Source of the DNA: Microbacteriaceae bacterium
GTDB lineage: Bacteria > Actinomycetota > Actinomycetes > Actinomycetales > Microbacteriaceae
NCBI GenBank assembly: GCA_025465095.1
Contig: JAODME010000013.1
Coordinates: 62,001-126,000, forward strand
Direction of reading: 5' to 3'
DNA length: 64,000 nt
Part shown: one piece after another, positions 1-64,000 of the stretch
Layout of the letters: each line of letters opens with the position of its first letter
Position numbering within the stretch: position 1 is the first letter of the stretch
Notes under the pieces: model-generated
The model's database searches: none
What the model saw: only the letters and a program-made list of their open reading frames with translations
Told to the model about the DNA's origin: nothing
Program-made: the position numbers and the translations under genes

Positions 1-795
1 TGGTCGTGGTTGATCGGGCAGCTGCGCACCGCGCGCAAGGCGGCGTCGATCCTCGGCGACGTGATCGCTGTAGCTCTGTTCGTCGAGCTCGTGATTATCA
101 CCGGCGCCTCAGCGATCGGCACGACAAGCCACTACAACCTCACGAGCCCGCTGAGCGCGACCCTCTGGACGGTCATGGCGTTCTCGATCGTGGTGTTGTG
201 GATGGCAACGTTCGTGGTGAGCATCGTCCTGTTCCGCAACCGGCTCGGTGATCGGGCGCGCACTCTCGCGATCCGGCTCGGAGCCCTCATCGCCGTCCTC
301 GGGCTCGGGCTCGGCTTCCTCATGACGAGCCCGACCGCGCAGCAACTCGACGACTTTCGAGGCGTCGCCGGCGCGCACACGGTGGGCATCGCCGATGGCG
401 GGCCCGGCCTGCCGATCCTCGGCTGGAGCACGGTAGCCGGCGACCTGCGCATCCCGCACTTCGTCGGCATGCACGCGCTGCAGGTGATTCCGATCGCGCT
501 AATCCTGATCGAGATCGCGGCGCGGCGCGTCGCCGTGCTGCGCGATGTAGGGGTCAGGAGCAGGCTCGTCGGCATCCTCTCCGGCGGCTACCTCGGCGCC
601 CTTGCGCTCGTCACCTGGCAGTCGCTACGAGGGCAGTCGATCGTGCAGCCGGATGCCCTAACTCTCATCGCGGGAGCCGCAGTGCTGGCCGCGGTGCTCG
701 GCGCTGTCGGGATCGTGCTCGGCCGGGCCACGCTGACAGCGCGGCCCATCGCGAAATCGAGGAGAGCCCGGCTTGAGGATTCGGTCCTGGGCTAG
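1..795 (+). CDS. Multispanning membrane protein of unknown function, 5' end outside window
   Basis: The reading frame is open from the first base, so the N-terminus lies outside the window; the TTG at 10 need not be the start. About 264 residues remain, with six hydrophobic segments (roughly residues 15-40, 55-75, 85-110, 155-175, 190-210, 222-245) and an Arg-rich cytoplasmic tail. A loop before the fourth helix reads HFVGMHALQ, a pattern I associate with an uncharacterised family of bacterial integral membrane proteins; the two His residues could bind a metal or haem, but that is inference. It converges on the MBL-fold gene with only 9 bp between stop codons. No function is assigned. Confidence 0.75.
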   Translation, partial: WSWLIGQLRTARKAASILGDVIAVALFVELVIITGASAIGTTSHYNLTSPLSATLWTVMAFSIVVLWMATFVVSIVLFRNRLGDRARTLAIRLGALIAVLGLGLGFLMTSPTAQQLDDFRGVAGAHTVGIADGGPGLPILGWSTVAGDLRIPHFVGMHALQVIPIALILIEIAARRVAVLRDVGVRSRLVGILSGGYLGALALVTWQSLRGQSIVQPDALTLIAGAAVLAAVLGAVGIVLGRATLTARPIAKSRRARLEDSVLG

Positions 796-804
796 GTCGG
801 CACC

Positions 805-1443
805 CTACAGGTCGATCGACTCGCCCGGCTCGAGGGCGAAGAACTGACCGCCGTGCTTGGTCGTCTCCGCCTCGATTCGACCGTTTGACATGCCCTTGCC
901 CGCGACCGACAGCACCATCTCGTGCACCGGGAAACTTCTCTTCGGCTTCACGGCGCTGACATAGTCGATCACCTCGCCGATCTTCAGCCAAGGGGCGCCT
1001 GCGGGAACCGCAAGGGTGCCCACTTCCACACCATCGGGAATGGAGTAGGAGTCACCCGCGTAATACAGCTCCTCGTTGACGAGCACGCCCACGTTGTCGA
1101 TGATCGGGATGGAGCGGTGGATCTCGGCATGCTTTCCGCCGAAGAACCGCAGCGCGAAATTGCCGACCTCAAGCGCGTCGCCGGCGGCGACCACCCTCAC
1201 GTCGAACTCCGTCGCCGCAGCGGCGACGCCCGCGGGGCCCAAGATGCGCGCGTCGGGATTGACGTCGAGGATGCGGCGAAGATGCTCCGGAGTCCAGTGG
1301 TCGGGATGCTCGTGAGTGATCACGATGGCGACGACACCACGCGCGTCCTCAAGCGGCAGGGTGAACGAGCCCGGGTCGATGATGAGGGTGTCGCCGGACA
1401 TTTCGAGAAGCAGGCAGGAGTGCTCGCGTTTGGTCAGCTTCAT
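805..1443 (-). CDS. MBL-fold metallo-hydrolase
   Basis: This 212-residue protein belongs to the metallo-beta-lactamase fold superfamily. The metal-binding signature THEHPDH is complete at residues 43-49 (H44, H46, D48, H49), and later His residues (FFGGKHAEIH, FPVHEM) can complete a two-metal site. It is short and lacks extra domains, resembling the UlaG/YtnP-like single-domain hydrolases; the substrate is not predictable. The start is the ATG at 1443: a TAGGAT hexamer ends 7 nt upstream, which suggests a leaderless transcript. A much longer frame continues upstream without a start signal and crosses the tRNA gene, so I reject it. Cytoplasmic, with no signal peptide. Confidence 0.88.
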   Translation of the reverse strand: MKLTKREHSCLLLEMSGDTLIIDPGSFTLPLEDARGVVAIVITHEHPDHWTPEHLRRILDVNPDARILGPAGVAAAATEFDVRVVAAGDALEVGNFALRFFGGKHAEIHRSIPIIDNVGVLVNEELYYAGDSYSIPDGVEVGTLAVPAGAPWLKIGEVIDYVSAVKPKRSFPVHEMVLSVAGKGMSNGRIEAETTKHGGQFFALEPGESIDL

Positions 1444-1450
1444 GGAGGCG

Positions 1451-1456
1451 ATCCTA
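1451..1456 (-). promoter_or_regulatory. -10 hexamer of the MBL-fold gene
   Basis: TAGGAT on the minus strand lies 7 nt before the ATG. It implies transcription starting at or next to the start codon. There is no convincing -35 element. Confidence 0.45.
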
Positions 1457-1596
1457 GCCCTGGTGCACGGCCGGGAACTGTGACGACGACGAGAATTCAG
1501 GCGGCCGGTGCCGTCGCGGACGGCGGCGCTCTCCAATCGCAGTCGCCATCCGATCCGGATCCGCAGCGGCCGCGGCGTGCGCAGCCCGGGGCTGGT

Positions 1597-1626
1597 TTGG
1601 CGCGTTCCCGCAGCGTGTGGCATACT
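1597..1626 (+). promoter_or_regulatory. Promoter of tRNA-Glu
   Basis: TTGGCG (1597-1602) and CATACT (1621-1626) are separated by 18 bp and lie in front of the tRNA. The predicted start is near 1633, leaving about 12 nt of 5' leader for RNase P. Confidence 0.5.
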
Positions 1627-1644
1627 CGATGAGTTGTGCACTGC

Positions 1645-1717
1645 GGCCCCATCGTATAGCGGCCTAGTACGCTGCCCTCTCACGGCGGTAACACGGGTTC
1701 GAATCCCGTTGGGGTCA
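1645..1717 (+). tRNA. tRNA-Glu (anticodon CTC)
   Basis: A complete 73-nt cloverleaf. The acceptor stem pairs GGCCCCA (1645-1651) with TGGGGTC (1710-1716), with discriminator A at 1717. The D arm contains AGCGGCCTAG, the T arm has GGTTCGAATCC, and the anticodon loop CTCTCAC (1677-1683) puts CTC at 1679-1681. The layout matches bacterial tRNA-Glu (E. coli reads TTC at this place). CCA is not encoded. A hairpin terminator follows directly, so the gene is transcribed alone. Confidence 0.96.
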
Positions 1718-1721
1718 CAAC

Positions 1722-1760
1722 AGCCCGGCTCCCAGTTCCTTCTGGGTGCCGGGCTTTTTT
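1722..1760 (+). terminator. Rho-independent terminator of tRNA-Glu
   Basis: The stem AGCCCGGC (1722-1729) pairs with GCCGGGCT (1748-1755), with an inner CCCAG/CTGGG pairing, and is followed by a run of six T. This is the clearest intrinsic terminator in the window. Confidence 0.85.
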
Positions 1761-1843
1761 CTTTCCATAGCGCCATCCATTCGCTAGTGGCACGATGAAG
1801 AACGGGCTCGCTGAACCGAGCCGACGCGAAGGGGAGAGTGATC

Positions 1844-2020
1844 ATGACCGACAGCAAGGGCACCGAGAAGAAGAACGGCCTGGGGGAAGAGGGCACCATT
1901 CCTCCCGCGGAAGACGGCGTGGCGGCCGGCGTGGGAGATGGCGAGACCCAGTTCGAGCCGGAGGAAGACCCGGAAGGGGCGGCCGCCGACGACCAGGACC
2001 CGTTGACAGCGACCGAATAG
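1844..2020 (+). CDS. Small acidic protein of unknown function
   Basis: 58 residues, very rich in Glu, Asp, Gly and Ala and without hydrophobic stretches, so probably soluble and disordered. The ATG at 1844 is chosen over the GTG at 1838 because GGGGAG (1831-1836) sits 7 nt before it and overlaps nothing. It stands alone between the tRNA terminator and a convergent membrane-protein gene. Small acidic proteins of this sort are common in Microbacteriaceae annotations; I do not recognise a named family. Codon usage and the ribosome binding site support its being real. Confidence 0.6.
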   Translation: MTDSKGTEKKNGLGEEGTIPPAEDGVAAGVGDGETQFEPEEDPEGAAADDQDPLTATE

Positions 2021-2074
2021 CGGGCTCCCGAGAGCGAAGAATCGCCAGCGGAGCTACCAGGAGTTCTTGCCCGG

Positions 2075-2833
2075 CTACCGGGATTCCAGCTCCCGCACGA
2101 GCTCGTCATGGCGGGCGGCGAGGGCCTCGTACTCGGCGCGCAACCGTTCGTCGCTCGGCCGCGAGCGGGCGTCGCCGGCGCCGAGCGCGCCGTGCTCAGG
2201 AAGACTCGGTCCAACCGCCTTCGGTGCCGCGAGATCAGACGGCGAGGAGTGTGCGCCGCCCGAGATCTTGTCTATCCAGGCCAGGGCGATCGCGGAGAGG
2301 ATGAACACCACGTGGATCATCACCTGCCAGAACACGCCGTCAGCGGTGTAGGTCTCGCCCGTGACGCTCTCCGTCTCCCTGCCGAGATCGCCTACCTCGA
2401 TGAAGGTCTTGAGCAGGTGGATTGACGAGATGCCGATGATCGCCATCGCAAGCTTGACCTTGAGCACGTTGGCGTTGACGTGCGACAACCATTCGGGCTG
2501 GTCCGGGTGCCCGTCGAGCTTTATCCGCGACACGAACGTCTCGTAGCCGCCGATGATGACCATGATGAGCAGGTTCGCGATCATTACGACATCGATGAGA
2601 CCAAGGACGCCGAGCATTATCGCTGCCTCCTCGATGTGCAGGGGGTCGGCGAGCACCTCGGCGCCCAGGTGGAACAGCTCGACCATGAAGACGACGACGT
2701 AGATCACCTGGGCGAGGATGAGTCCGAGGTAGAGCGGCGCCTGCAACCAGCGGCTGAAGAAGATGAGGTAGCCGACGGCGGCAACCCAGGCGGACTGCGG
2801 ACGGAACTGGCGGGACTGGGTGGGCGACGTCAT
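2075..2833 (-). CDS. UPF0114 (YqhA) family membrane protein
   Basis: 252 residues with four transmembrane segments (about 20-45, 65-92, 115-140 and 163-185), matching the length and helix spacing of the UPF0114/YqhA family, whose function is unknown. The loop sequence FSRWLQAPLYLGL near the N-terminus is typical of the family. A hydrophilic C-terminal tail of about 65 residues, ending in a short Glu/Arg-rich amphipathic helix, exceeds the E. coli homologue. The ATG at 2833 is preceded by TAGGCT 7 nt upstream, so the message is probably leaderless. It is divergent from terC across a 242-bp regulatory region. Confidence 0.85.
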   Translation of the reverse strand: MTSPTQSRQFRPQSAWVAAVGYLIFFSRWLQAPLYLGLILAQVIYVVVFMVELFHLGAEVLADPLHIEEAAIMLGVLGLIDVVMIANLLIMVIIGGYETFVSRIKLDGHPDQPEWLSHVNANVLKVKLAMAIIGISSIHLLKTFIEVGDLGRETESVTGETYTADGVFWQVMIHVVFILSAIALAWIDKISGGAHSSPSDLAAPKAVGPSLPEHGALGAGDARSRPSDERLRAEYEALAARHDELVRELESR

Positions 2834-2840
2834 TTGACCG

Positions 2841-2846
2841 AGCCTA
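2841..2846 (-). promoter_or_regulatory. -10 hexamer of the UPF0114 gene
   Basis: TAGGCT on the minus strand lies 7 nt before the ATG at 2833, consistent with a leaderless message. Confidence 0.45.
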
Positions 2847-2902
2847 TCCGTGCCGCTACCCGCCAAATCCTGTGAGTGCAAGCGGCATCGACCGGTAGCG
2901 GG

Positions 2903-2926
2903 CCCGAGCGGATGCTCGGGTACGCT
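2903..2926 (+). promoter_or_regulatory. terC promoter with a palindromic operator candidate
   Basis: TACGCT (2921-2926) fits a -10 box placing the RNA start at about 2933, exactly where the riboswitch begins. The perfect inverted repeat CCCGAGC-GGAT-GCTCGGG (2903-2920) fills the spacer up to the -10 box, the position expected for a repressor site. An outer repeat, CCGCTACC (2853-2860) with GGTAGCGG (2894-2901), lies upstream. Confidence 0.45.
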
Positions 2927-2933
2927 TGTAGCT

Positions 2934-3034
2934 GCGAAGGGGAGTATCCCAGCTCGCCGCAGTCGTCAGTACGAGCAGCAGCGTTGGTGCTCCGGTTGCG
3001 GTGGTGCCGACTCGGCACGGGAGAGACTTTCGGA
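2934..3034 (+). promoter_or_regulatory. yybP-ykoY (Mn2+) riboswitch upstream of terC
   Basis: Hallmarks of the yybP-ykoY class are present in order. Helix P1 pairs CGAAGG (2935-2940) with CTTTCG (3027-3032). The conserved GGGGAGTA occupies 2939-2946. A hairpin pairs GCTCG (2952-2956) with CGAGC (2972-2976) around CGTCA (2964-2968), and a second hairpin pairs GTGCCG with CGGCAC (3004-3018). The GAGAGAC element (3021-3027) closes P1. This class senses Mn2+ and often precedes terC-type genes. A pyrimidine tract, CCTCCTCCC (3052-3060), could pair with the GGGAG part of the core and act as the switching strand. Confidence 0.8.
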
Positions 3035-3075
3035 CAATCGGCGTACGCACACCTCCTCCCATCGAAAGGTTCCCT

Positions 3076-4125
3076 GTGGAACTCAGCCCTCTTCCAGTCG
3101 CTTTCGAGATTGCGTCGATCGCGATTCTGCTCGTCATCCTCACGGTCGACCTGCTGCTCGTGCTTCGGCGCCCGCATGTCCCCTCGCTCCGCGAGTCGAG
3201 CCTCTGGGTTGGCTTCTACGTTTCTCTCGCGCTGATCTTCGCCCTCATCATGCTCTTTGTCGGCGGCGGCGAACACGCCGGGCAGTTCGTCGCCGGGTGG
3301 CTCACCGAGTACTCGCTGAGCATCGACAATCTCTTCGTCTTCGTGATCATCATGGCGAGATTCGCCGTGCCGGCGAAGCTGCAGCAGGAGGTGCTGATGA
3401 TCGGGATCATCATCGCCCTCGTTCTGCGCGGAATCTTCATCCTCCTCGGGGCTCAGCTCATCGAGAACTTCAGCTGGATCTTCTACATCTTCGGCGCATT
3501 CCTGCTCTACACGGCCTATCGGCAGGCCTTCCACACGGAGGCGGAAGAAGAGGAGGCTCGGGACAGCGCGCTGATCCGGCTCGTCAAGAAGCGCGTGGCA
3601 ACCACCGACCAGTACCACGGCGCCAAGGTCAGGGTGACAATCGATGGGCGCAAGGTCTTCACGCCGATGCTCATCGTGTTCTTGGCGATCGGTTCGACCG
3701 ACCTGCTCTTCGCGCTCGATTCGATTCCCGCGATCTTCGGTATCACCGAGAGCCCGTTCATCGTCTTCACCGCCAACATCTTCGCCCTCATGGGACTGCG
3801 CCAGTTGTACTTCATGCTCGGCGGCCTGCTCGAGCGGCTCGTCTACCTGCACTACGGAATCGCCTTCATCCTCGCCTTCATCGGCGTGAAGCTCGTGCTG
3901 CACGCTATGCACGAGAACGAGCTGCCGTTCATCAACGGCGGGCAGGGCATCGCCTGGGCGCCGGAGATCGGCACCTTCGTCTCGCTCGGCGTGATCGTCG
4001 GTGCGATGGTCATCGCGACCGTGGCGAGTCTCATCAAGTCGCGTGGGGACGCCAACAAGCTGAAAACCGAGCAGGGCGGCGCGAGCTCCCAGTTGAACAG
4101 GACGAAGACGGACCAGACGGACTGA
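3076..4125 (+). CDS. TerC family integral membrane protein (probable Mn2+ exporter)
   Basis: 349 residues with about nine hydrophobic helices. The two TerC signatures are visible: LSIDNLFVF (D84, N85) and a second acidic helix, STDLLFALDSIPA (about residues 205-220). These acidic residues within the membrane are thought to bind metal. TerC/Alx proteins export Mn2+, in some bacteria to metallate secreted proteins. The GTG at 3076 is preferred over the in-frame GTG at 3001 because GAAAGG lies 6 nt upstream and the earlier start falls inside the riboswitch. The Mn2+ riboswitch supports a manganese rather than a tellurite role. The C-terminal tail is hydrophilic. Confidence 0.93.
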   Translation: MELSPLPVAFEIASIAILLVILTVDLLLVLRRPHVPSLRESSLWVGFYVSLALIFALIMLFVGGGEHAGQFVAGWLTEYSLSIDNLFVFVIIMARFAVPAKLQQEVLMIGIIIALVLRGIFILLGAQLIENFSWIFYIFGAFLLYTAYRQAFHTEAEEEEARDSALIRLVKKRVATTDQYHGAKVRVTIDGRKVFTPMLIVFLAIGSTDLLFALDSIPAIFGITESPFIVFTANIFALMGLRQLYFMLGGLLERLVYLHYGIAFILAFIGVKLVLHAMHENELPFINGGQGIAWAPEIGTFVSLGVIVGAMVIATVASLIKSRGDANKLKTEQGGASSQLNRTKTDQTD

Positions 4126-4135
4126 GCGGCCGCAG

Positions 4136-4153
4136 CCCCGAGGTGCCTCGGGG
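4136..4153 (+). terminator. Hairpin after terC
   Basis: CCCCGAGG (4136-4143) and CCTCGGGG (4146-4153) form a strong hairpin 10 bp after the terC stop. There is no T tract, so termination is inferred from position and stability only. Confidence 0.45.
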
Positions 4154-4312
4154 GTGACGACGAAGTCCTGAGCGCACCGGATACCGCGGCAGTCCCCGTT
4201 CCCGATGGATCCACCGGGGCTGACGCGAGAGCCGGCGTCCCTTCTCTCAGGGGTGGGCAAGTAGACTGTCGAGACTATTCGAGCGCGAGGGCGCATCCAG
4301 GAAGGCATTGTT

Positions 4313-5758
4313 GTGGGCAGGACGCTGGCTGAAAAGGTGTGGGACGACCATCTCGTCACCAAGGGAACAGACGGCACTCCCGACCTTCTCTACATCGACC
4401 TCCATCTCGTGCACGAGGTGACCAGCCCTCAGGCCTTCGATGGTCTCCGTCTCGCCGGCCGCCCCGTGCGCAGACCCGACCTCACGATCGCCACCGAAGA
4501 CCACAACACGCCGACACTCGCCATCGACAAGCCGATCGCCGATCTCACGAGCCGAACCCAGATCGAGACGCTCCGCCGCAACGCGGTCGACTTCGGGATT
4601 CGCCTGCACTCGCTCGGAGACATCGAGCAGGGCATCGTGCACGTCGTCGGTCCCCAGCTGGGACTCACCGTTCCCGGCAGCACCGTCGTCTGCGGCGACT
4701 CGCACACCTCCACGCACGGCGCGTTCGGTGCCATGGCATTCGGAATCGGCACAAGCGAGGTCGAGCACGTGCTCGCGACCCAGACGCTGCCGCTCATGCC
4801 GTTCAAGACCATGGCAATCACCGTCGATGGTGATCTCCGTCCCGGCGTCACCGCGAAGGACATCATCCTCGCCGTCATCGCGAAGATCGGCACAGGCGGC
4901 GGGCAGGGCTACGTCCTCGAGTTCCGCGGCAGCGCCATCCGGTCCCTGACAATGGACGGCCGGATGACGATCTGCAACATGTCGATCGAGGCGGGAGCCC
5001 GTGCCGGCATGATCGCCCCCGACCAGATCACCTACGACTACCTCGAGGGTCGTCCGCACGCGCCGCAGGGTGCCGAGTGGGAAGCCGCCCTCGAATACTG
5101 GAACACTCTCGTCACCGACGACGACGCGGTGTTCGACGCTGAGGTGCACCTCGACGCCGACGAGCTCGAGCCCTTCGTGACGTGGGGCACCAACCCCGGC
5201 CAGGGAGTCTCGCTGAGCGAAGCGGTGCCCGACCCGGCGAGCTACCCTGACCAGAACGACAGGGCGGCCGCCGAGCGCGCGCTCGAGTACATGGCCCTCG
5301 CCGCGGGCACGCCGATGAAGGACATCCCTGTCGACGCCGTGTTCATGGGCTCGTGCACGAACAGTCGGATCGAGGACCTCAGGGCCTTCGCGTCGATCAT
5401 CAAGGGGCAGAAGAAGGCCGAAGGCGTGCGTGTCATGGTGGTGCCCGGATCCGCGCGTGTGCGGATCGAGGCCGAGGCGGAAGGTATCGACCAGATCGTC
5501 AAGGACTTCGGAGCCGAATGGCGCTTCGCCGGGTGCTCGATGTGCCTCGGCATGAACCCCGATCAGCTCGCGCCTGGCGAACGGTGCGCGTCCACCTCCA
5601 ACCGCAACTTCGAGGGACGCCAGGGCAAGGGCGGCCGCACGCACCTCGTCTCGCCTCTCGTCGCGGCGGCGACCGCGATCCGCGGCACGCTGAGCAGCCC
5701 GTGGGATCTGCGGACGGAAACGGTCGGCGGGGTAGCGGAATCGGGGAGGAAGGCCTGA
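4313..5758 (+). CDS. leuC: 3-isopropylmalate dehydratase large subunit
   Basis: LeuC is the [4Fe-4S] large subunit of isopropylmalate isomerase, which converts 2- to 3-isopropylmalate in leucine biosynthesis. The 481-residue length is normal. Cluster ligands are C348 (GSCTNSR) and C408/C411 (CSMCLG), and the aconitase motif [13 protein letters not shown] is intact. It starts at GTG with AGGAAGG 7 nt upstream; a TAGACT box at 4262-4267 would give a leader of about 45 nt. I saw no Leu-rich leader peptide or T-box in the 187-bp gap. It overlaps leuD by one base (TGATG), indicating translational coupling. Confidence 0.97.
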
Positions 5759-6354
5759 TGAACAAGGTTTCAGTCATCAGGGGCGTCGCGGCGCCCCTCG
5801 AGCGCTCCAATGTCGACACCGACCAGATCATCCCCGCCGTGTTCCTCAAGCGAGTGACTAAAACGGGGTTTGAAGACGCACTGTTCTACGCGTGGAGGCA
5901 GGACCCCGAATTCGTGCTCAATCGCGCGGAGTTCCAGAACGCGCGGGTCCTCATAGCCGGACCGGACTTCGGTACGGGGTCTAGCCGCGAGCACGCAGTC
6001 TGGGCGTTGCGCGACTACGGATTCGACGCCGTGCTGAGCCCGCGTTTCGGCGACATCTTCCGCGGCAACTCGGGAAAACAAGGCCTCCTGAGCGGTGAGA
6101 TCAGCGAACCGGACGCGGCGAAGCTCTGGGCGATCATCGCTGATCGGCCGGGCATCGAGGCGACGGTCGACCTTGTCGAGCGCACCGTGAGCGTCGGGGA
6201 CTATTCGACGACGTTCAAGATTGACGACTACACTCGCTGGCGGCTCCTCGAAGGCCTCGACGACATAAGTCTGACCCTGCGCGACGAGGAGCGGATCACA
6301 GAATTCGAGAGTCACCGCGCGTCGTGGCGGCCTCGCACACTACCCGTAAGATGA
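5758..6354 (+). CDS. leuD: 3-isopropylmalate dehydratase small subunit
   Basis: 198 residues. This subunit supplies the swivelling domain that completes the active site with LeuC. The [10 protein letters not shown] segment near residue 20 and the GTGSSREHA loop near residue 75 are the characteristic substrate-binding motifs. The ATG overlaps the leuC stop, and GGGGAGGAAGG just upstream serves as ribosome binding site inside leuC. The heterodimer is cytoplasmic. The next gene, murA, starts about 50 bp downstream of the leuD stop. Confidence 0.97.
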
Positions 6355-6404
6355 CGCTCCCTCACATCCTTCCTCCGGAACAGACAGTCAGCGCAGGTGA
6401 ACCG

Positions 6405-7772
6405 ATGAACCCTCTCCTCACGGATGCCCAAAAGTCGGGTGAACGCGTCGGACTCAAATCCGACTCGATCATCATCAACGGCGGCAAACCGCTCAACGGA
6501 AGCATCGAAGTGAGAGGGGCGAAGAACCTAGCGACGAAGGCGATGGTCGCGGTGCTGCTCGGTGAGACGCCGAGCCTGCTGAAGGATGTGCCGGACATCA
6601 GCGACGTGCAGGTCGTCAGGGGGCTGCTCGAGGTTTACGGCGTCAAGGTCTCCAACCCGGCGCACGGTCAATTGAGCTTCGACACGAGCAACGTCGAGAG
6701 TGCGCACTTCGCTGAAATCGACGCTCATGCCGGCGCAAGCCGCATCCCGATCCTGTTCTGCGGACCGTTGCTTCACCGGCTGGGCGAAGCGCGCATTCCC
6801 GACCTGGGCGGGTGCCGGATCGGCGACCGCCCGATCGACTTCCACCTCGACGCCCTCCGAGCCTTCGGTGCCGTGGTCGAGAAGAAGTTCGAAGGAATCT
6901 TCCTCACCGCGCCGAACGGGCTGACTGGAGCCAACATCGAGCTTCCGTATCCGAGCGTGGGAGCGACCGAGCAGGTTCTGCTCACCGCCGTGCGTGCGAG
7001 CGGCGTCACCGAACTCAAGAACGCGGCGATCGAGCCGGAGATCATGGATCTCATCGCCATTCTGCAGAAAATGGGCGCGATCATCTCGGTCGAACCCAAC
7101 CGCGTGATCCTGATCGAGGGTGTCGATCGGCTCGAGGGCTACACGCACCGCGCGCTGTTCGACCGCAACGAGGTCGCGAGCTGGGCATCCGCCGCTCTCG
7201 TCACGAAGGGCGACATCTTCGTGCGCGGCGCTCGCCAGTCGGAGATGATGACGTTCCTCAACGTCTTCCGCAAGGTCGGCGGCGCTTTCGACGTGCAGGA
7301 GGACGGCATCCGTTTCTGGCATCCGGGCGGAGAGCTCAAGCCGGTGACAATCGAGACGGACGTTCACCCCGGTTTCATGACCGACTGGCAGCAGCCGCTC
7401 ATCGTCGCCCTCACCCAGGCGCACGGTGAATCGTTCGTGCACGAGACGGTGTACGAGAACCGGTTCGGCTTCGCCGACGCCCTCAACGAAATGGGTGCGA
7501 ACATCGTCGTCCACAAATCGGGGCTGCCGAATCACCCACGCCGGGTCGCCCGCCGCGACTTCGAGCAGGCCGCCGTGATCACCGGACCGACACCACTGCA
7601 CGGCGCGAACATCTACGTACCCGACCTGAGGGGCGGCTTCAGCCACCTGATCGCCGCGCTCAGCGCGGAGGGACAGTCTGTGATCAGCAACATGGGCATC
7701 ATCAGCCGCGGTTACGAGCACATCATCGACAAGCTCGAGGCTCTCGGCGCCGACTTCGTCTACGAAGGCTGA
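6405..7772 (+). CDS. murA: UDP-N-acetylglucosamine 1-carboxyvinyltransferase
   Basis: MurA transfers enolpyruvate from PEP to UDP-GlcNAc, the first committed step of peptidoglycan synthesis. The 455-residue protein has the two inside-out alpha/beta domains, the RGAKN segment (38-42) with the Lys/Asn pair that contacts substrate, and the flexible loop LGGCRIGDRP with catalytic C137. That Cys is the fosfomycin target; mycobacteria have Asp there, so this enzyme is predicted to be of the fosfomycin-sensitive type. The ATG at 6405 is preferred; the in-frame ATG at 6324 lies within leuD. It heads an envelope block with plsC, gpsA and ddl. Confidence 0.95.
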   Translation: MNPLLTDAQKSGERVGLKSDSIIINGGKPLNGSIEVRGAKNLATKAMVAVLLGETPSLLKDVPDISDVQVVRGLLEVYGVKVSNPAHGQLSFDTSNVESAHFAEIDAHAGASRIPILFCGPLLHRLGEARIPDLGGCRIGDRPIDFHLDALRAFGAVVEKKFEGIFLTAPNGLTGANIELPYPSVGATEQVLLTAVRASGVTELKNAAIEPEIMDLIAILQKMGAIISVEPNRVILIEGVDRLEGYTHRALFDRNEVASWASAALVTKGDIFVRGARQSEMMTFLNVFRKVGGAFDVQEDGIRFWHPGGELKPVTIETDVHPGFMTDWQQPLIVALTQAHGESFVHETVYENRFGFADALNEMGANIVVHKSGLPNHPRRVARRDFEQAAVITGPTPLHGANIYVPDLRGGFSHLIAALSAEGQSVISNMGIISRGYEHIIDKLEALGADFVYEG

Positions 7773-7777
7773 ACCGC

Positions 7778-8545
7778 ATGCCCGACGCCGAAGCGCATGC
7801 GGCGCCTGCTGGCGGCGCCGCCTCCGAGAAGACCCCGATCTTCCGCTTCCTCGCGTTCCTGCTGCTGCCGTTCATGTACGTCGTCGCCCGCTACCGCATC
7901 CATGACGGCGACAAGATCCCCGCGAGCGGCGCGTTCGTGCTCACCCCGAACCACTACAGCGAGATCGATCCGGCGGTAATCGGCGTCGTGATGTGGAAGC
8001 TCGGACGCATGCCGCGCTACCTCGCCAAGGCCGGCCTGTTCAAGTACCCGGTTCTCGGCTGGCTGCTTCGCGCCTCGGGGCAGGTGCCCGTGGAACGTGC
8101 GGGCACGGCGCGAGGCGCCGACCCGCTGGTCGCCGCGCGAAGAATCCTGGACGACGGGCTCGCCGTCGTCATCTACCCCGAGGGCTCCCTGACCAGGGAC
8201 CCCGACCTGTGGCCGATGCGCGGCAAGGCCGGAGCGGTGCGGATGGCGCTCGAGACCGGCATACCGCTCATCCCGGCCGCCCACTGGGGGACGCAGCTTG
8301 TGCTGCCGAGGTATGGCAAGAGAATCAGCCTCTTCCCGCGCAAGACAATCCACATCAAGATCGGTGACCCGGTCGACCTTTCATCCTTCCGGGGCAAACC
8401 GCTCGATGCCGCGACGACCACGGCGGCGACCGCGGCCGTGATGGACGCCATCACAAAACTCCTCGAAGACCTCCGCGGGGAGCAGGCTCCGGTCGAGCGC
8501 TGGAATCCCGGCAAGAACAACCAGAAAGAGACCGGGCGCTTTTGA
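7778..8545 (+). CDS. plsC: 1-acyl-sn-glycerol-3-phosphate acyltransferase (PlsC family)
   Basis: 255 residues with the acyltransferase motif NHYSEID (HX4D) in the first third, a downstream PEGSLTRD substrate-binding motif and an N-terminal hydrophobic segment (FLAFLLLPFMYVVA) that anchors it to the membrane. It should acylate lysophosphatidic acid to phosphatidic acid. It lies between murA (5 bp gap) and gpsA, which makes the glycerol-3-phosphate used in the same pathway, so the operon joins wall and membrane lipid synthesis. The exact acyl acceptor is inferred from family and context. Confidence 0.9.
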   Translation: MPDAEAHAAPAGGAASEKTPIFRFLAFLLLPFMYVVARYRIHDGDKIPASGAFVLTPNHYSEIDPAVIGVVMWKLGRMPRYLAKAGLFKYPVLGWLLRASGQVPVERAGTARGADPLVAARRILDDGLAVVIYPEGSLTRDPDLWPMRGKAGAVRMALETGIPLIPAAHWGTQLVLPRYGKRISLFPRKTIHIKIGDPVDLSSFRGKPLDAATTTAATAAVMDAITKLLEDLRGEQAPVERWNPGKNNQKETGRF

Positions 8546-8547
8546 GC

Positions 8548-9585
8548 ATGACCATGCCGATCCGGCTTCCCGTTCCGGGAGCACGCCGCATCGCCGTCCT
8601 CGGGGCGGGCAGCTGGGGCACCACCTTCAGCAAGGTCCTCGCCGACGGCGGCGCCGACGTCGCGCTCTGGGCTCGTCGCGCCGAGGTCGCGCGCGAGATC
8701 TCGCAGAGCAAGCGCAACAGCGACTACCTGCCCGGCATCAACCTGCCACGCAACCTCTGGTCGAGCCCCCGGCTGCCCGAGGTGCTCGACGGCGCAGAGT
8801 ACGTGTTCATCTCGGTGCCGAGCCAGACACTGCGCGGCAACCTCCAGATCGTGCGCGACATCATCCCACCGGACGCCATCGTCGTCAGCCTGATGAAGGG
8901 AGTCGAGAGAGGCAGCGGGCTGCGCATGAGCGAGGTCATTCAGCAGGAACTCCACATCGACGTGGACCGCATCGCCGTCACATCCGGTCCCAACCTCGCC
9001 CTCGAAATCGCGAAGCAGCAGCCCACTGCCGCCGTCGTCTCCTCGGCTAGCCTCGACACCGCTACTCTCATCGCGACGGCCGCGACGAATTCGTACTTCC
9101 GCTCCTACGTCAACACCGACGTGATCGGCACCGAGTTCGGCGGCGTGCTCAAGAACCTGATCGCGGTCGCCATCGGTATCGTCGACGGGGTCGGCTACGG
9201 CGAGAACACCAAGGCGTCGATCATCACTCGCGGACTCGTGGAGATGACGAACTTCGCGGTCGCCTACGGCGCTCGGCCTGAGACGCTCTCGGGACTCGCC
9301 GGCCTCGGCGACCTCATTGCGACGTGTGAATCCGCGCTCTCGCGTAACAACACCGCCGGCAGACTGCTCGGCCAGGGCTACACCTTCTCCGACGTGGTGA
9401 AGCAGATGAACCAGACCGCGGAGGGCCTTTCGTCCGTGGCTCCCATTCTCGAGTTGGCTCGCGCGAAGGGTGTCGAGATGCCGATCGTGGCGCAAGTCGC
9501 CCTGGTGCTCGCCGGTACGATGGATCCGCGGGACATCGCGCCGCACCTCACGACCGACAGCGACGAACCACAACCGGAGTCCTAG
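8548..9585 (+). CDS. gpsA: Glycerol-3-phosphate dehydrogenase [NAD(P)+]
   Basis: Reduces dihydroxyacetone phosphate to sn-glycerol-3-phosphate for phospholipid synthesis. The 345-residue protein has the Rossmann motif GAGSWGTTF at about residues 18-26, the GVLKNLIAVA segment with the catalytic Lys, and the C-terminal GLAGLGDLIATC signature. The ATG at 8548 just follows the plsC stop; the TTG at 8542 overlaps it and is less likely. The ddl start follows the gpsA stop without a gap, so the genes are co-transcribed. Confidence 0.96.
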   Translation: MTMPIRLPVPGARRIAVLGAGSWGTTFSKVLADGGADVALWARRAEVAREISQSKRNSDYLPGINLPRNLWSSPRLPEVLDGAEYVFISVPSQTLRGNLQIVRDIIPPDAIVVSLMKGVERGSGLRMSEVIQQELHIDVDRIAVTSGPNLALEIAKQQPTAAVVSSASLDTATLIATAATNSYFRSYVNTDVIGTEFGGVLKNLIAVAIGIVDGVGYGENTKASIITRGLVEMTNFAVAYGARPETLSGLAGLGDLIATCESALSRNNTAGRLLGQGYTFSDVVKQMNQTAEGLSSVAPILELARAKGVEMPIVAQVALVLAGTMDPRDIAPHLTTDSDEPQPES

Positions 9586-10680
9586 GTGCAGCCACAGCTC
9601 GTCATAGCGGTCCTTTTCGGTGGCCGGTCGAGCGAACACTCGATCAGTTGCGCGACCGCTGGCGGTGTGCTCTCGGCGATCGACCGCACCAAGTACCGGG
9701 TGATCCCGATCGGCATCACCAGCGATGGTGCCTTCACTCTTCAGCCGGATGACGCGGAGGCGTACGCCCTCGACGCCGACGTCCTTCCCGTCGTGCAGGA
9801 CAACGGCACGCGCGTCCACTGGCCGGATTCTGCAGAGTCACGAGAACTCGCCGTCTCCGACGAAACCGGAACCCGAAGCCTCGGCGACATCGACGTGGTA
9901 TTCCCCATCCTGCACGGACGGTTCGGCGAGGACGGCACCGTCCAGGGCATGCTCGAACTGCTTGGTCTGCCCTACGTCGGCGCCGGTGTGCTCTCCTCAG
10001 CGGTCGGCATGGACAAGCACTTCACCAAGACGGTGCTGCAACACTCGGGGATCGCGGTCGCGCCGTGGCAGACCGTCACCGCCCACGCGTGGGGCGCAGA
10101 TCCGGCGGCCGTCACCGGGCGCATCACCGCACAGTTCGACTGGCCGGTCTTCGTCAAGCCCGCCCGCGCCGGATCGAGTGTCGGAGTCTCGAAGGCGAGC
10201 GACGCCGACGAGTTGGCGTCGGCCATCCAGACGGCACTCGCCCAGGACACGAAGGTGCTCGTCGAGGCGACGCTCGTCGGGCGCGAGATCGAGTGCGCGG
10301 TGCTCGCCGGTCGTGACGGTGCGCCGCCTCGCGTCTCCGTCGCAGGCGAAATCGTCACGCCCGCCGGGTCGTTCTACGACTTCGAAGCGAAATACCTGGC
10401 ATCGGATGGCGCGGCTCTGGTCTGCCCGGCCGAGATCAGCGCGGCCCAACTCGCGCAGATGCAGGACATCGCCGCGCGCGCTTTCCTCGCCATCGACGGA
10501 ACGGGACTGGCGCGCGTCGATTTCTTCCTCACGGCATCCGGTTTCGTCGTCAACGAACTCAACACCATGCCCGGGTTCACCCCGATCTCGATGTTCCCGA
10601 AGTGCTGGCTCGCGAGCGGCATGAGCTACCCTGAGCTGCTCGACGAACTCATCGATTTAGGGATCTCCACCGCCCGCTGA
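9586..10680 (+). CDS. ddl: D-alanine--D-alanine ligase
   Basis: ATP-grasp enzyme that makes the D-Ala-D-Ala dipeptide of peptidoglycan. The 364 residues show the N-terminal GGRSSEHSIS motif, the HGRFGEDGTVQG substrate loop, the ATP-binding GSSVGVSKA loop and the C-terminal NELNTMPGFTP motif holding the Mg-binding Glu/Asn. The GTG start is the base after the gpsA stop. It ends the envelope operon and converges on the VOC gene 23 bp away. In related genomes I would expect DUF3515 and thiL to follow directly; here about 3.6 kb intervenes. Confidence 0.97.
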   Translation: MQPQLVIAVLFGGRSSEHSISCATAGGVLSAIDRTKYRVIPIGITSDGAFTLQPDDAEAYALDADVLPVVQDNGTRVHWPDSAESRELAVSDETGTRSLGDIDVVFPILHGRFGEDGTVQGMLELLGLPYVGAGVLSSAVGMDKHFTKTVLQHSGIAVAPWQTVTAHAWGADPAAVTGRITAQFDWPVFVKPARAGSSVGVSKASDADELASAIQTALAQDTKVLVEATLVGREIECAVLAGRDGAPPRVSVAGEIVTPAGSFYDFEAKYLASDGAALVCPAEISAAQLAQMQDIAARAFLAIDGTGLARVDFFLTASGFVVNELNTMPGFTPISMFPKCWLASGMSYPELLDELIDLGISTAR

Positions 10681-10703
10681 CCCGCCTGTTGCAGCCGGTG
10701 AGC

Positions 10704-11129
10704 TCAGACGGAGGCCGCCCCGGCCGGGGTACCGGCGTCCGACATGAACGCCGCCGTCACCTGTGCAATGCACAGGATGTTTCCCTCGCTGTCCTTGAAC
10801 CAAGCTGACTTCTCATCATCCATCGTGGCGACACCGTTCTCGGTCTTGAGGCCGGGCTGGTCGTAGTCTTCGAATTTGACGCCTCTTGAGCGAAGTTGCT
10901 CGATCTCCGCGTCGAAGTCGGCGGTCATCCAGCACATCTGGGTGTTCTGCGCCGTGCCCGCGTTCTCCGTTTCGTAGATCATGAACCTCATCCCTGACGG
11001 CGCCGAGTACATGAGTTGCCCCATCACGATGTCGGACGGGTCGAGGCCGAGGGTGTCGCGGTAAAAGGCTCGTGCTCGCTGCAAATCCCTTGCTGCGAGT
11101 ACGGCCATCGGATTGAGTTCCCTGAGCAT
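10704..11129 (-). CDS. VOC superfamily (glyoxalase-like) protein
   Basis: 141 residues made of two short beta-alpha-beta-beta-beta modules typical of the vicinal oxygen chelate fold: AVLAARDLQRARAFYRDTLG at the N-terminus and WFKDSEGNILCIAQ near the C-terminus. Proteins of this type include glyoxalases, ring-cleavage dioxygenases and antibiotic-binding proteins; nothing here picks out a substrate. The N-terminal module has few obvious metal ligands. It is a single gene between ddl and a divergent amino-acid transporter and is probably part of the same insert. The start is the ATG at 11129; a small palindrome, GAATC-TC-GATTC, lies just upstream. Confidence 0.85.
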   Translation of the reverse strand: MLRELNPMAVLAARDLQRARAFYRDTLGLDPSDIVMGQLMYSAPSGMRFMIYETENAGTAQNTQMCWMTADFDAEIEQLRSRGVKFEDYDQPGLKTENGVATMDDEKSAWFKDSEGNILCIAQVTAAFMSDAGTPAGAASV

Positions 11130-11458
11130 GATGAATCTCGATTCTTGTGACCTGCGCTGGCCACTTGCTCTGGGGCGTTGTGAACTCGCTCAGACCCGTG
11201 GACGTCCGCTTCGACGCTGCCGGACGACGCGACCTGTTGGCCGCCGGGTGGGAACGATGCGCCTGCCAGGGTAGTGATTCCGCCAGTATCTTCCTCCTCC
11301 GCAGTACGGGGGTCAACCGCAATGGGCAGTTAATCGTGATTTCCCGGACGTCGGAGGGTCCGCGACCTGGCCGCGAATCGAAGTAGGCTCGGGCGTGCCG
11401 GAAACGGATTTCACCGAAGAAATGACCGGGCACCCGCCACGAACGAAAAGGACCACAC
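11130..11458. other. 329-bp divergent intergenic region
   Basis: No gene is supported here. It should hold both the VOC promoter and that of the amino-acid transporter; TAGGCT at 11384-11389 is a candidate -10 box for the transporter, giving a leader of about 65 nt. I see no riboswitch or terminator. Confidence 0.5.
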
Positions 11459-12355
11459 ATGCGCGCTTCCCACGCAGCAACGGCACTCGCTGCCGCTGCC
11501 GCCATGCTTCTGCTCGCCGGCTGCGTCGATAACTCGGCACCCGCCGGACCGGCGGATGCCGCCCCCGCAAATGACATCCAGGTCGACGAGGCGGCGGCCG
11601 CGCTGCTGCCGGACGACATCGCCGAGTCCGGCACGCTACTTGTCGGCACCGACCCCACCTACGCTCCGAACGAGTTCAAGGACGAGTCCGGTGAGCCCAT
11701 CGGCTGGGGGATCGAGCTTGCGAGTGCCGTAGCCGCGAAGCTTGGCCTCGAGGTTGAATACCAGGTGTCGAAGTTCGACAACATCATCCCGAGCATCACC
11801 GGTGGCAAGGTCGATGTGGGTGCGTCCTCCTTCACCGACACGATCGAGCGCGAGGAGCAGGTCGACTTCGTGAACTACTACGAGGCGGGCATCCAGTGGG
11901 CCTCCGCCGCGGGAACCGATGTGGACCCCGACGACGCCTGCGGGCTCAAGGTCGCGGTGCAGGCGACGACCTACGAGGACACCGAGGAGGTTCCGGCAAA
12001 GAGCGAAGCATGTGTCGCGGCGGGCAAGCCGCCGATCGACAAGCTGCAGTACGACACTCAGGATGCCGCCACCAACGCGGTCGCGCTCGGCCAGGCCGAC
12101 GCGCTCAGCGCAGATTCCCCCGTCACCCTCTACGCGATCTCCCAGACCGACGGCAAGCTGCAGGCAGCGGGCGAGAGCTTCGACGTCGCTCCCTATGGGT
12201 TCGCCGTGGCGAAGGATTCCGGTCTCGCCGAGGCGATTCAGGCAGCTCTCCAGTCGATGGTCGATGACGGCACCTACGGCGACATCCTCGACGAGTGGGG
12301 CGTTGCCGACGGCGGCATCGAGAAGATCACGATCAACGCGGCTTCGAACGGCTAG
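11459..12355 (+). CDS. Amino-acid ABC transporter substrate-binding lipoprotein
   Basis: 298 residues. The signal peptide ends in the lipobox LLAGC, so C22 would be lipidated and the protein anchored outside the membrane. The body is a family 3 solute-binding protein (GTDPTYAPNEF at the start of domain 1, then DVGASSFTDTIEREE), the class that binds polar amino acids or opines. It starts at ATG with AAAAGGA about 7 nt upstream. It is followed 3 bp later by the permease and then the ATPase, forming a complete importer. The ligand cannot be told from sequence; glutamate, cystine or basic amino acids are all possible. Confidence 0.92.
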   Translation: MRASHAATALAAAAAMLLLAGCVDNSAPAGPADAAPANDIQVDEAAAALLPDDIAESGTLLVGTDPTYAPNEFKDESGEPIGWGIELASAVAAKLGLEVEYQVSKFDNIIPSITGGKVDVGASSFTDTIEREEQVDFVNYYEAGIQWASAAGTDVDPDDACGLKVAVQATTYEDTEEVPAKSEACVAAGKPPIDKLQYDTQDAATNAVALGQADALSADSPVTLYAISQTDGKLQAAGESFDVAPYGFAVAKDSGLAEAIQAALQSMVDDGTYGDILDEWGVADGGIEKITINAASNG

Positions 12356-12358
12356 CAC

Positions 12359-13396
12359 ATGAGCGCGGCGAATCCGCAGTCGGCGGGGAGGGGGACCTCC
12401 CCGCGCGGCCGCGCCGAGATACCGGATGACGCTGATCCGAAGGCCATCAAGGCGATCAAGCTGCGGCATCCGTACCGAATCGTGTTCGCGGTGCTGCTCG
12501 TGCTCACCTTCGTGCTGTTCATCATCGACGCGGCGCAACGTCCGGCCTACGACTGGCCGACCGTAGGTCAGTACGTGTTCGACCGGCGGATCACCCAGGC
12601 AGCGTTCAATACGCTGCTGCTGACGGTCTACGCGATGGTGATCGCGATCGTACTCGGCGTGCTCCTGGCGGTGATGCGCCTGTCACCCAATCCCGTGGTG
12701 AAGAGCGTCGCCTGGTTCTATCTGTGGGTGTTCCGAGGCACCCCGGTGTACGTGCAGCTGGTGTTCTGGGGACTCATCGCTGTCATCTACCAAACCATCG
12801 ACATCGGCATCCCCTTCACGGAACCGTGGTACTCGTTCAGCACCCAAGCGACGCTCAGCACCTTCGTTCTCGCTGTCATCGGGCTCTCACTGAATGAGGC
12901 CGCCTACATGGCCGAGATCGTGCGAGCCGGGCTGCTCTCGGTCGACCGCGGCCAGGAGGAGGCGGCGACCGCGCTGGGGATGAGCTGGTCGCAGACGATG
13001 CGCCGCGTGATCCTTCCACAGTCGATGCGAGTGATCATCCCGCCGACGGGCAACGAGGTCATCTCGATGCTCAAGACCACTTCGCTCGTCACGGCGATTC
13101 CGTTCGGCGGCGAACTGTACACGCGCTCTCGCGACATCTCTGCCGAGACGTTCAATCCGATTCCGTTGCTCATCGTCGCGTCGATTTGGTACCTCTTCTT
13201 CACCTCCATCCTGATGGTCGGTCAATACTTTCTCGAGAAACGGTTCTCCCGCGGCATCGGGGATCGGCGGCCGGACAAGAACTCGGGCGCCCCCGCCCCT
13301 ACCGGCACCCTCTCGATCGCAGGCGTCAGCCAGCCCACGGTGCTGCACGCCACCGGGGATACCGGGCATGGCTCGGGAAGGCGGCAGAAGAGGTGA
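12359..13396 (+). CDS. Amino-acid ABC transporter permease (HisM/GlnP type)
   Basis: 345 residues with a hydrophilic N-terminus, about six transmembrane helices and the EAA loop ([20 protein letters not shown]) that docks the ATPase. Only one permease is present, so a homodimer is expected. The C-terminal tail (about 45 residues, Pro/Gly/Ser rich) extends beyond typical family members. The stop overlaps the GTG of the ATPase gene. It forms the membrane channel of the importer encoded with its two neighbours. Confidence 0.92.
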
Positions 13397-14199
13397 CCGA
13401 CTCGACCAGCACGCGGGCTTCATCCGCATCGGGCTCGGCAGTGCCGATGGTGTTCGCCGACGGCGTCTCGAAGAGCTTCGGCTCGAACACGGTGCTGAAG
13501 AGCATCTCACTCGAGGTGCAGCGCGGCGAGGTCATGTGCCTCGTCGGGCCATCGGGCTCCGGCAAGTCGACCTTCCTGCGCCTCATCAATCACCTCGAGG
13601 TGCTCTCCGCCGGGCGGCTCAGCGTGGACGGCGACCTTGTCGGCTATCGCGAGTCGAACGGCAAGTTGTACGAGTTGCAGCCGAAGGAGGCCGCGAGGCA
13701 GCGGCGCGACATCGGAATGGTGTTCCAGAAGTTCAACCTTTTTCCGCACATGACGGCGCTGCAGAACGTGTCGGAAGCGCCACTGCGCGTCAAGGGCGAG
13801 CCCAGAGCGAGGGTGGAGGAGCGGGCACGCGCCTTGCTCGACCGGGTCGGTCTCGCCGATCGCGCCGACTATTACCCCGCCCACCTTTCCGGCGGGCAGC
13901 AGCAGAGGGTGGCGATCGCGCGGGCGCTCGCGATGGAGCCGAAGCTCATGCTGTTCGACGAGCCGACGAGCGCGCTCGATCCGGAACTCGTCGGCGAGGT
14001 CCTCGACGTCATGAAGGGTCTCGCCAGCGACGGAATGACGATGATCGTCGTCACCCACGAAATGGGGTTCGCGCGTGAGGTCGCCGACTCGCTCGTGTTC
14101 ATGGACGGCGGCGTGGTCGTCGAATCCGGTGATCCGCGTGAGCTGCTCGGGAATCCGAAGCACGAGCGCACCCGCGCGTTCCTCTCCAAGGTGCTGTAA
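13393..14199 (+). CDS. Amino-acid ABC transporter ATP-binding protein (GlnQ type)
   Basis: 268 residues with Walker [10 protein letters not shown], signature LSGGQQQR, Walker [13 protein letters not shown] and the H-loop TH in VVTHEMGFA. The sequence [22 protein letters not shown] is characteristic of the polar amino-acid family. The GTG at 13393 overlaps the permease stop (GTGA), favouring it over the ATG at 13447, which would also retain the whole domain. It energises the importer. A non-coding gap of about 140 bp follows before the convergent DUF3515 gene. Confidence 0.93.
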
Positions 14200-14337
14200 C
14201 GACTCGTCACTCGATCGGCGGCTCCTACAGCGGAACATCCGTCATCTGCGCACGACATGCTCCTGGTGTTTGTGTGCAGCACGGTACTTTTCCGCTGTGG
14301 GCGTCCGCTACCAGCCGGCGGCGGTGCCCGGCTCGGC

Positions 14338-14841
14338 TCAGCCCTCCGGCTCAAGCACCGCGTCGTCACCGGTGCTGACGTCGGCGGGGTCGGTGCAGGC
14401 ACGCGAGGCAGGGTTGACCCCGACCGCGTTGGCCAGCTCGTTGAGCGCATTCGAGTCGGATGTCACGTGGTCGACGACGACCTGCACCGCCGGGTCGCGG
14501 CCGTAGGTAGTGAAAACGCCGCGATCCTCGTCCGAGTCGTCCACCAGCCAGTCGACCCCGTCGATGGTGATGCAACGCTGCGTCGACGGCCCGGGCACAT
14601 CGACTCCGCAGGTGAGCAGGATGACGGCCGGGTCGCCCCAGGCGCCGGTACCCTGCGCGTCCGTCACGCGGATCGAGTGCTCGTCGATGGTGTCGGGCAG
14701 GCGAACCACGATCTCCGCGCACAGCGGATCCACGGCGTTCTCCGCCGGCCGCATCGGCACGGCTGTAGAGCAGCCGGCGACCGCGGCCAGGACCAGGAAC
14801 ATGGCGGCGGCGGGCGCCATCCGCCTGCGCATCAACTTCAT
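14338..14841 (-). CDS. DUF3515 family lipoprotein
   Basis: 167 residues with an Arg-rich N-terminus, a hydrophobic segment and the lipobox VAGC (C24), so probably a lipoprotein. The body contains the DUF3515 features CGVDVPGPSTQRC, VDWLVDDSDEDRG and FTTYGRDPAVQVVVD. This actinobacterial family typically neighbours ddl and thiL; its role is unknown, though the context hints at the cell envelope. The ATG at 14841 has TAGCCT 7 nt upstream. Only 24 bp separate it from the divergent thiL start. The longer upstream frame without a signal peptide is rejected. Confidence 0.87.
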   Translation of the reverse strand: MKLMRRRMAPAAAMFLVLAAVAGCSTAVPMRPAENAVDPLCAEIVVRLPDTIDEHSIRVTDAQGTGAWGDPAVILLTCGVDVPGPSTQRCITIDGVDWLVDDSDEDRGVFTTYGRDPAVQVVVDHVTSDSNALNELANAVGVNPASRACTDPADVSTGDDAVLEPEG

Positions 14842-14865
14842 CGCGTTCAGGCTACCGTTTGTTGC
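14842..14865. promoter_or_regulatory. Overlapping divergent -10 elements of DUF3515 and thiL
   Basis: The 24 bp between the two start codons carry TACCGT on the plus strand (14853-14858) and TAGCCT on the minus strand (14854-14849), sharing two bases. Each lies 7 nt from its start codon, so both transcripts would be leaderless and compete for polymerase. Confidence 0.5.
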
Positions 14866-15849
14866 ATGACGGTTCCTGACACCCTCGGCGGCATCGGCGA
14901 AACGGCGGCCCTTGCGCGCATCTTCCCCCGGCTGCCCTCCGCCGCCGCGCAGCTGCTCGGGCCGGGGGACGACGCCGCGGTCGTCGCGGCCCCGGACGGG
15001 CGCATCGTCATCACGACCGACATGATGATCCACGGGCCCGACTTCCGACTCGCCTGGTCGAGCCCGCGCGACCTCGGCTGGAAGGCAGCCGCGTCGAATC
15101 TGTCGGACATCGCGGCGATGGGGGCTTCACCGACCGCTCTCGTCGTCGCGATCGCTGCGCCGGCCGATTCCGCCGTCTCCCTGCTCGAGGGGATTGCCGA
15201 CGGGTTGCGTGAGGCGTGTTCCGCGCTCGCACCGGGCTGCGGCGTGGTCGGAGGGGATCTCTCCGTGTCGCACACGCTGACCATCGCCGTCACCGCGTTG
15301 GGCGACCTGGAGGGGCGCGATCCCGTGTTGCGATCGGGGGCGCAGGCGGGCGACGTGCTCGCCGTGTCCGGCTCGCTGGGGTGCGCGGCCCTCGGCCTGC
15401 GACTGCTGTTCGAGCGGGGCGTCGACGCCTCGGGAGAACCGGATGCCGCGGCAGCCGCTTCCGTGCGAGCCGAGCATCCCGACCTGATCGCCGCCCAGCT
15501 CGCGCCATCACCGTCCATCGCGGACGGCGTCGCCGCCGCTATCGGGGGAGCCACCGCGATGCTCGACCTCAGCGATGGGCTCGCCATCGACGCCAGGAGG
15601 CTGGCGCACGCGAGCGGAATCGGGCTCGACTTCGACTCCTCGAGGCTCGGCGAGGACCCAAACCTCGCGCTCGCCGGCGGAGAGGATCACGCGCTGCTCG
15701 CGACATTCCCGGCCGGGGCCGCCCTGCCCGGCGGCTTCCGTGCGATCGGCCGGGTCGTCACGGGGGAAGGGCTGAGCGTCGACGGCTCCGCGTTCGACGA
15801 GCAGGTCGGGTGGGATCCGTATCGCGGCTGGAACGGCGGCGCAGGCTGA
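14866..15849 (+). CDS. thiL: Thiamine-monophosphate kinase
   Basis: Phosphorylates thiamine monophosphate to the active cofactor thiamine diphosphate. The 327-residue protein belongs to the PurM/ThiL fold: GPGDDAAVV near residue 32 binds Mg-ATP, followed by DLGWKAAASNLSDIAAMGA, GGDLS and the C-terminal AGGEDHALL. It starts at ATG with TACCGT 7 nt upstream. It is divergent from DUF3515 and convergent with rsmD. A longer open frame upstream has no start signal and overlaps DUF3515, so I ignore it. Confidence 0.95.
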   Translation: MTVPDTLGGIGETAALARIFPRLPSAAAQLLGPGDDAAVVAAPDGRIVITTDMMIHGPDFRLAWSSPRDLGWKAAASNLSDIAAMGASPTALVVAIAAPADSAVSLLEGIADGLREACSALAPGCGVVGGDLSVSHTLTIAVTALGDLEGRDPVLRSGAQAGDVLAVSGSLGCAALGLRLLFERGVDASGEPDAAAAASVRAEHPDLIAAQLAPSPSIADGVAAAIGGATAMLDLSDGLAIDARRLAHASGIGLDFDSSRLGEDPNLALAGGEDHALLATFPAGAALPGGFRAIGRVVTGEGLSVDGSAFDEQVGWDPYRGWNGGAG

Positions 15850-15952
15850 AGCTCCGCCCTGCGAGTTTTGCCCGGCGGAGGCTGTGACGCCCCGAATCGA
15901 CCTGCTGGCGCGGGAAGTCCGGAGAAGCGTTGCAGCGGTGGTGGCCTCGAGG

Positions 15953-16525
15953 TCAACCGGAGGAGGCGCGCGCCCACCACAGGGTCGTGTCGCCGTAGTC
16001 CTTGCGTCGCTGGGGCTCGAGTCCGACCGGCCAGGCCGGCTCCGGCGACCGGGAGCTCCGCTCGAGAACGACCGCCGCATCCGGAGTCAGCCGTGACGCG
16101 AGTCGAGCGAGCCCCTGCGACAGTTCCGTCTCGTCGAGCTCATACGGCGGGTCGATCAGGGCGACGTCCCACAAGGCGTTGCTTCCGGCGAGGAAACTCT
16201 GCACGGACCGGCCGGCGACTTCGATCACAGGTTCACTGCCTGCGGGGGCGCTCTTCAGGACCACCGCGGCGTTCCGGCGGCAGACGGATGCTGCTGCCGC
16301 GCTCTTTTCGACGAGAGTCACGTGACTCGCGCCGCGGCTCGCGGCCTCGAGTCCGAGGGCACCGGACCCAGCGTAGAGGTCTATCACGCGAGCACCGTCG
16401 ACGAGGTCGCGCGACTCGAGTGCCGAGAAAATCGCCTCTCGCACCCGGTCGCTGGTGGGCCGCGTGCCCTGCCCCGGCACGGCGATCGTGAGGGAGCCGG
16501 CGAAACCGGCGATTATCCGTGTCAT
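15953..16525 (-). CDS. rsmD: 16S rRNA (guanine(966)-N(2))-methyltransferase
   Basis: 190 residues. The N-terminus TRIIAGFAG and GTRPTSDRVREAIFSALE, SAM motif I LYAGSGALGLEAASRGA and catalytic motif LIDPPYE are diagnostic of RsmD, which methylates G966 in helix 31 of 16S rRNA. The start is set at the ATG for MTRII; the MPM start six bases upstream is possible, and TACGGT lies 8 nt before the chosen codon. The roughly 100-bp gap to thiL contains no gene. Confidence 0.94.
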   Translation of the reverse strand: MTRIIAGFAGSLTIAVPGQGTRPTSDRVREAIFSALESRDLVDGARVIDLYAGSGALGLEAASRGASHVTLVEKSAAAASVCRRNAAVVLKSAPAGSEPVIEVAGRSVQSFLAGSNALWDVALIDPPYELDETELSQGLARLASRLTPDAAVVLERSSRSPEPAWPVGLEPQRRKDYGDTTLWWARASSG

Positions 16526-16655
16526 CGGCATCCACCGTACCGCCATGCACCATTTGGCGAGTCGGTAGCATCGGCGTCGGGATCGGCCACACTGGAACTG
16601 TAGAGGTCGCACAACCGATTCGGTCGATCCTTGCCCGCGATCCACACTGACACGC

Positions 16656-18368
16656 ATGGCCACAGTCGACCGCTCCAGTAAACCATCGTTCACCAAGTCG
16701 CTCTTCCTGGGTCAGGTCGCATCAGAGCTCGTGATGCCGTACCCGGTCATGTCCAGCGAGGAGCGCCGCCAGGTCACCGCCCTCTCGACGAGCGCCCGCG
16801 AATACCTCACCACGGTCTACGACCCTGCGAAGGCGGAGCGCGACCGCTGGGTAGGGGAGGACACCATCCGGGGCCTCGGTGAGCGGGGCTTGCTCGGCCT
16901 CTTCGTCGGCCGCGAATACGGCGGGCAGGGTCTCAGTCAGTCCGGGTACTGCCGGGTGATGGAGGAGTTCGGGCGCGTCGACGGCGCCCTCGCTGTCGTT
17001 ATGGGCGTGCACCAGTCGATCGGCACGAAACCAATCCACCTGTACGGCAACGACGAGCAGAAGGCGCGCTGGCTGCCGGACCTCGCATCCGGTCGCAAGC
17101 TCGCCGCGTTCGTGCTCACGGAGCCGAACGTCGGGTCGGATGCCTACAACCTCGAGACGCGGGCGGAGCGCCAGTCCGACGGCTCGTGGCTGCTCAACGG
17201 CGAGAAGCGCTGGATCGGAAACGGCGATCAGGATGTGCTCACCGTCTTCGCGCGCTCCGAGCAGGGTCATGTCGCCCTCATCGTCGAAAAGGGCACGGAC
17301 GGGCTGTCGGTCGGGCCGCGCTTCGAGACGCTCGGCCTCAAGGCGAACCGACTCCAGCGCGTGCACTTCAAAGACGTGCGCGTGCCTGCCGAGAACCTGC
17401 TCGGCGAGCCCGGCGACGGATTCCGCATCGCCATGAACACGCTCAACAACGGCAGGATGTCGATGGGCACGTCGATCGCGGGCGGCATGAAGCAGTTCCT
17501 CGACTTCACCCTCGAACACGCCAACAGCAGGCAGCAGTTCGGGCGCGCGCTGATCGATTTCGAGCTCGTCGAGGAAAAGGCGGCATGGATGACCTCGCAG
17601 ATCTACGGCCTCGAATCGATGTCGTACCTCACCACCGGGCTCGTCGACCTCGGCGCAGCGGACTTCTCGCTCGAATCGGCGATGACCAAAGTCGTCGCAA
17701 GCGACGTCGGCTGGAAGGCGCTCAACAAGGCCGTGCAGGTGCACGGCGGCACCGCGTACATGGACGACCACCCGCTCTCGAAGGCGATTCGCGATTTCCG
17801 CATTTTTCCGATCTTCGAGGGGGCGAACGACGTCATGCGCGCCTTCGTGGCCCTGAACGGGCTCAAGGCCCTCAGCGAGGACCTGCCGGACGTGCGCTCC
17901 CTCAGCATCGGCGACCCGGCGAAGGCCATCGGTGTGCTCGCGCCCTACGTCTCCGGGCGCATCAACCGTGCGATCCGCCCTGGCCGGCTTGTCGGCGCGC
18001 ACCCGGCGCTCGCAAAGCACAACGCGCTCGTCAGCGAGCAGACCGTGCGGCTGCGGGACGCCGCCGAGTCGGCCCTGCGCACGCACGGCAGGAAGGTGCA
18101 GGAGAAACAACTCCTGCAGAAACGGCTCTCGTCCGTGGCATCCGGAATCTACTCCCAGGTGGCCGTCATCGGCCGCGCATCGGCGACTTTCCAACGCGAC
18201 GGACTGCAGGAGTCTGGCGGCGAGAAGACTGTGGCGATCCACTTCCTCAAGCGGAGCCAGCGTGAGGTGGCCCGGCAGTTGCGCTCGCTCGAGATCAACG
18301 ACGACAGCTACACGCGCCAGATCGGCACTGGCGTGCGCGAGCGGAACGGGTACGGGCTCGACCTGTAG
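16656..18368 (+). CDS. Acyl-CoA dehydrogenase, long form with C-terminal extension
   Basis: 570 residues, longer than the usual 380. An N-terminal extension of about 45 residues precedes the dehydrogenase core, and about 170 residues follow it, as in VLCAD/ACAD9-type enzymes. The core has FVLTEPNVGSDA (FAD/substrate), WIGNGDQ, the QVHGGTAYMDDHPLSKAIRD helix and the catalytic-base region IFEGANDVMR (E388). It should oxidise acyl-CoA with electron transfer to ETF; chain length is not predictable. It lies alone between rsmD and recG. Confidence 0.92.
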   Translation: MATVDRSSKPSFTKSLFLGQVASELVMPYPVMSSEERRQVTALSTSAREYLTTVYDPAKAERDRWVGEDTIRGLGERGLLGLFVGREYGGQGLSQSGYCRVMEEFGRVDGALAVVMGVHQSIGTKPIHLYGNDEQKARWLPDLASGRKLAAFVLTEPNVGSDAYNLETRAERQSDGSWLLNGEKRWIGNGDQDVLTVFARSEQGHVALIVEKGTDGLSVGPRFETLGLKANRLQRVHFKDVRVPAENLLGEPGDGFRIAMNTLNNGRMSMGTSIAGGMKQFLDFTLEHANSRQQFGRALIDFELVEEKAAWMTSQIYGLESMSYLTTGLVDLGAADFSLESAMTKVVASDVGWKALNKAVQVHGGTAYMDDHPLSKAIRDFRIFPIFEGANDVMRAFVALNGLKALSEDLPDVRSLSIGDPAKAIGVLAPYVSGRINRAIRPGRLVGAHPALAKHNALVSEQTVRLRDAAESALRTHGRKVQEKQLLQKRLSSVASGIYSQVAVIGRASATFQRDGLQESGGEKTVAIHFLKRSQREVARQLRSLEINDDSYTRQIGTGVRERNGYGLDL

Positions 18369-18401
18369 CACCGGGCGTCATGCGCTGACGGGGGCGGCGA
18401 A

Positions 18402-18407
18402 TACGAT
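18402..18407 (+). promoter_or_regulatory. -10 hexamer of recG
   Basis: TACGAT followed by exactly 6 nt and the recG ATG, predicting a leaderless mRNA. The 45-bp gap has no terminator for the upstream gene. Confidence 0.45.
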
Positions 18408-18413
18408 CGGAGC

Positions 18414-20567
18414 ATGCCGGATTCCCCGCTCGACGCGCGCCTGAGCGGAATGCTCGGCGGTCGCACGGCGGCGGCGTTCACCAAGGCCCTCGGGCTCGAG
18501 ACGGTCGGCGACCTTTTGAGCCACTACCCGCGCAGGTATGCACGGCGCGGAGAACTGACCGACCTGGGCGAGCTCCCGTTCGACGAGAACGTCACGATCG
18601 TCGCCGAGGTGCTCGAGGCGCGGGAGCGGCCGATGCGCGCACGGCGCGGTTCGCTCGTCGAGGTGCGGATCAGCGACGGAGTCGGCATTCTGAACCTCAC
18701 CTTCTTCAGCCAGTCCTGGCGTCTGAAGGAGCTGCGCCCCGGTGTGCGTGGCATCTTCGCAGGCAAAGTCACCGAGTACCGCGGCACCCGTCAACTCACC
18801 CATCCTGACTACGAGCTGTTCGACGCGGACGGCGAGGCGACCCGCAGCGAGGAGTCCCTGAAGGCCTGGGCGGAGCAGCCCATTCCGATCTACCCCGCGA
18901 CGTCCACCGTCGCGTCCTGGCAGGTGCACAAGGCGATCGAGGTAGTGCTCGACACCCTGCCGGCACTCGCGGATCCGGTACCCGACTTCGTTCGCGTGTC
19001 ACGGAAGCTTGTGACATTCGCGCGCGCCCTCGAACTCATCCACCGCCCGCAGAAGGATTCCGACTGGGGTGCCGCGCGCAAGGCCCTGCGGTTTCAGGAG
19101 GCGTTCGTGCTCCAGGCGGCGCTGCTGCAGCAACGCGCCCTCCTGCGGATGGAGAAGGCGACGCCACGCCACCCGACGCCCGGCGGACTGCTCGAACGAT
19201 TCGACGCGTCGATGCCGTTCACCCTCACGTCCGACCAATCGAAGGTCGGCGCGGAAATCGCGTCCGATCTCGCGTCGGAGGCGCCGATGAATCGACTGCT
19301 CCAGGGCGAGGTGGGCTCCGGCAAAACTCTTGTCGCGCTGCGCGCCATGCTCGCAACGGCGGAGTCCGGCGGCCAATCGGCGTTACTCGCCCCCACCGAG
19401 GTGCTCGCGGGTCAGCACATCCGCTCGATCGTGAAGACCCTCGGCCCCGACCTGGCCTCGACGCTGCACCCGACCCTGATCACCGGGCAGATGCCCGTGG
19501 CCGATCGGCGGAAGGCGATGCTTGCCGCGGTGACAGGGCAGGCGGGGATCGTGGTCGGCACTCACGCGCTGATGAGCGAGAACGTCGGATTCTTCGACCT
19601 CGGACTGGTGGTCGTCGACGAGCAGCACCGGTTCGGGGTGGAGCAGCGCGAGGCGTTGCGTCGAAAGGGGGCGGTGCCACCGCACGTGCTCGTGCTCACC
19701 GCGACGCCGATTCCGCGCACCGTCGCGATGACAGTGTTCGGTGACCTCGACGTGTCGACGATCGCCGAGCTGCCGTCCGGCCGGGTTCCGATCCTCAGCC
19801 ACGTGGTGCCGCTCGCGGAGAAGCCGGGCTGGGCCGGTCGCGTCTGGCAGCGGGTCGCCGAAGAGGTCGCGCTCGATCGACAGGCTTTCGTGGTGTGTCC
19901 GGCGATTGACAGTGCGGTCTCCGAAACGGACGACGGCGAGCCGGATCTCGAAGGGCCCGCGAATGTCACCGATGTCCTCGCCCGCTTACAGGCCGACCCG
20001 TTGCTCGAATCGGCTCGCGTCGCATCGCTGCACGGACGGATGTCGAGCGATCAAAAGGACGCGATCATGCGCGCCTTCGCGGCGGGGGAAATCGACGTGC
20101 TCGTTGCGACCACAGTCATCGAGGTCGGCGTCGACGTGCCCAACGCGTCGGTGATGGTCGTGCTCGATGCCGACCGGTTCGGGGTGTCCCAGCTGCACCA
20201 ACTGCGCGGAAGAGTCGGCCGGGGGAGTGTTCCCGGCCTCTGCCTCATGGTCACCCACGCCGAAGTCGAGACCCTCGCCAGGGAGCGGGTCGAGGCAGTC
20301 GCATCCACCCTCGACGGTTTCGAACTCGCTCAGAAGGATCTCGAACTGCGCAAAGAGGGCGATGTGCTCGGCAGCACCCAGTCGGGCGGCCGCTCGTCCC
20401 TTCGGCTGCTGCGAGTCGCGCAGGATGGCGAGCTCATCACCGAGGCTCGCACGCTCGCCGCCGCGATCCTCGAGGGCGACCCGGCGCTCGAGTCACATCA
20501 GCAGCTGCGCGACGCGCTCGCCCGCCGACTCGACGAGACGAGCCGGGACTTTCTCGCGAAGAACTGA
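18414..20567 (+). CDS. recG: ATP-dependent DNA helicase RecG
   Basis: 717 residues, normal for RecG, which remodels stalled replication forks and Holliday junctions. The N-terminal wedge/OB domain occupies about residues 1-250. The helicase core carries Walker A GEVGSGKT (about 300), the DEQH box in VVDEQHRFG (about 400), LTATPIPRT, and motifs V/VI in ATTVIEVGVDVPNA and QLHQLRGRVGRG. The C-terminal part holds the TRG-like region ahead of the end. A leaderless start is supported by TACGAT 6 nt upstream. coaD follows after 66 bp. Confidence 0.97.
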   Translation: MPDSPLDARLSGMLGGRTAAAFTKALGLETVGDLLSHYPRRYARRGELTDLGELPFDENVTIVAEVLEARERPMRARRGSLVEVRISDGVGILNLTFFSQSWRLKELRPGVRGIFAGKVTEYRGTRQLTHPDYELFDADGEATRSEESLKAWAEQPIPIYPATSTVASWQVHKAIEVVLDTLPALADPVPDFVRVSRKLVTFARALELIHRPQKDSDWGAARKALRFQEAFVLQAALLQQRALLRMEKATPRHPTPGGLLERFDASMPFTLTSDQSKVGAEIASDLASEAPMNRLLQGEVGSGKTLVALRAMLATAESGGQSALLAPTEVLAGQHIRSIVKTLGPDLASTLHPTLITGQMPVADRRKAMLAAVTGQAGIVVGTHALMSENVGFFDLGLVVVDEQHRFGVEQREALRRKGAVPPHVLVLTATPIPRTVAMTVFGDLDVSTIAELPSGRVPILSHVVPLAEKPGWAGRVWQRVAEEVALDRQAFVVCPAIDSAVSETDDGEPDLEGPANVTDVLARLQADPLLESARVASLHGRMSSDQKDAIMRAFAAGEIDVLVATTVIEVGVDVPNASVMVVLDADRFGVSQLHQLRGRVGRGSVPGLCLMVTHAEVETLARERVEAVASTLDGFELAQKDLELRKEGDVLGSTQSGGRSSLRLLRVAQDGELITEARTLAAAILEGDPALESHQQLRDALARRLDETSRDFLAKN

Positions 20568-20621
20568 CGGACGCCGACGGGCGCGCATCCGTCACGTCAC
20601 AAACTCGCAACATTCGCCGGA

Positions 20622-20627
20622 TAGGGT
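20622..20627 (+). promoter_or_regulatory. -10 hexamer of coaD
   Basis: TAGGGT, 6 nt before the coaD ATG, predicting a leaderless mRNA. Confidence 0.45.
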
Positions 20628-20633
20628 GCACTA

Positions 20634-21116
20634 ATGAGCAGGATCGCCGTCGTCCCTGGTTCCTTCGACCCCGTGACCCTCGGTCACTTGGATGTGATCG
20701 AGCGCGCGGCGGGGATCTTCGACGAATTGCACGTGCTCGTCGTACACAACCCGGGCAAGACCGCCCTGCTCCCGGTGGCGCAACGGGTGGCGCTCATTGA
20801 GAAGTCGATCGCTGAGGCCGGGTTCGACGGCAACGTCACGGTTACATCCTGGACCGTGGGGCTCCTCGTGGACTACTGCACGGATGTCGGCGCGACGGTA
20901 CTCGTGAAGGGTGTGCGGTCCCAGGTCGACGTCGCGTATGAGACGCCCATGGCGATCGTGAACCGCAATCTCGCCGGGGTGGAGACCATCTTCATGCTGC
21001 CGGATCCGGCTCACGCGCACGTGTCGAGTTCGCTCGTGCGGCAGGTCGCGTCGCTCGGCGGTGACGTCAGCCCTTATGTGCCGAAGGTCGTGGCGGAGTT
21101 TTTGCAGCGTGGTTGA
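20634..21116 (+). CDS. coaD: Phosphopantetheine adenylyltransferase
   Basis: 160 residues, the family length. It makes dephospho-CoA from 4'-phosphopantetheine and [21 protein letters not shown] near the N-terminus contains the nucleotidyltransferase TxGH motif, and [17 protein letters not shown] near the C-terminus is the ISSTxVR-type motif. TAGGGT lies 6 nt before the ATG. The recG-coaD order is conserved in actinobacteria. fgd starts 34 bp after its stop. Confidence 0.96.
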
Positions 21117-21150
21117 GACGGCGGCCCGTTCCGCAGGACACAATAGTCAA

Positions 21151-22170
21151 GTGACTCTCAAACTCGGATACAAGGCGTCGGCGGAACAGTTCGATCCGCG
21201 CGAGCTGGTGGAGATTTCTGTGGCTGCGGAAGGCCACGGCATGGACAGCGTCGCCGTGAGCGATCACTTCCAGCCGTGGAGGCACGAGGGCGGGCACGCG
21301 CCGTTCTCGCTCGCCTGGATGGCGGCGGTTGGGGAGCGCACGAGCACCATCACGATCGGCACGAGCGTGATGACGCCGACGTTCCGCTACAATCCGGCCG
21401 TGATCGCACAGGCCTTCGCCACGATGGGGTGCCTCTACCCCGGACGCATCATGCTCGGCGTCGGCACCGGCGAGGCTCTGAACGAGATCGCCACCGGATT
21501 CCGCGGCGCAGGCGAGCAGCACTGGCCCGAGTTCAAGGAACGCTTCGCTCGCCTGCGCGAGGCCGTTCAGCTGATGCGTCAACTCTGGAGCGAGGACCGC
21601 GTCAACTTCGAGGGGGAGTACTACTCCACTCACGACGCAAGCATTTATGACCGGCCGGACGGCGGCATCCCCGTCTACATCGCCGCAGGCGGCCCGGTCG
21701 TCGCACGCTACGCCGGGCGCTCGGGTGACGGCTTCATCTGCACCTCGGGCAAGGGCATGGACCTCTACACCAAGTCACTCATTCCCGCCGTCAAAGAGGG
21801 GGCCGAGAAGGTCGGTCGCGAATTCGAAGATCTCGACCGGATGATCGAGATCAAGCTCTCCTACGACACCGACCACGACACCGCCCTCGAGAACACCCGC
21901 TTTTGGGCGCCGCTTGCACTGACCAAGGAGCAGAAGCACGACATCACCGACCCGACCGAGATGGAGAAGGCGGCGGATGCTCTCCCCATCGAGCAGATCG
22001 CCTCGCGCTGGATCGTCGGCTCGGACCCCGAGAAGATCGTCGAGCAGGTCAAGCAGTACACGGATGCCGGGCTCAATCACCTCGTCTTCCACGGTCCGGG
22101 ACAGGACCAGCGGCGGTTCCTCGAGCTGTTCGAGCGCGACCTGGCGCCTCGACTGCGCGCGCTGAGCTGA
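21151..22170 (+). CDS. fgd: F420-dependent glucose-6-phosphate dehydrogenase
   Basis: Oxidises glucose-6-phosphate to 6-phosphogluconolactone while reducing F420, and is the main source of F420H2 in actinobacteria. The 339 residues closely resemble mycobacterial Fgd1 as I recall it: [11 protein letters not shown], the active-site segment [16 protein letters not shown] (H39, W43 equal to His40/Trp44), [10 protein letters not shown] (E108), FICTSGKG and the tail [19 protein letters not shown] three-residue insertion lies near residue 120. The GTG at 21151 is chosen because CACAAT sits 6 nt upstream. It is separate from the cof genes 4 kb away. Cytoplasmic. Confidence 0.95.
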
Positions 22171-22313
22171 GTTCGCGCCCGCCGGGTGTCCCACGCGTGC
22201 GCAGAGCCCGCTGTCGGCGCCTGATCGATGCGATCACCGGCTCGGTCGGCGCCTGCAATATTCTCCGGCAACGGAGCTTGTCGATCGGCACACATCCGGA
22301 GCACCATCGATGC

Positions 22314-23315
22314 ATGACAGGAACAGGGATCTTCGACACCGTCGTCATCGGCGGCGGAGCAGCGGGGCTGAGCGGCGCCACCGCATTGGGACGCGCCCGG
22401 CGCTCGGTTCTCGTGATCGACGCGGGCGAGCCGCGCAACGCCCCTGCCGACGGCGTGCACAACTTCCTCACCCGGGATGGTATGAACCCTCTGGCCTTGC
22501 AGGCCGCCGGGCGCGCCGAAGCGGAGGCGTACGGCGTGCGCTTCCTGAACTCGACCGCGACGGGTGCGTCAGGCGGCGTGGGCGACTTCACTGTCACGCT
22601 CGCGGACGGCGACCGTGTCAGGGCTCGCCGCCTGCTTGTGACGACAGGGGTGACGGACATCCTGCCCGATGTGGCTGGGCTTCGTGATCGCTGGGGGCGC
22701 GACGTCATCCACTGCCCGTATTGCCACGGATGGGAGGTGCGCGACCGGGCGATCGCGGTGATCGGAAGTGGGCCCATGACGATGCACCAGGCGCTGCTGT
22801 TCCGCCAATGGAGCGCGAACGTCACCCTTTTCGTGCACACGGCGCCAGCTCCGACACAGGACGAACGCGAGCAGCTCGCCGCACGCGGCATCCGCCTGAT
22901 CGAGGGGCTCGTGACCTCCGTCGACGTGACCGACGATGCCATCAGCGGGGTGACGACGGCGGACGGTCGAACCGAGCCCGCGGCTGCGGTGGTCGTGGGT
23001 CCGCGAATGGAGGCACGCTCTGGCGTGCTCGCCGACCTCGGCCTCACGCCCATCGAGCATTCTTCGGGCGTCGGCACTCACATCCAATCGCAGCAGGGCG
23101 GCGTGACATCAGTACCCGGGGTGTGGGTGGCCGGAAACGTGACTGATCTGGTGGCGCAGGTCGTCACGGCCGCATCGGCTGGTCTCATGGCCGGTGCGAC
23201 GATCAACGCGGACCTCCTGGCCGAGGAACTGGCCGATGACCTTGCCCGCTACCGGGCGCGAGGCCCGTATCAGCAGACCCCTCAACCGATGTTCGAGCCG
23301 GACCGGTTCGCCTGA
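22314..23315 (+). CDS. Thioredoxin reductase-like NAD(P)/FAD oxidoreductase
   Basis: 333 residues. The FAD-binding VVIGGGAAGLSGATALGRA lies at about 10-28, the redox-active pair is in CPYCHGWE (about 140), the NAD(P)-binding site is IAVIGSGPM, and the C-terminal GVWVAGNVTD is the second FAD motif. The CPYC spacing is that of TrxB-like proteins acting on small disulfides or as anti-sigma/antibiotic-linked reductases, rather than CATC of true TrxB. No thioredoxin gene is adjacent. The ATG at 22314 was chosen because the Rossmann motif follows directly. Substrate unknown. Confidence 0.9.
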   Translation: MTGTGIFDTVVIGGGAAGLSGATALGRARRSVLVIDAGEPRNAPADGVHNFLTRDGMNPLALQAAGRAEAEAYGVRFLNSTATGASGGVGDFTVTLADGDRVRARRLLVTTGVTDILPDVAGLRDRWGRDVIHCPYCHGWEVRDRAIAVIGSGPMTMHQALLFRQWSANVTLFVHTAPAPTQDEREQLAARGIRLIEGLVTSVDVTDDAISGVTTADGRTEPAAAVVVGPRMEARSGVLADLGLTPIEHSSGVGTHIQSQQGGVTSVPGVWVAGNVTDLVAQVVTAASAGLMAGATINADLLAEELADDLARYRARGPYQQTPQPMFEPDRFA

Positions 23316-23408
23316 TGGCGGAGCTCATCTACTCCGGCATCCTGTACCGCGCCGAGAACCGACCGGGAGGATCTTCGCGAAACTTGACTCAGCCTGAGGG
23401 CGTCGCCC

Positions 23409-23892
23409 CTAGTTCGCAACTCTGACCGTGTCGATTCTCGCTTCGAGGTGAATGACACCATCCCGCAGGTCGAACGTCGTGATGGCGATGCCGCTGGCCC
23501 TCGTCGCGACGGCCTTCTGCACGTCGATGACGACGACGGGATCGTTCTCCCCGCGCTGCATTTCGATGACCCCCTCGGGGAGTCCACTGTCGCGCACCGC
23601 TTTGTTCACCGGGTCCAGAAGGAAGGGCAGCAGCTTGTGCGCAGGGAGGCCGCGGGCCAGCGCGGTGACGGCGAAGGTTGCGACGCCCTCAAAGTAGCTC
23701 TCGAATCGCGCGGTGACGGCGACGGTACCCGCCGCCGCGGCGGCGAGCTGCAGCGCGGGTTGGGGATGGCCTGAGGTCGACGTCCGCGTGCACGGTCGAC
23801 CCTTCGCAGCGCACGGCCCGGATCATCGGGGGCAGCGGGTTCTCGGCTGTCATGAGAGCTATTGCTTCGATGAAGGGGAGGGCGAGTTGCAT
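23409..23892 (-). pseudogene. Frameshifted gene for a conserved hypothetical protein
   Basis: A gene of about 160 codons is visible only if one base is skipped. The first frame starts at ATG 23892 (AGGAG 5 nt upstream) and reads MQLALPFIEAIALMTAEN and on to HADVD. From about 23785 to the stop at 23409 the second frame carries QPALQLAAAAAGTVAVTARF, then SYFEGVATFAVTALARGL and a strong C-terminus. The total of 484 bases is one too many. The frame of the first half runs instead into an Arg/Gly-rich tail. Either the gene is broken or the base is a sequencing error. I do not recognise the family; the C-terminal half is alpha/beta with no membrane segment. Confidence 0.6.
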
Positions 23893-24000
23893 GGGTTCTC
23901 CTGCGTTCTGCGCTGCGTCCGTCTCAGCCTGCGTGCCCTCCGATGCTAGGCGAGAGCAGCCGGGCGCATTCTTCCAGCCGCGGCGTGGAAGCATGGGACC

Positions 24001-24327
24001 ATGACCATCATCAAGATCAACGCGATCACCGTCGCCGCCGACAGCGGGAACGAGCTCGCTCACCGATTCGCTGCACGCGCGGGCGCCGTCGACAACCAGC
24101 CCGGCTTCGAGGGTTTCGAGCTGATGAAGCCGACGGATGGCCGCACCACCTGGCTCGTCATCACCCGGTGGGCGGACGAGGAGTCCTTCCAAGCCTGGGT
24201 GAACTCACCGGCGTTCGGACACGGGCACCGTGGTGAGGCTCCGGCTGAGGGAGAGTCGCCGCGCGGGCACGTCGGTGTGAGCAGCGAGCTGTGGTCGTAC
24301 GAGGTTGCGGGCGGGTCGGGCAGCTAA
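24001..24327 (+). CDS. MhuD-like haem-degrading monooxygenase (ABM domain)
   Basis: 108 residues forming one antibiotic-biosynthesis-monooxygenase (dimeric alpha/beta-barrel) domain. It resembles mycobacterial MhuD, as I recall that sequence: IKINAITV at the N-terminus (N7 in the same place), RFAARAGAVDNQPGFEGFEL, then SFQAWVNSPAF with the conserved Trp and a following GHGH. In MhuD, the Asn, Trp and His bind and ruffle haem, which is cleaved to mycobilin with iron release. Function here is inferred from these residues. A monocistronic position next to a divergent broken gene gives no further clue. Confidence 0.8.
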   Translation: MTIIKINAITVAADSGNELAHRFAARAGAVDNQPGFEGFELMKPTDGRTTWLVITRWADEESFQAWVNSPAFGHGHRGEAPAEGESPRGHVGVSSELWSYEVAGGSGS

Positions 24328-24334
24328 GCCCATT

Positions 24335-24362
24335 CGCGGTCCAGGACGCGCGGTCCAGGACG
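24335..24362 (+). repeat. Two tandem copies of a 14-bp unit
   Basis: CGCGGTCCAGGACG is repeated exactly twice, head to tail, just after the MhuD-like stop codon. It is probably a slippage duplication in non-coding DNA. Confidence 0.8.
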
Positions 24363-24506
24363 ATCGAGCCGGTTCATCGGCCGCTACCAGCGATCCCGGC
24401 ACCCATTGGCGCCGTCGCGCAGGCGCTTGCGCCGTCGAGGACGTTTCTCCGCAGGATCCAACTCTCCGTGCAATCCCCTCACCCCGGTGCGCGCAACAAT
24501 GTACCC

Positions 24507-25514
24507 ATGCTCAACACCAACCCCCACATCGGCTACGCCGCCATGCTGGAGCGCTTCCACCCCACCGAGATCCTCGAGCTCGCCGGCCACGCGGAGGCGA
24601 ACGGTTTCCGCGGGGTCATGGCCGCGGACCACTTCCAGCCTTGGGTGCCGGCGCAGGGGCAGGCATCTTTCGTCTGGAACGTGCTCGGCGCGCTCGGACA
24701 GACGACGACGGGTGACCTCGGTACAGGGGTGACCGCACCGACGTTCCGCTGGCATCCGGCGATGGTGGCACAGGCGTCCGCCACCCTTGCGGCGATGTAT
24801 CCGGGGCGGCACTGGCTGGGGCTCGGCAGCGGCGAGGCGCTCAACGAGCATGTCGTCGGGCAGTACTGGCCGGAGGCGCCGGAGCGGATCAACCGGATGT
24901 TCGAGGCCGTCGACATCATCAAGAAGCTGTTCGCGTCCGGGCTGAATCACAAGGATGTGCGGCACGAGGGGCAGTTCTACCGACTTGAGTCCACCCGGCT
25001 GTGGACGATGCCGGAGAAGGCTCCCGAGATCCTCGTCGCCACCGCTGGCCCGGTCGCCGCCAAGCGCGCCGGGCGGAACGTCGACGGACTGATCACCGAG
25101 GCGGCGCCGGTTGATAAAGTCGCGATGCTGCTGCAGCGCTTCGCCGAGGGTGCGCGCGAGGTGGGACGTGATGCCACCAGGATGACGAAGGTGCTTCGCC
25201 TGCACCTCAGCTGGGCCGAGACCGACGAGATCGCCATGGCGAACGCGATCTCCGAGTGGCCGAACGGCGGCATCCGTTTTCCCAAGAGCGATATCCGCTC
25301 TCCATTCGAACTCGAGCAGATCGTGCGGATGGTGCGCCCGGAGGACTTCGAGGGGCGAATGCCGGTGAGCGCCGATCCGGACGTGCACCGGGCGTACGTC
25401 CAGCAGTATGTCGACCTCGGCTTCGACCGCATCTACCTGCACAACGTGGGCCGCAACCAGCGGGAGTGGATCAACGTGTTTTCGCGGGACGTGTTGCCGA
25501 AGCTGGTGCGGTGA
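24507..25514 (+). CDS. LLM-class F420-dependent oxidoreductase (G6PDH-like subfamily)
   Basis: 335 residues of luciferase-like monooxygenase fold. IGYAAMLERFHPTEILELA, AADHFQPWVPAQGQASFVW and GLGSGEALNEH parallel the F420-binding and active-site segments of Fgd, placing it in the G6PDH-like F420 subfamily (I believe TIGR03557). The His and Trp equivalents of Fgd H39/W43 are kept, but the phosphate-binding residues differ, so the substrate is probably not glucose-6-phosphate. The ATG at 24507 has AACAAT 6 nt upstream. It precedes cofE by about 145 bp in the same direction, supporting F420 use. Confidence 0.88.
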   Translation: MLNTNPHIGYAAMLERFHPTEILELAGHAEANGFRGVMAADHFQPWVPAQGQASFVWNVLGALGQTTTGDLGTGVTAPTFRWHPAMVAQASATLAAMYPGRHWLGLGSGEALNEHVVGQYWPEAPERINRMFEAVDIIKKLFASGLNHKDVRHEGQFYRLESTRLWTMPEKAPEILVATAGPVAAKRAGRNVDGLITEAAPVDKVAMLLQRFAEGAREVGRDATRMTKVLRLHLSWAETDEIAMANAISEWPNGGIRFPKSDIRSPFELEQIVRMVRPEDFEGRMPVSADPDVHRAYVQQYVDLGFDRIYLHNVGRNQREWINVFSRDVLPKLVR

Positions 25515-25647
25515 GTTCCCGGGTGGCCACCGTGCCTGCGCTGCAGCCTGACGGCGTCCTTCTCCGCAACCTCGTCGACGGCCTGCAGTCACCAGCTCCA
25601 AAGGCTCACCGGAGGTGCCCGCGGAGTTGCAAGGCAAGCACGCTGCC

Positions 25648-25653
25648 TATGCT
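25648..25653 (+). promoter_or_regulatory. -10 hexamer of cofE
   Basis: TATGCT, 6 nt before the GTG at 25660. TTGCAA at 25627-25632 could serve as -35 with a short 15-bp spacer. Confidence 0.45.
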
Positions 25654-25659
25654 TGGGCT

Positions 25660-26415
25660 GTGACCTTCACCGTATTCGCCCTCGACGGTATCCCCGAGAT
25701 TGTGGCGGGGAACGATCTCTCGCGAATCATCGGCGACGCGGCGGGCGAGTTGCAGGACGGAGACATCCTCTCGGTCACGAGCAAAATCGTCTCCAAGTCG
25801 GAGGGGCGGATGATCGCCGCCGCAGACCGGGAGGACGCGATCACCGCCGAGACTGTGCGAATCGTCGCGAGCCGCGCGCATCCAGGAGGAGTCACTCGCA
25901 TCGTCGAGAACCACCTCGGACTCGTGCTCGCGGCAGCCGGCGTGGACTCCAGCAACACCCCAGACGGCACGGTACTGCTGCTGCCCGTCGACCCGGATGC
26001 GTCCGCCCGAAAGCTCTGCGAAGCCCTGCGGCAGAGGTTCGGTGTGCGCATCGGCGTGGTCGTCACCGACACGCTCGGCAGGGCGTGGCGGCAGGGGCAG
26101 ACGGATGTCGCAATCGGAGCCGCCGGTATCCGCGTGATCGACGACCTCCGCGGGCAGACAGACGCCGGGGGCCGCCTCCTGCACGTCACCCTGCCGGCGG
26201 TCGCGGATGAGATCGCCGGGGCGACGGACCTCGTGAAGGGCAAGGCCGCCGGACTGCCGGTCGCAGTCGTGCGCGGGCTCGGGCACCTCGTCGCCGACCT
26301 GAGCGCACCGGGCGCCCGCAGTCTCGTCCGGCAGCCGGAGCAGGACATGTTCCGGCTCGGGTCCGATGAGGCGTACGCCGCAGGGTTTGTCGCAGGTCGC
26401 GCCGACCGCGAGTAG
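25660..26415 (+). CDS. cofE: Coenzyme F420-0:L-glutamate ligase
   Basis: Adds L-glutamate residues to F420-0 using GTP, building the gamma-glutamyl tail. The 251 residues cover only the CofE domain: [21 protein letters not shown] at the start, [10 protein letters not shown], the metal/GTP region [17 protein letters not shown] and [12 protein letters not shown]. Mycobacterial FbiB carries an extra C-terminal FMN nitroreductase domain that reduces dehydro-F420-0; it is absent here. The GTG at 25660 is set by the TATGCT box 6 nt upstream; a GTG at 25615 is possible. The MoxR gene follows after about 130 bp. Confidence 0.93.
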
Positions 26416-26545
26416 CCGACGCGGCATACTGTGCGCCTTCGCCCGCAGTGTGCCTAGCGTCAGGTGCTGCTCGACTCCCAGTGGCTTTCCGGACGGTATC
26501 TGACAGACTTCGAGGAACACGCACACGGAATTGCGAGGACCCTTG

Positions 26546-27586
26546 GTGAGCGGTATTCCCCGCGAGGTCGACGAAGACCTCGCAGAACCCGAAACGAAGC
26601 GGACGATCATGCTGTCCGCGTTGGAATTCCGGGGTCTGGGCGGGCAGATCATCGACAGCATCGAGCGCGTGATCGACGGCAAGCGCCACGCGGTCGAACT
26701 CGCACTCACGGTGCTCCTCGCGGAGGGGCACCTGCTCATCGAAGACGTGCCAGGCGTCGGAAAGACGATGCTCGCGCGCGCTCTCGCCCGATCCGTCAAC
26801 TGCTCGGTCTCCCGCATTCAGTTCACCCCCGACTTGCTGCCCTCGGACATCACCGGGGTGTCGGTGTACAACCAGGCGGTGCGAGACTTCGAGTTCAAGC
26901 CGGGACCGATCTTCGCGAATCTCGTGATCGGTGACGAGATCAACCGTGCGAGCCCGAAGACCCAGTCGGCGCTGTTGGAGAGCATGGAAGAGGGGCAGGT
27001 GACCGTCGACGGCGTCACCTATCCGCTCGCGGCGCCGTTCGCCGTCATGGCGACCCAGAATCCCGTCGAGATGGAGGGCACCTATCCGCTGCCGGAGGCG
27101 CAACGGGACCGTTTCATGGTCCGCATCTCGATGGGATATCCGGACGCCGCGGCTGAACTCGCGATGCTGCGTCAGAGGGAGAGCAGCAGCCCGCTCGACC
27201 GGCTCCAGCCGGTAGTGACCACCCAGCAACTGTTGGCGATGATCCGCACCGTGCGCGCGGTCTTCGTCTCCCGCTCGGTGGAACGGTACGCGGTGGCGAT
27301 CACCCAGGCGACGAGACATGATCACGATCTCCGCCTCGGCGCGAGCCCGCGAGCGACACTGCAACTCGTCCGCGCGGCCAAGGCGCGGGCGGCGCTCGAC
27401 GGTCGGGAGTTCGTTCTGCCTGACGACATCGATGCCCTCGCAGTCTCGGTGCTCGCCCATCGGCTCATCCCGTCGTCGCGGCTGTCGGGCGGCGCGGATG
27501 GGGTGCACTCCGGCTCGCTTGCCGACGTGGTGCTGAGGATCCTCGCGGCCACGCCGGTGCCGCTCGGCTCCGCGGGCTCCGTCTGA
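26546..27586 (+). CDS. MoxR family AAA+ ATPase
   Basis: 346 residues with Walker A GVPGVGKTML-like sequence (EDVPGVGKTM, about residue 70), Walker B VIGDEINRASPKTQ, sensor ATQNPVEMEGTYPLPEAQRDRF and a C-terminal lid with ASPRATLQL. MoxR ATPases act as chaperones or assembly factors with DUF58 and transglutaminase partners, exactly the two genes that follow. The GTG at 26546 is chosen because GAGGA lies 6 nt upstream. The gene sits between cofE and cofC on the same strand; a link to F420 is positional only. Confidence 0.92.
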   Translation: MSGIPREVDEDLAEPETKRTIMLSALEFRGLGGQIIDSIERVIDGKRHAVELALTVLLAEGHLLIEDVPGVGKTMLARALARSVNCSVSRIQFTPDLLPSDITGVSVYNQAVRDFEFKPGPIFANLVIGDEINRASPKTQSALLESMEEGQVTVDGVTYPLAAPFAVMATQNPVEMEGTYPLPEAQRDRFMVRISMGYPDAAAELAMLRQRESSSPLDRLQPVVTTQQLLAMIRTVRAVFVSRSVERYAVAITQATRHDHDLRLGASPRATLQLVRAAKARAALDGREFVLPDDIDALAVSVLAHRLIPSSRLSGGADGVHSGSLADVVLRILAATPVPLGSAGSV

Positions 27587-27593
27587 GGCGGTC

Positions 27594-28874
27594 ATGGCTC
27601 GCCTCGCTCGTCCCACCCGCGCCGCCCGCCTCACGCGCCGAGGAACGGCACTTGCTGTGGTCGGGAGCGCCAGCATCCTCGGCGCGTACGCGACCAACCG
27701 GCGCGAGCTGCTGTATGTAGGACTCCTCGCGCTTCTGCTACCGCTGATCGCCGTCGCTTTCGCCCGGTTGCGTCGCGTGAGCGTCGGGGTGACGCGCACG
27801 TTCCGGCCGCGCATCGTCGGGGTCGCTCAGCCGGCCGCCGTCGAGCTGACGGTGACGAATCTCGCACCGTTCCCGACGCCGGAGCTGACCTGGCGGGATG
27901 CCCGCCCGTGGACCTTCAGCGGAGACGGCTCTCAGGTGATGCCATCGCTGACCGCCAGGAGGAGCCGCTCGCTGGCAACCGGCAACCAGACTCGACTGCG
28001 GTACGCCCTCACGGCGCCGCGCCGGGGAGAATTCGAGATCGGTCCGCTGAGCGTCATGCTCGCCGACCCGTTCGGGCTCGCGACCGGGGAGGTGGCCATC
28101 GGCGACGTCGACAGGCTCATCGTGACCCCGGCGCTGCGCGACCTGCCTGACACCGGGCTCGCGATCCTGGCGAGCGATGGTGTCTCGAAGCTTGTGCGCC
28201 GCGCAATCGGCGGCGACGACGACCTCTCAACCCGGGAGTACCGCACCGGCGACGCCATGCGCCGGGTGCACTGGCGCGCGACCGCGCGGCACGGCGAACT
28301 CATGGTGCGCCAGGAGGAGCCAGGAAGTCATGCCGAGGCACGCATCATCCTCGACACACGGCGCAGCGGATACTCCGACCGCCGAGTGCTGCGGCATCAC
28401 GACGATGCGGAGAGCGCCGCGTTCGAGTTCGCGCTCTCGCTCGCCGCCTCGATCGCCTTGGATCTCGCCCGCAGCGGATTTGCGGTCGAACTCGTCGAGA
28501 CCGGGCGTCCGCAGCTCGAACCGGTCATGCCGCTCGTGCCGTTCCTCCGAGCGCTCGCCACCATCGAACTGAGCCAGGAGCACGGCGACTACCGACCGGG
28601 AGTAGATGTGCAGGCGTCGAGAAGCCCCGACCGAGCGCACGGCTCGGTGTTCGCGATCGTGTCGGACGTCGACGCGCCGATGATCGAACGCCTCGCCGTT
28701 CAGCGCCCCGGGTTCGACCTCGCCGTCGCCTTCGTCATCGCCTCCCCCGATCCGCGCGCCCGCGAGATGTTGAGCGACACCGGCTGGACCTGTGTCGTGG
28801 TGCGTGCGGAGGACACCGTGGAAGGGGCCTGGCGCAGTCTCGCGCAGGTGCACGGGGCGCGCCATGGCCGTTGA
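27594..28874 (+). CDS. DUF58 domain protein, MoxR partner
   Basis: 426 residues. Two N-terminal hydrophobic segments (about 18-55) anchor it. The DUF58 signature STREYRTGDAMRRVHWRATA, followed by GELMVRQEEPG, lies near the middle, and the C-terminal half folds like a von Willebrand A domain (IILDTRR). Such proteins pair with MoxR ATPases and transglutaminases in membrane or wall-associated complexes of uncertain function. It begins 7 bp after the MoxR stop and overlaps the transglutaminase gene by 11 bp, so the three are one operon. Confidence 0.92.
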   Translation: MARLARPTRAARLTRRGTALAVVGSASILGAYATNRRELLYVGLLALLLPLIAVAFARLRRVSVGVTRTFRPRIVGVAQPAAVELTVTNLAPFPTPELTWRDARPWTFSGDGSQVMPSLTARRSRSLATGNQTRLRYALTAPRRGEFEIGPLSVMLADPFGLATGEVAIGDVDRLIVTPALRDLPDTGLAILASDGVSKLVRRAIGGDDDLSTREYRTGDAMRRVHWRATARHGELMVRQEEPGSHAEARIILDTRRSGYSDRRVLRHHDDAESAAFEFALSLAASIALDLARSGFAVELVETGRPQLEPVMPLVPFLRALATIELSQEHGDYRPGVDVQASRSPDRAHGSVFAIVSDVDAPMIERLAVQRPGFDLAVAFVIASPDPRAREMLSDTGWTCVVVRAEDTVEGAWRSLAQVHGARHGR

Positions 28875-31155
28875 GGCGCCACCGGTGCCGCAGGCGAGCG
28901 CGAGCGTAGCGCCCGATCGGCGACCACATCCCGCTGCGGTCCCGCCGAGGGGTGACTTCGTCGCCTGGAAGGTCAGCATCGCGCTGCTCATCGCGGTAGG
29001 GATCGCGGCGACCGGGCTGCATGTGCTGCTGAGGAACCAGTCCTGGTGGTTCGTGGTCGTCCTCGTCGTCGCGGTGGTGCTCGGCGCCGCCGCGCTGACG
29101 CGGGCGCTCAGCCCCCATCTCCTGCTTCCGCCCGTAGCGGGAGCTTTCGCCCTGCTCGGCGTCGTGACGTTACTGTTCGCGCCCGTTCCGGCGGTGCTCG
29201 GCGTCGTTCCGACCTTCGACACGCTCGATGCCTTCGGCACCCTGTTCCTGGAGGCGAACGACTCCATCCACCGGCAGGCCGTGCCGGCCACGCCCGACCA
29301 GTCGATCGTCTTCGTGCTCTGCATCGGCATCGGCGCGATCGCTCTCCTCTGCGACATCGTCGCCATTGCGCTGCGGCTCCCGGCGCTCGTGGGCGTGCCC
29401 CTCGTCATCATCCTCGCCGTTCCCGCGGTCACCGCGCGGAACATCACCGATCCGTTCGTTTTCGCACTGGCAGCGGCGGCGTACCTGTTCGTGCTGGTCG
29501 CGGGCACGCCGCACCGGCAGCCCGGACTTGCCGTGGGGGTGGCTGCCGCGTCGATCGTGGGCGCACTCGTGTTGCCCCTCGCGCTGCCCGGCATCGACGG
29601 CACCATCCGCAACGCCCAGCCCGGACCGTCAGCCGGGGTGAACCCGGTTCTCAGCCTCGGGGACGACCTTCGGCGATCATCCGAGCGGAACGTGCTCGAG
29701 TACGCGACTGACTCGGGCGAAGCGCACTACCTGCGGTTGGTGACGCTGGAACGTTTCACCGGGAAGGAGTGGGCGCCGACGGAAACGGACCTCGACACCG
29801 ACAACACGGTCGAGGACTTCGGCCCGGTGCCAGGTCTCTCGGCCGACGTGCAGCGCGAGGCGGAGAGCACCGTCGTCGAGGTTGGCAATCTGTCCAGTCG
29901 CTGGCTGCCGGTACCGTACCCACCTCGCGTCATCACCGGGCTCGATCGAACCTGGTACTGGGAGCCGAGAGGGTTGTCGGTCGAAAGCCACGAGTCCACC
30001 GCTCGCGGGCAGAGCTATCAGGTGGAGAGCCTGCTGATCCAGCCCACACCACAACAGCTGCTCGCCGCCGGCACGACCGTCCGCCCCGAGCTCGAGCCCT
30101 ACCTCGACTTGCCAGAGGACCTGCCCGCTGTGATCTCCGACGCGGCACTTGGGGTCGCCGAATCGGCCGGCTCGAACTATGAGAAGGCGCTCGCTCTGCA
30201 GGAGTACTTCCGCTCCGAAACCTTCCGGTATTCAGAAGACGCGCCCGTCGAGGGCGAGTACGACGGAACGGGGATGGATGTTCTCGCCACCTTCCTCGAG
30301 GTGCGCGCCGGCTATTGCATCCACTTCGCCTCCGCTATGGCTGTGATGGCCAGGAGCCTCGACATTCCGGCCAGAGTGGTCGTCGGCTTCCTGCCCGGGA
30401 AGCTGAGCATGCGGGGCGGCGAAACCTCCTTCTCGGTCACGACCCACGACCTGCACTCCTGGCCGGAGCTGTACTTTGAGGGGGTCGGCTGGGTGCAGTT
30501 CGAACCGACCCCCGGACGTGGGGAGCTGGGGGACTATGCAGATGTGAGCGTCGCCGGCGTACCCGAGCCGATACCACCGGATGGCTCGGCACCGGGCGCA
30601 ACGCCGGTCCCGACCCCCGCCTCCTCGCCCGACGGGACGCCAGAGGCCGGAACCGATGACAGCGGCACCGGTGCCCCGGAAGCGAGCAGGCAGGGCACTC
30701 CATGGTTCGGGCTCATCGTGATCGGCACCATCCTGTTGTCTCTCATTCCCGCGCTGGTGCGGGCCGCGCAGCGGTGGCGGCTGAGCGCACGCCTCGCCTC
30801 GGGGGACGCATCCGCCATCGACGCGTGGACCGACACGCTGCGCACCGCCGTCGACCTGCGCCTGCCCGTTGCCAGCACCCAGACGCCGCGGGAGGCGGCC
30901 GGCAGGATGGGCGGCGGTCCCGCGCTCGAGCGACTGCTCCACGCCGTCGAGGCCGAGGGGTATGCGGCGACGACGAACATCGACTCGCGCGAACTCGCAG
31001 GGGACCTCCGCAGCGCGCGGACGACGCTTGCCGCCGCCGCCGAGCCGCTGACGCGCGCGATCGCGACTGTCTACCCCCCGTCGCTGTGGCGGAATATTGC
31101 GCATCCGCTCACCACGGCGCAGTCGGCGCACGACGGCGCCAGCACCCGGAACTGA
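28864..31155 (+). CDS. Transglutaminase-like membrane protein (DUF3488 type)
   Basis: 763 residues. An N-terminal block of six to seven transmembrane helices (about 35-260) is followed by an extracytoplasmic region, the transglutaminase core (about 430-560), a Pro/Thr-rich linker, one more membrane helix (FGLIVIGTILLSLIPALV, about 620) and a cytoplasmic tail. The catalytic C485 lies in RAGYCIHFASAMAVMAR and H531 in HDLHSWPELYFEG. The fold may cross-link or cleave peptides outside the cell; the substrate is unknown. It ends about 45 bp before cofC. Confidence 0.92.
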   Translation: MAVEAPPVPQASASVAPDRRPHPAAVPPRGDFVAWKVSIALLIAVGIAATGLHVLLRNQSWWFVVVLVVAVVLGAAALTRALSPHLLLPPVAGAFALLGVVTLLFAPVPAVLGVVPTFDTLDAFGTLFLEANDSIHRQAVPATPDQSIVFVLCIGIGAIALLCDIVAIALRLPALVGVPLVIILAVPAVTARNITDPFVFALAAAAYLFVLVAGTPHRQPGLAVGVAAASIVGALVLPLALPGIDGTIRNAQPGPSAGVNPVLSLGDDLRRSSERNVLEYATDSGEAHYLRLVTLERFTGKEWAPTETDLDTDNTVEDFGPVPGLSADVQREAESTVVEVGNLSSRWLPVPYPPRVITGLDRTWYWEPRGLSVESHESTARGQSYQVESLLIQPTPQQLLAAGTTVRPELEPYLDLPEDLPAVISDAALGVAESAGSNYEKALALQEYFRSETFRYSEDAPVEGEYDGTGMDVLATFLEVRAGYCIHFASAMAVMARSLDIPARVVVGFLPGKLSMRGGETSFSVTTHDLHSWPELYFEGVGWVQFEPTPGRGELGDYADVSVAGVPEPIPPDGSAPGATPVPTPASSPDGTPEAGTDDSGTGAPEASRQGTPWFGLIVIGTILLSLIPALVRAAQRWRLSARLASGDASAIDAWTDTLRTAVDLRLPVASTQTPREAAGRMGGGPALERLLHAVEAEGYAATTNIDSRELAGDLRSARTTLAAAAEPLTRAIATVYPPSLWRNIAHPLTTAQSAHDGASTRN

Positions 31156-31188
31156 CCCGGCCTGGGCTTGTATCGGCGTGAATGCCGG

Positions 31189-31194
31189 TACGGT
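31189..31194 (+). promoter_or_regulatory. -10 hexamer of cofC
   Basis: TACGGT, 6 nt before the GTG at 31201; cofC can therefore be transcribed separately from the MoxR operon. Confidence 0.4.
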
Positions 31195-31200
31195 CGACAA

Positions 31201-31815
31201 GTGAGTTGGAGCATCATCATCCCGGTCAAGCGGCTCGATGAGGCGAAGTCGCGGCTTCAGCCGGCGTTGACAGACGTCGCGGAGCTCGCGTTCGCGTTCG
31301 CGTTCGACACAGTGAAGGCGGCACTCGGCTGCGGCTTGGTGGGGGACGTTCTCGTGGTGACGTCCGACTCCCGGGTGGCCGACAGTGTCCGCGCCCTCGG
31401 CGCGGTGGTCATCGACGATCCGGGCGGCGGGTTGAATGCCGCCGTCGCCGCGGGCCTCGCCGCGACCACCGGACCCGTCGCGGTCCTGACGGGCGACCTT
31501 CCCGCCGTGCGTGCGAGCGACCTCCACGATGCTCTGCGTCTGGCCGCCGACGTTCCGCTGGCGATGGTCGCCGACCGGAGCGGGAGCGGCACCACCCTGC
31601 TCGCCAGCGCGGCCGGCTCGATGCATCCCCGATTCGGTGTGTCATCGCGGGAGCTCCACGAGCACGCCGGCCACGTGGTGCTCGATGTGCCCGAAACCTC
31701 GCCGCTGCGGCAGGACGTCGACACCACCGAAGACCTCGACGCGGCAATCCTGTTCGGCGTCGGGCGCGCGACCGCCGCCGTGCTGGCGCGCCGATCGCGA
31801 CCCGCGTCCGCCTGA
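31201..31815 (+). CDS. cofC: Phosphoenolpyruvate/2-phospho-L-lactate guanylyltransferase
   Basis: 204 residues of the CofC/FbiD family, a GT-A-like nucleotidyltransferase. It activates phosphoenolpyruvate (actinobacterial FbiD) or 2-phospholactate with GTP for transfer to Fo. Visible motifs are SIIIPVKRLDEAKSRLQPAL at the N-terminus, DDPGGGLNAAV, LTGDLPAV (metal-binding Asp) and a C-terminal DVDTTEDLDAA. Which three-carbon acid is used cannot be read from sequence. The GTG start is supported by TACGGT 6 nt upstream. It converges on cofD across 85 bp. Confidence 0.92.
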   Translation: MSWSIIIPVKRLDEAKSRLQPALTDVAELAFAFAFDTVKAALGCGLVGDVLVVTSDSRVADSVRALGAVVIDDPGGGLNAAVAAGLAATTGPVAVLTGDLPAVRASDLHDALRLAADVPLAMVADRSGSGTTLLASAAGSMHPRFGVSSRELHEHAGHVVLDVPETSPLRQDVDTTEDLDAAILFGVGRATAAVLARRSRPASA

Positions 31816-31900
31816 CAGGCTTTACCGTGTGCCCGGAACCGGTGCGAATCCCCCGTCGCGCTGAACCGCAGCTACGACGCTGGTCGCGAGCCTCGCCGCG

Positions 31901-32875
31901 TCAGCGGAGCCGCTCGGCGAGGGCGACAGCCGCGGCTGCGATCGCCGCCGACGCCTGCACGTCGGTCATCCAGAGGGGAACAGCCTCGGTGCGGATGCCC
32001 GCTTCCTCGAGCTCGGCAACGGAGGCGGCATCCGTCTCATCCACGAGCCATCCGTCAAGCAGTCCGCCCGCCTCCCGCGCCCCGTAGTGCCGCCCGACCG
32101 CGCTCGCCGTGGTGTCGACGCCGATCGCTCGCAGGCACGCGTCGGCCATTCCGCGCACCGCCTGCCCCGCGATGATCGGCGCGATTCCGATCACGGGACC
32201 GCTCGCCGCCCGCACCGCCTCGGTGATACCGGGAATTGCGGTGATCGTGCCGATCGACACTACGGGGTTGGACGGGGCGAACAGCACGATGTCGGCGGTG
32301 CGCAGCGCGTCGAGGGCCTCCTCGGTCGCCGTGGCGGAATCGACGCCGCGGTGGAGAAAACGCCGCGCGGGCACCGAGGCCCGGTGGCGCACCCACCACT
32401 CTTCGAAGTGGATGACGCGCACGGCGCCGGTTTCCGGATCGACGATCTCAACATGCGTCTCGACCTCGTCATCCGTCACCGGTAGCAGCCGCACCCCGAT
32501 ATTCCAGCGGGCGGCGAGGCGAGCGGTCGTCTCGGTGAGCGTGAGCCCGTCGCGGAGCAGCGCTGACCGGGCGATGTGCGTGCCGAGGTCGAGGTCGCCG
32601 AGCGTGAACCACGGCCAGCCGACGCCGTAGGCGGTGAGCTCGGCACTCACCCGCTCCGATTCGCCGACCCGCCCCCAGCCGCGCTGCTCATCGTTCGCCG
32701 CGCCGAGGGTGTACATGATCGAGTCGAGGTCTGGGCACACCCGAAGCCCGGCAAGCCACAGGTCGTCGCCCGTGTTGGCGATCACGCTGATCTCCGCTCC
32801 CGGAAGGTGATGGGCCAGCCCGCGCACAAACCGGGCCCCGCCCACGCCGCCCGCTAACACCGTCACGCGGCTCAT
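31901..32875 (-). CDS. cofD: 2-phospho-L-lactate (or enolpyruvyl) transferase
   Basis: 324 residues. CofD/FbiA transfers the activated three-carbon phosphate onto Fo, giving F420-0 or dehydro-F420-0. The N-terminal VLAGGVGGARFVRGLAHHLP, NTGDDLWLAGLRVCPDLDS and FAPSNPVVSIGTI are hallmark substrate-binding segments. Its ATG overlaps the stop of the upstream ATPase gene (ATGA), so it is translated from the putative F420-0 transporter operon. Cytoplasmic. Confidence 0.94.
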   Translation of the reverse strand: MSRVTVLAGGVGGARFVRGLAHHLPGAEISVIANTGDDLWLAGLRVCPDLDSIMYTLGAANDEQRGWGRVGESERVSAELTAYGVGWPWFTLGDLDLGTHIARSALLRDGLTLTETTARLAARWNIGVRLLPVTDDEVETHVEIVDPETGAVRVIHFEEWWVRHRASVPARRFLHRGVDSATATEEALDALRTADIVLFAPSNPVVSIGTITAIPGITEAVRAASGPVIGIAPIIAGQAVRGMADACLRAIGVDTTASAVGRHYGAREAGGLLDGWLVDETDAASVAELEEAGIRTEAVPLWMTDVQASAAIAAAAVALAERLR

Positions 32876-33666
32876 GTCGCCGGCCCGTCGGGAAGTTCGA
32901 ACACGATCACGGGGGAGCCGGTTCGCGGATGGGCGAGCACGGTCGCCGAGACCCCCCAGACCGATTCGATGAGCTCCGGGGTGAGCACTTCGATGGGGTG
33001 TCCCGCGGCGGCGACCCTGCCCTCGTCGAGCACGACGACCCGGTCGGCGAAGGTGACGGCCAGGTTGAGGTCGTGCAGAGCGGTGACCACCGCGAGGTCG
33101 TTCGCCTGCGCGAGGCGGCGAACGAGAGCGAGGGTGGCCAACTGGGCGCCCACGTCGAGGTGATTGGTCGGCTCGTCGAGGAAGAGCAGGCGCGGTTGCT
33201 GGGCGAGCGCGCGGGCGAGGTGGGCACGCTGGCGCTCCCCGCCGGACAACGTCGAGATCTGCCGGTCGGCGAACGCCGTTATTCCCACGTCGGCGAGTGC
33301 GTCGTCGATGATGGCGGCGTCTTCCGGTGCCGGACCGGCGAACACGGACGCATGCGGGGTGCGCCCGAGCGTCACCGCCATGCGCACGGTGAGCGGGAGT
33401 TCGGCCTGAGCATCCTGCTCCACCAGCGCGGCCTCCCTGGCGCGATCGCGTCGGCTGAGGGCGAACCAGTCCTCGTGCTCCCAGCTGACGCCGCCCGACG
33501 CGGGGCGGTCCACGCCCGCGAGCACCCGGAGGAGGCTCGACTTGCCGGCGCCGTTCGGCCCCAGGATCGCGGTGACGAGGCCCGAGGAGAACTCGGCTCG
33601 AACATCATCGACAACGGTCCTTCCCCCGAGCACCACCGAGATGTTTTGTGCCACCAGGGAGCTCAC
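32872..33666 (-). CDS. Putative F420-0 ABC transporter ATP-binding protein
   Basis: 264 residues with Walker A GPNGAGKSS, signature LSGGERQR, Walker B LLFLDEPTNHLD and an H-loop at TALHDLNLA, close to the FecE/BtuD class that drives uptake of siderophores, haem or B12. Its position directly before cofD, with which it overlaps, and its partner permease and binding protein match a set of families I know as predicted F420-0 transporters (TIGR03868/03869/03873). The substrate is inferred from gene neighbourhood only; a metal chelate is the alternative. GTG start. Confidence 0.88.
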   Translation of the reverse strand: MSSLVAQNISVVLGGRTVVDDVRAEFSSGLVTAILGPNGAGKSSLLRVLAGVDRPASGGVSWEHEDWFALSRRDRAREAALVEQDAQAELPLTVRMAVTLGRTPHASVFAGPAPEDAAIIDDALADVGITAFADRQISTLSGGERQRAHLARALAQQPRLLFLDEPTNHLDVGAQLATLALVRRLAQANDLAVVTALHDLNLAVTFADRVVVLDEGRVAAAGHPIEVLTPELIESVWGVSATVLAHPRTGSPVIVFELPDGPAT

Positions 33667-34730
33667 GAGAACCGCCTCGACCGCATGAGCAGCAGAACGA
33701 ATACCGGGGCGCCGACGATCGCGGTGATGATGCCGACCGGCAGTTCCCGCGGATCGAAGATCGTCCGTGCGGCGGTGTCACACCAGATGAGGAAGATTGC
33801 CCCGGTGAGCGCCGCAAGCGGCAGCAGCGTGCGGTGCCGGGTTCCGACGACCAGCCGCACGGCGTGCGGTAGAACCAGGCCGACGAAGCCGATTGATCCG
33901 CTCACCGCCACCATAGCGCCGGTGAGAAGCGCGGTGCCGATCAGCAGCAGCAGTCGGGTACGCGCCACGTTCACCCCGAGCGCTGCGGCCGAGGTGTCGC
34001 CGAACGCGAAGGCGTCGAGCGCGCGACCGCCGACCATGAGTGGAAGCCCGATCAGCAGCAGGGCACTCCCGGCGATGAACACCGCCGACCAGTCGGCGCC
34101 CGCGAGGGACCCGAGCAGCCACGCGATGATCTCCCGGTAGGAGTCACCCGTCGCAGTCCAGAAGATGACGAAACTCGTGAGGGAGGCGCCGAGGCTCGAC
34201 ACGGCGATGCCAGCGAGAATGGTGCGGCCGGGGGCCAGTGACGAGCCGGCTCCGGCGATCAGCAAGGTCGCGACGAGGGCGACGATCGCGCCGGCGAACG
34301 CGGCCACGGGCAGCAGCACTCCCGCGCCGAGCACGAGCACCGTGACCGCCCCAAGGGAGGCGCCGGAGGAAAGCCCGAGCAGGTACGGGTCGGCGAGGGA
34401 GTTCCGCGTGGTCGCCTGCATCACCGCGCCGGCGATCGCGAGCCCCGCGCCGACCGCGCCGGCGGTCAGCACGCGGGGAAGGCGCAGCTCCCAGACGATG
34501 CCGTCGCGCAGCGCAGAGAGAGGGCTCCCGCCGAGGCCGAGGCGGCTGCCGACGGATGCCCACACTTCGCCGAAACGGATGTCCGCCGGGCCGATCGTGG
34601 TGGCGACCGTGATCGATACCAGAAGCGCGAGGGTGAGCCCGGCCGCAGCGAGCGCAACCCTGGACGGCGCCGGTCTAGTCAAGCTCCAGCGCCGCAAGCT
34701 GGTCGGCGAGATCCGCAGTCGCGGAAACAT
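33663..34730 (-). CDS. Putative F420-0 ABC transporter permease (FecCD type)
   Basis: About 355 residues, eight to ten transmembrane helices, and FecCD/BtuC motifs: LPRVLTAGAVGAGLAIAGAV, RNSLADPYLLGLSSGAS, and GFVGLVLPHAVRLVVGT. The ATG at 34730 has a GGGG stretch 6 nt upstream but overlaps the upstream gene by 56 bp; a TTG at 34682 would shorten it to 339 residues and is the alternative start. It overlaps the ATPase gene by 4 bp. It forms the membrane channel of the predicted F420-0 (or related chelate) importer. Confidence 0.87.
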   Translation of the reverse strand: MFPRLRISPTSLRRWSLTRPAPSRVALAAAGLTLALLVSITVATTIGPADIRFGEVWASVGSRLGLGGSPLSALRDGIVWELRLPRVLTAGAVGAGLAIAGAVMQATTRNSLADPYLLGLSSGASLGAVTVLVLGAGVLLPVAAFAGAIVALVATLLIAGAGSSLAPGRTILAGIAVSSLGASLTSFVIFWTATGDSYREIIAWLLGSLAGADWSAVFIAGSALLLIGLPLMVGGRALDAFAFGDTSAAALGVNVARTRLLLLIGTALLTGAMVAVSGSIGFVGLVLPHAVRLVVGTRHRTLLPLAALTGAIFLIWCDTAARTIFDPRELPVGIITAIVGAPVFVLLLMRSRRFS

Positions 34731-35697
34731 TACGCACCCCGGCCTCGCCCGCCGCGAACGGAACGATCAGGTAGCGGGACTCTCGCACCGCATCGAGGGC
34801 CGCCGTCGCCGGGTTCGCCCGCAGGATCTCGATCTTGCTGTCTGCCGAGTTCCACGAGGCGTCGACGAGCACGATGACATCCGGATCGGCGTCGACGATG
34901 GCCTCCCAGCCGAGGGACGACCACGTGTCATCCACGTCGCCGGCGACATTGCCGAGGCCGAGTCGCTCCATCATCATCTGGGGTGCACCGATGCCGGCGC
35001 CGACATAGGGGATGTCAGTGCCGGAGGAGTACCAGAGGGCCGTGAGTCCACGGTCGTCGGTCGGGATCTCCTCGAGCGCGTCGCGCTGTTCGCTTACGAG
35101 TTCCGTGGCCGCATCGTCGGCATGGAACACGCTGCCCGCCTCGAGGATCTCGTCGAAGACCTCGTCGAAGCTCAACTTCTCGGGCTTGTAGGCGGGGTCC
35201 TTGCACGCCGACGGCGCCACGTAGCTGCCGATTCCGAGTGCCTGGAGCGACTCCCGCTCGCCGGCGGCCTCCGCGGTGAACATCGACTCCCAGCCGGCGA
35301 AGACGAAGTCGGGCTCGAGTTCGAGTACCGCCTCCTGACCGGGCGCGAAGTCAGAGATGATCGGGATTTCGGATGACGCATCGGCCCAGGCGTCCGGCAC
35401 CGGCCCGTCCTGGAAGGCTGAGCCGACGATGCGCTCGCCGAGTCCGAGCGCGAGCAGGAGCTCGGTCGAGGTTGACTTGATGGTCACGATGCGCTCGGGG
35501 GCGTCCGCGGTGATCGCGACGTCCGTGCCGCAGTTGTCGACGACGGACGCGCGAGTTTCGGTGGGCGCATCGATCGGCGCGGATGCGGCGCTCGCGCAAC
35601 CGGTCAGAGCGGCGACGGCGACCACGACGGAGACGACGGCGCCCGTCTGGACGGCGTGGGGCCGCCTCTTCAGGGAACGGTGGAACGACAAACCCAT
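34675..35697 (-). CDS. Putative F420-0 ABC transporter substrate-binding lipoprotein
   Basis: 340 residues with a signal peptide ending in the lipobox LTGC (C34). The mature part is a class III (periplasmic-binding, helical backbone) protein like FepB/BtuF: ERIVTIKSTSTELLLALGLG, then VFAGWESMF in domain 1, and VIVLVDASWN with the final strand ESRYLIVPF in domain 2. It is the first gene of a four-gene operon ending in cofD. The chosen ATG (35697) gives a proper signal peptide; the longer upstream frame would bury it. Ligand (F420-0, Fo or a metal chelate) is inferred from context. Confidence 0.88.
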   Translation of the reverse strand: MGLSFHRSLKRRPHAVQTGAVVSVVVAVAALTGCASAASAPIDAPTETRASVVDNCGTDVAITADAPERIVTIKSTSTELLLALGLGERIVGSAFQDGPVPDAWADASSEIPIISDFAPGQEAVLELEPDFVFAGWESMFTAEAAGERESLQALGIGSYVAPSACKDPAYKPEKLSFDEVFDEILEAGSVFHADDAATELVSEQRDALEEIPTDDRGLTALWYSSGTDIPYVGAGIGAPQMMMERLGLGNVAGDVDDTWSSLGWEAIVDADPDVIVLVDASWNSADSKIEILRANPATAALDAVRESRYLIVPFAAGEAGVRNVSATADLADQLAALELD

Positions 35698-35713
35698 GGG
35701 AACTCCAGCCAAT

Positions 35714-35797
35714 GCGACAGGGAAACCGCCAGCTGACTGCTCGCGGAAGACCTGTCGCCCCAGATCCGGGGCCGACGCACCGCACCACATCCGGTGC
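35714..35797 (-). promoter_or_regulatory. Structured leader of the F420-0 transporter operon
   Basis: Three helices occur in the 100 nt before the lipoprotein start: GCACC/GGTGC (35782-35786 with 35793-35797), GCCCC/GGGGC (35757-35761 with 35768-35772) and an 8-bp helix GCGACAGG/CCTGTCGC (35714-35721 with 35751-35758) enclosing CCGC/GCGG. The last two share a few bases and could be mutually exclusive. It does not match a cobalamin, TPP or FMN riboswitch by eye. Confidence 0.45.
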
Positions 35798-35862
35798 AGG
35801 GGTCTGTTCTTCAACTCTACTCACCTTTGTCGGGCCGGATGGCGAACTGTGCTAGTGGGCTT

Positions 35863-35882
35863 CGTGATGGACCATCATCACG
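35863..35882. promoter_or_regulatory. 20-bp palindrome, operator candidate
   Basis: CGTGATG-gaccat-CATCACG is a perfect 7-bp inverted repeat in the divergent region, of the size bound by dimeric repressors such as GntR or TetR proteins. No regulator gene is nearby. Confidence 0.4.
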
Positions 35883-36063
35883 GCGTTTCCCGCGGGGTTC
35901 GGCGGGCTGCTCCACCTGGTGCGGCCCGCTCGTCCACGCGCTCTTCGCATCCCTTCTCCGCCTGGAACGATCACATGATGCTCATCCTGTGCCGGGCCTC
36001 GCCGAAGCGATTGACGAACTGACTAGGCACAAACCGCGAAGCGCAATAGGTTTTACGCCTAGC

Positions 36064-36108
36064 GTCATCGTTCGAAACGAACGCGAAACGTGGACAGTCG
36101 ACGATGAC
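36064..36108 (+). promoter_or_regulatory. Nested palindromes before the pyrimidine operon
   Basis: CGTTCG-AAA-CGAACG (36069-36083) is enclosed by GTCATCG (36064-36070) and CGATGAC (36102-36108). The array ends 27 bp before the nitrilase start and could be an operator or, in RNA, a leader hairpin. Confidence 0.45.
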
Positions 36109-36134
36109 ATCACGAGCCATTCAGGAGGCCCAGC

Positions 36135-36983
36135 TTGACCGTTGTACGAGCAGCAATCACCCAGACGACCTGGACCGGCGACAAAGAGTCGATGATCCAA
36201 AAGCACGAGCAGTTCGCTCGTGAAGCCGCGGCCCAGGGCGCGCAAATCATCTGCTTCCAGGAACTCTTCTACGGGCCGTACTTCGGCATCGTGGAGGACG
36301 CCAAGTACTACGAGTACGCAGAAACGATCCCCGGCCCGACGGTCGAACGATTTCAGGCCCTCGCCAAAGAGCTGAGCCTCGTCATCGTGCTTCCGATCTA
36401 CGAGGAGGCCATGCCCGGCGTGTACTACAACACGGCGGTCGTGATCGATGCCGACGGTACGAACCTCGGCAGCTACCGCAAGCACCACATTCCGAACCTC
36501 GACCGGTTCTGGGAGAAGTTCTACTTCCGGCCCGGCAACCTCGGCTACCCCGTTTTCGACACCGCCGTCGGAAAGGTCGGCGTCTACATCTGCTATGACC
36601 GGCACTTTCCGGAGGGATGGCGCGAACTCGGCTTGAATGGAGCGGAGATCGTCTTCAACCCCTCTGCCACGAAGCCCGGCCTCTCGAATCGCCTGTGGGA
36701 GCTCGAGCAGCCCGCTGCGGCCGCCGCGAACCAGTACTTCATCGGCGCGAACAACCGCGTCGGCACCGAGAGCGGAGAGTTCGGCGACGAGGCCGTCACC
36801 TTCTACGGATCGAGCTACTTCGTCGACCCCCGCGGCAACTACGTCGGGGAGATCGCCAGCACCGACAAGAGTGAGATCGTGATCCGCGACATCGACCTCG
36901 ACACCATCCGCGAGGTACGCAACAACTGGCAGTTCTACCGGGATCGCCGCCCGGACTCCTACGCCGCGACGGTGGCTCCGTAG
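36135..36983 (+). CDS. Nitrilase-superfamily amidohydrolase (beta-ureidopropionase type)
   Basis: 282 residues. The catalytic triad is E43 (CFQELFYGPYF), K116 (YRKHHIPN) and C153 (ICYDRHFPEGWRELG), with the extended HFPEGWR motif seen in carbamoyl-amidases. In context it should hydrolyse N-carbamoyl-beta-alanine to beta-alanine, CO2 and ammonia, the third step of reductive pyrimidine breakdown; N-carbamoylputrescine amidase is the main alternative. The TTG start is supported by AGGAGG 6 nt upstream. It is followed after 16 bp by the dihydropyrimidinase gene. Confidence 0.9.
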   Translation: MTVVRAAITQTTWTGDKESMIQKHEQFAREAAAQGAQIICFQELFYGPYFGIVEDAKYYEYAETIPGPTVERFQALAKELSLVIVLPIYEEAMPGVYYNTAVVIDADGTNLGSYRKHHIPNLDRFWEKFYFRPGNLGYPVFDTAVGKVGVYICYDRHFPEGWRELGLNGAEIVFNPSATKPGLSNRLWELEQPAAAAANQYFIGANNRVGTESGEFGDEAVTFYGSSYFVDPRGNYVGEIASTDKSEIVIRDIDLDTIREVRNNWQFYRDRRPDSYAATVAP

Positions 36984-36999
36984 GGCGGGGGAGGCAGTC

Positions 37000-38451
37000 A
37001 TGGCTACCACGCTCATCAGTGGGGGCACCGTCGTCACCGCGACCGGGCGGAGTGAGGCGGACGTGCTCGTCGATGGCGAGAAGATCGTCGGCGTACTCAC
37101 CCCCGGTTCAGTGCTTCTCGGCTCCGACCTGAGCCGAGCCGTCGATACCGTGATCGACGCGAAGGGCAAGTACGTTATTCCGGGCGGCGTGGACGCGCAC
37201 ACCCACATGGAGTTGCCGTTCGGCGGCACCGCGGCATCCGACACCTTCGAGACCGGCACGAGGGCAGCGGCCTGGGGCGGCACGACGACGATCATCGACT
37301 TCGCCGTGCAGACCTATGGCGAGCGCGTGATGGACGGGCTCGCCGCGTGGCACGACAAGGCGCGCGGCAATTGCGCGATCGACTACGCCTTTCACCAGAT
37401 CATCGGTGATGTGAACGCGGATTCGCTGCAGGCGATGGACGGACTTCTTGACGAGGGCATCTCGAGCTACAAGCTCTTCATGGCCTACCCCGGCGTCTTC
37501 TACTCGGACGACGCGCAGATACTGCGCGCGATGCAGAAGTCGGCAGAGCACGGGCTCATGACGATGATGCACGCCGAGAACGGCCCCGCGATCGACGTTC
37601 TCGTCGAGCAGCTGCTCGCCAAGGGCAAGACCGACCCGTACTACCACGGGGTCGCCCGCGCCTGGCAGATGGAGGAGGAGGCGACCCATCGCGCGATCAT
37701 GCTCGCCAACCTCACCGGCGCCCCGCTCTACGTCGTGCACGTGAGCGCGAAGCAAGCGGTAGAACAGCTCGCCGCCGCCCGCGACGTCGGGCAGAACGTG
37801 TTCGGTGAGACCTGCCCGCAGTACCTGTACCTGTCGCTCGAGGAACAGCTCGGCGGTGCGAGTGACGAGTGGGGGGCGTTCGAGGGGGCGAAGTGGGTGT
37901 GCTCCACACCACTCCGCTCCAAGGCTGAGGGGCATCAGGCGCACATGTGGCAGAGCCTTCGCACCAACGACATCCAGATGGTCTCGACCGACCACTGCCC
38001 GTTCTGCATGAAGGGCCAGAAGGATCTCGGGCTGAGCGACTTCTCGAAGATCCCGAATGGCATCGGCTCTGTGGAGCATCGGATGGACCTGCTCTACCAG
38101 GGCGTCGTCGACGGGCAGATCAGCCTCGAGCGCTGGGTGGAGATCACGTCGACCACGCCGGCGCGCATGTTCGGGCTCTACGGCAGAAAGGGCGTCATCG
38201 CTCCCGGCGCGGACGCCGACATCGTCGTCTACGACCCGAACGGGCACACCTCGATCGGCCTGCCCGTCGACGGGAACGGAAAGAGCCACCACATGAACAT
38301 GGACTACTCCGCCTGGGAGGGCTTCGAGATCGACGGGCACGTCGACACGGTGCTCTCCCGTGGCAAGGTCGTCGTCCACGACAACCAGTATCTGGGCGCC
38401 AAGGGTGACGGTCGGTTCGTCAAGCGTGGCCTCAGCCAGTACCTCATCTGA
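37000..38451 (+). CDS. hydA: Dihydropyrimidinase / D-hydantoinase
   Basis: 483 residues of the cyclic amidohydrolase family. Metal ligands are H67 and H69 (GGVDAHTHMELP), the carbamylated K158 (SSYKLFMAY), His in MMHAENG and YVVHVSAK, and Asp in VSTDHCPF. It opens the ring of 5,6-dihydrouracil or dihydrothymine to the N-carbamoyl amino acid used by the preceding enzyme. Hydantoins are alternative substrates. ATG start with GGGGGAGG upstream. Cytoplasmic tetramer by family. Confidence 0.93.
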   Translation: MATTLISGGTVVTATGRSEADVLVDGEKIVGVLTPGSVLLGSDLSRAVDTVIDAKGKYVIPGGVDAHTHMELPFGGTAASDTFETGTRAAAWGGTTTIIDFAVQTYGERVMDGLAAWHDKARGNCAIDYAFHQIIGDVNADSLQAMDGLLDEGISSYKLFMAYPGVFYSDDAQILRAMQKSAEHGLMTMMHAENGPAIDVLVEQLLAKGKTDPYYHGVARAWQMEEEATHRAIMLANLTGAPLYVVHVSAKQAVEQLAAARDVGQNVFGETCPQYLYLSLEEQLGGASDEWGAFEGAKWVCSTPLRSKAEGHQAHMWQSLRTNDIQMVSTDHCPFCMKGQKDLGLSDFSKIPNGIGSVEHRMDLLYQGVVDGQISLERWVEITSTTPARMFGLYGRKGVIAPGADADIVVYDPNGHTSIGLPVDGNGKSHHMNMDYSAWEGFEIDGHVDTVLSRGKVVVHDNQYLGAKGDGRFVKRGLSQYLI

Positions 38452-38594
38452 TGGGCGCCGCATTCACTCCGCTCGGCGCAGGGTCGCCGAGCACCGGAAA
38501 AGCACCGGATGTACTAAATCACGCCGAGCGCATGGGCGCGAAGGCACACTCTCGCTGCAAGAGCGCACACTCGTCGGAACAGAGGTAGGGCCGC

Positions 38595-39611
38595 ATGGAC
38601 TTCGGAGCAGTACTCCAAACCAACCCGCCCGCCTCGCGCGTGGTGCATCTCGCGAAACTGGCGGAGCAGCACGGTTTCAGCCATGTGTGGACGTTCGACT
38701 CCCACCTGCTCTGGCAGGAGCCTTATGTGATCTACAGCCGGATCCTCGCCGAAACCAACCGGGTCATCGTCGGGCCGATGGTCACCAACCCGGCTACGCG
38801 GGACTGGACCGTGACGGCATCCGTCTACGCGACGCTCAACGAGATGTACGGCAACCGCACGGTGTGCGGCATCGGTCGCGGTGACTCGGCTGTTCGGGTG
38901 ACAGGCGGCGAACCGACAACCCTCAAGTCGCTGCGTGAATCGATCCACGTCATCCGAGAACTGGCGAACAGCCGGGCGGTCGAGTACAACGGCTCGCAGC
39001 TGCAGTTCCCGTGGAGCGTCGGCTCGTCACTCGAAGTCTGGGTGGCGGCGTACGGTCCGCTCGCACTCAAGCTCACCGGTGAGGTCGGCGACGGATTCAT
39101 CCTGCAACTGGCCGACCTCGACATCGCCGAATGGATGATTGCGACGGTGCGTAAAGCGGCGGAGAAGGTCGGCCGTGACCCGGCATCGATCAAGTTCTGT
39201 GTCGCGGCACCGATGTACATAGGCGACGACGTCGCCCACATGCGTGATCAGAGCCGATGGTTCGGCGGAATGGTCGGCAACCACGTCGCCGACATCGTCG
39301 CGAAGTACGGCGAGAGCGGGGCGGTGCCCAAGGCCCTCACCGATTACATCAAGGCACGTGAGGGCTACGACTACAACCAGCACGGGATCGCCGGTAACAC
39401 CCACACCGCCTTCGTCCCCGATGAGATCGTCGAACGGTTCTGCGTTCTCGGCACGGCCGGGCAGCACATCGAGAAGCTCAAAGCTCTGAAGGAGCTAGGC
39501 GTCGACCAGTTCGCCGGCTACCTCCAGCACGACAACAAGGAAGAGACACTGCGGGTCTACGGTGAAACCGTCATCCCGGCGCTGCGCGAACACGTCGTGG
39601 CGAAGGCCTGA
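38595..39611 (+). CDS. LLM-class F420-dependent oxidoreductase (TIGR03842 type)
   Basis: 338 residues of luciferase-like fold: MDFGAVLQTNPPASRVVHLA, FSHVWTFDSHLLWQEPYV, ATRDWTVTASVYATLNEMYG and GIGRGDSAVR match, as I recall, the CPS_4043-like F420 family. It lies 143 bp after the dihydropyrimidinase and 4 bp before the transporter permease, so it belongs to the operon. The catalytic step is not known. The reduction of uracil to dihydrouracil has no other candidate in the cluster, making F420H2-dependent ring reduction a reasonable hypothesis. GAGGTAGG precedes the ATG. Confidence 0.85.
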   Translation: MDFGAVLQTNPPASRVVHLAKLAEQHGFSHVWTFDSHLLWQEPYVIYSRILAETNRVIVGPMVTNPATRDWTVTASVYATLNEMYGNRTVCGIGRGDSAVRVTGGEPTTLKSLRESIHVIRELANSRAVEYNGSQLQFPWSVGSSLEVWVAAYGPLALKLTGEVGDGFILQLADLDIAEWMIATVRKAAEKVGRDPASIKFCVAAPMYIGDDVAHMRDQSRWFGGMVGNHVADIVAKYGESGAVPKALTDYIKAREGYDYNQHGIAGNTHTAFVPDEIVERFCVLGTAGQHIEKLKALKELGVDQFAGYLQHDNKEETLRVYGETVIPALREHVVAKA

Positions 39612-39615
39612 GCCC

Positions 39616-40545
39616 ATGACGACGACGGCGGGAGCGGGGCCCCCGCCGTCGCTGCGCTCCCGTCGAGGCGCCCCCCGACGCGAGCTCGCCCGCTGGGGAC
39701 TCGGAGTGCTCGGCATCATCGTGCTCGCCTCTCTCTGGGAGCTGTACAAGCTGCTCGGCCCCTCCGACGGGCTCGTGCTCGCCGACGCCAGAGTGCTGCC
39801 ACGCACGAGCGACCTCGCCATGCCGCACATCTGGGACATGCTCGCGCGCCTGTCGGAGCCGGTGACACGCGCCGACGGATCGCGTCCGCTGTGGCTCGAG
39901 GTGGCGATCGCAGCCACCGCCACCCTCGGTATCGCCGCAGCCGGCTGGGTCGTCGGACTCGTGGTCGGTGTCGGTCTCGCGCTTGTGATGCAGCGGTGGC
40001 GGCTCGCCGAATGGGGGTTGCTGCCATGGATCGTGCTCAGCCAGACGATTCCCCTGATCGCGTTCGCCCCCGTCGTGCGCAGTTGGGGGGCGAGGGTAGA
40101 GATCGGCTCGTTCGAATGGCAGGACTGGATGTCGGTGGCCTTGATCGCCTCCTACCTCGCGTTCTTCCCCGTCGCGGTCGGCACGCTCAAGGGGCTGCAG
40201 TCGCCCGACGTCATCCACGTCGAACTCATGCGCACCTACGCAGTCGGCTGGTGGAAGACCCTGCTCAGGCTGCGCCTGCCGGCCGCGGTGCCCTACCTGT
40301 TGCCCGCGCTGCGGCTCGCCGCCGCTAACGCCGTGATCGGGGCGATCGTCGCCGAGGTGTCGACGGGTCTGCAGGGCGGCATCGGGCGCATCCTCATCCA
40401 ATACGCCGGGCAGGCCAGCGGCGACCCGTCCAAGGCGTGGGGGCCGATCTTCGGCGCGATCGTGCTCGGGCTCGCCGCCGCCGGGTCGATCGCCGTTCTC
40501 GGCTCAGTGCTCAGGAACTATCGACGGGTGGAGGTTGACGCATGA
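39616..40545 (+). CDS. ABC transporter permease, NitT/TauT (SsuC) type, first
   Basis: 309 residues with six predicted helices after an Arg-rich N-terminus and the EAA loop HVELMRTYAVGWWKTLLRLRLPAAVPYLLPALRLA. The class imports nitrate, taurine, thiamine precursors or pyrimidines. It starts 4 bp after the LLM oxidoreductase stop and overlaps the ATPase gene by 4 bp. A second permease follows, so the channel is probably a heterodimer. The ligand is expected to be a pyrimidine, dihydropyrimidine or hydantoin. Confidence 0.9.
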   Translation: MTTTAGAGPPPSLRSRRGAPRRELARWGLGVLGIIVLASLWELYKLLGPSDGLVLADARVLPRTSDLAMPHIWDMLARLSEPVTRADGSRPLWLEVAIAATATLGIAAAGWVVGLVVGVGLALVMQRWRLAEWGLLPWIVLSQTIPLIAFAPVVRSWGARVEIGSFEWQDWMSVALIASYLAFFPVAVGTLKGLQSPDVIHVELMRTYAVGWWKTLLRLRLPAAVPYLLPALRLAAANAVIGAIVAEVSTGLQGGIGRILIQYAGQASGDPSKAWGPIFGAIVLGLAAAGSIAVLGSVLRNYRRVEVDA

Positions 40546-41405
40546 CGAATACGGGCGACGACGGGGCAGGCAGCTCGGAACGGCCGCGGCCGGCCTCCCC
40601 AGGGACCGCCACTGCGGTGACGGTCACGGGAGTTGACAAGGTCTTCGAGACACGGTCGGGGCAGGTCTCGGCACTGAAGAGGATCGACCTGATCGTCGCG
40701 GCCGGGGAATTCGTCTCCCTCATCGGCCCGTCGGGATGCGGCAAGTCGACGCTCATGCGCCTCATCGCCGACCTCGACCAGCCCACGTCCGGTTCCATCT
40801 CCGTGTTCGGCAAGAGCGCACGCCAGGCCCGGCTCGACCAGGACTACGGCATCGCGTTCCAGCAGTCCGGGCTGCTCCCGTGGCGCACGGTGGCCGCCAA
40901 CATCGAGCTGCCCCTCTCCCTGCACGGTGTCGCGGCGTCCGAACGCAAGTCCCGCGTCGGCGAGTTGATCGAGCTCGTAGGCCTGCGGGACTTCGCCGAC
41001 CGGTATCCCGACCAGCTGTCTGGCGGCATGCAGCAGCGGGTTGCCATCGCGCGGTCGCTCGCCGAGAAGCCGAACCTGCTGCTGATGGACGAGCCGTTCG
41101 GTGCGCTCGACGAGATGACGCGCGAGCGGATGCAATCCGAACTCGTGCGTATCTGCGCCGAGACGAAGGCGGCCGTCGTGTTCGTCACCCACTCCATCCC
41201 CGAGGCGGTGTTCCTCTCCGACCGCGTCGTCGTCATGTCGCCGAGACCAGGACGTGTACAGCAAATCGTGTCGATGCAACTCGCAGCGGACCGCACCGAC
41301 GGACTACGCGAGGAGCACGCGTTCTTCGACATGGTCACCGCCGTTCGGGAGGCACTGCATCAGGGGTCCCCGGTTTCCTCCGTGCGAGGGGTGGAGAACC
41401 GCTGA
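40542..41405 (+). CDS. ABC transporter ATP-binding protein, NitT/TauT type
   Basis: 287 residues: Walker A GPSGCGKST, Q-loop FQQSGLLPWRTVAANIELPL, signature [16 protein letters not shown], Walker B LLLMDEPFGALD, H-loop VTHSIPEAVFLSDRVVVMS. The PWRTV and SIPEAVFLSDR features typify the SsuB/TauB/ThiZ group. Start and stop both overlap neighbouring permeases (ATGA at each end), showing tight coupling. Confidence 0.93.
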   Translation: MTNTGDDGAGSSERPRPASPGTATAVTVTGVDKVFETRSGQVSALKRIDLIVAAGEFVSLIGPSGCGKSTLMRLIADLDQPTSGSISVFGKSARQARLDQDYGIAFQQSGLLPWRTVAANIELPLSLHGVAASERKSRVGELIELVGLRDFADRYPDQLSGGMQQRVAIARSLAEKPNLLLMDEPFGALDEMTRERMQSELVRICAETKAAVVFVTHSIPEAVFLSDRVVVMSPRPGRVQQIVSMQLAADRTDGLREEHAFFDMVTAVREALHQGSPVSSVRGVENR

Positions 41406-42178
41406 TGACGGTGGCCAGGCGACCAGGCGCCGGCGCCGCGAGGGTGCTCGCCCCGATCGTCGTAGGCGCCGTCGTGCTCGGCCTGTGGCAACTCGTGGTC
41501 ACGGTCGGCGGGGTGGACGACTACCTGCTCCCTAGACCGGCAGCGATCCTCGCAGTGGTCGCGGAGATCGCGCCGTCGATGTTGTCGGCGGGCGCGATCA
41601 CGGGACTCAACGCGCTGCTCGGGCTCGTCGTCGGAGCGGCCATCGGAATCCTCGCTGCCCTCGCCGCGTCGTCCATACGAGTCATCGACAACATGATCGC
41701 TCCGATCGTCACGGCGCTCGCCGTGATCCCGATCGTCGCCCTCGCCCCCGTGCTCAACACGATGTTCGGCGCGGACTCCCAGTTCGGGCGGCAGGCGGTC
41801 GCCGGGCTCGCGGCGTTCGTACCGGTGTTCATCAACACGCTGCGGGGACTTCGGCAGACGCTCCCGGTGCACCGCGACCTCATGAGAGCCTACGCGGCGG
41901 GCTCGAGTCAGGTCATGCGCGCTGTCACCCTGCCGACGGCGGCACCGTTCGTGTTCACGGGCATCCGCATCGCCTCATCGCTCGCCGTCATCTCCGCGCT
42001 CGTCGCCGAGTACTTCGGCGGTCCGCGTGGCGGCCTCGGCGGTCTCATCTCCACTTCCGCCGCATCCAGCGCGTACGCGCGTGCCTGGGCCTACGTACTC
42101 GCCGCCATCGTGCTCGGCCTCGCCTTCTATCTCGCAACGCTCGCCATCGAAAGGCTCGCGCTTCGGCGGCGAAGCTGA
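41405..42178 (+). CDS. ABC transporter permease, NitT/TauT type, second
   Basis: 257 residues with six helices and the EAA loop DLMRAYAAGSSQVMRAVTLPTAAPFVFTG-like region near residue 165. It is shorter than the first permease and differs clearly in sequence, so it is not a recent duplicate. The ATG shares a base with the ATPase stop. It completes the channel and is followed after 67 bp by the binding protein. Confidence 0.9.
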   Translation: MTVARRPGAGAARVLAPIVVGAVVLGLWQLVVTVGGVDDYLLPRPAAILAVVAEIAPSMLSAGAITGLNALLGLVVGAAIGILAALAASSIRVIDNMIAPIVTALAVIPIVALAPVLNTMFGADSQFGRQAVAGLAAFVPVFINTLRGLRQTLPVHRDLMRAYAAGSSQVMRAVTLPTAAPFVFTGIRIASSLAVISALVAEYFGGPRGGLGGLISTSAASSAYARAWAYVLAAIVLGLAFYLATLAIERLALRRRS

Positions 42179-42245
42179 CGGCATCCGTCTTCGCGTCCGC
42201 CGGACGGGAAGGTCGCACCACCCGAATAGCAAGGAAAGGACTGAA

Positions 42246-43406
42246 ATGACTCACAGCACTCGTCGCCGCGCGACGATCAGCGCGATCGGCATCACCGCCG
42301 CGCTCGCACTCTCCGCGTGTTCAAGTACTTCCGAGGAGCCCACTGACAGCGGTGATGGCGGGGACGGCGGTGGCGCACTGACCCCGGTCAGCCTGCAGCT
42401 CCAGTGGCTGCCGCAGGGCCAGTTCGCGGGCTATTTCGCGGCGCAGGAGCAGGGCTTCTTCGAGGAAGAGGGTCTGGAGGTCGAGATCATCCCGAGCGGC
42501 GGCGACATCGTTCCGCAGGACGCCCTCGCCAACGGTGACGTCGACTACGCGATCGCCTGGGTACCCAAGGTGCTCGGCTCGATCGAAGCCGGAGCCGACA
42601 TCACCAACATCGCTCAGATCTTCCAGCGTTCCGGCACTCTTCAGGTGGCGTGGGCGGATTCCGGCATCGAGTCCATCAAGGACTTCGAAGGCAAGACGAT
42701 CGGCAGCTGGGGATTCGGAAACGAGTGGGAGATCTTCGCAGCGATGGCCGAGAACGGAGTCGACGCCTCCACCGTCGAGATCATCACCCAGGACTTCAAC
42801 ATGAACGCATTCCTGAGCGGGGACATCGACGCGGCTCAGGCGATGACCTACAACGAGTACGCGCAACTGTTCGAGACGCCGAACCCGGAGACGGGTGAGC
42901 TGTACACCCCGGACGACTTCAACGTCATCGACTACAACGAGACAGGCGGCTCGATGCTGCAGGATGCGATTTGGGCCGACGCGGAACGCATCGCCGACGA
43001 CGAGGAGTACCAGCAGACGACCGTCGCCTTCCTCAAGGCCGTCATCAAGGGTTGGGTCTACGCGAGGGACAACCCCGAGGAGGCATCGGAGATCACGCTG
43101 AACGCGGGGTCCGGCTGGGGCCCGAGCCACGAGCTGTGGATGGTGAACGAGACCAACAAGCTCATCTGGCCCTCACCGAACGGGATCGGAATCATCGACG
43201 AGGAGGAGTGGAACTCCACGGTCGCGCTCTCCCTCGCCACAGTCAACGAGACCGGTGCGCAGATCATCACGGAGGAGCCTCCGGCCACCGCCTGGAGCAA
43301 CGAGTGGATCCAGCAGGCACTCGACCAGTTGACCGAGGAAGGGGTCGACGTGACGGGCGAAGGCTTCGAGCCGATCGAGGTCGAACTGAATGAGGGCGGC
43401 AACTAG
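42246..43406 (+). CDS. NMT1/THI5-like ABC substrate-binding lipoprotein
   Basis: 386 residues with a signal peptide ending in the lipobox LSAC (C25) and a Gly/Asp/Ser linker. The mature domain begins SLQLQWLPQGQFAGYFAAQ, a close match to the ThiY/NMT1 pattern for proteins that bind pyrimidine-like rings; IIPSGGDIVPQDALANGDVD and GKTIGSWGFGNEWEI follow. It starts at ATG with AAGGAAAGG upstream. In this operon it is likely to capture uracil, thymine or a dihydropyrimidine. Confidence 0.92.
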   Translation: MTHSTRRRATISAIGITAALALSACSSTSEEPTDSGDGGDGGGALTPVSLQLQWLPQGQFAGYFAAQEQGFFEEEGLEVEIIPSGGDIVPQDALANGDVDYAIAWVPKVLGSIEAGADITNIAQIFQRSGTLQVAWADSGIESIKDFEGKTIGSWGFGNEWEIFAAMAENGVDASTVEIITQDFNMNAFLSGDIDAAQAMTYNEYAQLFETPNPETGELYTPDDFNVIDYNETGGSMLQDAIWADAERIADDEEYQQTTVAFLKAVIKGWVYARDNPEEASEITLNAGSGWGPSHELWMVNETNKLIWPSPNGIGIIDEEEWNSTVALSLATVNETGAQIITEEPPATAWSNEWIQQALDQLTEEGVDVTGEGFEPIEVELNEGGN

Positions 43407-43421
43407 CATCACCGCCTAGTG

Positions 43422-43506
43422 TGAGTGGAGGTCGCCGGTCGTCGTGATGTCAATTCGACAGGACACCATCGCGAACCGATAGGCCCAAAACGGCGACCTC
43501 CACTCA
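43422..43506. repeat. 85-bp element bounded by a 16-bp perfect inverted repeat
   Basis: TGAGTGGAGGTCGCCG (43422-43437) and CGGCGACCTCCACTCA (43491-43506) are perfect inverse complements around 53 bp, whose inner part can extend the stem imperfectly (GGTCGTCGTGATG against CACCATCGCGAACC). It sits between the binding-protein and aminotransferase genes. It could be a small non-autonomous repeat element or an attenuator. There is no T tract and no obvious flanking duplication. Confidence 0.75.
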
Positions 43507-43530
43507 TCGGCCCACGACGGCGAGGACAAC

Positions 43531-44880
43531 ATGAGCACCACGATCGATCCAAACACCGCGACCGACGGCGATCTCGCCTACGACCTCGACCGGGCACACG
43601 TGTTCCACTCCTGGTCCGCGCAGGGGGCGCTCAAGCCCTTCGTCATCGCCGGAGGTCTGGCCTCCGAGGTGTGGGACTACGACGGTCGAACCTACCTCGA
43701 CTTCTCCAGTCAGCTCGTCAACGTCAACATCGGCCACCAGCATCCGAAGGTCGTCGCCGCGATCAAGGAACAGGCCGACATGCTCACGACGGTGGCACCG
43801 CCGCACGCGAACCTCGCACGCGGGCAGGCTGCGAAGCGGATTCTCGAGAAAGCCGGACCCAGCTTCGGCAAGGTGTTCTTCACCAACGGCGGCGCCGACG
43901 CGAATGAGAACGCAATTCGGATGGCGCGGCTCGTCACGGGGCGCGACAAGGTGCTGTCGACGTACCGCTCGTACCACGGCAACACGGGTGCCGCGATCGT
44001 CGCCACCGGTGACTGGCGTCGGATGCCCAACGAGTACTCGCGCGGCCACGCGCACTTCTTCGGGCCGTTCGCCTACCGCTCCGAGTTCTGGTCGAGCTCT
44101 CCGGAGCAGGAGGGGGAACGGGCGCTGCACCATCTCGCGCGCGTGGTCCAGTCCGAGGGACCGTCGACGATCGCAGCGATCCTGCTCGAGACGGTGCCGG
44201 GAACGGCCGGGGTGCTCGTGCCGCCGCCCGGATATCTCGCGGGCGTTCGGGCGCTGTGCGACGAGCACGGAATCAAGCTAATCCTCGACGAGGTCATGTG
44301 CGGCTTCGGTCGCACCGGGGAGTGGTTCGCCTTCCAGGCCGACTTCGGGAACGGGCACACTGAGGCCATTCCGGATCTCGTCACCTTCGCGAAGGGGGTC
44401 AACTCCGGTTATGTCCCAGTCGGCGGCGTCGCGATCTCCGCCGAGATCGTCCGCGAGTTCGACGATCGGGTGTTCCCCGGCGGGCTCACCTACTCCGGGC
44501 ATCCGCTCGCCGCCTCATCGATCGTCGCTTCGATCGACGCGATGGACGAGGAGGGGATCATCGACAATGCGCGGATGATCGGCGCCGACCACCTACGCCC
44601 CGGGCTCGCCACGCTTGCCGAGAAGCACCCGATGGTCGGCGAGGTGCGCGGGCTCGGTGTCTTCTGGGCGCTCGACCTCGTCGCGGATGAGGTCGCACGC
44701 ACGCCGGTGACCGCCGCGGTAATCGGGCAGCTCAAGACCGAGCTCATGCAGCGTGGGCTGCTGCCCTTTGCCGCCGACAACCGCATTCACGTCGTGCCAC
44801 CGTGCGTGGTCACTCCAGACGAGATCGCTCGGGCGCTCGTCATCTATGACGAGGCGTTCACCGCCGTCGAGAACGGTTGA
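43531..44880 (+). CDS. Class III aminotransferase (beta-alanine type)
   Basis: 449 residues, PLP-dependent. The PLP lysine is K288 in TFAKGVNSGYVP, with ILDEVMCGFGRTG (cofactor-binding Asp) ahead of it and VFFTNGGADANENAIRMAR near residue 115. Class III enzymes act on omega-amino groups; after the upstream steps the natural substrate would be beta-alanine or 3-aminoisobutyrate, giving malonate or methylmalonate semialdehyde. The amino acceptor is not predictable. It lies 25 bp past the inverted repeat. No semialdehyde dehydrogenase follows. Confidence 0.9.
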   Translation: MSTTIDPNTATDGDLAYDLDRAHVFHSWSAQGALKPFVIAGGLASEVWDYDGRTYLDFSSQLVNVNIGHQHPKVVAAIKEQADMLTTVAPPHANLARGQAAKRILEKAGPSFGKVFFTNGGADANENAIRMARLVTGRDKVLSTYRSYHGNTGAAIVATGDWRRMPNEYSRGHAHFFGPFAYRSEFWSSSPEQEGERALHHLARVVQSEGPSTIAAILLETVPGTAGVLVPPPGYLAGVRALCDEHGIKLILDEVMCGFGRTGEWFAFQADFGNGHTEAIPDLVTFAKGVNSGYVPVGGVAISAEIVREFDDRVFPGGLTYSGHPLAASSIVASIDAMDEEGIIDNARMIGADHLRPGLATLAEKHPMVGEVRGLGVFWALDLVADEVARTPVTAAVIGQLKTELMQRGLLPFAADNRIHVVPPCVVTPDEIARALVIYDEAFTAVENG

Positions 44881-44935
44881 ACCCCGCACCTGACTGCCGG
44901 CGGTGACCGTGCACGAGGTGCCCAGACAGCGCGAG

Positions 44936-44941
44936 TACACT
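44936..44941 (+). promoter_or_regulatory. -10 hexamer of the DUF177-rpmF-rnc-mutM operon
   Basis: TACACT is followed by 6 nt and the GTG at 44948, predicting a leaderless message for the operon. Confidence 0.5.
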
Positions 44942-44947
44942 TTTCGG

Positions 44948-45529
44948 GTGTCACACATCGTCAAAACGCCCTACACCGTTCCGGTATTCGACTTGCTGCA
45001 CCGTCCGGGAGAGATGCGCGAGCGGGAACTCGACATCGTCGTTCCGGAGGGCTTCGGCAACGCCGTCATCCAGGTTCCGACCGGTGGGGAACTGCACGTC
45101 GACGTTCGCATGGAGTCGCTGCACGACGGCATCCTGGTGAGCGCCGACGTCACCGGAACCGCAGTCGGGGAGTGTGTCCGATGCCTCATCGAGGTGCGAC
45201 TTCCGATCGAGGTCGATATACAGGAGCTTTTCGCGTATTCTGAGGACGAAGCTTTCGATTACCAGGTTCACGAGGACACGATAGATCTTGAACCGGTGGT
45301 CAGAGACGCGGTAGTGCTTTCGCTACCGTTTCAACCGGTCTGTCAGGAAGATTGCTCCGGCCTGTGCCCGCAATGTGGGGTGCGGCTCCTTGACAACCCG
45401 GGTCACGAGCACGAAGCACCCGTCGATCCTCGATGGGCTGCATTGGCCGGACTCGAGGGCCTGACCGGGGCCCCTACCAATGATGTCGATGGTGCCGAGA
45501 GTTCCGGCGCCGCGGAAGAAAAGAGATAG
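44948..45529 (+). CDS. DUF177 (YceD-like) family protein
   Basis: 193 residues. A conserved Cys arrangement, [13 protein letters not shown] followed by [13 protein letters not shown], is likely to bind zinc. DUF177 proteins are encoded directly before rpmF in most bacteria and have been linked to 23S rRNA accumulation and ribosome assembly. The GTG at 44948 is preferred because TACACT lies 6 nt upstream; a GTG at 44903 is in frame but overlaps this promoter. The acidic C-terminal tail is variable. rpmF starts 2 bp after the stop. Confidence 0.9.
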
Positions 45530-45531
45530 TC

Positions 45532-45735
45532 ATGGCTGTACCGAAGCGCAAAATGTCCCGCGCGAGCACCCGCGCGCGCCGCGCCCAGTGGAAGGCAACC
45601 CCTCCCACTCTGGTGAAGACCCTCGAGAACGGCAAGGTCACCTACAGCCTTCCGCACCGTGCGAAGGTCGTCGAGGACTCGACCGGCGAACCCCTGTACA
45701 TGGAGTACAAGGGCCGCAAGGTCGCCGACGTCTGA
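45532..45735 (+). CDS. rpmF: 50S ribosomal protein L32
   Basis: 67 residues starting [20 protein letters not shown], the L32 signature. It lacks the four zinc-binding Cys residues of the C+ form, and so is the zinc-independent type usual in actinobacteria. Its gene lies between DUF177 and rnc, the standard order. It binds 23S rRNA near the peptidyl-transferase exit region. Confidence 0.97.
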
Positions 45736-45739
45736 TCAG

Positions 45740-46489
45740 ATGGCTCGCCCGCCGGGCGATGCCGTCGTTCCGGGGGCAGTTGTGCCTCACACCTTGAGCG
45801 CCAAGCCCGCATCGGGGGTCTCGCTCGCTACACAACTTTCGGTCGCCATCAGCCCTGAGCTCCTGGAGCTTGCGCTGACGCACCGGTCTTTCGCGTACGA
45901 AAACGGCGGGATCGGCCACAACGAGCGACTCGAGTTCCTGGGCGACTCAATTCTCGGCCAGGCCGTCACGGTGATGCTCTACACCGAGAACCCGACCCTC
46001 CCCGAGGGTGAATTGGCCAAACGTCGCGCCAGTCTTGTCAGCAGCGCGGCTCTGGCCGAGGTCGCGCGCTCGATCGGTCTCGGCGCTCACGTGCGACTCG
46101 GGCGAGGCGAAGAAATGACCGGCGGGCGGGACAAGTCGTCGATCCTCGCCGACACCGTCGAAGCGATTATCGGGGCGGCGTACCTCGATGCCGGGCCGGA
46201 CGAGGCAACGGCGCTCGTGCTGCGCCTGATCGCCCCGCTCCTCGCCGATCCTGAGCACTTCGGCGCCTCGATGGATCCGAAGACGAGCCTCCAGGAACTC
46301 GCCGCGACGCTGAACCGCGGCTTGCCGCGCTACACCGTCACCGACAGTGGGCCCGATCACCTGAAGCGATTTCACGCCGACGTGTCGCTTGGAAGCGCAG
46401 CACCGATCGCCTCTGGCGACGGGTCGAGCAAGAAGCAGGCCGAGATGGCCGCCGCGCTCGGCGCGTGGACGCTGCTCAGCGCCACCTAG
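45740..46489 (+). CDS. rnc: Ribonuclease III
   Basis: 249 residues. The catalytic signature NERLEFLGDS occupies 61-70, with the second acidic site at ILADTVEAIIGAAYLDAG; a double-stranded-RNA-binding domain ending in GDGSSKKQAEMAAALGAW closes the protein. It processes rRNA precursors and structured mRNAs. About 25 residues precede the domain; a GTG at 45783 would give a shorter protein. It starts 4 bp after rpmF. mutM starts 2 bp after its stop. Confidence 0.95.
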   Translation: MARPPGDAVVPGAVVPHTLSAKPASGVSLATQLSVAISPELLELALTHRSFAYENGGIGHNERLEFLGDSILGQAVTVMLYTENPTLPEGELAKRRASLVSSAALAEVARSIGLGAHVRLGRGEEMTGGRDKSSILADTVEAIIGAAYLDAGPDEATALVLRLIAPLLADPEHFGASMDPKTSLQELAATLNRGLPRYTVTDSGPDHLKRFHADVSLGSAAPIASGDGSSKKQAEMAAALGAWTLLSAT

Positions 46490-46491
46490 AC

Positions 46492-47406
46492 GTGCCGGAG
46501 CTTCCCGAGGTCGAGGTCGTGCGCGCGGGCCTTTCACCCGCCGCGACCGGTGCGACCGTGTCATCGATCGTCGTGCTCGACGAACGCTCGCTGCGCCGGC
46601 ACGTCGGCCCCGCCGAGGACTTCGTCGAGCGGTTGACCGGGCGAACGATCCTCGCCGCCGTCCGTCGCGGCAAGTTTCTCTGGCTGCCTCTCGACGGAGG
46701 CGAATCCGAGGGCGGAGAGGCGTTGACCGTGCACCTCGGCATGTCCGGGCAGGTGCTGCTGCGCGACAGAGGAGCGGATGACGCCCGCACGAGAATCCGC
46801 ATCGACCTCGAGCACCCCGACCACGGGCCGTTGCGGCTCAACTTCGTCGACCAGCGCATCTTCGGATCGATGGCGATCGACGACCTCGTTCCGACCGCCG
46901 ACGGGCTCCCGGGCGGTTATTCGGGCGTCGAACGCGCGAGCCGTGCGCTCATCCCCAGCAGGGTTGCCCATATCGCGCGCGACCCGCTCGACCCCGCGTT
47001 CGACGATGCTCGCTTCTTCGCGTCATTGGCCAAACGCAGGACGGGCATCAAACGGGCGCTGCTCGACCAGTCACTGGTGAGCGGCATCGGGAACATCTAC
47101 GCGGACGAGTCGCTCTGGGCGGCCCGCATCCACTTCGACCAGCCGACGGGCACCCTCAGCAGGTCCCGCGCGAAGACGCTGCTCGCCGAGGTGAGGCTGG
47201 TGCTCGCGAAGGCGCTCGCGGAGGGCGGCACGAGCTTCGACGCCCAATATGTGAACGTCAACGGCGCATCCGGTTACTTCGCGCACTCGCTCAACGCCTA
47301 TGGCCAGCAAGGACGCGGATGCCCGCGCTGCGGGCGGCCGATCAGTCGCGAGTCGTTCATGAACCGCAATTCGCACTTCTGCGCCAATTGTCAGCGCTTG
47401 CGCTGA
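46492..47406 (+). CDS. mutM: Formamidopyrimidine-DNA glycosylase
   Basis: 304 residues. PELPEVEVVRAGL at the N-terminus provides catalytic Pro2 and Glu3 once Met is removed, and RRGKFLWLPL holds the conserved Lys. The helix-two-turn-helix contains DQSLVSGIGNIYADE and the C-terminal zinc finger has Cys in CPRCG and CANC. It removes 8-oxoguanine and related lesions. The GTG start is fixed by the need for Pro at position 2. Confidence 0.96.
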   Translation: MPELPEVEVVRAGLSPAATGATVSSIVVLDERSLRRHVGPAEDFVERLTGRTILAAVRRGKFLWLPLDGGESEGGEALTVHLGMSGQVLLRDRGADDARTRIRIDLEHPDHGPLRLNFVDQRIFGSMAIDDLVPTADGLPGGYSGVERASRALIPSRVAHIARDPLDPAFDDARFFASLAKRRTGIKRALLDQSLVSGIGNIYADESLWAARIHFDQPTGTLSRSRAKTLLAEVRLVLAKALAEGGTSFDAQYVNVNGASGYFAHSLNAYGQQGRGCPRCGRPISRESFMNRNSHFCANCQRLR

Positions 47407-47532
47407 ATCAACGCTCGCGTCAATCCGCTTTTCGGTGATGCGCGGCGCGTCACCGATGCGGCGCGCGGTGCTCCGCCCGGCCTCGGGTACCGTAGTGCCC
47501 AGACAGATCGCTGGCGAAACGAGGAACGGCGC

Positions 47533-50500
47533 GTGTACCTGAAGAGCCTGACCCTCAAGGGATTCAAGTCCTTCGCGCAGCCCACCACCTTCGCCTTCGA
47601 GACCGGGGTGACGTGTGTCGTCGGGCCCAACGGATCAGGCAAGTCTAACGTCGTCGACGCCCTCGCCTGGGTGATGGGGGAGCAGGGCGCGAAGACGCTC
47701 CGCGGCGGCAAGATGGAAGACGTCATCTTCGCCGGCACCGCGACGAAGGGACCGCTCGGCCGTGCCGAAGTCATCTTGACTATCGACAACTCGGATGGCG
47801 CGCTGCCGATCGAGTACGCGGAGGTCACGATCAGCCGCACCCTGTTCCGCAACGGCGGCAGTGAGTACGCGATCAATGGGCGGGGCTGCCGACTGCTCGA
47901 CGTGCAGGAACTCCTGAGCGACTCCGGGCTCGGACGCGAGATGCACGTCATCGTCGGGCAGGGTCAACTCGACGCCGTGCTGCGCGCGAGCCCCGAGGAG
48001 CGGCGCGGATTCATCGAGGAGGCCGCTGGGATTCTCAAGCATCGCCGCCGCAAGGAGAAGACGATCCGGAAGCTCGACGCGATGCAGGTGAACCTCACGC
48101 GGCTGAGCGACCTCGCGGGCGAGATCCGCCGGCAGCTCAAGCCGCTCGGCCACCAGGCCGAGATCGCCAGGGAGGCGCAGTCGATCGCGAGCATCGTGCG
48201 CGACGCGAAGGCGCGGCTGCTCGCCGACGACGTCGTCACCCTGCGCGCCGCGCTGACCCTGCAGAGCCGCGGCGAGAGCGAGCGCAAGACCGAACGCATC
48301 GTGCTGCAGGAGCAGCTTGACCAGGCGCGACTGCGTCAGCAGCGCCTCGAACAGGCGCAGGTCGGCGACACGGTCGACGTGGCCAGGCGAACCGCATTCG
48401 GGCTCGAGTCGGAGCAGGCGCGGCTGCGAGGTCTGTACACCCTCGCGAACCAGCGGCTCGCGCTGCTCGGCCAGCAGGCGGAGGCGCCGGAGCCGGCCCA
48501 CGGCCTCACCCGGCAAGCGGTGACGGATGCTCGGGGGGAAGCCGTCCGATTGGGAAAGCAGATCGTGATGGCCGAAACGGCGTGGCAAGAGGCGGGCGCG
48601 GCGACCGCTCTCGCCCGAGCCAACCTCGACAGCCTCGACGAGCACATCTCGGCGCAGAGCGCTCTTGTTTCGCGCCACGACCTCGAGATCGCCAAGCTGA
48701 CCGGGCAGGTGGAGACGGCAGCCTCCCGTCTCGCCGCCGTGCGCGGCGAGGTGCTGCGGCAACGCAACGCGCTCGCGGCGGCGAACGCGCGACGCGAGCA
48801 TGCACGTTCGGACCTCGAGAGTCTCGAAGCAGACGCCGCGCTCACCGACGTGGAGAACACCGACCTGGACACCACGTACGAGAGCGCACAGGCCGAGGTC
48901 GTCTCCGCCGAGTCGGAGCTCGAACGGCTGCGCGACGACCTGCACAAGCATGAACGGGAACGGGATGCGCTCGCCGCCCGCACGAACGCCCTCTCGCTCG
49001 CGCTCGACCAGAAGGACGGCTCGAGCGCCCTCGTCGCCGCCGGCCTCACCGGCATCCGCGGGCTCGTCGCGGAGCACGTGCACGTGCAGCCGGGTTACGA
49101 GGCTGCCATCGCCGCTGCGCTCGGCACCCTCGCCGACGCGGTGCTCGCCGACGATCGGGGAGCCGCGCTCGACGCCATCGAGCGGGCGAAGCGTGACGAA
49201 ATGGGGCGGGTGGAACTGCTGCTCGCGAGGGCGGGGACGGCTGTCGCGCCCGAGCTCCCACTGTCCGACGGCACCGTCGCGGCGCATCGTGTCGTCACCG
49301 CGCCGGTCGGGGTGCTCGGAGTGCTCGCCAACGTCATCGTCGCCGACGACTCCGACGCTGCCCGCACGGTGTGGGACGGGCTAGACGAGGAATCGCAATC
49401 GAGAGTCACCGTGATCACCAGGGCGGGCGACGTGCTCAGCCGGTATGTGCTCCGCGGCGGAGCGGGGGCCAAGCGGTCGAGGCTCGAGCTCGTCGCCGAC
49501 CGGGACGCGGCCACCGAGCGCTCGGGCGAGGTATCCTCCCTCATCGAGCGGGCGCGTATCGCGCTCGCCGAGCAACGCGGCGCGCTTCAGGTCGCGAAGG
49601 AGCAGGCCGCCCACGCGTTCGCGTCGCTACGCGAGTTCGACGCTCAGCTCGCTGCTCGAACGCAGAGGCTGAACCGGGCCAGAGTGCAGGCCGAGGCGGC
49701 GCACGCCGAAGCGGAGCGCCTCGAACGCTCGCTCGCGCTGTCGAGCGATGCGGTGATGGAAGCGGACACCGCCGCGCAAACCGCGAAACACGAACTCGAA
49801 ACCGCGACTTCTCGCCCCCGACCAATTCTCGACGTCGCCGCTAGGGAGAGCCTGCTCGCCGAGCTGGAGGCCGCCCGCGAGGTCGAGGTTGAGTGCCGAC
49901 TGCAGGTCGAGACCGCGCGTGAGCGGGTGAGAGCCGAGGAGACGCGAGCGGACGCGATGCAGCGTCAGTTCGAGACGGAACAGGTGCAGGCCGAGGAATC
50001 GGCCCGGCGCGCCGTCATCCGTCGTCGGCAGGTCGAGGCAGCGCAATCAGTCCTGGCCCATCTGCCGGCCGTGCTCGACTCGGTTGACCGCTCGGTCTCC
50101 GAGGCGCGGGTCGCGCTCGCCGCGCGCGAGTCGGAGCGCTCCCAGCAGAACGAGGAGCTCGGGGCCCTGCGCCGCGACGAGGCGGCGTTGCGTGAGCGGT
50201 TACATGCAATCAGCGAGGACGTGCACGCATTCGAGATGCAGCTTTACGAAAGCAGACTGCACCTGTCGAGCCTGCTTGAGCGCGCGGGCAATGAGCTCGG
50301 CCTCGTCGAGGACGTGCTCGTCGCCGAGTACGGGCCCGACGTGCCGGTGCCGGATGACCTGGTCACGGGTGACCGTGGGTCGCCTAGGCCGGCCGGCAAG
50401 CGCATCGAAACGGCCGAAACGAACGTCGTTCAGTTCGTACGAGCGGATCAGGAGCAGCGTCTCGCGCGCGCCGAGCGCAAGCTCGCGCAGCTCGGCCGCG

Positions 50501-51105
50501 TGAACCCGCTCGCGCTCGAAGAGTTCGAGGCGATCGAGCAACGGCATAAGTTCCTCACCGAGCAGCTCACCGACCTCACCAACACGCGCAAAGACCTCCT
50601 CACGATCATCGACGAGATCGACGACAAGATGCAGGACATCTTCGCCGCGGCCTTCGACGACACGAAAGCCGCGTTCGACGAGGTCTTCCCGATCCTGTTC
50701 CCCGGCGGCACCGGCAGCATCCAGCTCACCGAGCCGGACGACCTGCTCACGACCGGCATCGAGGTGAGCGTCAAGCCCGCCGGCAAAAAGATCGAACGGC
50801 TCTCGCTGCTGAGCGGTGGGGAGCGGTCCCTGGCCGCCGTCGCGCTGCTCATCGCCATCTTCAAGGCGCGACCGAGCCCCTTCTACATCATGGACGAGGT
50901 GGAGGCGGCGCTGGATGACGCCAATCTCGGGCGACTGCTGACCATCTTCGAAGACCTGCGCGAGACGTCGCAACTGATCGTCATCACGCACCAGAAGCGC
51001 ACCATGGAGATTGCGGATGCGCTCTACGGGGTCTCGATGCGCTCCGACGGAATCAGCGCCGTTATCGGGCAGCGCGTCGCCCGCGAGCAGGAACGCGCGA
51101 GCTGA
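47533..51105 (+). CDS. smc: Chromosome segregation protein SMC
   Basis: 1190 residues, the standard size. Walker A GPNGSGKSN lies at about 32-40; long heptad-rich coiled coils run from about 170 to 490 and 645 to 1010; the hinge between them begins GLTGIRGLVAEHV and has its Gly-rich end near YVLRGGAG. The C-terminal head has LLSGGERSLAAVALL (about 1092) and Walker B FYIMDEVEAALDD (about 1117). With ScpA/B it compacts and segregates DNA. GTG start with GAGGAAC upstream; TACCGT at 47488-47493 is a possible -10 box. The next gene is convergent. Confidence 0.97.
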   Translation: MYLKSLTLKGFKSFAQPTTFAFETGVTCVVGPNGSGKSNVVDALAWVMGEQGAKTLRGGKMEDVIFAGTATKGPLGRAEVILTIDNSDGALPIEYAEVTISRTLFRNGGSEYAINGRGCRLLDVQELLSDSGLGREMHVIVGQGQLDAVLRASPEERRGFIEEAAGILKHRRRKEKTIRKLDAMQVNLTRLSDLAGEIRRQLKPLGHQAEIAREAQSIASIVRDAKARLLADDVVTLRAALTLQSRGESERKTERIVLQEQLDQARLRQQRLEQAQVGDTVDVARRTAFGLESEQARLRGLYTLANQRLALLGQQAEAPEPAHGLTRQAVTDARGEAVRLGKQIVMAETAWQEAGAATALARANLDSLDEHISAQSALVSRHDLEIAKLTGQVETAASRLAAVRGEVLRQRNALAAANARREHARSDLESLEADAALTDVENTDLDTTYESAQAEVVSAESELERLRDDLHKHERERDALAARTNALSLALDQKDGSSALVAAGLTGIRGLVAEHVHVQPGYEAAIAAALGTLADAVLADDRGAALDAIERAKRDEMGRVELLLARAGTAVAPELPLSDGTVAAHRVVTAPVGVLGVLANVIVADDSDAARTVWDGLDEESQSRVTVITRAGDVLSRYVLRGGAGAKRSRLELVADRDAATERSGEVSSLIERARIALAEQRGALQVAKEQAAHAFASLREFDAQLAARTQRLNRARVQAEAAHAEAERLERSLALSSDAVMEADTAAQTAKHELETATSRPRPILDVAARESLLAELEAAREVEVECRLQVETARERVRAEETRADAMQRQFETEQVQAEESARRAVIRRRQVEAAQSVLAHLPAVLDSVDRSVSEARVALAARESERSQQNEELGALRRDEAALRERLHAISEDVHAFEMQLYESRLHLSSLLERAGNELGLVEDVLVAEYGPDVPVPDDLVTGDRGSPRPAGKRIETAETNVVQFVRADQEQRLARAERKLAQLGRVNPLALEEFEAIEQRHKFLTEQLTDLTNTRKDLLTIIDEIDDKMQDIFAAAFDDTKAAFDEVFPILFPGGTGSIQLTEPDDLLTTGIEVSVKPAGKKIERLSLLSGGERSLAAVALLIAIFKARPSPFYIMDEVEAALDDANLGRLLTIFEDLRETSQLIVITHQKRTMEIADALYGVSMRSDGISAVIGQRVAREQERAS

Positions 51106-51116
51106 GCAAGCGCGGC

Positions 51117-51680
51117 TCAGACCAGCGCGTCGATCGTTTCACCGTTCACGGTGAGCAGCCGCCAAGTGTCATCGAGTCGGTCGAGGGTCGACACCGCGCC
51201 GTTGACGATCGGGTCGAGCGGATGCCCGTGCAGGGAGGCGAGGGTGTACCGGATGAGGGTGCCGTGGCAGACGATCACGACATTCTCGCCCTCGTGCTCA
51301 TCCGCTATCTGCTGCAGAGCGCTCGTTCCGCGCGCGACGACGGAGTCGAGTGGCTCGAGGCCGGGATAGTCGCGGTCCGGCCAGCGGGCGAGGATCTGAT
51401 CCATCGTGCGCCCCTCGCCTTCGCCGTAGTGACGCTCGACGAGAAGGTCGTAGCTGCGTCCGAGCTTCAGGCCGAGTCCGTCGGCGATGAGCTCCGCCGT
51501 CTCCCGGGCCCTGACGAGCGGTGACGAGACGATGACATTCCAGTCGAAGCCACTGAGCAGGTCAACCGCATCGCGGGCCTGCTGTCTTCCCGTGCCGTTC
51601 AGAGGGATGTCGCTCGTGCCTTGCATCCGTCCCGCGGCATTCCAGTCGGTCTGTCCGTGTCGTATGAAGGCAATGGTCAT
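51117..51680 (-). CDS. Histidine phosphatase (phosphoglycerate-mutase-like)
   Basis: 187 residues. The phosphohistidine motif AFIRHGQTDWN lies at the very N-terminus, SSPLVRARETAELIA supplies the second Arg, the acid is in ERHYGEGEG, and VCHGTLIRY contains the second catalytic His. Members include broad phosphatases, cobalamin phosphatase and glucosyl-3-phosphoglycerate phosphatase; the substrate is unknown. The ATG at 51680 has AGGA 7 nt upstream and is preferred to that at 51698. It converges on smc at 11 bp. Confidence 0.92.
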   Translation of the reverse strand: MTIAFIRHGQTDWNAAGRMQGTSDIPLNGTGRQQARDAVDLLSGFDWNVIVSSPLVRARETAELIADGLGLKLGRSYDLLVERHYGEGEGRTMDQILARWPDRDYPGLEPLDSVVARGTSALQQIADEHEGENVVIVCHGTLIRYTLASLHGHPLDPIVNGAVSTLDRLDDTWRLLTVNGETIDALV

Positions 51681-51769
51681 GCGTGTGTCCTGTCCCATCG
51701 GTCGTGGAGATCTCCTGCCATTGTCCCCGATGCGACTGGATGGCGGCGCAGACGCGGTCGCCCACCAGC

Positions 51770-53440
51770 TCAGTACTGCCGCGTGTCGGGCTCTCGAACG
51801 ACCCGAAGCCAGCGGTGGCCATAGCCCTCCAACGGTATCCGGGCCTGTCCATCATCCGTCAGGGACATGACCTCGCCGCTCAGCAGGTCGTTGAGTTGCG
51901 ACTTCCCGGTGTCCTTGAGCAGGATGGGCACGTCGGCGGGCTCCGACCCGAGATTGTGCAGGGCGACCAAGCGCCCGTCACCCCAGACGAGCGTGTGTGC
52001 GAGCACCGCCGGTCGAGGTTGCTCGAGGATCTCGAAGGCGCCCCAACCGAACTCCGGCGAATTGCGGTAGTGGCGGATGAGCCTCCGGATGAAGCTCAGC
52101 AGAGAATCCGGATCGCGCCGTTGGGTTTGAACATTCACGTGGGACGGCCCGAATCCGCCCTCCACGACGGGGCTGACGAGGTCGGCTGGTGCCGCATCCG
52201 AGAACCCGCCGTTCCTTCCCGGATTCCACTGCATGGGCGTACGCACGGCCATGCGGCCCTTCTGTTCGAGGTCCTCGCCCATCCCGATCTCCTCCCCATA
52301 GAAGAGAACGGGGGTGCCCGGCAGCGAGAAGAGCAGGCTGTAGAGCATCCGGATCCGGCGCGGGTCGCCGGCGAGCATGGGAGGCACGCGCCGGACCAGT
52401 CCGCGTCCGTACACCTGCATCCGCTCCTCCGGTCCGAACGCCGCGAACACCTCGGCGCGCTCGTCCTCGCTCAACTTGTCGAGGGTCAACTCGTCGTGGT
52501 TGCGCGCGAAGTTCGCCCACTGCGAGTCCGGCGACCCGTCGGGGCGGGACTGCAGCGCCTCGACCAGCGGGCCGGCATCCTCGCGGGCGAGCGACAGATA
52601 CATCTTCTGCATGCCGATGAAGTCGAACTGCATCGTCAGTTCGTCTCCGTCCGCGCCGCCGAAGAACACGGATTGCTCCTCGCGCGGAAGGTTCACCTCG
52701 CCGAGCAGTACCCCGTCGCCGGAACGGCGGCCGAGGAAGGCGCGCAGCGACCGCAGGTAGGCGTGCGGGTCTGGCAACAGGTTGTCGCCGCCCATCACTG
52801 CCTCGGTTTCGAGGAGGAACGGCACCGCGTCGACCCGGAAACCGGACATACCCAGCTGTATCCAGAATCCCAGGATCTTCGCGATCTCGTCTCGCACGAC
52901 CGGATTCGTCACATTCAGGTCAGGCTGGTGCTTGTAGAAGACATGCTGGTAGTACTGCTTGGTCTTCTTGTCGTACTCCCAGTTGCTCGTCTCCTCGTCG
53001 GGAAAGACGGGCTCGCGCTGTTCCTTCGGCGGCTCGTCGCGCCAGACGTAGTAGTCCCGAAAAGGCGAGTCCCTGCTGGACCGCGCCGAGAGGAACCACG
53101 GATGCTGGTCGGAGGTGTGATTGATTACGAGGTCGGCAATCACCCGCATTCCACGGTCGTTCGCGGTGCGGATCACCTCGACCAAATCGCCGAGATGGCC
53201 GAGTCTCGAATCCACAGCGTAGAAGTCCGTGATGTCGTAGCCGTCGTCGCGATCCGGGGTCGGATAGAACGGCATGAGCCAAAGGCAGGTGATCCCGAGC
53301 TCGGCCAGATAGTCGAGACGGTTGGCGACGCCCTCGAGGTCGCCGATCCCGTCGTTGTTCCAGTCCATGAACGTCTCGACGTCCAGGCAGTAGACGACCG
53401 CCGATTTCCACCAGAGGTCGCTCGTCTCGGTGATACTCAT
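51770..53440 (-). CDS. GH13 alpha-amylase-family protein (trehalose-synthase-like)
   Basis: 556 residues of a TIM-barrel GH13 glycosidase or transglycosidase. The start WWKSAVVYCLDVETFMDWN resembles trehalose synthases, and catalytic residues are D204 (GFRVDAVPF), E248 (GEVNLP) and D316 (NHDELTL), all present. ADLVINHTSDQHPWF is region I. It lacks a signal peptide, so it acts on intracellular alpha-glucans or maltose/trehalose. YCLDVETF replaces the YxxxxxSF motif of true TreS, so activity may differ. Its ATG overlaps the stop of an LLM oxidoreductase, a coupled pair. Confidence 0.9.
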   Translation of the reverse strand: MSITETSDLWWKSAVVYCLDVETFMDWNNDGIGDLEGVANRLDYLAELGITCLWLMPFYPTPDRDDGYDITDFYAVDSRLGHLGDLVEVIRTANDRGMRVIADLVINHTSDQHPWFLSARSSRDSPFRDYYVWRDEPPKEQREPVFPDEETSNWEYDKKTKQYYQHVFYKHQPDLNVTNPVVRDEIAKILGFWIQLGMSGFRVDAVPFLLETEAVMGGDNLLPDPHAYLRSLRAFLGRRSGDGVLLGEVNLPREEQSVFFGGADGDELTMQFDFIGMQKMYLSLAREDAGPLVEALQSRPDGSPDSQWANFARNHDELTLDKLSEDERAEVFAAFGPEERMQVYGRGLVRRVPPMLAGDPRRIRMLYSLLFSLPGTPVLFYGEEIGMGEDLEQKGRMAVRTPMQWNPGRNGGFSDAAPADLVSPVVEGGFGPSHVNVQTQRRDPDSLLSFIRRLIRHYRNSPEFGWGAFEILEQPRPAVLAHTLVWGDGRLVALHNLGSEPADVPILLKDTGKSQLNDLLSGEVMSLTDDGQARIPLEGYGHRWLRVVREPDTRQY

Positions 53441-54405
53441 GTTGCGCCGGACCGGAGCTGAGGAAGCACGTGCTCCCCGAACATGTCGATGAATTCGGAC
53501 TGCTCTTGGCCGACGTGGTGCACGTAGATGCGATCGAACCCGAGGTCTGCGTACTCCCGCAGTTGCCGCACGTAGGACGACGGCTCGGGGGACACGAACA
53601 CCGAGGTGCGCAGATCCTCCGGCGTCACGTGCTTCGAGGCCTCGTCGAACCCCGCCACCGAGTCGATGTCCCAGCAGAGCGGTGGTGCGAAGACATTACT
53701 GCGCCACTGGTCGTGGGCGATCGCGAGGGCCTCAGCATCCGTTTGCGCGTAGCTGACATGCATCTGCAGCACGAGAGGTCCTCGGCCTCCGGCAGACCGG
53801 TAGGCGTCGACCATGCGGCGCAGGGTCTCCGGCGGCTGCGCGATCGTCGCGAGCCCGTCCGCCCATTCGGCGGCCCACTCCGCGGTTGCGACGCTCACCG
53901 CCGTCGCGATGAGCGGAGGAGGGGAATCCGGCAGCGTCCACAACCGAGCGCGGTCGACGCTCACGAGCCCGTCGTGGCTGACCTCCTCACCCCTCAGCAG
54001 CGCGCGGATGATGTCGACGCATTCGCGCAGGCGCGCGTTCCGCAGGTCCTTGCGCGGCCAGCCGCCGCCCGTGATGTGCTCGTTGGCGGCCTCGCCGCTG
54101 CCGAGCGCGACCCAGAACCGACCGGGGTACATCGCCTCGAGAGTGGCGGCGGCCTGGGCGACAATCGCCGGGTGATAGCGCTGTCCTGGTGCGTTCACGA
54201 CGCCGAACGACATCGAGGTCGCCTGAAGCGCCGAGCCGAGCCAGGACCAGGCGAACCCGGATTCACCCTGCCGCTCGCTCCACGGCACAAAGTGATCCGA
54301 GCACATCGCGGCGTCGAATCCGGCCTGCTCCGCCCGCTGGACGGCGGCGAGCAGGGCGCTTGGGTGCACTTGTTCGTGTGACGCATGGAATCCGAGAACT
54401 GTCAT
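53437..54405 (-). CDS. LLM-class flavin/F420 oxidoreductase (TIGR03885 type)
   Basis: 322 residues. GFHASHEQVHPSALLAAVQ, CSDHFVPWSERQGESGFAW and ALGSGEAANEHITGGGWP follow the same plan as the other G6PDH-like LLM proteins of the window. I recall this subfamily as TIGR03885, described as non-F420 FMN-dependent; the sequence alone does not decide. The ATG has GGAGGT 7 nt upstream and TAGGGT (54430-54425) as a possible -10 box. It is translated together with the amylase-like gene, pointing to a joint role in sugar or glucan metabolism. Confidence 0.87.
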   Translation of the reverse strand: MTVLGFHASHEQVHPSALLAAVQRAEQAGFDAAMCSDHFVPWSERQGESGFAWSWLGSALQATSMSFGVVNAPGQRYHPAIVAQAAATLEAMYPGRFWVALGSGEAANEHITGGGWPRKDLRNARLRECVDIIRALLRGEEVSHDGLVSVDRARLWTLPDSPPPLIATAVSVATAEWAAEWADGLATIAQPPETLRRMVDAYRSAGGRGPLVLQMHVSYAQTDAEALAIAHDQWRSNVFAPPLCWDIDSVAGFDEASKHVTPEDLRTSVFVSPEPSSYVRQLREYADLGFDRIYVHHVGQEQSEFIDMFGEHVLPQLRSGAT

Positions 54406-54530
54406 TTTCGTACCTCCAGCTTCGACCCTACTTATTCTTCTCGCGGCGTTGTCCCTTTTTTCGGGCCTCCTTCCGGCAAGGACAGCAGCCGCCAGGTGGC
54501 CGTCCGGCGCGAACCCGTGCTCTGCGCAAT

Positions 54531-54536
54531 TAGGCT
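54531..54536 (+). promoter_or_regulatory. -10 hexamer of ftsY
   Basis: TAGGCT, 6 nt before the ftsY ATG; leaderless transcript predicted. Confidence 0.45.
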
Positions 54537-54542
54537 GGCGGA

Positions 54543-55421
54543 ATGGCCGATCGATCAACCCCGTGGTCCCTGGGTGGTGCCCTGCGCGGAATGTTCGCGA
54601 AGCCCACGATCGACGAGGGTACCTGGGAAGACCTCGAAGACGCGCTGATCAGGGCCGACTTCGGCCCCACGATCACCGAGGAGGTCGTCGAACATCTTCG
54701 CAACCAGGTGCGCCGGTTCAGCACGACGGATCCGACAGACCTGAAACGGATGCTTCGCGAGACCCTCGAGGAACGCCTCGCCAGGCTAAACCCCACCCTC
54801 ACGCTCAGCGCTCGGCCCGCGGTTGTGCTCGTCGTCGGCGTCAACGGGGTGGGCAAGACGACCACGATCGGCAAGTTCTCGAAATTCCTCGTCAATCACG
54901 GTCGCACCGTCATCGTGGGTGCGGCAGACACGTTCCGTGCAGCCGCGGTCGAGCAGCTCGCCACCTGGGCGGAGCGCGGGGGTGCCGCGATCCAACGGCC
55001 CCAGCAGCAGGGTCAGGACCCGGCATCCGTCGCCTTCCAGACCGTGGAGCGCGCTCAGCGAGAGGGCATCGAGATCGTGCTGATCGACACCGCTGGCCGA
55101 CTGCAAACGAAGAGCGGGCTCATGGACGAGCTGTCGAAGATCCGCAGGGTGGTCGAGAAGCAGACGGAGATCGCGGAGGTCCTGCTCGTGCTAGACGCGA
55201 CGACCGGTCAGAACGGGCTCGCGCAGGCTGAGGCATTCATCCAGCATGCCGGCGTCACCGGCCTCGTGATCACGAAGCTCGACGGCAGCGCGAAGGGCGG
55301 TTTCGTCCTCGCAGTGCAGGAGAAGACGGGCATCCCGATCAAGCTCGTCGGCCAGGGTGAGAAGATCGGCGACCTCACCGGGTTCACTCCGCACGTGTTC
55401 GTGCAGAACCTGGTCGGCTAG
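54543..55421 (+). CDS. ftsY: Signal recognition particle receptor FtsY
   Basis: 292 residues: the NG GTPase domains only, without the long acidic A domain of E. coli. G1 is GVNGVGKTTT at about 98-107, then GAADTFRAAAVEQL, DTAGRLQ (G3), TKLDGSAKGG (G4) and GQGEKIGDLTGF. It docks SRP-ribosome complexes at the membrane. Leaderless start supported by TAGGCT. In related genomes smc is normally followed closely by ftsY; here a 3.4-kb insert on the opposite strand lies between. Confidence 0.96.
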   Translation: MADRSTPWSLGGALRGMFAKPTIDEGTWEDLEDALIRADFGPTITEEVVEHLRNQVRRFSTTDPTDLKRMLRETLEERLARLNPTLTLSARPAVVLVVGVNGVGKTTTIGKFSKFLVNHGRTVIVGAADTFRAAAVEQLATWAERGGAAIQRPQQQGQDPASVAFQTVERAQREGIEIVLIDTAGRLQTKSGLMDELSKIRRVVEKQTEIAEVLLVLDATTGQNGLAQAEAFIQHAGVTGLVITKLDGSAKGGFVLAVQEKTGIPIKLVGQGEKIGDLTGFTPHVFVQNLVG

Positions 55422-55425
55422 CGCC

Positions 55426-55440
55426 ACCCGCCTTTCGGGT
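55426..55440. terminator. Small hairpin between convergent ftsY and the carbonic anhydrase gene
   Basis: ACCCG-CCTTT-CGGGT forms a 5-bp hairpin in the short gap between the two stop codons. Weak, and without a T run. Confidence 0.3.
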
Positions 55441-55958
55441 CAGACGTGCGAGCCGCGATGCTTCCGGCTCAACTCGACGTAGCGGTCGGCGTTGTCCCGA
55501 AGGTGGTCGAGCTCGTCATTCGTGAGTTCGCGCCGTACCCTGGCCGGAACGCCGGCGACGAGGGACCGGGGCGGGATGACCGTGCCCTCGAGCACGACGG
55601 CGCCCGCGGCGACGAGAGAGCCCGCGCCCACCACGGCGTTATTGAGGACCGTCGCCGACATGCCGATCAGGCAGTCGTCCTCGATCGTGCAGCCGTGCAG
55701 CACCGCTGCGTGCCCGACGCTGACGCCGGAACCGATGGTCGTCGGCTTGCCGGCATCACAGTGCACGACGACGTTGTCCTGCAGGTTGCTGCCCGCTCCG
55801 ATCGAGATGGAGTCGACGTCGCCGCGAACAACCGCCCCGTAGAACACGCTCGCGTTCTCGCCGAGGGTTACATCGCCGACGAGCGTCGCGTTAGGGGCAA
55901 CCCACGCGGACTCGGGCACGTACGGCGTCGCGGCGTCGAAGCTCAGGATGAATGACAT
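55440..55958 (-). CDS. Gamma-class carbonic anhydrase family protein
   Basis: 172 residues of left-handed beta-helix hexapeptide repeats. Zinc-ligand His residues appear in VVHCDAGKP and VGHAAVLHGC. Members of this YrdA/PaaY family are carbonic anhydrases or acyl/thioester-handling proteins; many lack CA activity until oxidised, so the reaction is uncertain. The ATG at 55958 has TACGCT 6 nt upstream. It is a single gene between ftsY and ffh on the opposite strand. Confidence 0.91.
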   Translation of the reverse strand: MSFILSFDAATPYVPESAWVAPNATLVGDVTLGENASVFYGAVVRGDVDSISIGAGSNLQDNVVVHCDAGKPTTIGSGVSVGHAAVLHGCTIEDDCLIGMSATVLNNAVVGAGSLVAAGAVVLEGTVIPPRSLVAGVPARVRRELTNDELDHLRDNADRYVELSRKHRGSHV

Positions 55959-55964
55959 AGGACC

Positions 55965-55970
55965 AGCGTA
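55965..55970 (-). promoter_or_regulatory. -10 hexamer of the gamma-CA gene
   Basis: TACGCT on the minus strand, 6 nt before the ATG; leaderless transcript predicted. Confidence 0.45.
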
Positions 55971-56053
55971 GGCAGTACGACGATTCCGGACGCACGGACC
56001 AGAGTCGGCCACCGTCTGAGCTGTGCGCATAGCCGGGTTAAACTGGAGCGACC

Positions 56054-57613
56054 ATGGCCACCTTCGGAAACCTCACTGACCGCCTCGCGGAGACTTTCAA
56101 GAACCTGCGCGGCAAGGGCAAACTGAGCCCCGCAGATGTCGACGGCACCGTGCGCGAAATCCGTCGCGCCCTGCTCGACGCAGACGTCGCCCTTGAAGTC
56201 GTCAAGGAGTTCACCGGGAAGGTGCGCGAACGCGCCCTCGGCGACGAGGTCTCGAAGGCACTCAACCCCGCGCAGCAGGTTGTGCAAATCGTCAACGACG
56301 AACTCGTCGCGATTCTAGGCGGGGAAGCGAGGCGCCTCCAGTTCGCGAAGACGGCGCCGACCGTCATCATGCTCGCCGGGCTCCAAGGGGCAGGCAAGAC
56401 GACCCTCGCGGGGAAGCTCGCGAAGTGGCTTGCGAAGGACGGCCACACCCCCATGCTCGTCGCGGCCGACCTTCAGCGTCCCAATGCAGTCACTCAGCTG
56501 CAGGTCGTCGGCGAGCAGGCCGGAGCCCACGTCTTCGCCCCGGAGCCGGGCAACGGCGTCGGCAATCCGGTCCGCGTCGCGAAGGACGCCATCAAGTACG
56601 CGCGGGACAAGCAGTACGACGTCGTCATCGTCGACACGGCCGGCCGTCTCGGGGTCGACGCCGAGCTTATGAAGCAGGCATCCGATATCCGCAAGGCCGT
56701 CGACCCCGACGAGGTGCTGTTCGTCATCGACGCGATGATCGGCCAGGATGCCGTCGCGACGGCTCGCGCATTCCAACAGGGTGTCGACTTCACGGGAGTC
56801 GTGCTGTCCAAGCTCGACGGCGACGCGCGCGGTGGCGCAGCGCTCAGCGTGGCATCGGTCACCGGACGTCCCATCATCTTCGCCTCCACAGGTGAGTCGC
56901 TCGACGCGTTCGAGCCGTTCTACCCCGATCGCATGGCCAGCCGCATCCTCGACCTCGGCGACATCCTCACGCTCATCGAGCAGGCGCAGGGTGCCTTCGA
57001 CGAGGAGGAGACCCGCAAGGTCGCGGAGAAGCTGGCGACCTCGACTTTCACACTCGAGGATTTCCTCTCCCAGATGCAGCAGCTCAAGAACATGGGCTCA
57101 ATCAAGAACATGCTCGGCATGCTGCCCGGGGCGAAGGGCATGCGGGAGCAGCTGGAGAACTTCGACGAGCGCGAGATCACGCGCACGGAGGCCATCATCC
57201 AGTCGATGACGATCCAGGAACGTCGCCAACCGAAGGTGTTGAACGGGTCGCGCCGGGTGCGCATCGCCCGCGGATCGGGAACCACGGTGACCGAGGTCAA
57301 CGCTCTGGTCAACCGCTTCGAGCAGGCGGCGAAGATGATGAAGACCGTCGCGAAGGGCGGCATGCCTCAGGTGCCCGGCATGGGTCCGGTTCCCGGCGCC
57401 GGCTTCAGTGGCGGGCGGGGCAAGGTTCAGTCGAAGAAGAAGGGCTCCAAGTCGGGCAACCCGGCCAAGCGCGCAGCCGAGAACGCGGCGCTCGCGAGCG
57501 GAACGAAGCAGGCGGCACCCGGATCCGGTGCCGGATTCGGGCTGGGCGACGCAATTCAGGGTGGCCCGTCCGAGGAAGAGCTCGCTTCGCTGCAGAAGTT
57601 CCTCGGCCGCTAG
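56054..57613 (+). CDS. ffh: Signal recognition particle protein Ffh
   Basis: 519 residues. N and G domains: G1 GLQGAGKTT at about 108-116, DLQRPNAV, DTAGRLGVD, SKLDGDARGGAALS. The M domain (about 300-430) carries FLSQMQQLKNMGS and the Met-rich helices that bind signal peptides and 4.5S RNA. A Gly/Lys/Ala-rich tail follows, longer than in E. coli. TAAACT lies 9 nt before the ATG. It partners FtsY 0.6 kb upstream. Confidence 0.97.
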   Translation: MATFGNLTDRLAETFKNLRGKGKLSPADVDGTVREIRRALLDADVALEVVKEFTGKVRERALGDEVSKALNPAQQVVQIVNDELVAILGGEARRLQFAKTAPTVIMLAGLQGAGKTTLAGKLAKWLAKDGHTPMLVAADLQRPNAVTQLQVVGEQAGAHVFAPEPGNGVGNPVRVAKDAIKYARDKQYDVVIVDTAGRLGVDAELMKQASDIRKAVDPDEVLFVIDAMIGQDAVATARAFQQGVDFTGVVLSKLDGDARGGAALSVASVTGRPIIFASTGESLDAFEPFYPDRMASRILDLGDILTLIEQAQGAFDEEETRKVAEKLATSTFTLEDFLSQMQQLKNMGSIKNMLGMLPGAKGMREQLENFDEREITRTEAIIQSMTIQERRQPKVLNGSRRVRIARGSGTTVTEVNALVNRFEQAAKMMKTVAKGGMPQVPGMGPVPGAGFSGGRGKVQSKKKGSKSGNPAKRAAENAALASGTKQAAPGSGAGFGLGDAIQGGPSEEELASLQKFLGR

Positions 57614-57637
57614 CCTCCTCCTCCTCGGGCGGAGTTC

Positions 57638-57643
57638 TAGGCT
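57638..57643 (+). promoter_or_regulatory. -10 hexamer of the LLM gene after ffh
   Basis: TAGGCT, 6 nt before the ATG at 57650; leaderless transcript predicted. Confidence 0.45.
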
Positions 57644-57649
57644 GAGCGG

Positions 57650-58468
57650 ATGATGTCCTCGACCGCCCGACCTGTCCGGATCGGCGTGCAGATCGCGCCG
57701 CAACACGCCCCCTACGAGAGGATCCGCGACAGCGCGGCCGAAGTCGAGGACGCCGGCGCGGACATCATCTTCAACTGGGACCATTTCTTTCCCCTCTCCG
57801 GCGATCGGGATGGGCTGCACTTCGAGTCATGGACGATGCTTGCGGCACTCGCCGAACAGACGAACCGGGTCGAGATCGGCGCCCTCGTCAACTGCAACAG
57901 CTACCGCAACGCGAACCTCCAGGCCGACATGGCCCGAACGATCGACCACATCAGCGCGAAGGGAACCGGAATCGGCCGATTCATCTTCGGCACGGGATCC
58001 GGATGGTTCGAGCGCGATTATCTCGAGTACGGCTACGAATTCAACACCGCCGGTTCGAGACTCGACTCACTTGCACAGGCGCTTCCCGTGATCGAGGAGC
58101 GGTGGGCACGGCTTCATCCGCCGCCAACCAGGGACATCCCGGTTCTCATCGGTGGGGGAGGGGAGAAGAAGACGCTGAGGATCGTCGCCCGGCATGCCGA
58201 CATCTGGCACAGCTTCTCGGATGTGCCTACGCTCGAGCACAAGCTCGGCGTGCTCGCCAAACGGTGCGAGGAGGCGGGCAGGGACATAAGCGAGATCGAG
58301 ATTTCGACGGAAGTGAGAGAGCGGACCTTCGAGGAGGCCGATGATCTGCTGGATCGAGGTGCCACCCTCTTCACCTTGGGAATCAGCGGACCCAGCTACG
58401 ACCTCGCTCGTGTGCGCGACTGGTTGGCGTGGCGGGATAGCAAGAACGCAGGGGACACCGCCCGGTAG
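57650..58468 (+). CDS. LLM-class F420-dependent oxidoreductase
   Basis: 272 residues, a short luciferase-like family member. VRIGVQIAPQHAPYERIRD, FNWDHFFPLSGDRDG, VNCNSYRNANLQADMARTID and FGTGSGWFERDY match actinobacterial F420-type proteins of about 280 residues. The substrate is unknown. It is the last of five LLM-fold proteins in the window. TAGGCT lies 6 nt before the ATG. nagB follows after about 43 bp in the same direction. Confidence 0.86.
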   Translation: MMSSTARPVRIGVQIAPQHAPYERIRDSAAEVEDAGADIIFNWDHFFPLSGDRDGLHFESWTMLAALAEQTNRVEIGALVNCNSYRNANLQADMARTIDHISAKGTGIGRFIFGTGSGWFERDYLEYGYEFNTAGSRLDSLAQALPVIEERWARLHPPPTRDIPVLIGGGGEKKTLRIVARHADIWHSFSDVPTLEHKLGVLAKRCEEAGRDISEIEISTEVRERTFEEADDLLDRGATLFTLGISGPSYDLARVRDWLAWRDSKNAGDTAR

Positions 58469-58511
58469 GCTTTTCGGCGCGGTGCTATGGGAGCCGCCGG
58501 TTGGAGTGGTC

Positions 58512-59297
58512 GTGGCTGAGGTTGTCATCGTCGGGGGTGAATCCGAGGCGGGTGAGCTCGTCGCGATGTCGATCAGGGCGCTGATCGAGGCGAAGCCGAA
58601 CGCGGTGCTCGGCCTTGCCACAGGTTCAACTCCGCTGCCCGTCTACAGCGCGCTCGCGCGGTCGCTCGCTGAAGAGCCCCTGGACGTCTCCCAGGTGCAC
58701 GGCTTCGCGCTCGACGAGTACGTGGGCCTGCCGGAGGGACATCCGGAGAGCTACCGCGCGGTCATCACCCGTGAGGTCGTCGGGCCGCTCGGGCTCACCC
58801 CCGAGAACATTCATGTCCCGAACGGGGCCACCGACACCATCCAGACGGCGGGCGCCGATTACGAGCAGGCCATCGCTGAGGCGGGCGGGATCGACATTCA
58901 GATCCTTGGGATCGGCCGCACCGGGCATCTGGGCTTCAACGAACCGGGCTCCTCGTTCGCGTCGACCACTCGAATCAAGACACTCGCGGAGAAGACGCGG
59001 GTGGACAACGCCCGATTCTTCGACTCGCCCGAGTCGGTGCCGATGCACTGCATCACTCAGGGGCTCGGCACGATCCTGCGCGCGCGCCACCTCGTCCTGC
59101 TCGCGTTCGGCGAGGCCAAGGCCGGGGCGATCGCGGCGGCGGTCGAGGGCTCGATCTCCGCCAGCCAGCCCGGCTCCGCCATCCAGCTGCATCCGCATGT
59201 CACCGTCCTCGTCGACGAGGCGGCCGCATCCGCTCTCACGAACCTCGCCTATTACAGGTATGCCTGGGCGAACAAGCCCGCGTGGCAGGCGATTTAG
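58512..59297 (+). CDS. nagB: Glucosamine-6-phosphate deaminase
   Basis: 261 residues. ATGSTPLPVY binds the sugar phosphate, GFALDEYVGL carries the catalytic Asp, and GIGRTGHLGFNEPGSSF is the family signature. It converts glucosamine-6-phosphate to fructose-6-phosphate and ammonia. The GTG at 58512 is chosen for GGAG 5 nt upstream; a GTG at 58506 is also possible. nagA is not adjacent. The gene ends inside the last 4 bp of the convergent ligase gene. Confidence 0.93.
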   Translation: MAEVVIVGGESEAGELVAMSIRALIEAKPNAVLGLATGSTPLPVYSALARSLAEEPLDVSQVHGFALDEYVGLPEGHPESYRAVITREVVGPLGLTPENIHVPNGATDTIQTAGADYEQAIAEAGGIDIQILGIGRTGHLGFNEPGSSFASTTRIKTLAEKTRVDNARFFDSPESVPMHCITQGLGTILRARHLVLLAFGEAKAGAIAAAVEGSISASQPGSAIQLHPHVTVLVDEAAASALTNLAYYRYAWANKPAWQAI

Positions 59298-60439
59298 GCT
59301 CCGCGCAACCCGTCGCGCAACTCCCGCACGAGGGAGGCCACCACCGCCTTGAGGCTCCCACCGTTCGCTCCCGCAACCTGCAACTGTCGCTGGTAGCTGG
59401 CGCCACGAGCGAGAATCACGCCGACGTCGTTCAGCTCGGAAACACAGCCGAGCCGCTCGGCGATCGGCTCGAGTCGTTGAACCAGTCGGCGGATGTCGTC
59501 GGTGACGAGGCACTCATCGCCTCCGGCATCCTGAATGATGATGGCCTCGAGGCCGTAGCGGGCGGCGCGCCACTTGTTCTCTCGGACATACCAGGGCTGC
59601 ATCGTCGGGAGGTCCTCCCCGCGGTCCAGAGCAGTCGACAACTCCTCCACCAGACACTGCGTGAATGCGACGATCGCACCCACCTCCTGTACTGTCGCCA
59701 GTCCGTCGCACACCCGCATCTCGAGCGTGCCCCACCGTGCGGACGGACGGATGTCCCAGCGCAGCTCGTTGAACTCGTCGATGACGCCGACGTGCAGCAT
59801 GTCCTCGACCATCGCCTCATAGTTCGCCCAGGCGCCGAACTGCGGCGGCAACCCGGCGGTCGGCAACTGCTGGAACAGCATGGCTCGACTCGACGCGTAA
59901 CCCGTGGCCTCCCCTGACCAGAACGGGCTGGACGCGGAGAGCGCCTGAAAGTGCGGAATGTAGGTCAGGAGCCCGTTCATGATGGGCACGACCTTCTCAC
60001 GGTCTTCGATGCCGATATGCACGTGCACCCCCCAGATCATCATCTGGCGTCCCCACCACTGCGTCCGGTCGATGAGCTTCGCGTAACGTGCCTTGTCGGT
60101 GACCTCCTGGGTAAACCACTGGCTGAACGGATGAGTGCCGGCGCACATGACGTCCACGCCCTGCGGTTCGGCGACCGCCCGCACGGCGTCGATGGTGTGC
60201 GACAGGTCGGCGACGCCATCCGCGACGTTACGGTGCACACCGGTGACGACTTCGACGGTGTTCGTGAGCAGTTCGGCGGTGACACGGGCGGTTTCCCCGC
60301 CATCCGCTTGCTTGATCGCTTCCAGAATGTCGGGGGCTCCGGGCGTCAGCTCGCCGCTCACGTGATCGACGAGCGCCAATTCCCACTCAATCCCGAGGGT
60401 CGATCTTTCGGATTCGGCGAAGTCGATCTGCACGGTCAT
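59294..60439 (-). CDS. Glutamate--cysteine ligase-like carboxylate-amine ligase (YbdK/GCS2)
   Basis: 381 residues of the GCS2 family. STLGIEWELALVD at the N-terminus, TNTVEVVTGVHRNVADG and MIWGVHVHIGIEDRE (metal/ATP site) are conserved. It may make gamma-glutamylcysteine, or another gamma-glutamyl amide; actinobacteria generally use mycothiol, so a role in ergothioneine-type synthesis or an unknown product is possible. No egt genes are adjacent. The ATG has AAGGG just upstream. It converges on nagB with a 4-bp overlap. Confidence 0.85.
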   Translation of the reverse strand: MTVQIDFAESERSTLGIEWELALVDHVSGELTPGAPDILEAIKQADGGETARVTAELLTNTVEVVTGVHRNVADGVADLSHTIDAVRAVAEPQGVDVMCAGTHPFSQWFTQEVTDKARYAKLIDRTQWWGRQMMIWGVHVHIGIEDREKVVPIMNGLLTYIPHFQALSASSPFWSGEATGYASSRAMLFQQLPTAGLPPQFGAWANYEAMVEDMLHVGVIDEFNELRWDIRPSARWGTLEMRVCDGLATVQEVGAIVAFTQCLVEELSTALDRGEDLPTMQPWYVRENKWRAARYGLEAIIIQDAGGDECLVTDDIRRLVQRLEPIAERLGCVSELNDVGVILARGASYQRQLQVAGANGGSLKAVVASLVRELRDGLRGA

Positions 60440-60573
60440 ACCCTTCGTCAGGGGCGTGCCGCCGAACCGGCGACCCGGTCCTATCCTGACACCGGGACGG
60501 CGACTTCCCGAAAACCTTCGGCAGTCAGCCGCCAGGCCCGGTTTTCCGCGAGCCTTACGTCGGCCGCTCCCGC

Positions 60574-60606
60574 TAGCGTTGGCTTATGAGCACGGTGGAG
60601 CTATGA
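60574..60606 (+). promoter_or_regulatory. Leaderless six-codon upstream ORF in front of the EamA gene
   Basis: TAGCGT (60574-60579) is followed by 6 nt and ATG 60586, opening a six-codon reading frame (MSTVEL). Its TGA (60604-60606) overlaps the ATG of the transporter gene in an ATGA arrangement, and its own codons GTG GAG form the GGAG ribosome binding site. Ribosomes loading at the leaderless ATG would re-initiate on the transporter. Confidence 0.5.
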
Positions 60607-61544
60607 AGATTGCGAAGCAATCCGCGACGCCGGCGCCGACTCGCCCTGGCAACTTGGTGTCTGTCCGAGCGGCCGTACCCCCGCTCGTCCTGGTCGCCGT
60701 CATCGTGACGATGCTCGCCTGGGCGAGCGCGTTCATCGTGATTCGCGGCGTCATGCCGCACTTCTCCCCTGGCGCCCTCGCGCTCGCGCGGCTGCTCGTC
60801 GGCTCGGTCCTACTCGGACTCCTCCTTGTCGGCCGGCGGTGGATCCACCCAACGGGTCGTGAATGGCTGCTCGTCGGCGGGTTCGGAGTGGCCTGGTTCG
60901 GTGCCTACAACATCGCGCTCAACGCCGCCGAGCAAACCCTGGATGCTGGCACCACCGCGATGCTCGTCAACATCGGGCCCATTCTCATCGCCCTCGGCGC
61001 CGCCGTCTTCCTCCGCGAGGGCATCTCGAAGTGGCTCGCGATCGGCACGGGGGTCGCGTTCTTCGGAGTGCTGCTGATCTGGACCAGCAGCGGCGGGGTC
61101 GGCCTTGGCGACGGCGGCGGAGTGCTGTGGTGCCTGCTTGCCGCGATCAGCTATGCGGGAGGGGTGCTGATGCAGAAGCCAGCGCTCCGCCGCCTGCCCG
61201 CACGGCAGGTCACCTGGATGGGCTGCGTGATCGGAATGATCGCGTGCCTCCCCTTCGGAGGGCAGCTTCTCGCGGACGTGCAGAACGCCCCCGCCATCTC
61301 GGTCGCGGGCGCCATCTACCTGGGTGCGGTGCCGACCGCCCTCGCCTTCAGTACCTGGGCGTACGCCCTGTCCAAGCTGCCTGCTGCGCAGCTCGGAGTC
61401 TCCACTTATGTCGTGCCGCCGCTCGCCATCCTGCTCGGCTTTCTCGTCTTCGGCGAGGTGCCGACCGTCGTCGCGGCGATCGGCGGGGGTGTGTGTCTCG
61501 TCGGGGTCGCGTTGTCGCGCAGACGGATGCGCGGGTCGGCCTGA
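60603..61544 (+). CDS. DMT-superfamily (EamA) transporter
   Basis: 313 residues, ten predicted transmembrane helices in two EamA repeats (about 25-155 and 165-305). WASAFIVIRGVMPHFSPGALALAR in helix 1-2 and PTALAFSTWAYALSKLPAAQLG in the second repeat are typical. Such proteins export metabolites or amino acids; the substrate is unknown. The start is fixed by overlap with the preceding six-codon leader ORF. It is divergent from the ligase gene. Confidence 0.9.
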   Translation: MKIAKQSATPAPTRPGNLVSVRAAVPPLVLVAVIVTMLAWASAFIVIRGVMPHFSPGALALARLLVGSVLLGLLLVGRRWIHPTGREWLLVGGFGVAWFGAYNIALNAAEQTLDAGTTAMLVNIGPILIALGAAVFLREGISKWLAIGTGVAFFGVLLIWTSSGGVGLGDGGGVLWCLLAAISYAGGVLMQKPALRRLPARQVTWMGCVIGMIACLPFGGQLLADVQNAPAISVAGAIYLGAVPTALAFSTWAYALSKLPAAQLGVSTYVVPPLAILLGFLVFGEVPTVVAAIGGGVCLVGVALSRRRMRGSA

Positions 61545-61709
61545 ATCGCATGTTATCGGCGCATCCGATTTTCTGGCAGAATGGTCAGTCGAGTCCATAC
61601 CTGCCCGACCCTCTAATCAGGCTGTATCGGAATCCCTCAGAGCTCGTGTCGAGTGTGCCCCCACGCTCACGCCATCAGTTCAACCACACCAAATCAACTC
61701 AGGAGAATT

Positions 61710-62234
61710 GTGGCTGTAAAGATCCGTTTGAAGCGCATGGGCAAGATCCGCGCTCCTTACTACCCTATTGTCGTTGCCGACTCGCGCACCAAGCGCGATG
61801 GCCGGGTCATCGAAGAGATCGGCAAGTACCACCCCACGCAGGAGCCTTCGGTCATCGAGGTCGACTCCGATCGTGCGCAGTACTGGCTCGGTGTTGGCGC
61901 ACAGCCGACTGAGCAGGTCGCGGCGCTTCTCAAGCTCACCGGCGACTGGGGCAAGTTCAAGGGTGACAAGAACGCCGTCAGCACCGTGAAGGTCAAGGAA
62001 GAGAAGACAGTCTTTCAGGCCGACGAGAAGAAGAAGGCCGTGCTCAAGCCGAAGGCCGAAGCTCCCGCCAAGGTCGAAGAGCCGACCGGTACCCCCGCCG
62101 AAGCAGACGCGGCCGCGGCCGACGTCGCCGCTGACGCCGCCGACGCATCGCCGGCGACCACTGAGGAAACCCCTGAGCAGGTCGACAACGCCGACGTCGA
62201 CGCCGTTAACGCGCCTGACGCCGACAAGGCGTAG
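61710..62234 (+). CDS. rpsP: 30S ribosomal protein S16
   Basis: 174 residues. The S16 domain (about 1-85) reads [20 protein letters not shown], then [19 protein letters not shown] long Ala/Asp/Glu/Thr-rich acidic tail of about 70 residues is added, as often in actinobacteria. The GTG start has AGGAG 4 nt upstream. The 165-bp region before it has no gene. It heads the operon rpsP-khpA-rimM, with trmD nearby. Confidence 0.96.
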
Positions 62235-62237
62235 CAA

Positions 62238-62474
62238 GTGCTGGCAGGAGCGCTCGAGCATCTCGTCAAGGGGATCGTCGATCACCCGGAAGATGTTCAG
62301 GTCGTTCAGAAGAACTCCCCACGCGGCGATGTCCTCGAGGTGCGCGTGCACCCCGAGGACCTCGGTCGCGTGATCGGGCGCGCCGGTCGCACGGCCAAGG
62401 CGCTCCGCACGCTCATCTCGGCGATCGCCGACGGCAAGCGTGTTCGTGTCGACGTGGTGGATACCGATTACTAA
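62238..62474 (+). CDS. khpA: KH-domain RNA-binding protein KhpA
   Basis: 78 residues, one KH domain with the RNA-binding loop DLGRVIGRAGRTAKALRTL. KhpA pairs with KhpB as an RNA chaperone in Gram-positives and is encoded between rpsP and rimM across actinobacteria. GTG start 3 bp after rpsP. Its end overlaps the rimM frame. Confidence 0.95.
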   Translation: MLAGALEHLVKGIVDHPEDVQVVQKNSPRGDVLEVRVHPEDLGRVIGRAGRTAKALRTLISAIADGKRVRVDVVDTDY

Positions 62475-63072
62475 GCAACCGGAACCGGGTCATACGCAGC
62501 TGAGGGTCGGTCGCCTCACCAAGGCGCACGGACTGAAGGGCGCGATCAAGGTCGAGCTGTACACGGATGACCCGGGGCGACGTTTCGTCCCGGGCGCCGT
62601 GTTCCAGCTGCAGGTGCCGACGAGCTCGCCGTGGCACGGCAAGACCATCGAACTCATCGAGCTCAAGTGGTACAACACGCACGCGGTGGCATTCTTCAAG
62701 GACGTTCCCGACCGCACCGTCGCTGAATCCCTGATGAAGGCGATCCTGTGGGTAGACCAGGATCGCGCGGAGACTCCGGATGAGGACGACGCGTGGTATG
62801 ACCACCAGCTCATCGGGCTGTCGGTGCTGAGAGACGGCGAGAGGGTGGGTGTCGTCGGACGTGTCGACCACCTGCCGTCCCAGGACCTGCTGCTCGTCAC
62901 GACGGATGCGGGCGAGGTGCTCGTGCCGTTCGTCAAGGCCTTCGTTCCCTCGGTCGACATCGCCGCCGGCACGCTGACAGTTACGCCGCCGCCCGGACTC
63001 TTCGAGGAGCTGCCCGAGGAGGCAGAGAAGCCGGACGAACTGTTGGACGGCGAACAGCGGAACGACCTGTAG
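62446..63072 (+). CDS. rimM: 16S rRNA processing protein RimM
   Basis: About 208 residues. The N-terminal LRVGRLTKAHGLKGAIKVELYTDDP and the C-terminal PRC-barrel region with LLVTTDAGEVLVPFVKAFV identify RimM, which assists maturation of the 30S head. The start is uncertain: in-frame GTGs at 62440 and 62446 lie within khpA and give an atypical 19-21-residue N-terminus, and no ATG, GTG or TTG is found closer to the domain. A non-standard ATT at 62467 would give the usual length. trmD follows after about 150 bp. Confidence 0.9.
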   Translation: MSTWWIPITKQPEPGHTQLRVGRLTKAHGLKGAIKVELYTDDPGRRFVPGAVFQLQVPTSSPWHGKTIELIELKWYNTHAVAFFKDVPDRTVAESLMKAILWVDQDRAETPDEDDAWYDHQLIGLSVLRDGERVGVVGRVDHLPSQDLLLVTTDAGEVLVPFVKAFVPSVDIAAGTLTVTPPPGLFEELPEEAEKPDELLDGEQRNDL

Positions 63073-63211
63073 GCGCAGCCCTCACACGCTTCCGTCGACG
63101 TAACGGGGTCGGGGCCGGCTCATCGCCTCCTCGGATCCCCGCCGTGCCGTCAGGCGCACGCACACGGTCGCCGATCGCTATCGGGAGGGCGTCTCGCGGA
63201 GCGCGCTCTCC

Positions 63212-63217
63212 TAGACT
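63212..63217 (+). promoter_or_regulatory. -10 hexamer of trmD
   Basis: TAGACT, 6 nt before the trmD ATG, so trmD has its own leaderless promoter beside any read-through from rimM. Confidence 0.5.
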
Positions 63218-63223
63218 TCTCGG

Positions 63224-63928
63224 ATGCGCATTGACATCGTCACGATTTTTCCCGAGTTCTTCTCGGTGCTTGATGTCTCGCTGCTCGGCAAGGCCCGCCA
63301 GGCGGGCCGCATCCACCTCGGCGTACACGACCTGCGCGACTACACGTACGACCGTCACCGTACAGTCGACGACACCCCGTACGGCGGGGGTGCCGGAATG
63401 GTGATGCGCCCGGAGCCGTGGGGCGAGGCGATCGACAGCATCCTGTACGCGGGCGAGGCTCGAGGCGTAGCGGACCCCGTCGTTCTGTTCCCTTCGCCGG
63501 CCGGCGAGCTCTTCACCCAGGCGCTCGCACGCGAGCTCTCGGTCGAGCCCGCGCTCGTCTTCGGCTGCGGACGGTATGAGGGGATTGACCAGCGGGTTGT
63601 CGACTACGCGGCATCCCGGGCCAGGGTCAGGCTCGTCAGCCTCGGGGACTACGTTCTCAACGGCGGCGAGGTCGCCGCGATGGCCATGATCGAGGCAATC
63701 GGCCGGCTCATTCCGGGCGTCATCGGCAACCCGGCGAGTCTCCTCGAGGAGAGTCACGAAGACGGACTGCTCGAGTACCCGAGCTACACCAAGCCCGCAG
63801 AGTGGCGCGGACTCGCGGTGCCACCCGTGCTGTTGAGCGGCAATCACGCGGCGATCGCTGCCTGGCGGCGCGAGCAGCAGATCGAACGGACACGGCGCGT
63901 GCGACCGGATCTGCTGTCGTCGGAGTAG
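63224..63928 (+). CDS. trmD: tRNA (guanine(37)-N(1))-methyltransferase
   Basis: 234 residues of the SPOUT class with a deep trefoil knot. [13 protein letters not shown] at the N-terminus, [31 protein letters not shown] and [15 protein letters not shown] (the knot) are all present. It methylates G37 next to the anticodon and prevents frameshifting. The ATG is fixed by TAGACT 6 nt upstream. The window ends 72 bp downstream. Confidence 0.97.
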
Positions 63929-64000
63929 GCGCGACACCAGGCAACCGAGTTTCTCGTGTGACGGTTGTCCGGAGGTTTCCCGGCATGAGGCGCGAATGCG

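Follow-up and report, generated by a model that had tools for sequence, protein, structure and literature searches.

An operon in the genome of a Microbacteriaceae bacterium is likely to encode reductive pyrimidine catabolism, with an LLM protein taking the place of PydA/PreTA as a uracil/thymine reductase dependent on F420H2, the reduced form of the rare cofactor F420. This reading was inferred from genomes, and the activity and substrate of the protein are unproven. The operon occupies positions 36135–44880 of a 64,000-nucleotide stretch (the window, to which all coordinates refer), corresponding to 62,001–126,000 on the forward strand of contig JAODME010000013.1 (assembly GCA_025465095.1). 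A first-pass annotation, made from sequence alone, had described a nitrilase-type amidohydrolase, a dihydropyrimidinase, the LLM protein, a ThiY/NMT1-like importer and an omega-aminotransferase here, without PydA. This held; open reading frames and profile searches recovered every gene that it had named, all co-directional and each where it had been placed.

All genes of the operon were on the forward strand. The first (36135–36983) encodes an amidase, proposed to be an N-carbamoyl-beta-alanine decarbamoylase. Its membership of the nitrilase superfamily was clear (PF00795, CN_hydrolase, 230.6 bits) and no NCBIfam equivalog model exceeded its cut-off, the top model being N-carbamoylputrescine amidase (TIGR03381, 257 bits, cut-off 410). 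There followed a dihydropyrimidinase of the D-hydantoinase family (37000–38451; TIGR02033, 533 bits, cut-off 393), the LLM gene (38595–39611) and an ABC importer, comprising permease 1 (39616–40545; PF00528), an ATPase (40542–41405; PF00005), permease 2 (41405–42178; PF00528) and an NMT1/THI5-like substrate-binding protein (42246–43406; PF09084, 138.6 bits). The starts of both permeases and of the binding protein were chosen by us from start context, that of permease 1 being an ATG four bases past the LLM stop codon. The importer is proposed to carry pyrimidines, but its cargo is inferred. The final gene (43531–44880; PF00202) encodes a class III (omega) aminotransferase, a proposed beta-alanine/beta-aminoisobutyrate transaminase, which matched NF004718/PRK06062 (712 bits, cut-off 472), a model described only as a hypothetical protein.

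The LLM protein was a full member of TIGR03842 (CPS_4043), a hypothetical equivalog in NCBIfam without a named function; the match spanned positions 1–329 of 329 (588.5 bits, curated cut-off 295.45). At E ≤ 1e-5, Bac_luciferase was the only domain found and a DHO_dh domain was not found, while RutA was not among the 19 NCBIfam families that matched, although the library may hold no RutA model. An AF2 model of the protein (pLDDT 87.4) was compared with solved structures using VIA-align and Foldseek. The first 15 rows of the VIA-align output were all F420 enzymes (Z = 28.4–35.5), with Mer first (Z = 35.5); the best-placed FMN enzyme (Z = 28.1) was level with the lowest of the 15 and fell far below Mer. 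Similarly, Foldseek ranked F420 enzymes from 1 to 11, before the FMN enzyme SfnG at rank 12. The modelled fold was nearer to F420 enzymes than to FMN enzymes; F420 binding itself is inferred.

Mer, the F420-dependent methylene-H4MPT reductase, was the closest solved fold (Z = 34.4–35.5, 23–30% identity), and its Asp96 aligned with the invariant D97. An alignment of 157 LLM proteins contained 54 invariant columns (53 besides the start Met). However, position 6 was V, T or C, and Mer Glu6 was not conserved; Glu6 is an active-site residue of Mer, and the title of 8qq8 names the mutant E6Q. The protein also scored only 134 bits against the Mer model (TIGR03555, cut-off 348.7). RutA, the FMN-dependent uracil monooxygenase, likewise has an LLM fold and acts on uracil, as entry titles also indicate, but its structure matched less well (Z = 24.9, 15% identity). 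The chemistry of RutA is oxidative, unlike the reduction proposed here.

No PydA was found in the source assembly (97.7% complete), where the single protein with a DHO_dh domain at E ≤ 0.001 was a quinone-type PyrD; nor was there any match to PreA at E ≤ 1e-30. This genome-wide search for preA/pydA had been set beforehand as a test that could refute the proposal, and its result was negative. PydA/PreTA, a dihydropyrimidine dehydrogenase that depends on NAD(P)H or ferredoxin, catalyses the reaction proposed for the LLM protein and shares dihydropyrimidinase, carbamoylase and NMT1 importer as neighbours, but it is unrelated to the LLM protein, for which F420H2 is the proposed hydride donor. Three PreTA operons (L176–L178) combined these same neighbours, with PreTA occupying the place of the LLM gene, and their importers were homologous to that of the present operon (33–35% identity between binding proteins).

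The first-pass annotation had also placed fgd and cof genes within 15 kb of the operon, and this was confirmed for fgd, cofE, cofC and cofD. On the forward strand were Fgd, an F420-dependent glucose-6-phosphate dehydrogenase and the likely F420 reducer (21061–22170; TIGR03554, 648 bits, cut-off 420), whose gene ends 14 kb upstream of the operon, CofE, the F420-0:gamma-glutamyl ligase (25615–26415; PF01996, 171.9 bits), and the CofC guanylyltransferase (31168–31815; TIGR03552, 141 bits, cut-off 105; PF01983). CofD, the 2-phospho-L-lactate transferase, was on the reverse strand (31901–32875; TIGR01819, 340 bits, cut-off 257; PF01933). Between cofD and the operon, three further reverse-strand genes (32872–35814) matched the NCBIfam families that together describe a putative F420-0 ABC importer. 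Its permease (33663–34730; TIGR03869, 489 bits, cut-off 437) and binding protein (ORF span 34675–35814, matched from residue 91; TIGR03868, 453 bits, cut-off 392) exceeded their cut-offs; the ATPase (32872–33666) fell below its own, TIGR03873 being its best family (349 bits, cut-off 372). The cargo of this importer is again inferred. No candidate FO synthase was found in the source genome. The first-pass annotation had mentioned neither this importer nor the missing FO synthase.

The association between the LLM protein and its proposed partners was surveyed in 150 genomes of the same family. LLM was present in 72, dihydropyrimidinase in 72 (71 above cut-off), CofD in 68 (66 above cut-off), the putative F420-0 importer in 49 as counted (46 above cut-off) and FO synthase in 32, while PydA exceeded its cut-off in none. 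LLM and dihydropyrimidinase occurred together in 70 genomes, and their genes were no more than 268 bp apart in 69 of the 72 LLM-bearing genomes, an arrangement beyond chance. Of the 72 LLM-bearing genomes, 29 carried FO synthase and the remaining 43 the putative importer, which in three was partial or below cut-off; 69 of the 78 genomes without LLM lacked both. This offers only indirect support for F420 binding. The cofD gene lay within 20 kb of the LLM gene in 49 of 58 genomes. Against these patterns, CofD was missing from 14 LLM-bearing genomes, and at a loose threshold (E ≤ 1e-20) importer-like proteins (87–233 bits) appeared in 15 more genomes, 11 without LLM and four with FO synthase. The counts take no account of shared ancestry. 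A many-genome survey of this kind, comparing LLM with hydantoinase genes, cofD and the absence of PydA, had been called for at the outset, and its outcome was strongly positive.

Among 296 genomes from the wider phylum, LLM was present in 62, 59 of them with CofD, and PydA in two, neither with LLM. At 23 loci outside the family, the pathway slots were constant while the proteins filling them varied: dihydropyrimidinase and one decarbamoylase adjoined LLM in 18. Over the 23 loci, the decarbamoylase was nitrilase-type (13) or M20-type (7) but never both, and the transporter NMT1-ABC (9) or NCS1 (8). Exceptions, which count against the proposal, were five loci with no dihydropyrimidinase in the stretch examined; L166 and L167 had no pathway gene, L163 had the importer only (with an M20 match 9 kb away), and L160 and L170 had a decarbamoylase and transporter without dihydropyrimidinase nearby.

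In Proteobacteria, cofG/H/D/E accompanied LLM at 73 of 80 loci, with carbamoylase at 46, NCS1 at 36 and dihydropyrimidinase at 30; PreA/PreT was found at none of the 80. The full set was seen in Leisingera, where cofGHDCE-npdG-LLM adjoins pntAB, an aminotransferase, a carbamoylase, a dihydropyrimidinase and a nucleobase permease. Several observations were unfavourable. At 23 loci the stretch examined had cof genes but no dihydropyrimidinase, carbamoylase, aminotransferase or NCS1; in Roseibium (L090) the cof/LLM pair adjoins mevalonate-type genes; and the Leisingera M20 hydrolase best matched a model named allantoate amidohydrolase. PydA was absent above its cut-off from 37 of 48 genomes with the LLM cassette, and none was found in Paracoccus denitrificans, but it occurred elsewhere in the other 11 (from Leisingera, Epibacterium, Tritonibacter, Thalassovita, Limimaricola and Shimia). 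The three PydA loci examined each had a separate carbamoylase and dihydropyrimidinase. Therefore, the LLM pathway in those genomes is either redundant or directed at another substrate.

In the proposed pathway, uracil or thymine would enter through the NMT1-type importer, and the LLM protein would transfer a hydride directly from F420H2 onto the C5=C6 bond, giving the dihydropyrimidine. Dihydropyrimidinase would then open the ring, the nitrilase-type amidase would release ammonia and CO2, and the aminotransferase would deaminate beta-alanine or beta-aminoisobutyrate. Regeneration of F420H2 would fall to Fgd in the source organism and, in clusters of the Leisingera type, to NpdG, an NADPH-dependent enzyme that PntAB would feed. 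Without FO synthase, the source organism probably imports a deazaflavin precursor via the transporter beside cofD, with F420 completed by CofC/D/E. The claim that the LLM protein reduces uracil or thymine with F420H2 is supported by the negative search for PydA, the family survey and the proteobacterial cassette; without biochemistry it remains an inference, as does the direction of the reaction.

The genome evidence does not distinguish uracil from thymine or another pyrimidine as the LLM substrate. It is possible, though unlikely, that LLM reduces another pyrimidine-like ring (a methylated, hydroxylated or N-substituted pyrimidinone) for dihydropyrimidinase to open, leaving uracil to PydA where present. 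The 11 proteobacterial genomes that retain both enzymes favour this, as does the breadth of the family to which NMT1-type binding proteins belong; against it are the 37 proteobacterial and 72 same-family LLM genomes without PydA above cut-off, and the NCS1 permease and omega-aminotransferase, which suit ordinary pyrimidines.

Two further explanations were considered very improbable. The cluster might degrade hydantoins, allantoin or imported dihydropyrimidines, with LLM an unrelated passenger. D-hydantoinase family enzymes open hydantoins and dihydropyrimidines alike, and the model name of the Leisingera hydrolase would fit. However, the ring-opening enzymes scored above the dihydropyrimidinase cut-off and below that for allantoinase, and LLM, besides sharing nearly all its genomes with dihydropyrimidinase, tracks cofactor supply and is therefore not passenger-like. 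Direct uptake of hydantoins or dihydropyrimidines, the alternative in the first-pass annotation, also leaves retention of an F420 enzyme unexplained. Alternatively, LLM might be a dehydrogenase that reduces F420 for use elsewhere by other enzymes, its link with pyrimidine genes being regulatory; Fgd has the same fold, and the LLM gene is last in the cof operon in Leisingera and Paracoccus. Yet a reducer is already present in both settings (npdG in the Leisingera operon, Fgd in the window), and within the surveyed family the pyrimidine operon itself contains the LLM gene.

No description of an operon for F420-dependent pyrimidine reduction was found in the open-licence literature searched. In Chloroflexota uric acid clusters, a putative F420 'yanthine reductase' has been proposed in place of YgfK or PydA-like UacX (PMC12507026); it too is an F420-type luciferase-family protein beside a ring-opening amidohydrolase, but its substrate is purine-derived. 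SSGG-03002/NpsU, a putative F420/FMN-dependent oxidoreductase, reduces the uracil C5-C6 bond in mureidomycin according to genetics and NMR, although its authors saw no product in vitro (PMC10714638); its role is in antibiotic biosynthesis rather than the catabolism proposed here.

If the uracil/thymine reductase reading is correct, it would give a function to a widespread, unnamed enzyme family (TIGR03842) and explain how reductive pyrimidine breakdown can begin in bacteria with dihydropyrimidinase but without PydA, where its first step has been missing. A small, single-chain deazaflavin enzyme would in that case have taken over from an iron-sulfur flavoenzyme. It would also bear on two points in a review of F420 (PMC8498797), which counts the reason for F420 production in Proteobacteria among its open questions and notes that only traces were found in Paracoccus denitrificans. 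A bolder, joint claim is slightly more likely to prove wrong than right: that pyrimidine reduction is a main reason for the synthesis or scavenging of F420 in many aerobic bacteria, that in Proteobacteria the F420 pathway and the LLM reductase travel together as one cassette, and that many family members gave up FO synthase, and some cofD also, importing deazaflavin to sustain the pathway. Inference from genomes suggests that this partnership of genes is also found in distant bacteria, and that many members of the family may take up F420 or a precursor as a shared good.

The pyrimidine operon comprised eight genes on the forward strand (36135-44880), encoding a nitrilase-type amidase, a dihydropyrimidinase, the LLM protein (38595-39611), a permease, an ATPase, a second permease, an NMT1-type binding protein and a class III aminotransferase. 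The dihydropyrimidinase scored 533 bits against an equivalog cut-off of 393, and the LLM protein 588 bits against a cut-off of 295 for TIGR03842, a family listed as hypothetical in NCBIfam. The first-pass annotation had stated that PydA, the iron-sulfur dihydropyrimidine dehydrogenase, was absent. Searches for the DHO_dh domain and for PydA/PreA were applied to the source genome (2.45 Mb, 41 contigs, completeness 97.7%) and did not find it; the sole DHO_dh protein was the quinone-dependent PyrD. Six other LLM-type proteins were present in this genome (L003-L008, E<=0.001). L003 was fgd; L005, L007 and L008 best matched families other than RutA, and L006 matched no family at E<=1e-40. Two of the six were further LLM proteins near the operon, L004 at 24291-25514 (forward strand; TIGR03557 family, 278 bits) and L005 at 53437-54558 (reverse strand; TIGR03885 type, 483 bits).

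Upstream of the operon were fgd (21061-22170), cofE (25615-26415), cofC (31168-31815) and cofD (31901-32875, reverse strand), together with three genes on the reverse strand (32872-35814) whose matching NCBIfam families were those of a putative F420-0 ABC importer, the ATPase falling below its cut-off. The CofH search produced no candidate FO synthase in the source genome. The simplest reading, which is an inference, is that FO or some other precursor is taken up from outside and the cell finishes F420 itself.

A single set of 150 genomes from the same family was used for all family searches. The TIGR03842 gene occurred in 72 genomes (by genus, 43 of 85), dihydropyrimidinase also in 72 (the match in genome G124 being below cut-off), CofD in 68 (two of them, G009 and G099, as fragments) and FO synthase in 32, only 9 of which passed the CofH cut-off. 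PydA/PreA was over cut-off in none of the 150, with two weak matches. The importer binding protein was matched in 64 genomes at E<=1e-20 and was over cut-off in 46; 49 were counted, by adding G119 (328 bits) and G022 and G049, where it lay in two pieces. The 15 weaker matches (87-233 bits) were left out, and are likely to be other siderophore-type binding proteins.

All 72 genomes with the LLM gene had a putative deazaflavin source, FO synthase in 29 cases and the importer in 43, and 69 of the 78 without it had neither. If G119, G022 and G049 are discounted, 69 of 72 LLM-bearing genomes retain one or the other; on the loosest importer count, with the 15 weak matches added, neither source is found in only 58 of the 78. 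Where the LLM gene and CofD coincided, cofD was less than 20 kb from it in 49 genomes, on a separate contig in 8 and far away in 1; ten genomes had CofD alone. The dihydropyrimidinase gene was no more than 268 bp from the LLM gene in 69 of 72 genomes. The LLM gene occurred without it in G099 and G101, less than 900 bases from a contig start, and the reverse was true of G051 and G100. The survey proposed in the first-pass annotation, of LLM with hydantoinase genes and cofD and without PydA, thus gave 70 genomes sharing dihydropyrimidinase, 58 sharing CofD and none with PydA over cut-off. Fisher's test gave p = 1e-17 for LLM with CofD, 4e-33 for LLM with FO synthase or importer and 9e-38 for LLM with dihydropyrimidinase; these values take no account of common descent. 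Dihydropyrimidinase was present at all 30 family loci covered to 1.5 kb either side of the LLM gene, and the longer family loci (L044-L063) carried the operon, with parts absent at some.

As counted, the importer (49/150) and FO synthase (32/150) were never found together, which describes an import-or-make split for deazaflavin; on the loosest importer count, four genomes had both.

In a sample of 296 genomes from across the phylum, each at least 90% complete, the LLM gene was found in 62, CofD in 170 and both in 59; PydA was found in two, neither with LLM. Dihydropyrimidinase and one decarbamoylase were present at 18 of the 23 LLM loci covered outside the family. The decarbamoylase was of nitrilase type at 13 of the 23 and of M20 type at 7, never both together (an M20 match 9 kb from the LLM gene at L163 was left out), and the importer was of the NMT1-ABC type at 9 and NCS1 at 8. 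Across these loci, the steps of the pathway are kept while the proteins filling them vary. No dihydropyrimidinase was seen at the other five, two of which (L166 and L167) lacked any pathway gene in the stretch covered. The LLM members at L166 and L167 belong to one family (f33) of the sample, with pyrimidine genes not nearby. Elsewhere in the sample, a PreA match (G378:C37:2341-3522) contained one in-frame TAG.

Two proteobacterial species were reached through a plasmid search. Leisingera caerulea had the order cofG-cofH-cofD-cofC-cofE-npdG-LLM and, divergent from this cassette, pntA-pntB-aminotransferase-M20 hydrolase-dihydropyrimidinase-NCS1 permease. Leisingera proteins over their cut-offs were an AptA omega-aminotransferase, a hydantoinase/carbamoylase family amidase (its best model being named allantoate amidohydrolase), dihydropyrimidinase, an NCS1 symporter and NpdG. 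The second species, Paracoccus alcaliphilus, had the same cof-npdG-LLM cassette plus an ABC importer, and no dihydropyrimidinase in the 25 kb covered. A DUF1330 protein was annotated near the cassette in both genera (L041, 6083-6373; L145, 11287-11580). A wider set consisted of 80 loci, proteobacterial by title and some cut short, at which cofG, H, D and E accompanied LLM in 73 and npdG in 70; carbamoylase was found at 46, NCS1 at 36, dihydropyrimidinase at 30 and PreA/PreT at none. Only the top 80 of 100 matches were kept, and both LLM proteins used as seeds were already beside cof genes, so that 73/80 may overstate the linkage. At five loci from Roseibium, Rhizobium and Aquimixticola (L090, L092, L094, L096 and L106), the cof genes next to LLM were arranged in another, divergent order, and their products shared only 32-56% identity with the Leisingera cof proteins; this may reflect a second recruitment. 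One of the 80, L065, titled Nocardioides marinus DP1N28-1, is probably a mislabelled record, its LLM protein sharing 98% identity with the Leisingera one.

Midpoint rooting divided 157 TIGR03842 proteins into two clades, 75 actinobacterial-type and 82 proteobacterial; 54 alignment columns were identical throughout (53 besides the start Met), as would be expected of one conserved function. The nearest solved relative of the LLM protein was Mer, both by sequence (4.8e-36) and by comparison with a structure predicted from 35 of the aligned proteins (Z 35.5, 317 residues, 2.7 A). VIA-align rows 1 to 15 were all F420 enzymes; the first FMN enzyme scored Z 28.1, which differs from row 15 by less than 1, while the score of RutA was Z 24.9. 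Foldseek placed the FMN enzyme SfnG at rank 12, among F420 enzymes. Asp96 of Mer aligned with D97, invariant in all 157 proteins, while the position of Mer Glu6 was V, T or C; from this it is inferred that the LLM protein may have a Mer-like cofactor site and a different substrate. N229, H230, R255, Y258 and Y260 are further examples of invariant residues.

Several other explanations were considered. That PydA is hidden elsewhere in the source genome was rejected, genome searches having given only PyrD. A RutA-like monooxygenase was also rejected, given that the structure is nearer to F420 enzymes and the genes are coupled to F420 supply. The 14 family genomes with LLM and no CofD might be a sign that F420 is unneeded. 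This was disfavoured: the importer was present in all 14, cofE was retained at three of their loci in the stretch covered, and their LLM proteins formed no clade of their own, their common ancestor spanning 50 tips. A better fit is therefore that cofD was lost and a later precursor is imported. At those three loci (L047, L048 and L050), cofE near the operon without cofD would fit import of F420-0 itself.

Some evidence against replacement of PydA came from Proteobacteria. PydA was sought in 48 genomes, corresponding to 50 of the 80 loci, and was found elsewhere in 11 (Leisingera, Epibacterium, Tritonibacter, Thalassovita, Limimaricola and Shimia). The search gave no PydA in Paracoccus denitrificans DSM 413, a species for which trace amounts of F420 have been reported. 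In three of these, PreTA adjoined carbamoylase, dihydropyrimidinase and an NMT1 importer; with the same neighbours, PreTA and the LLM protein can fill one operon slot. Since a single genome may hold both, their substrates may differ there. At the Roseibium locus L090, mevalonate-type genes adjoined the cof/LLM pair.

An F420-type LLM protein has been proposed as a yanthine reductase in Chloroflexota (PMC12507026), and reduction of the uracil C5-C6 bond in mureidomycin has been ascribed, on the basis of genetics and NMR, to a putative F420/FMN oxidoreductase (PMC10714638). For Mycobacterium smegmatis, the reductive uracil pathway is stated to have genes still unidentified (PMC4617892), and why Proteobacteria make F420 is listed as an unanswered question (PMC8498797). 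No F420-dependent uracil reductase in catabolism was described in the open-licence literature searched, and no wider absence is claimed; the relevant passages of these four papers and of PMC8305020, PMC13367373 and PMC8097209 do not describe F420-dependent uracil catabolism. With the genomes holding both enzymes among the counter-evidence (11/48), the first-pass proposal that an F420-type LLM protein replaces PydA was retained as the best explanation: TIGR03842 is likely to be an F420H2-dependent, dihydropyrimidine-forming reductase acting in place of PydA.
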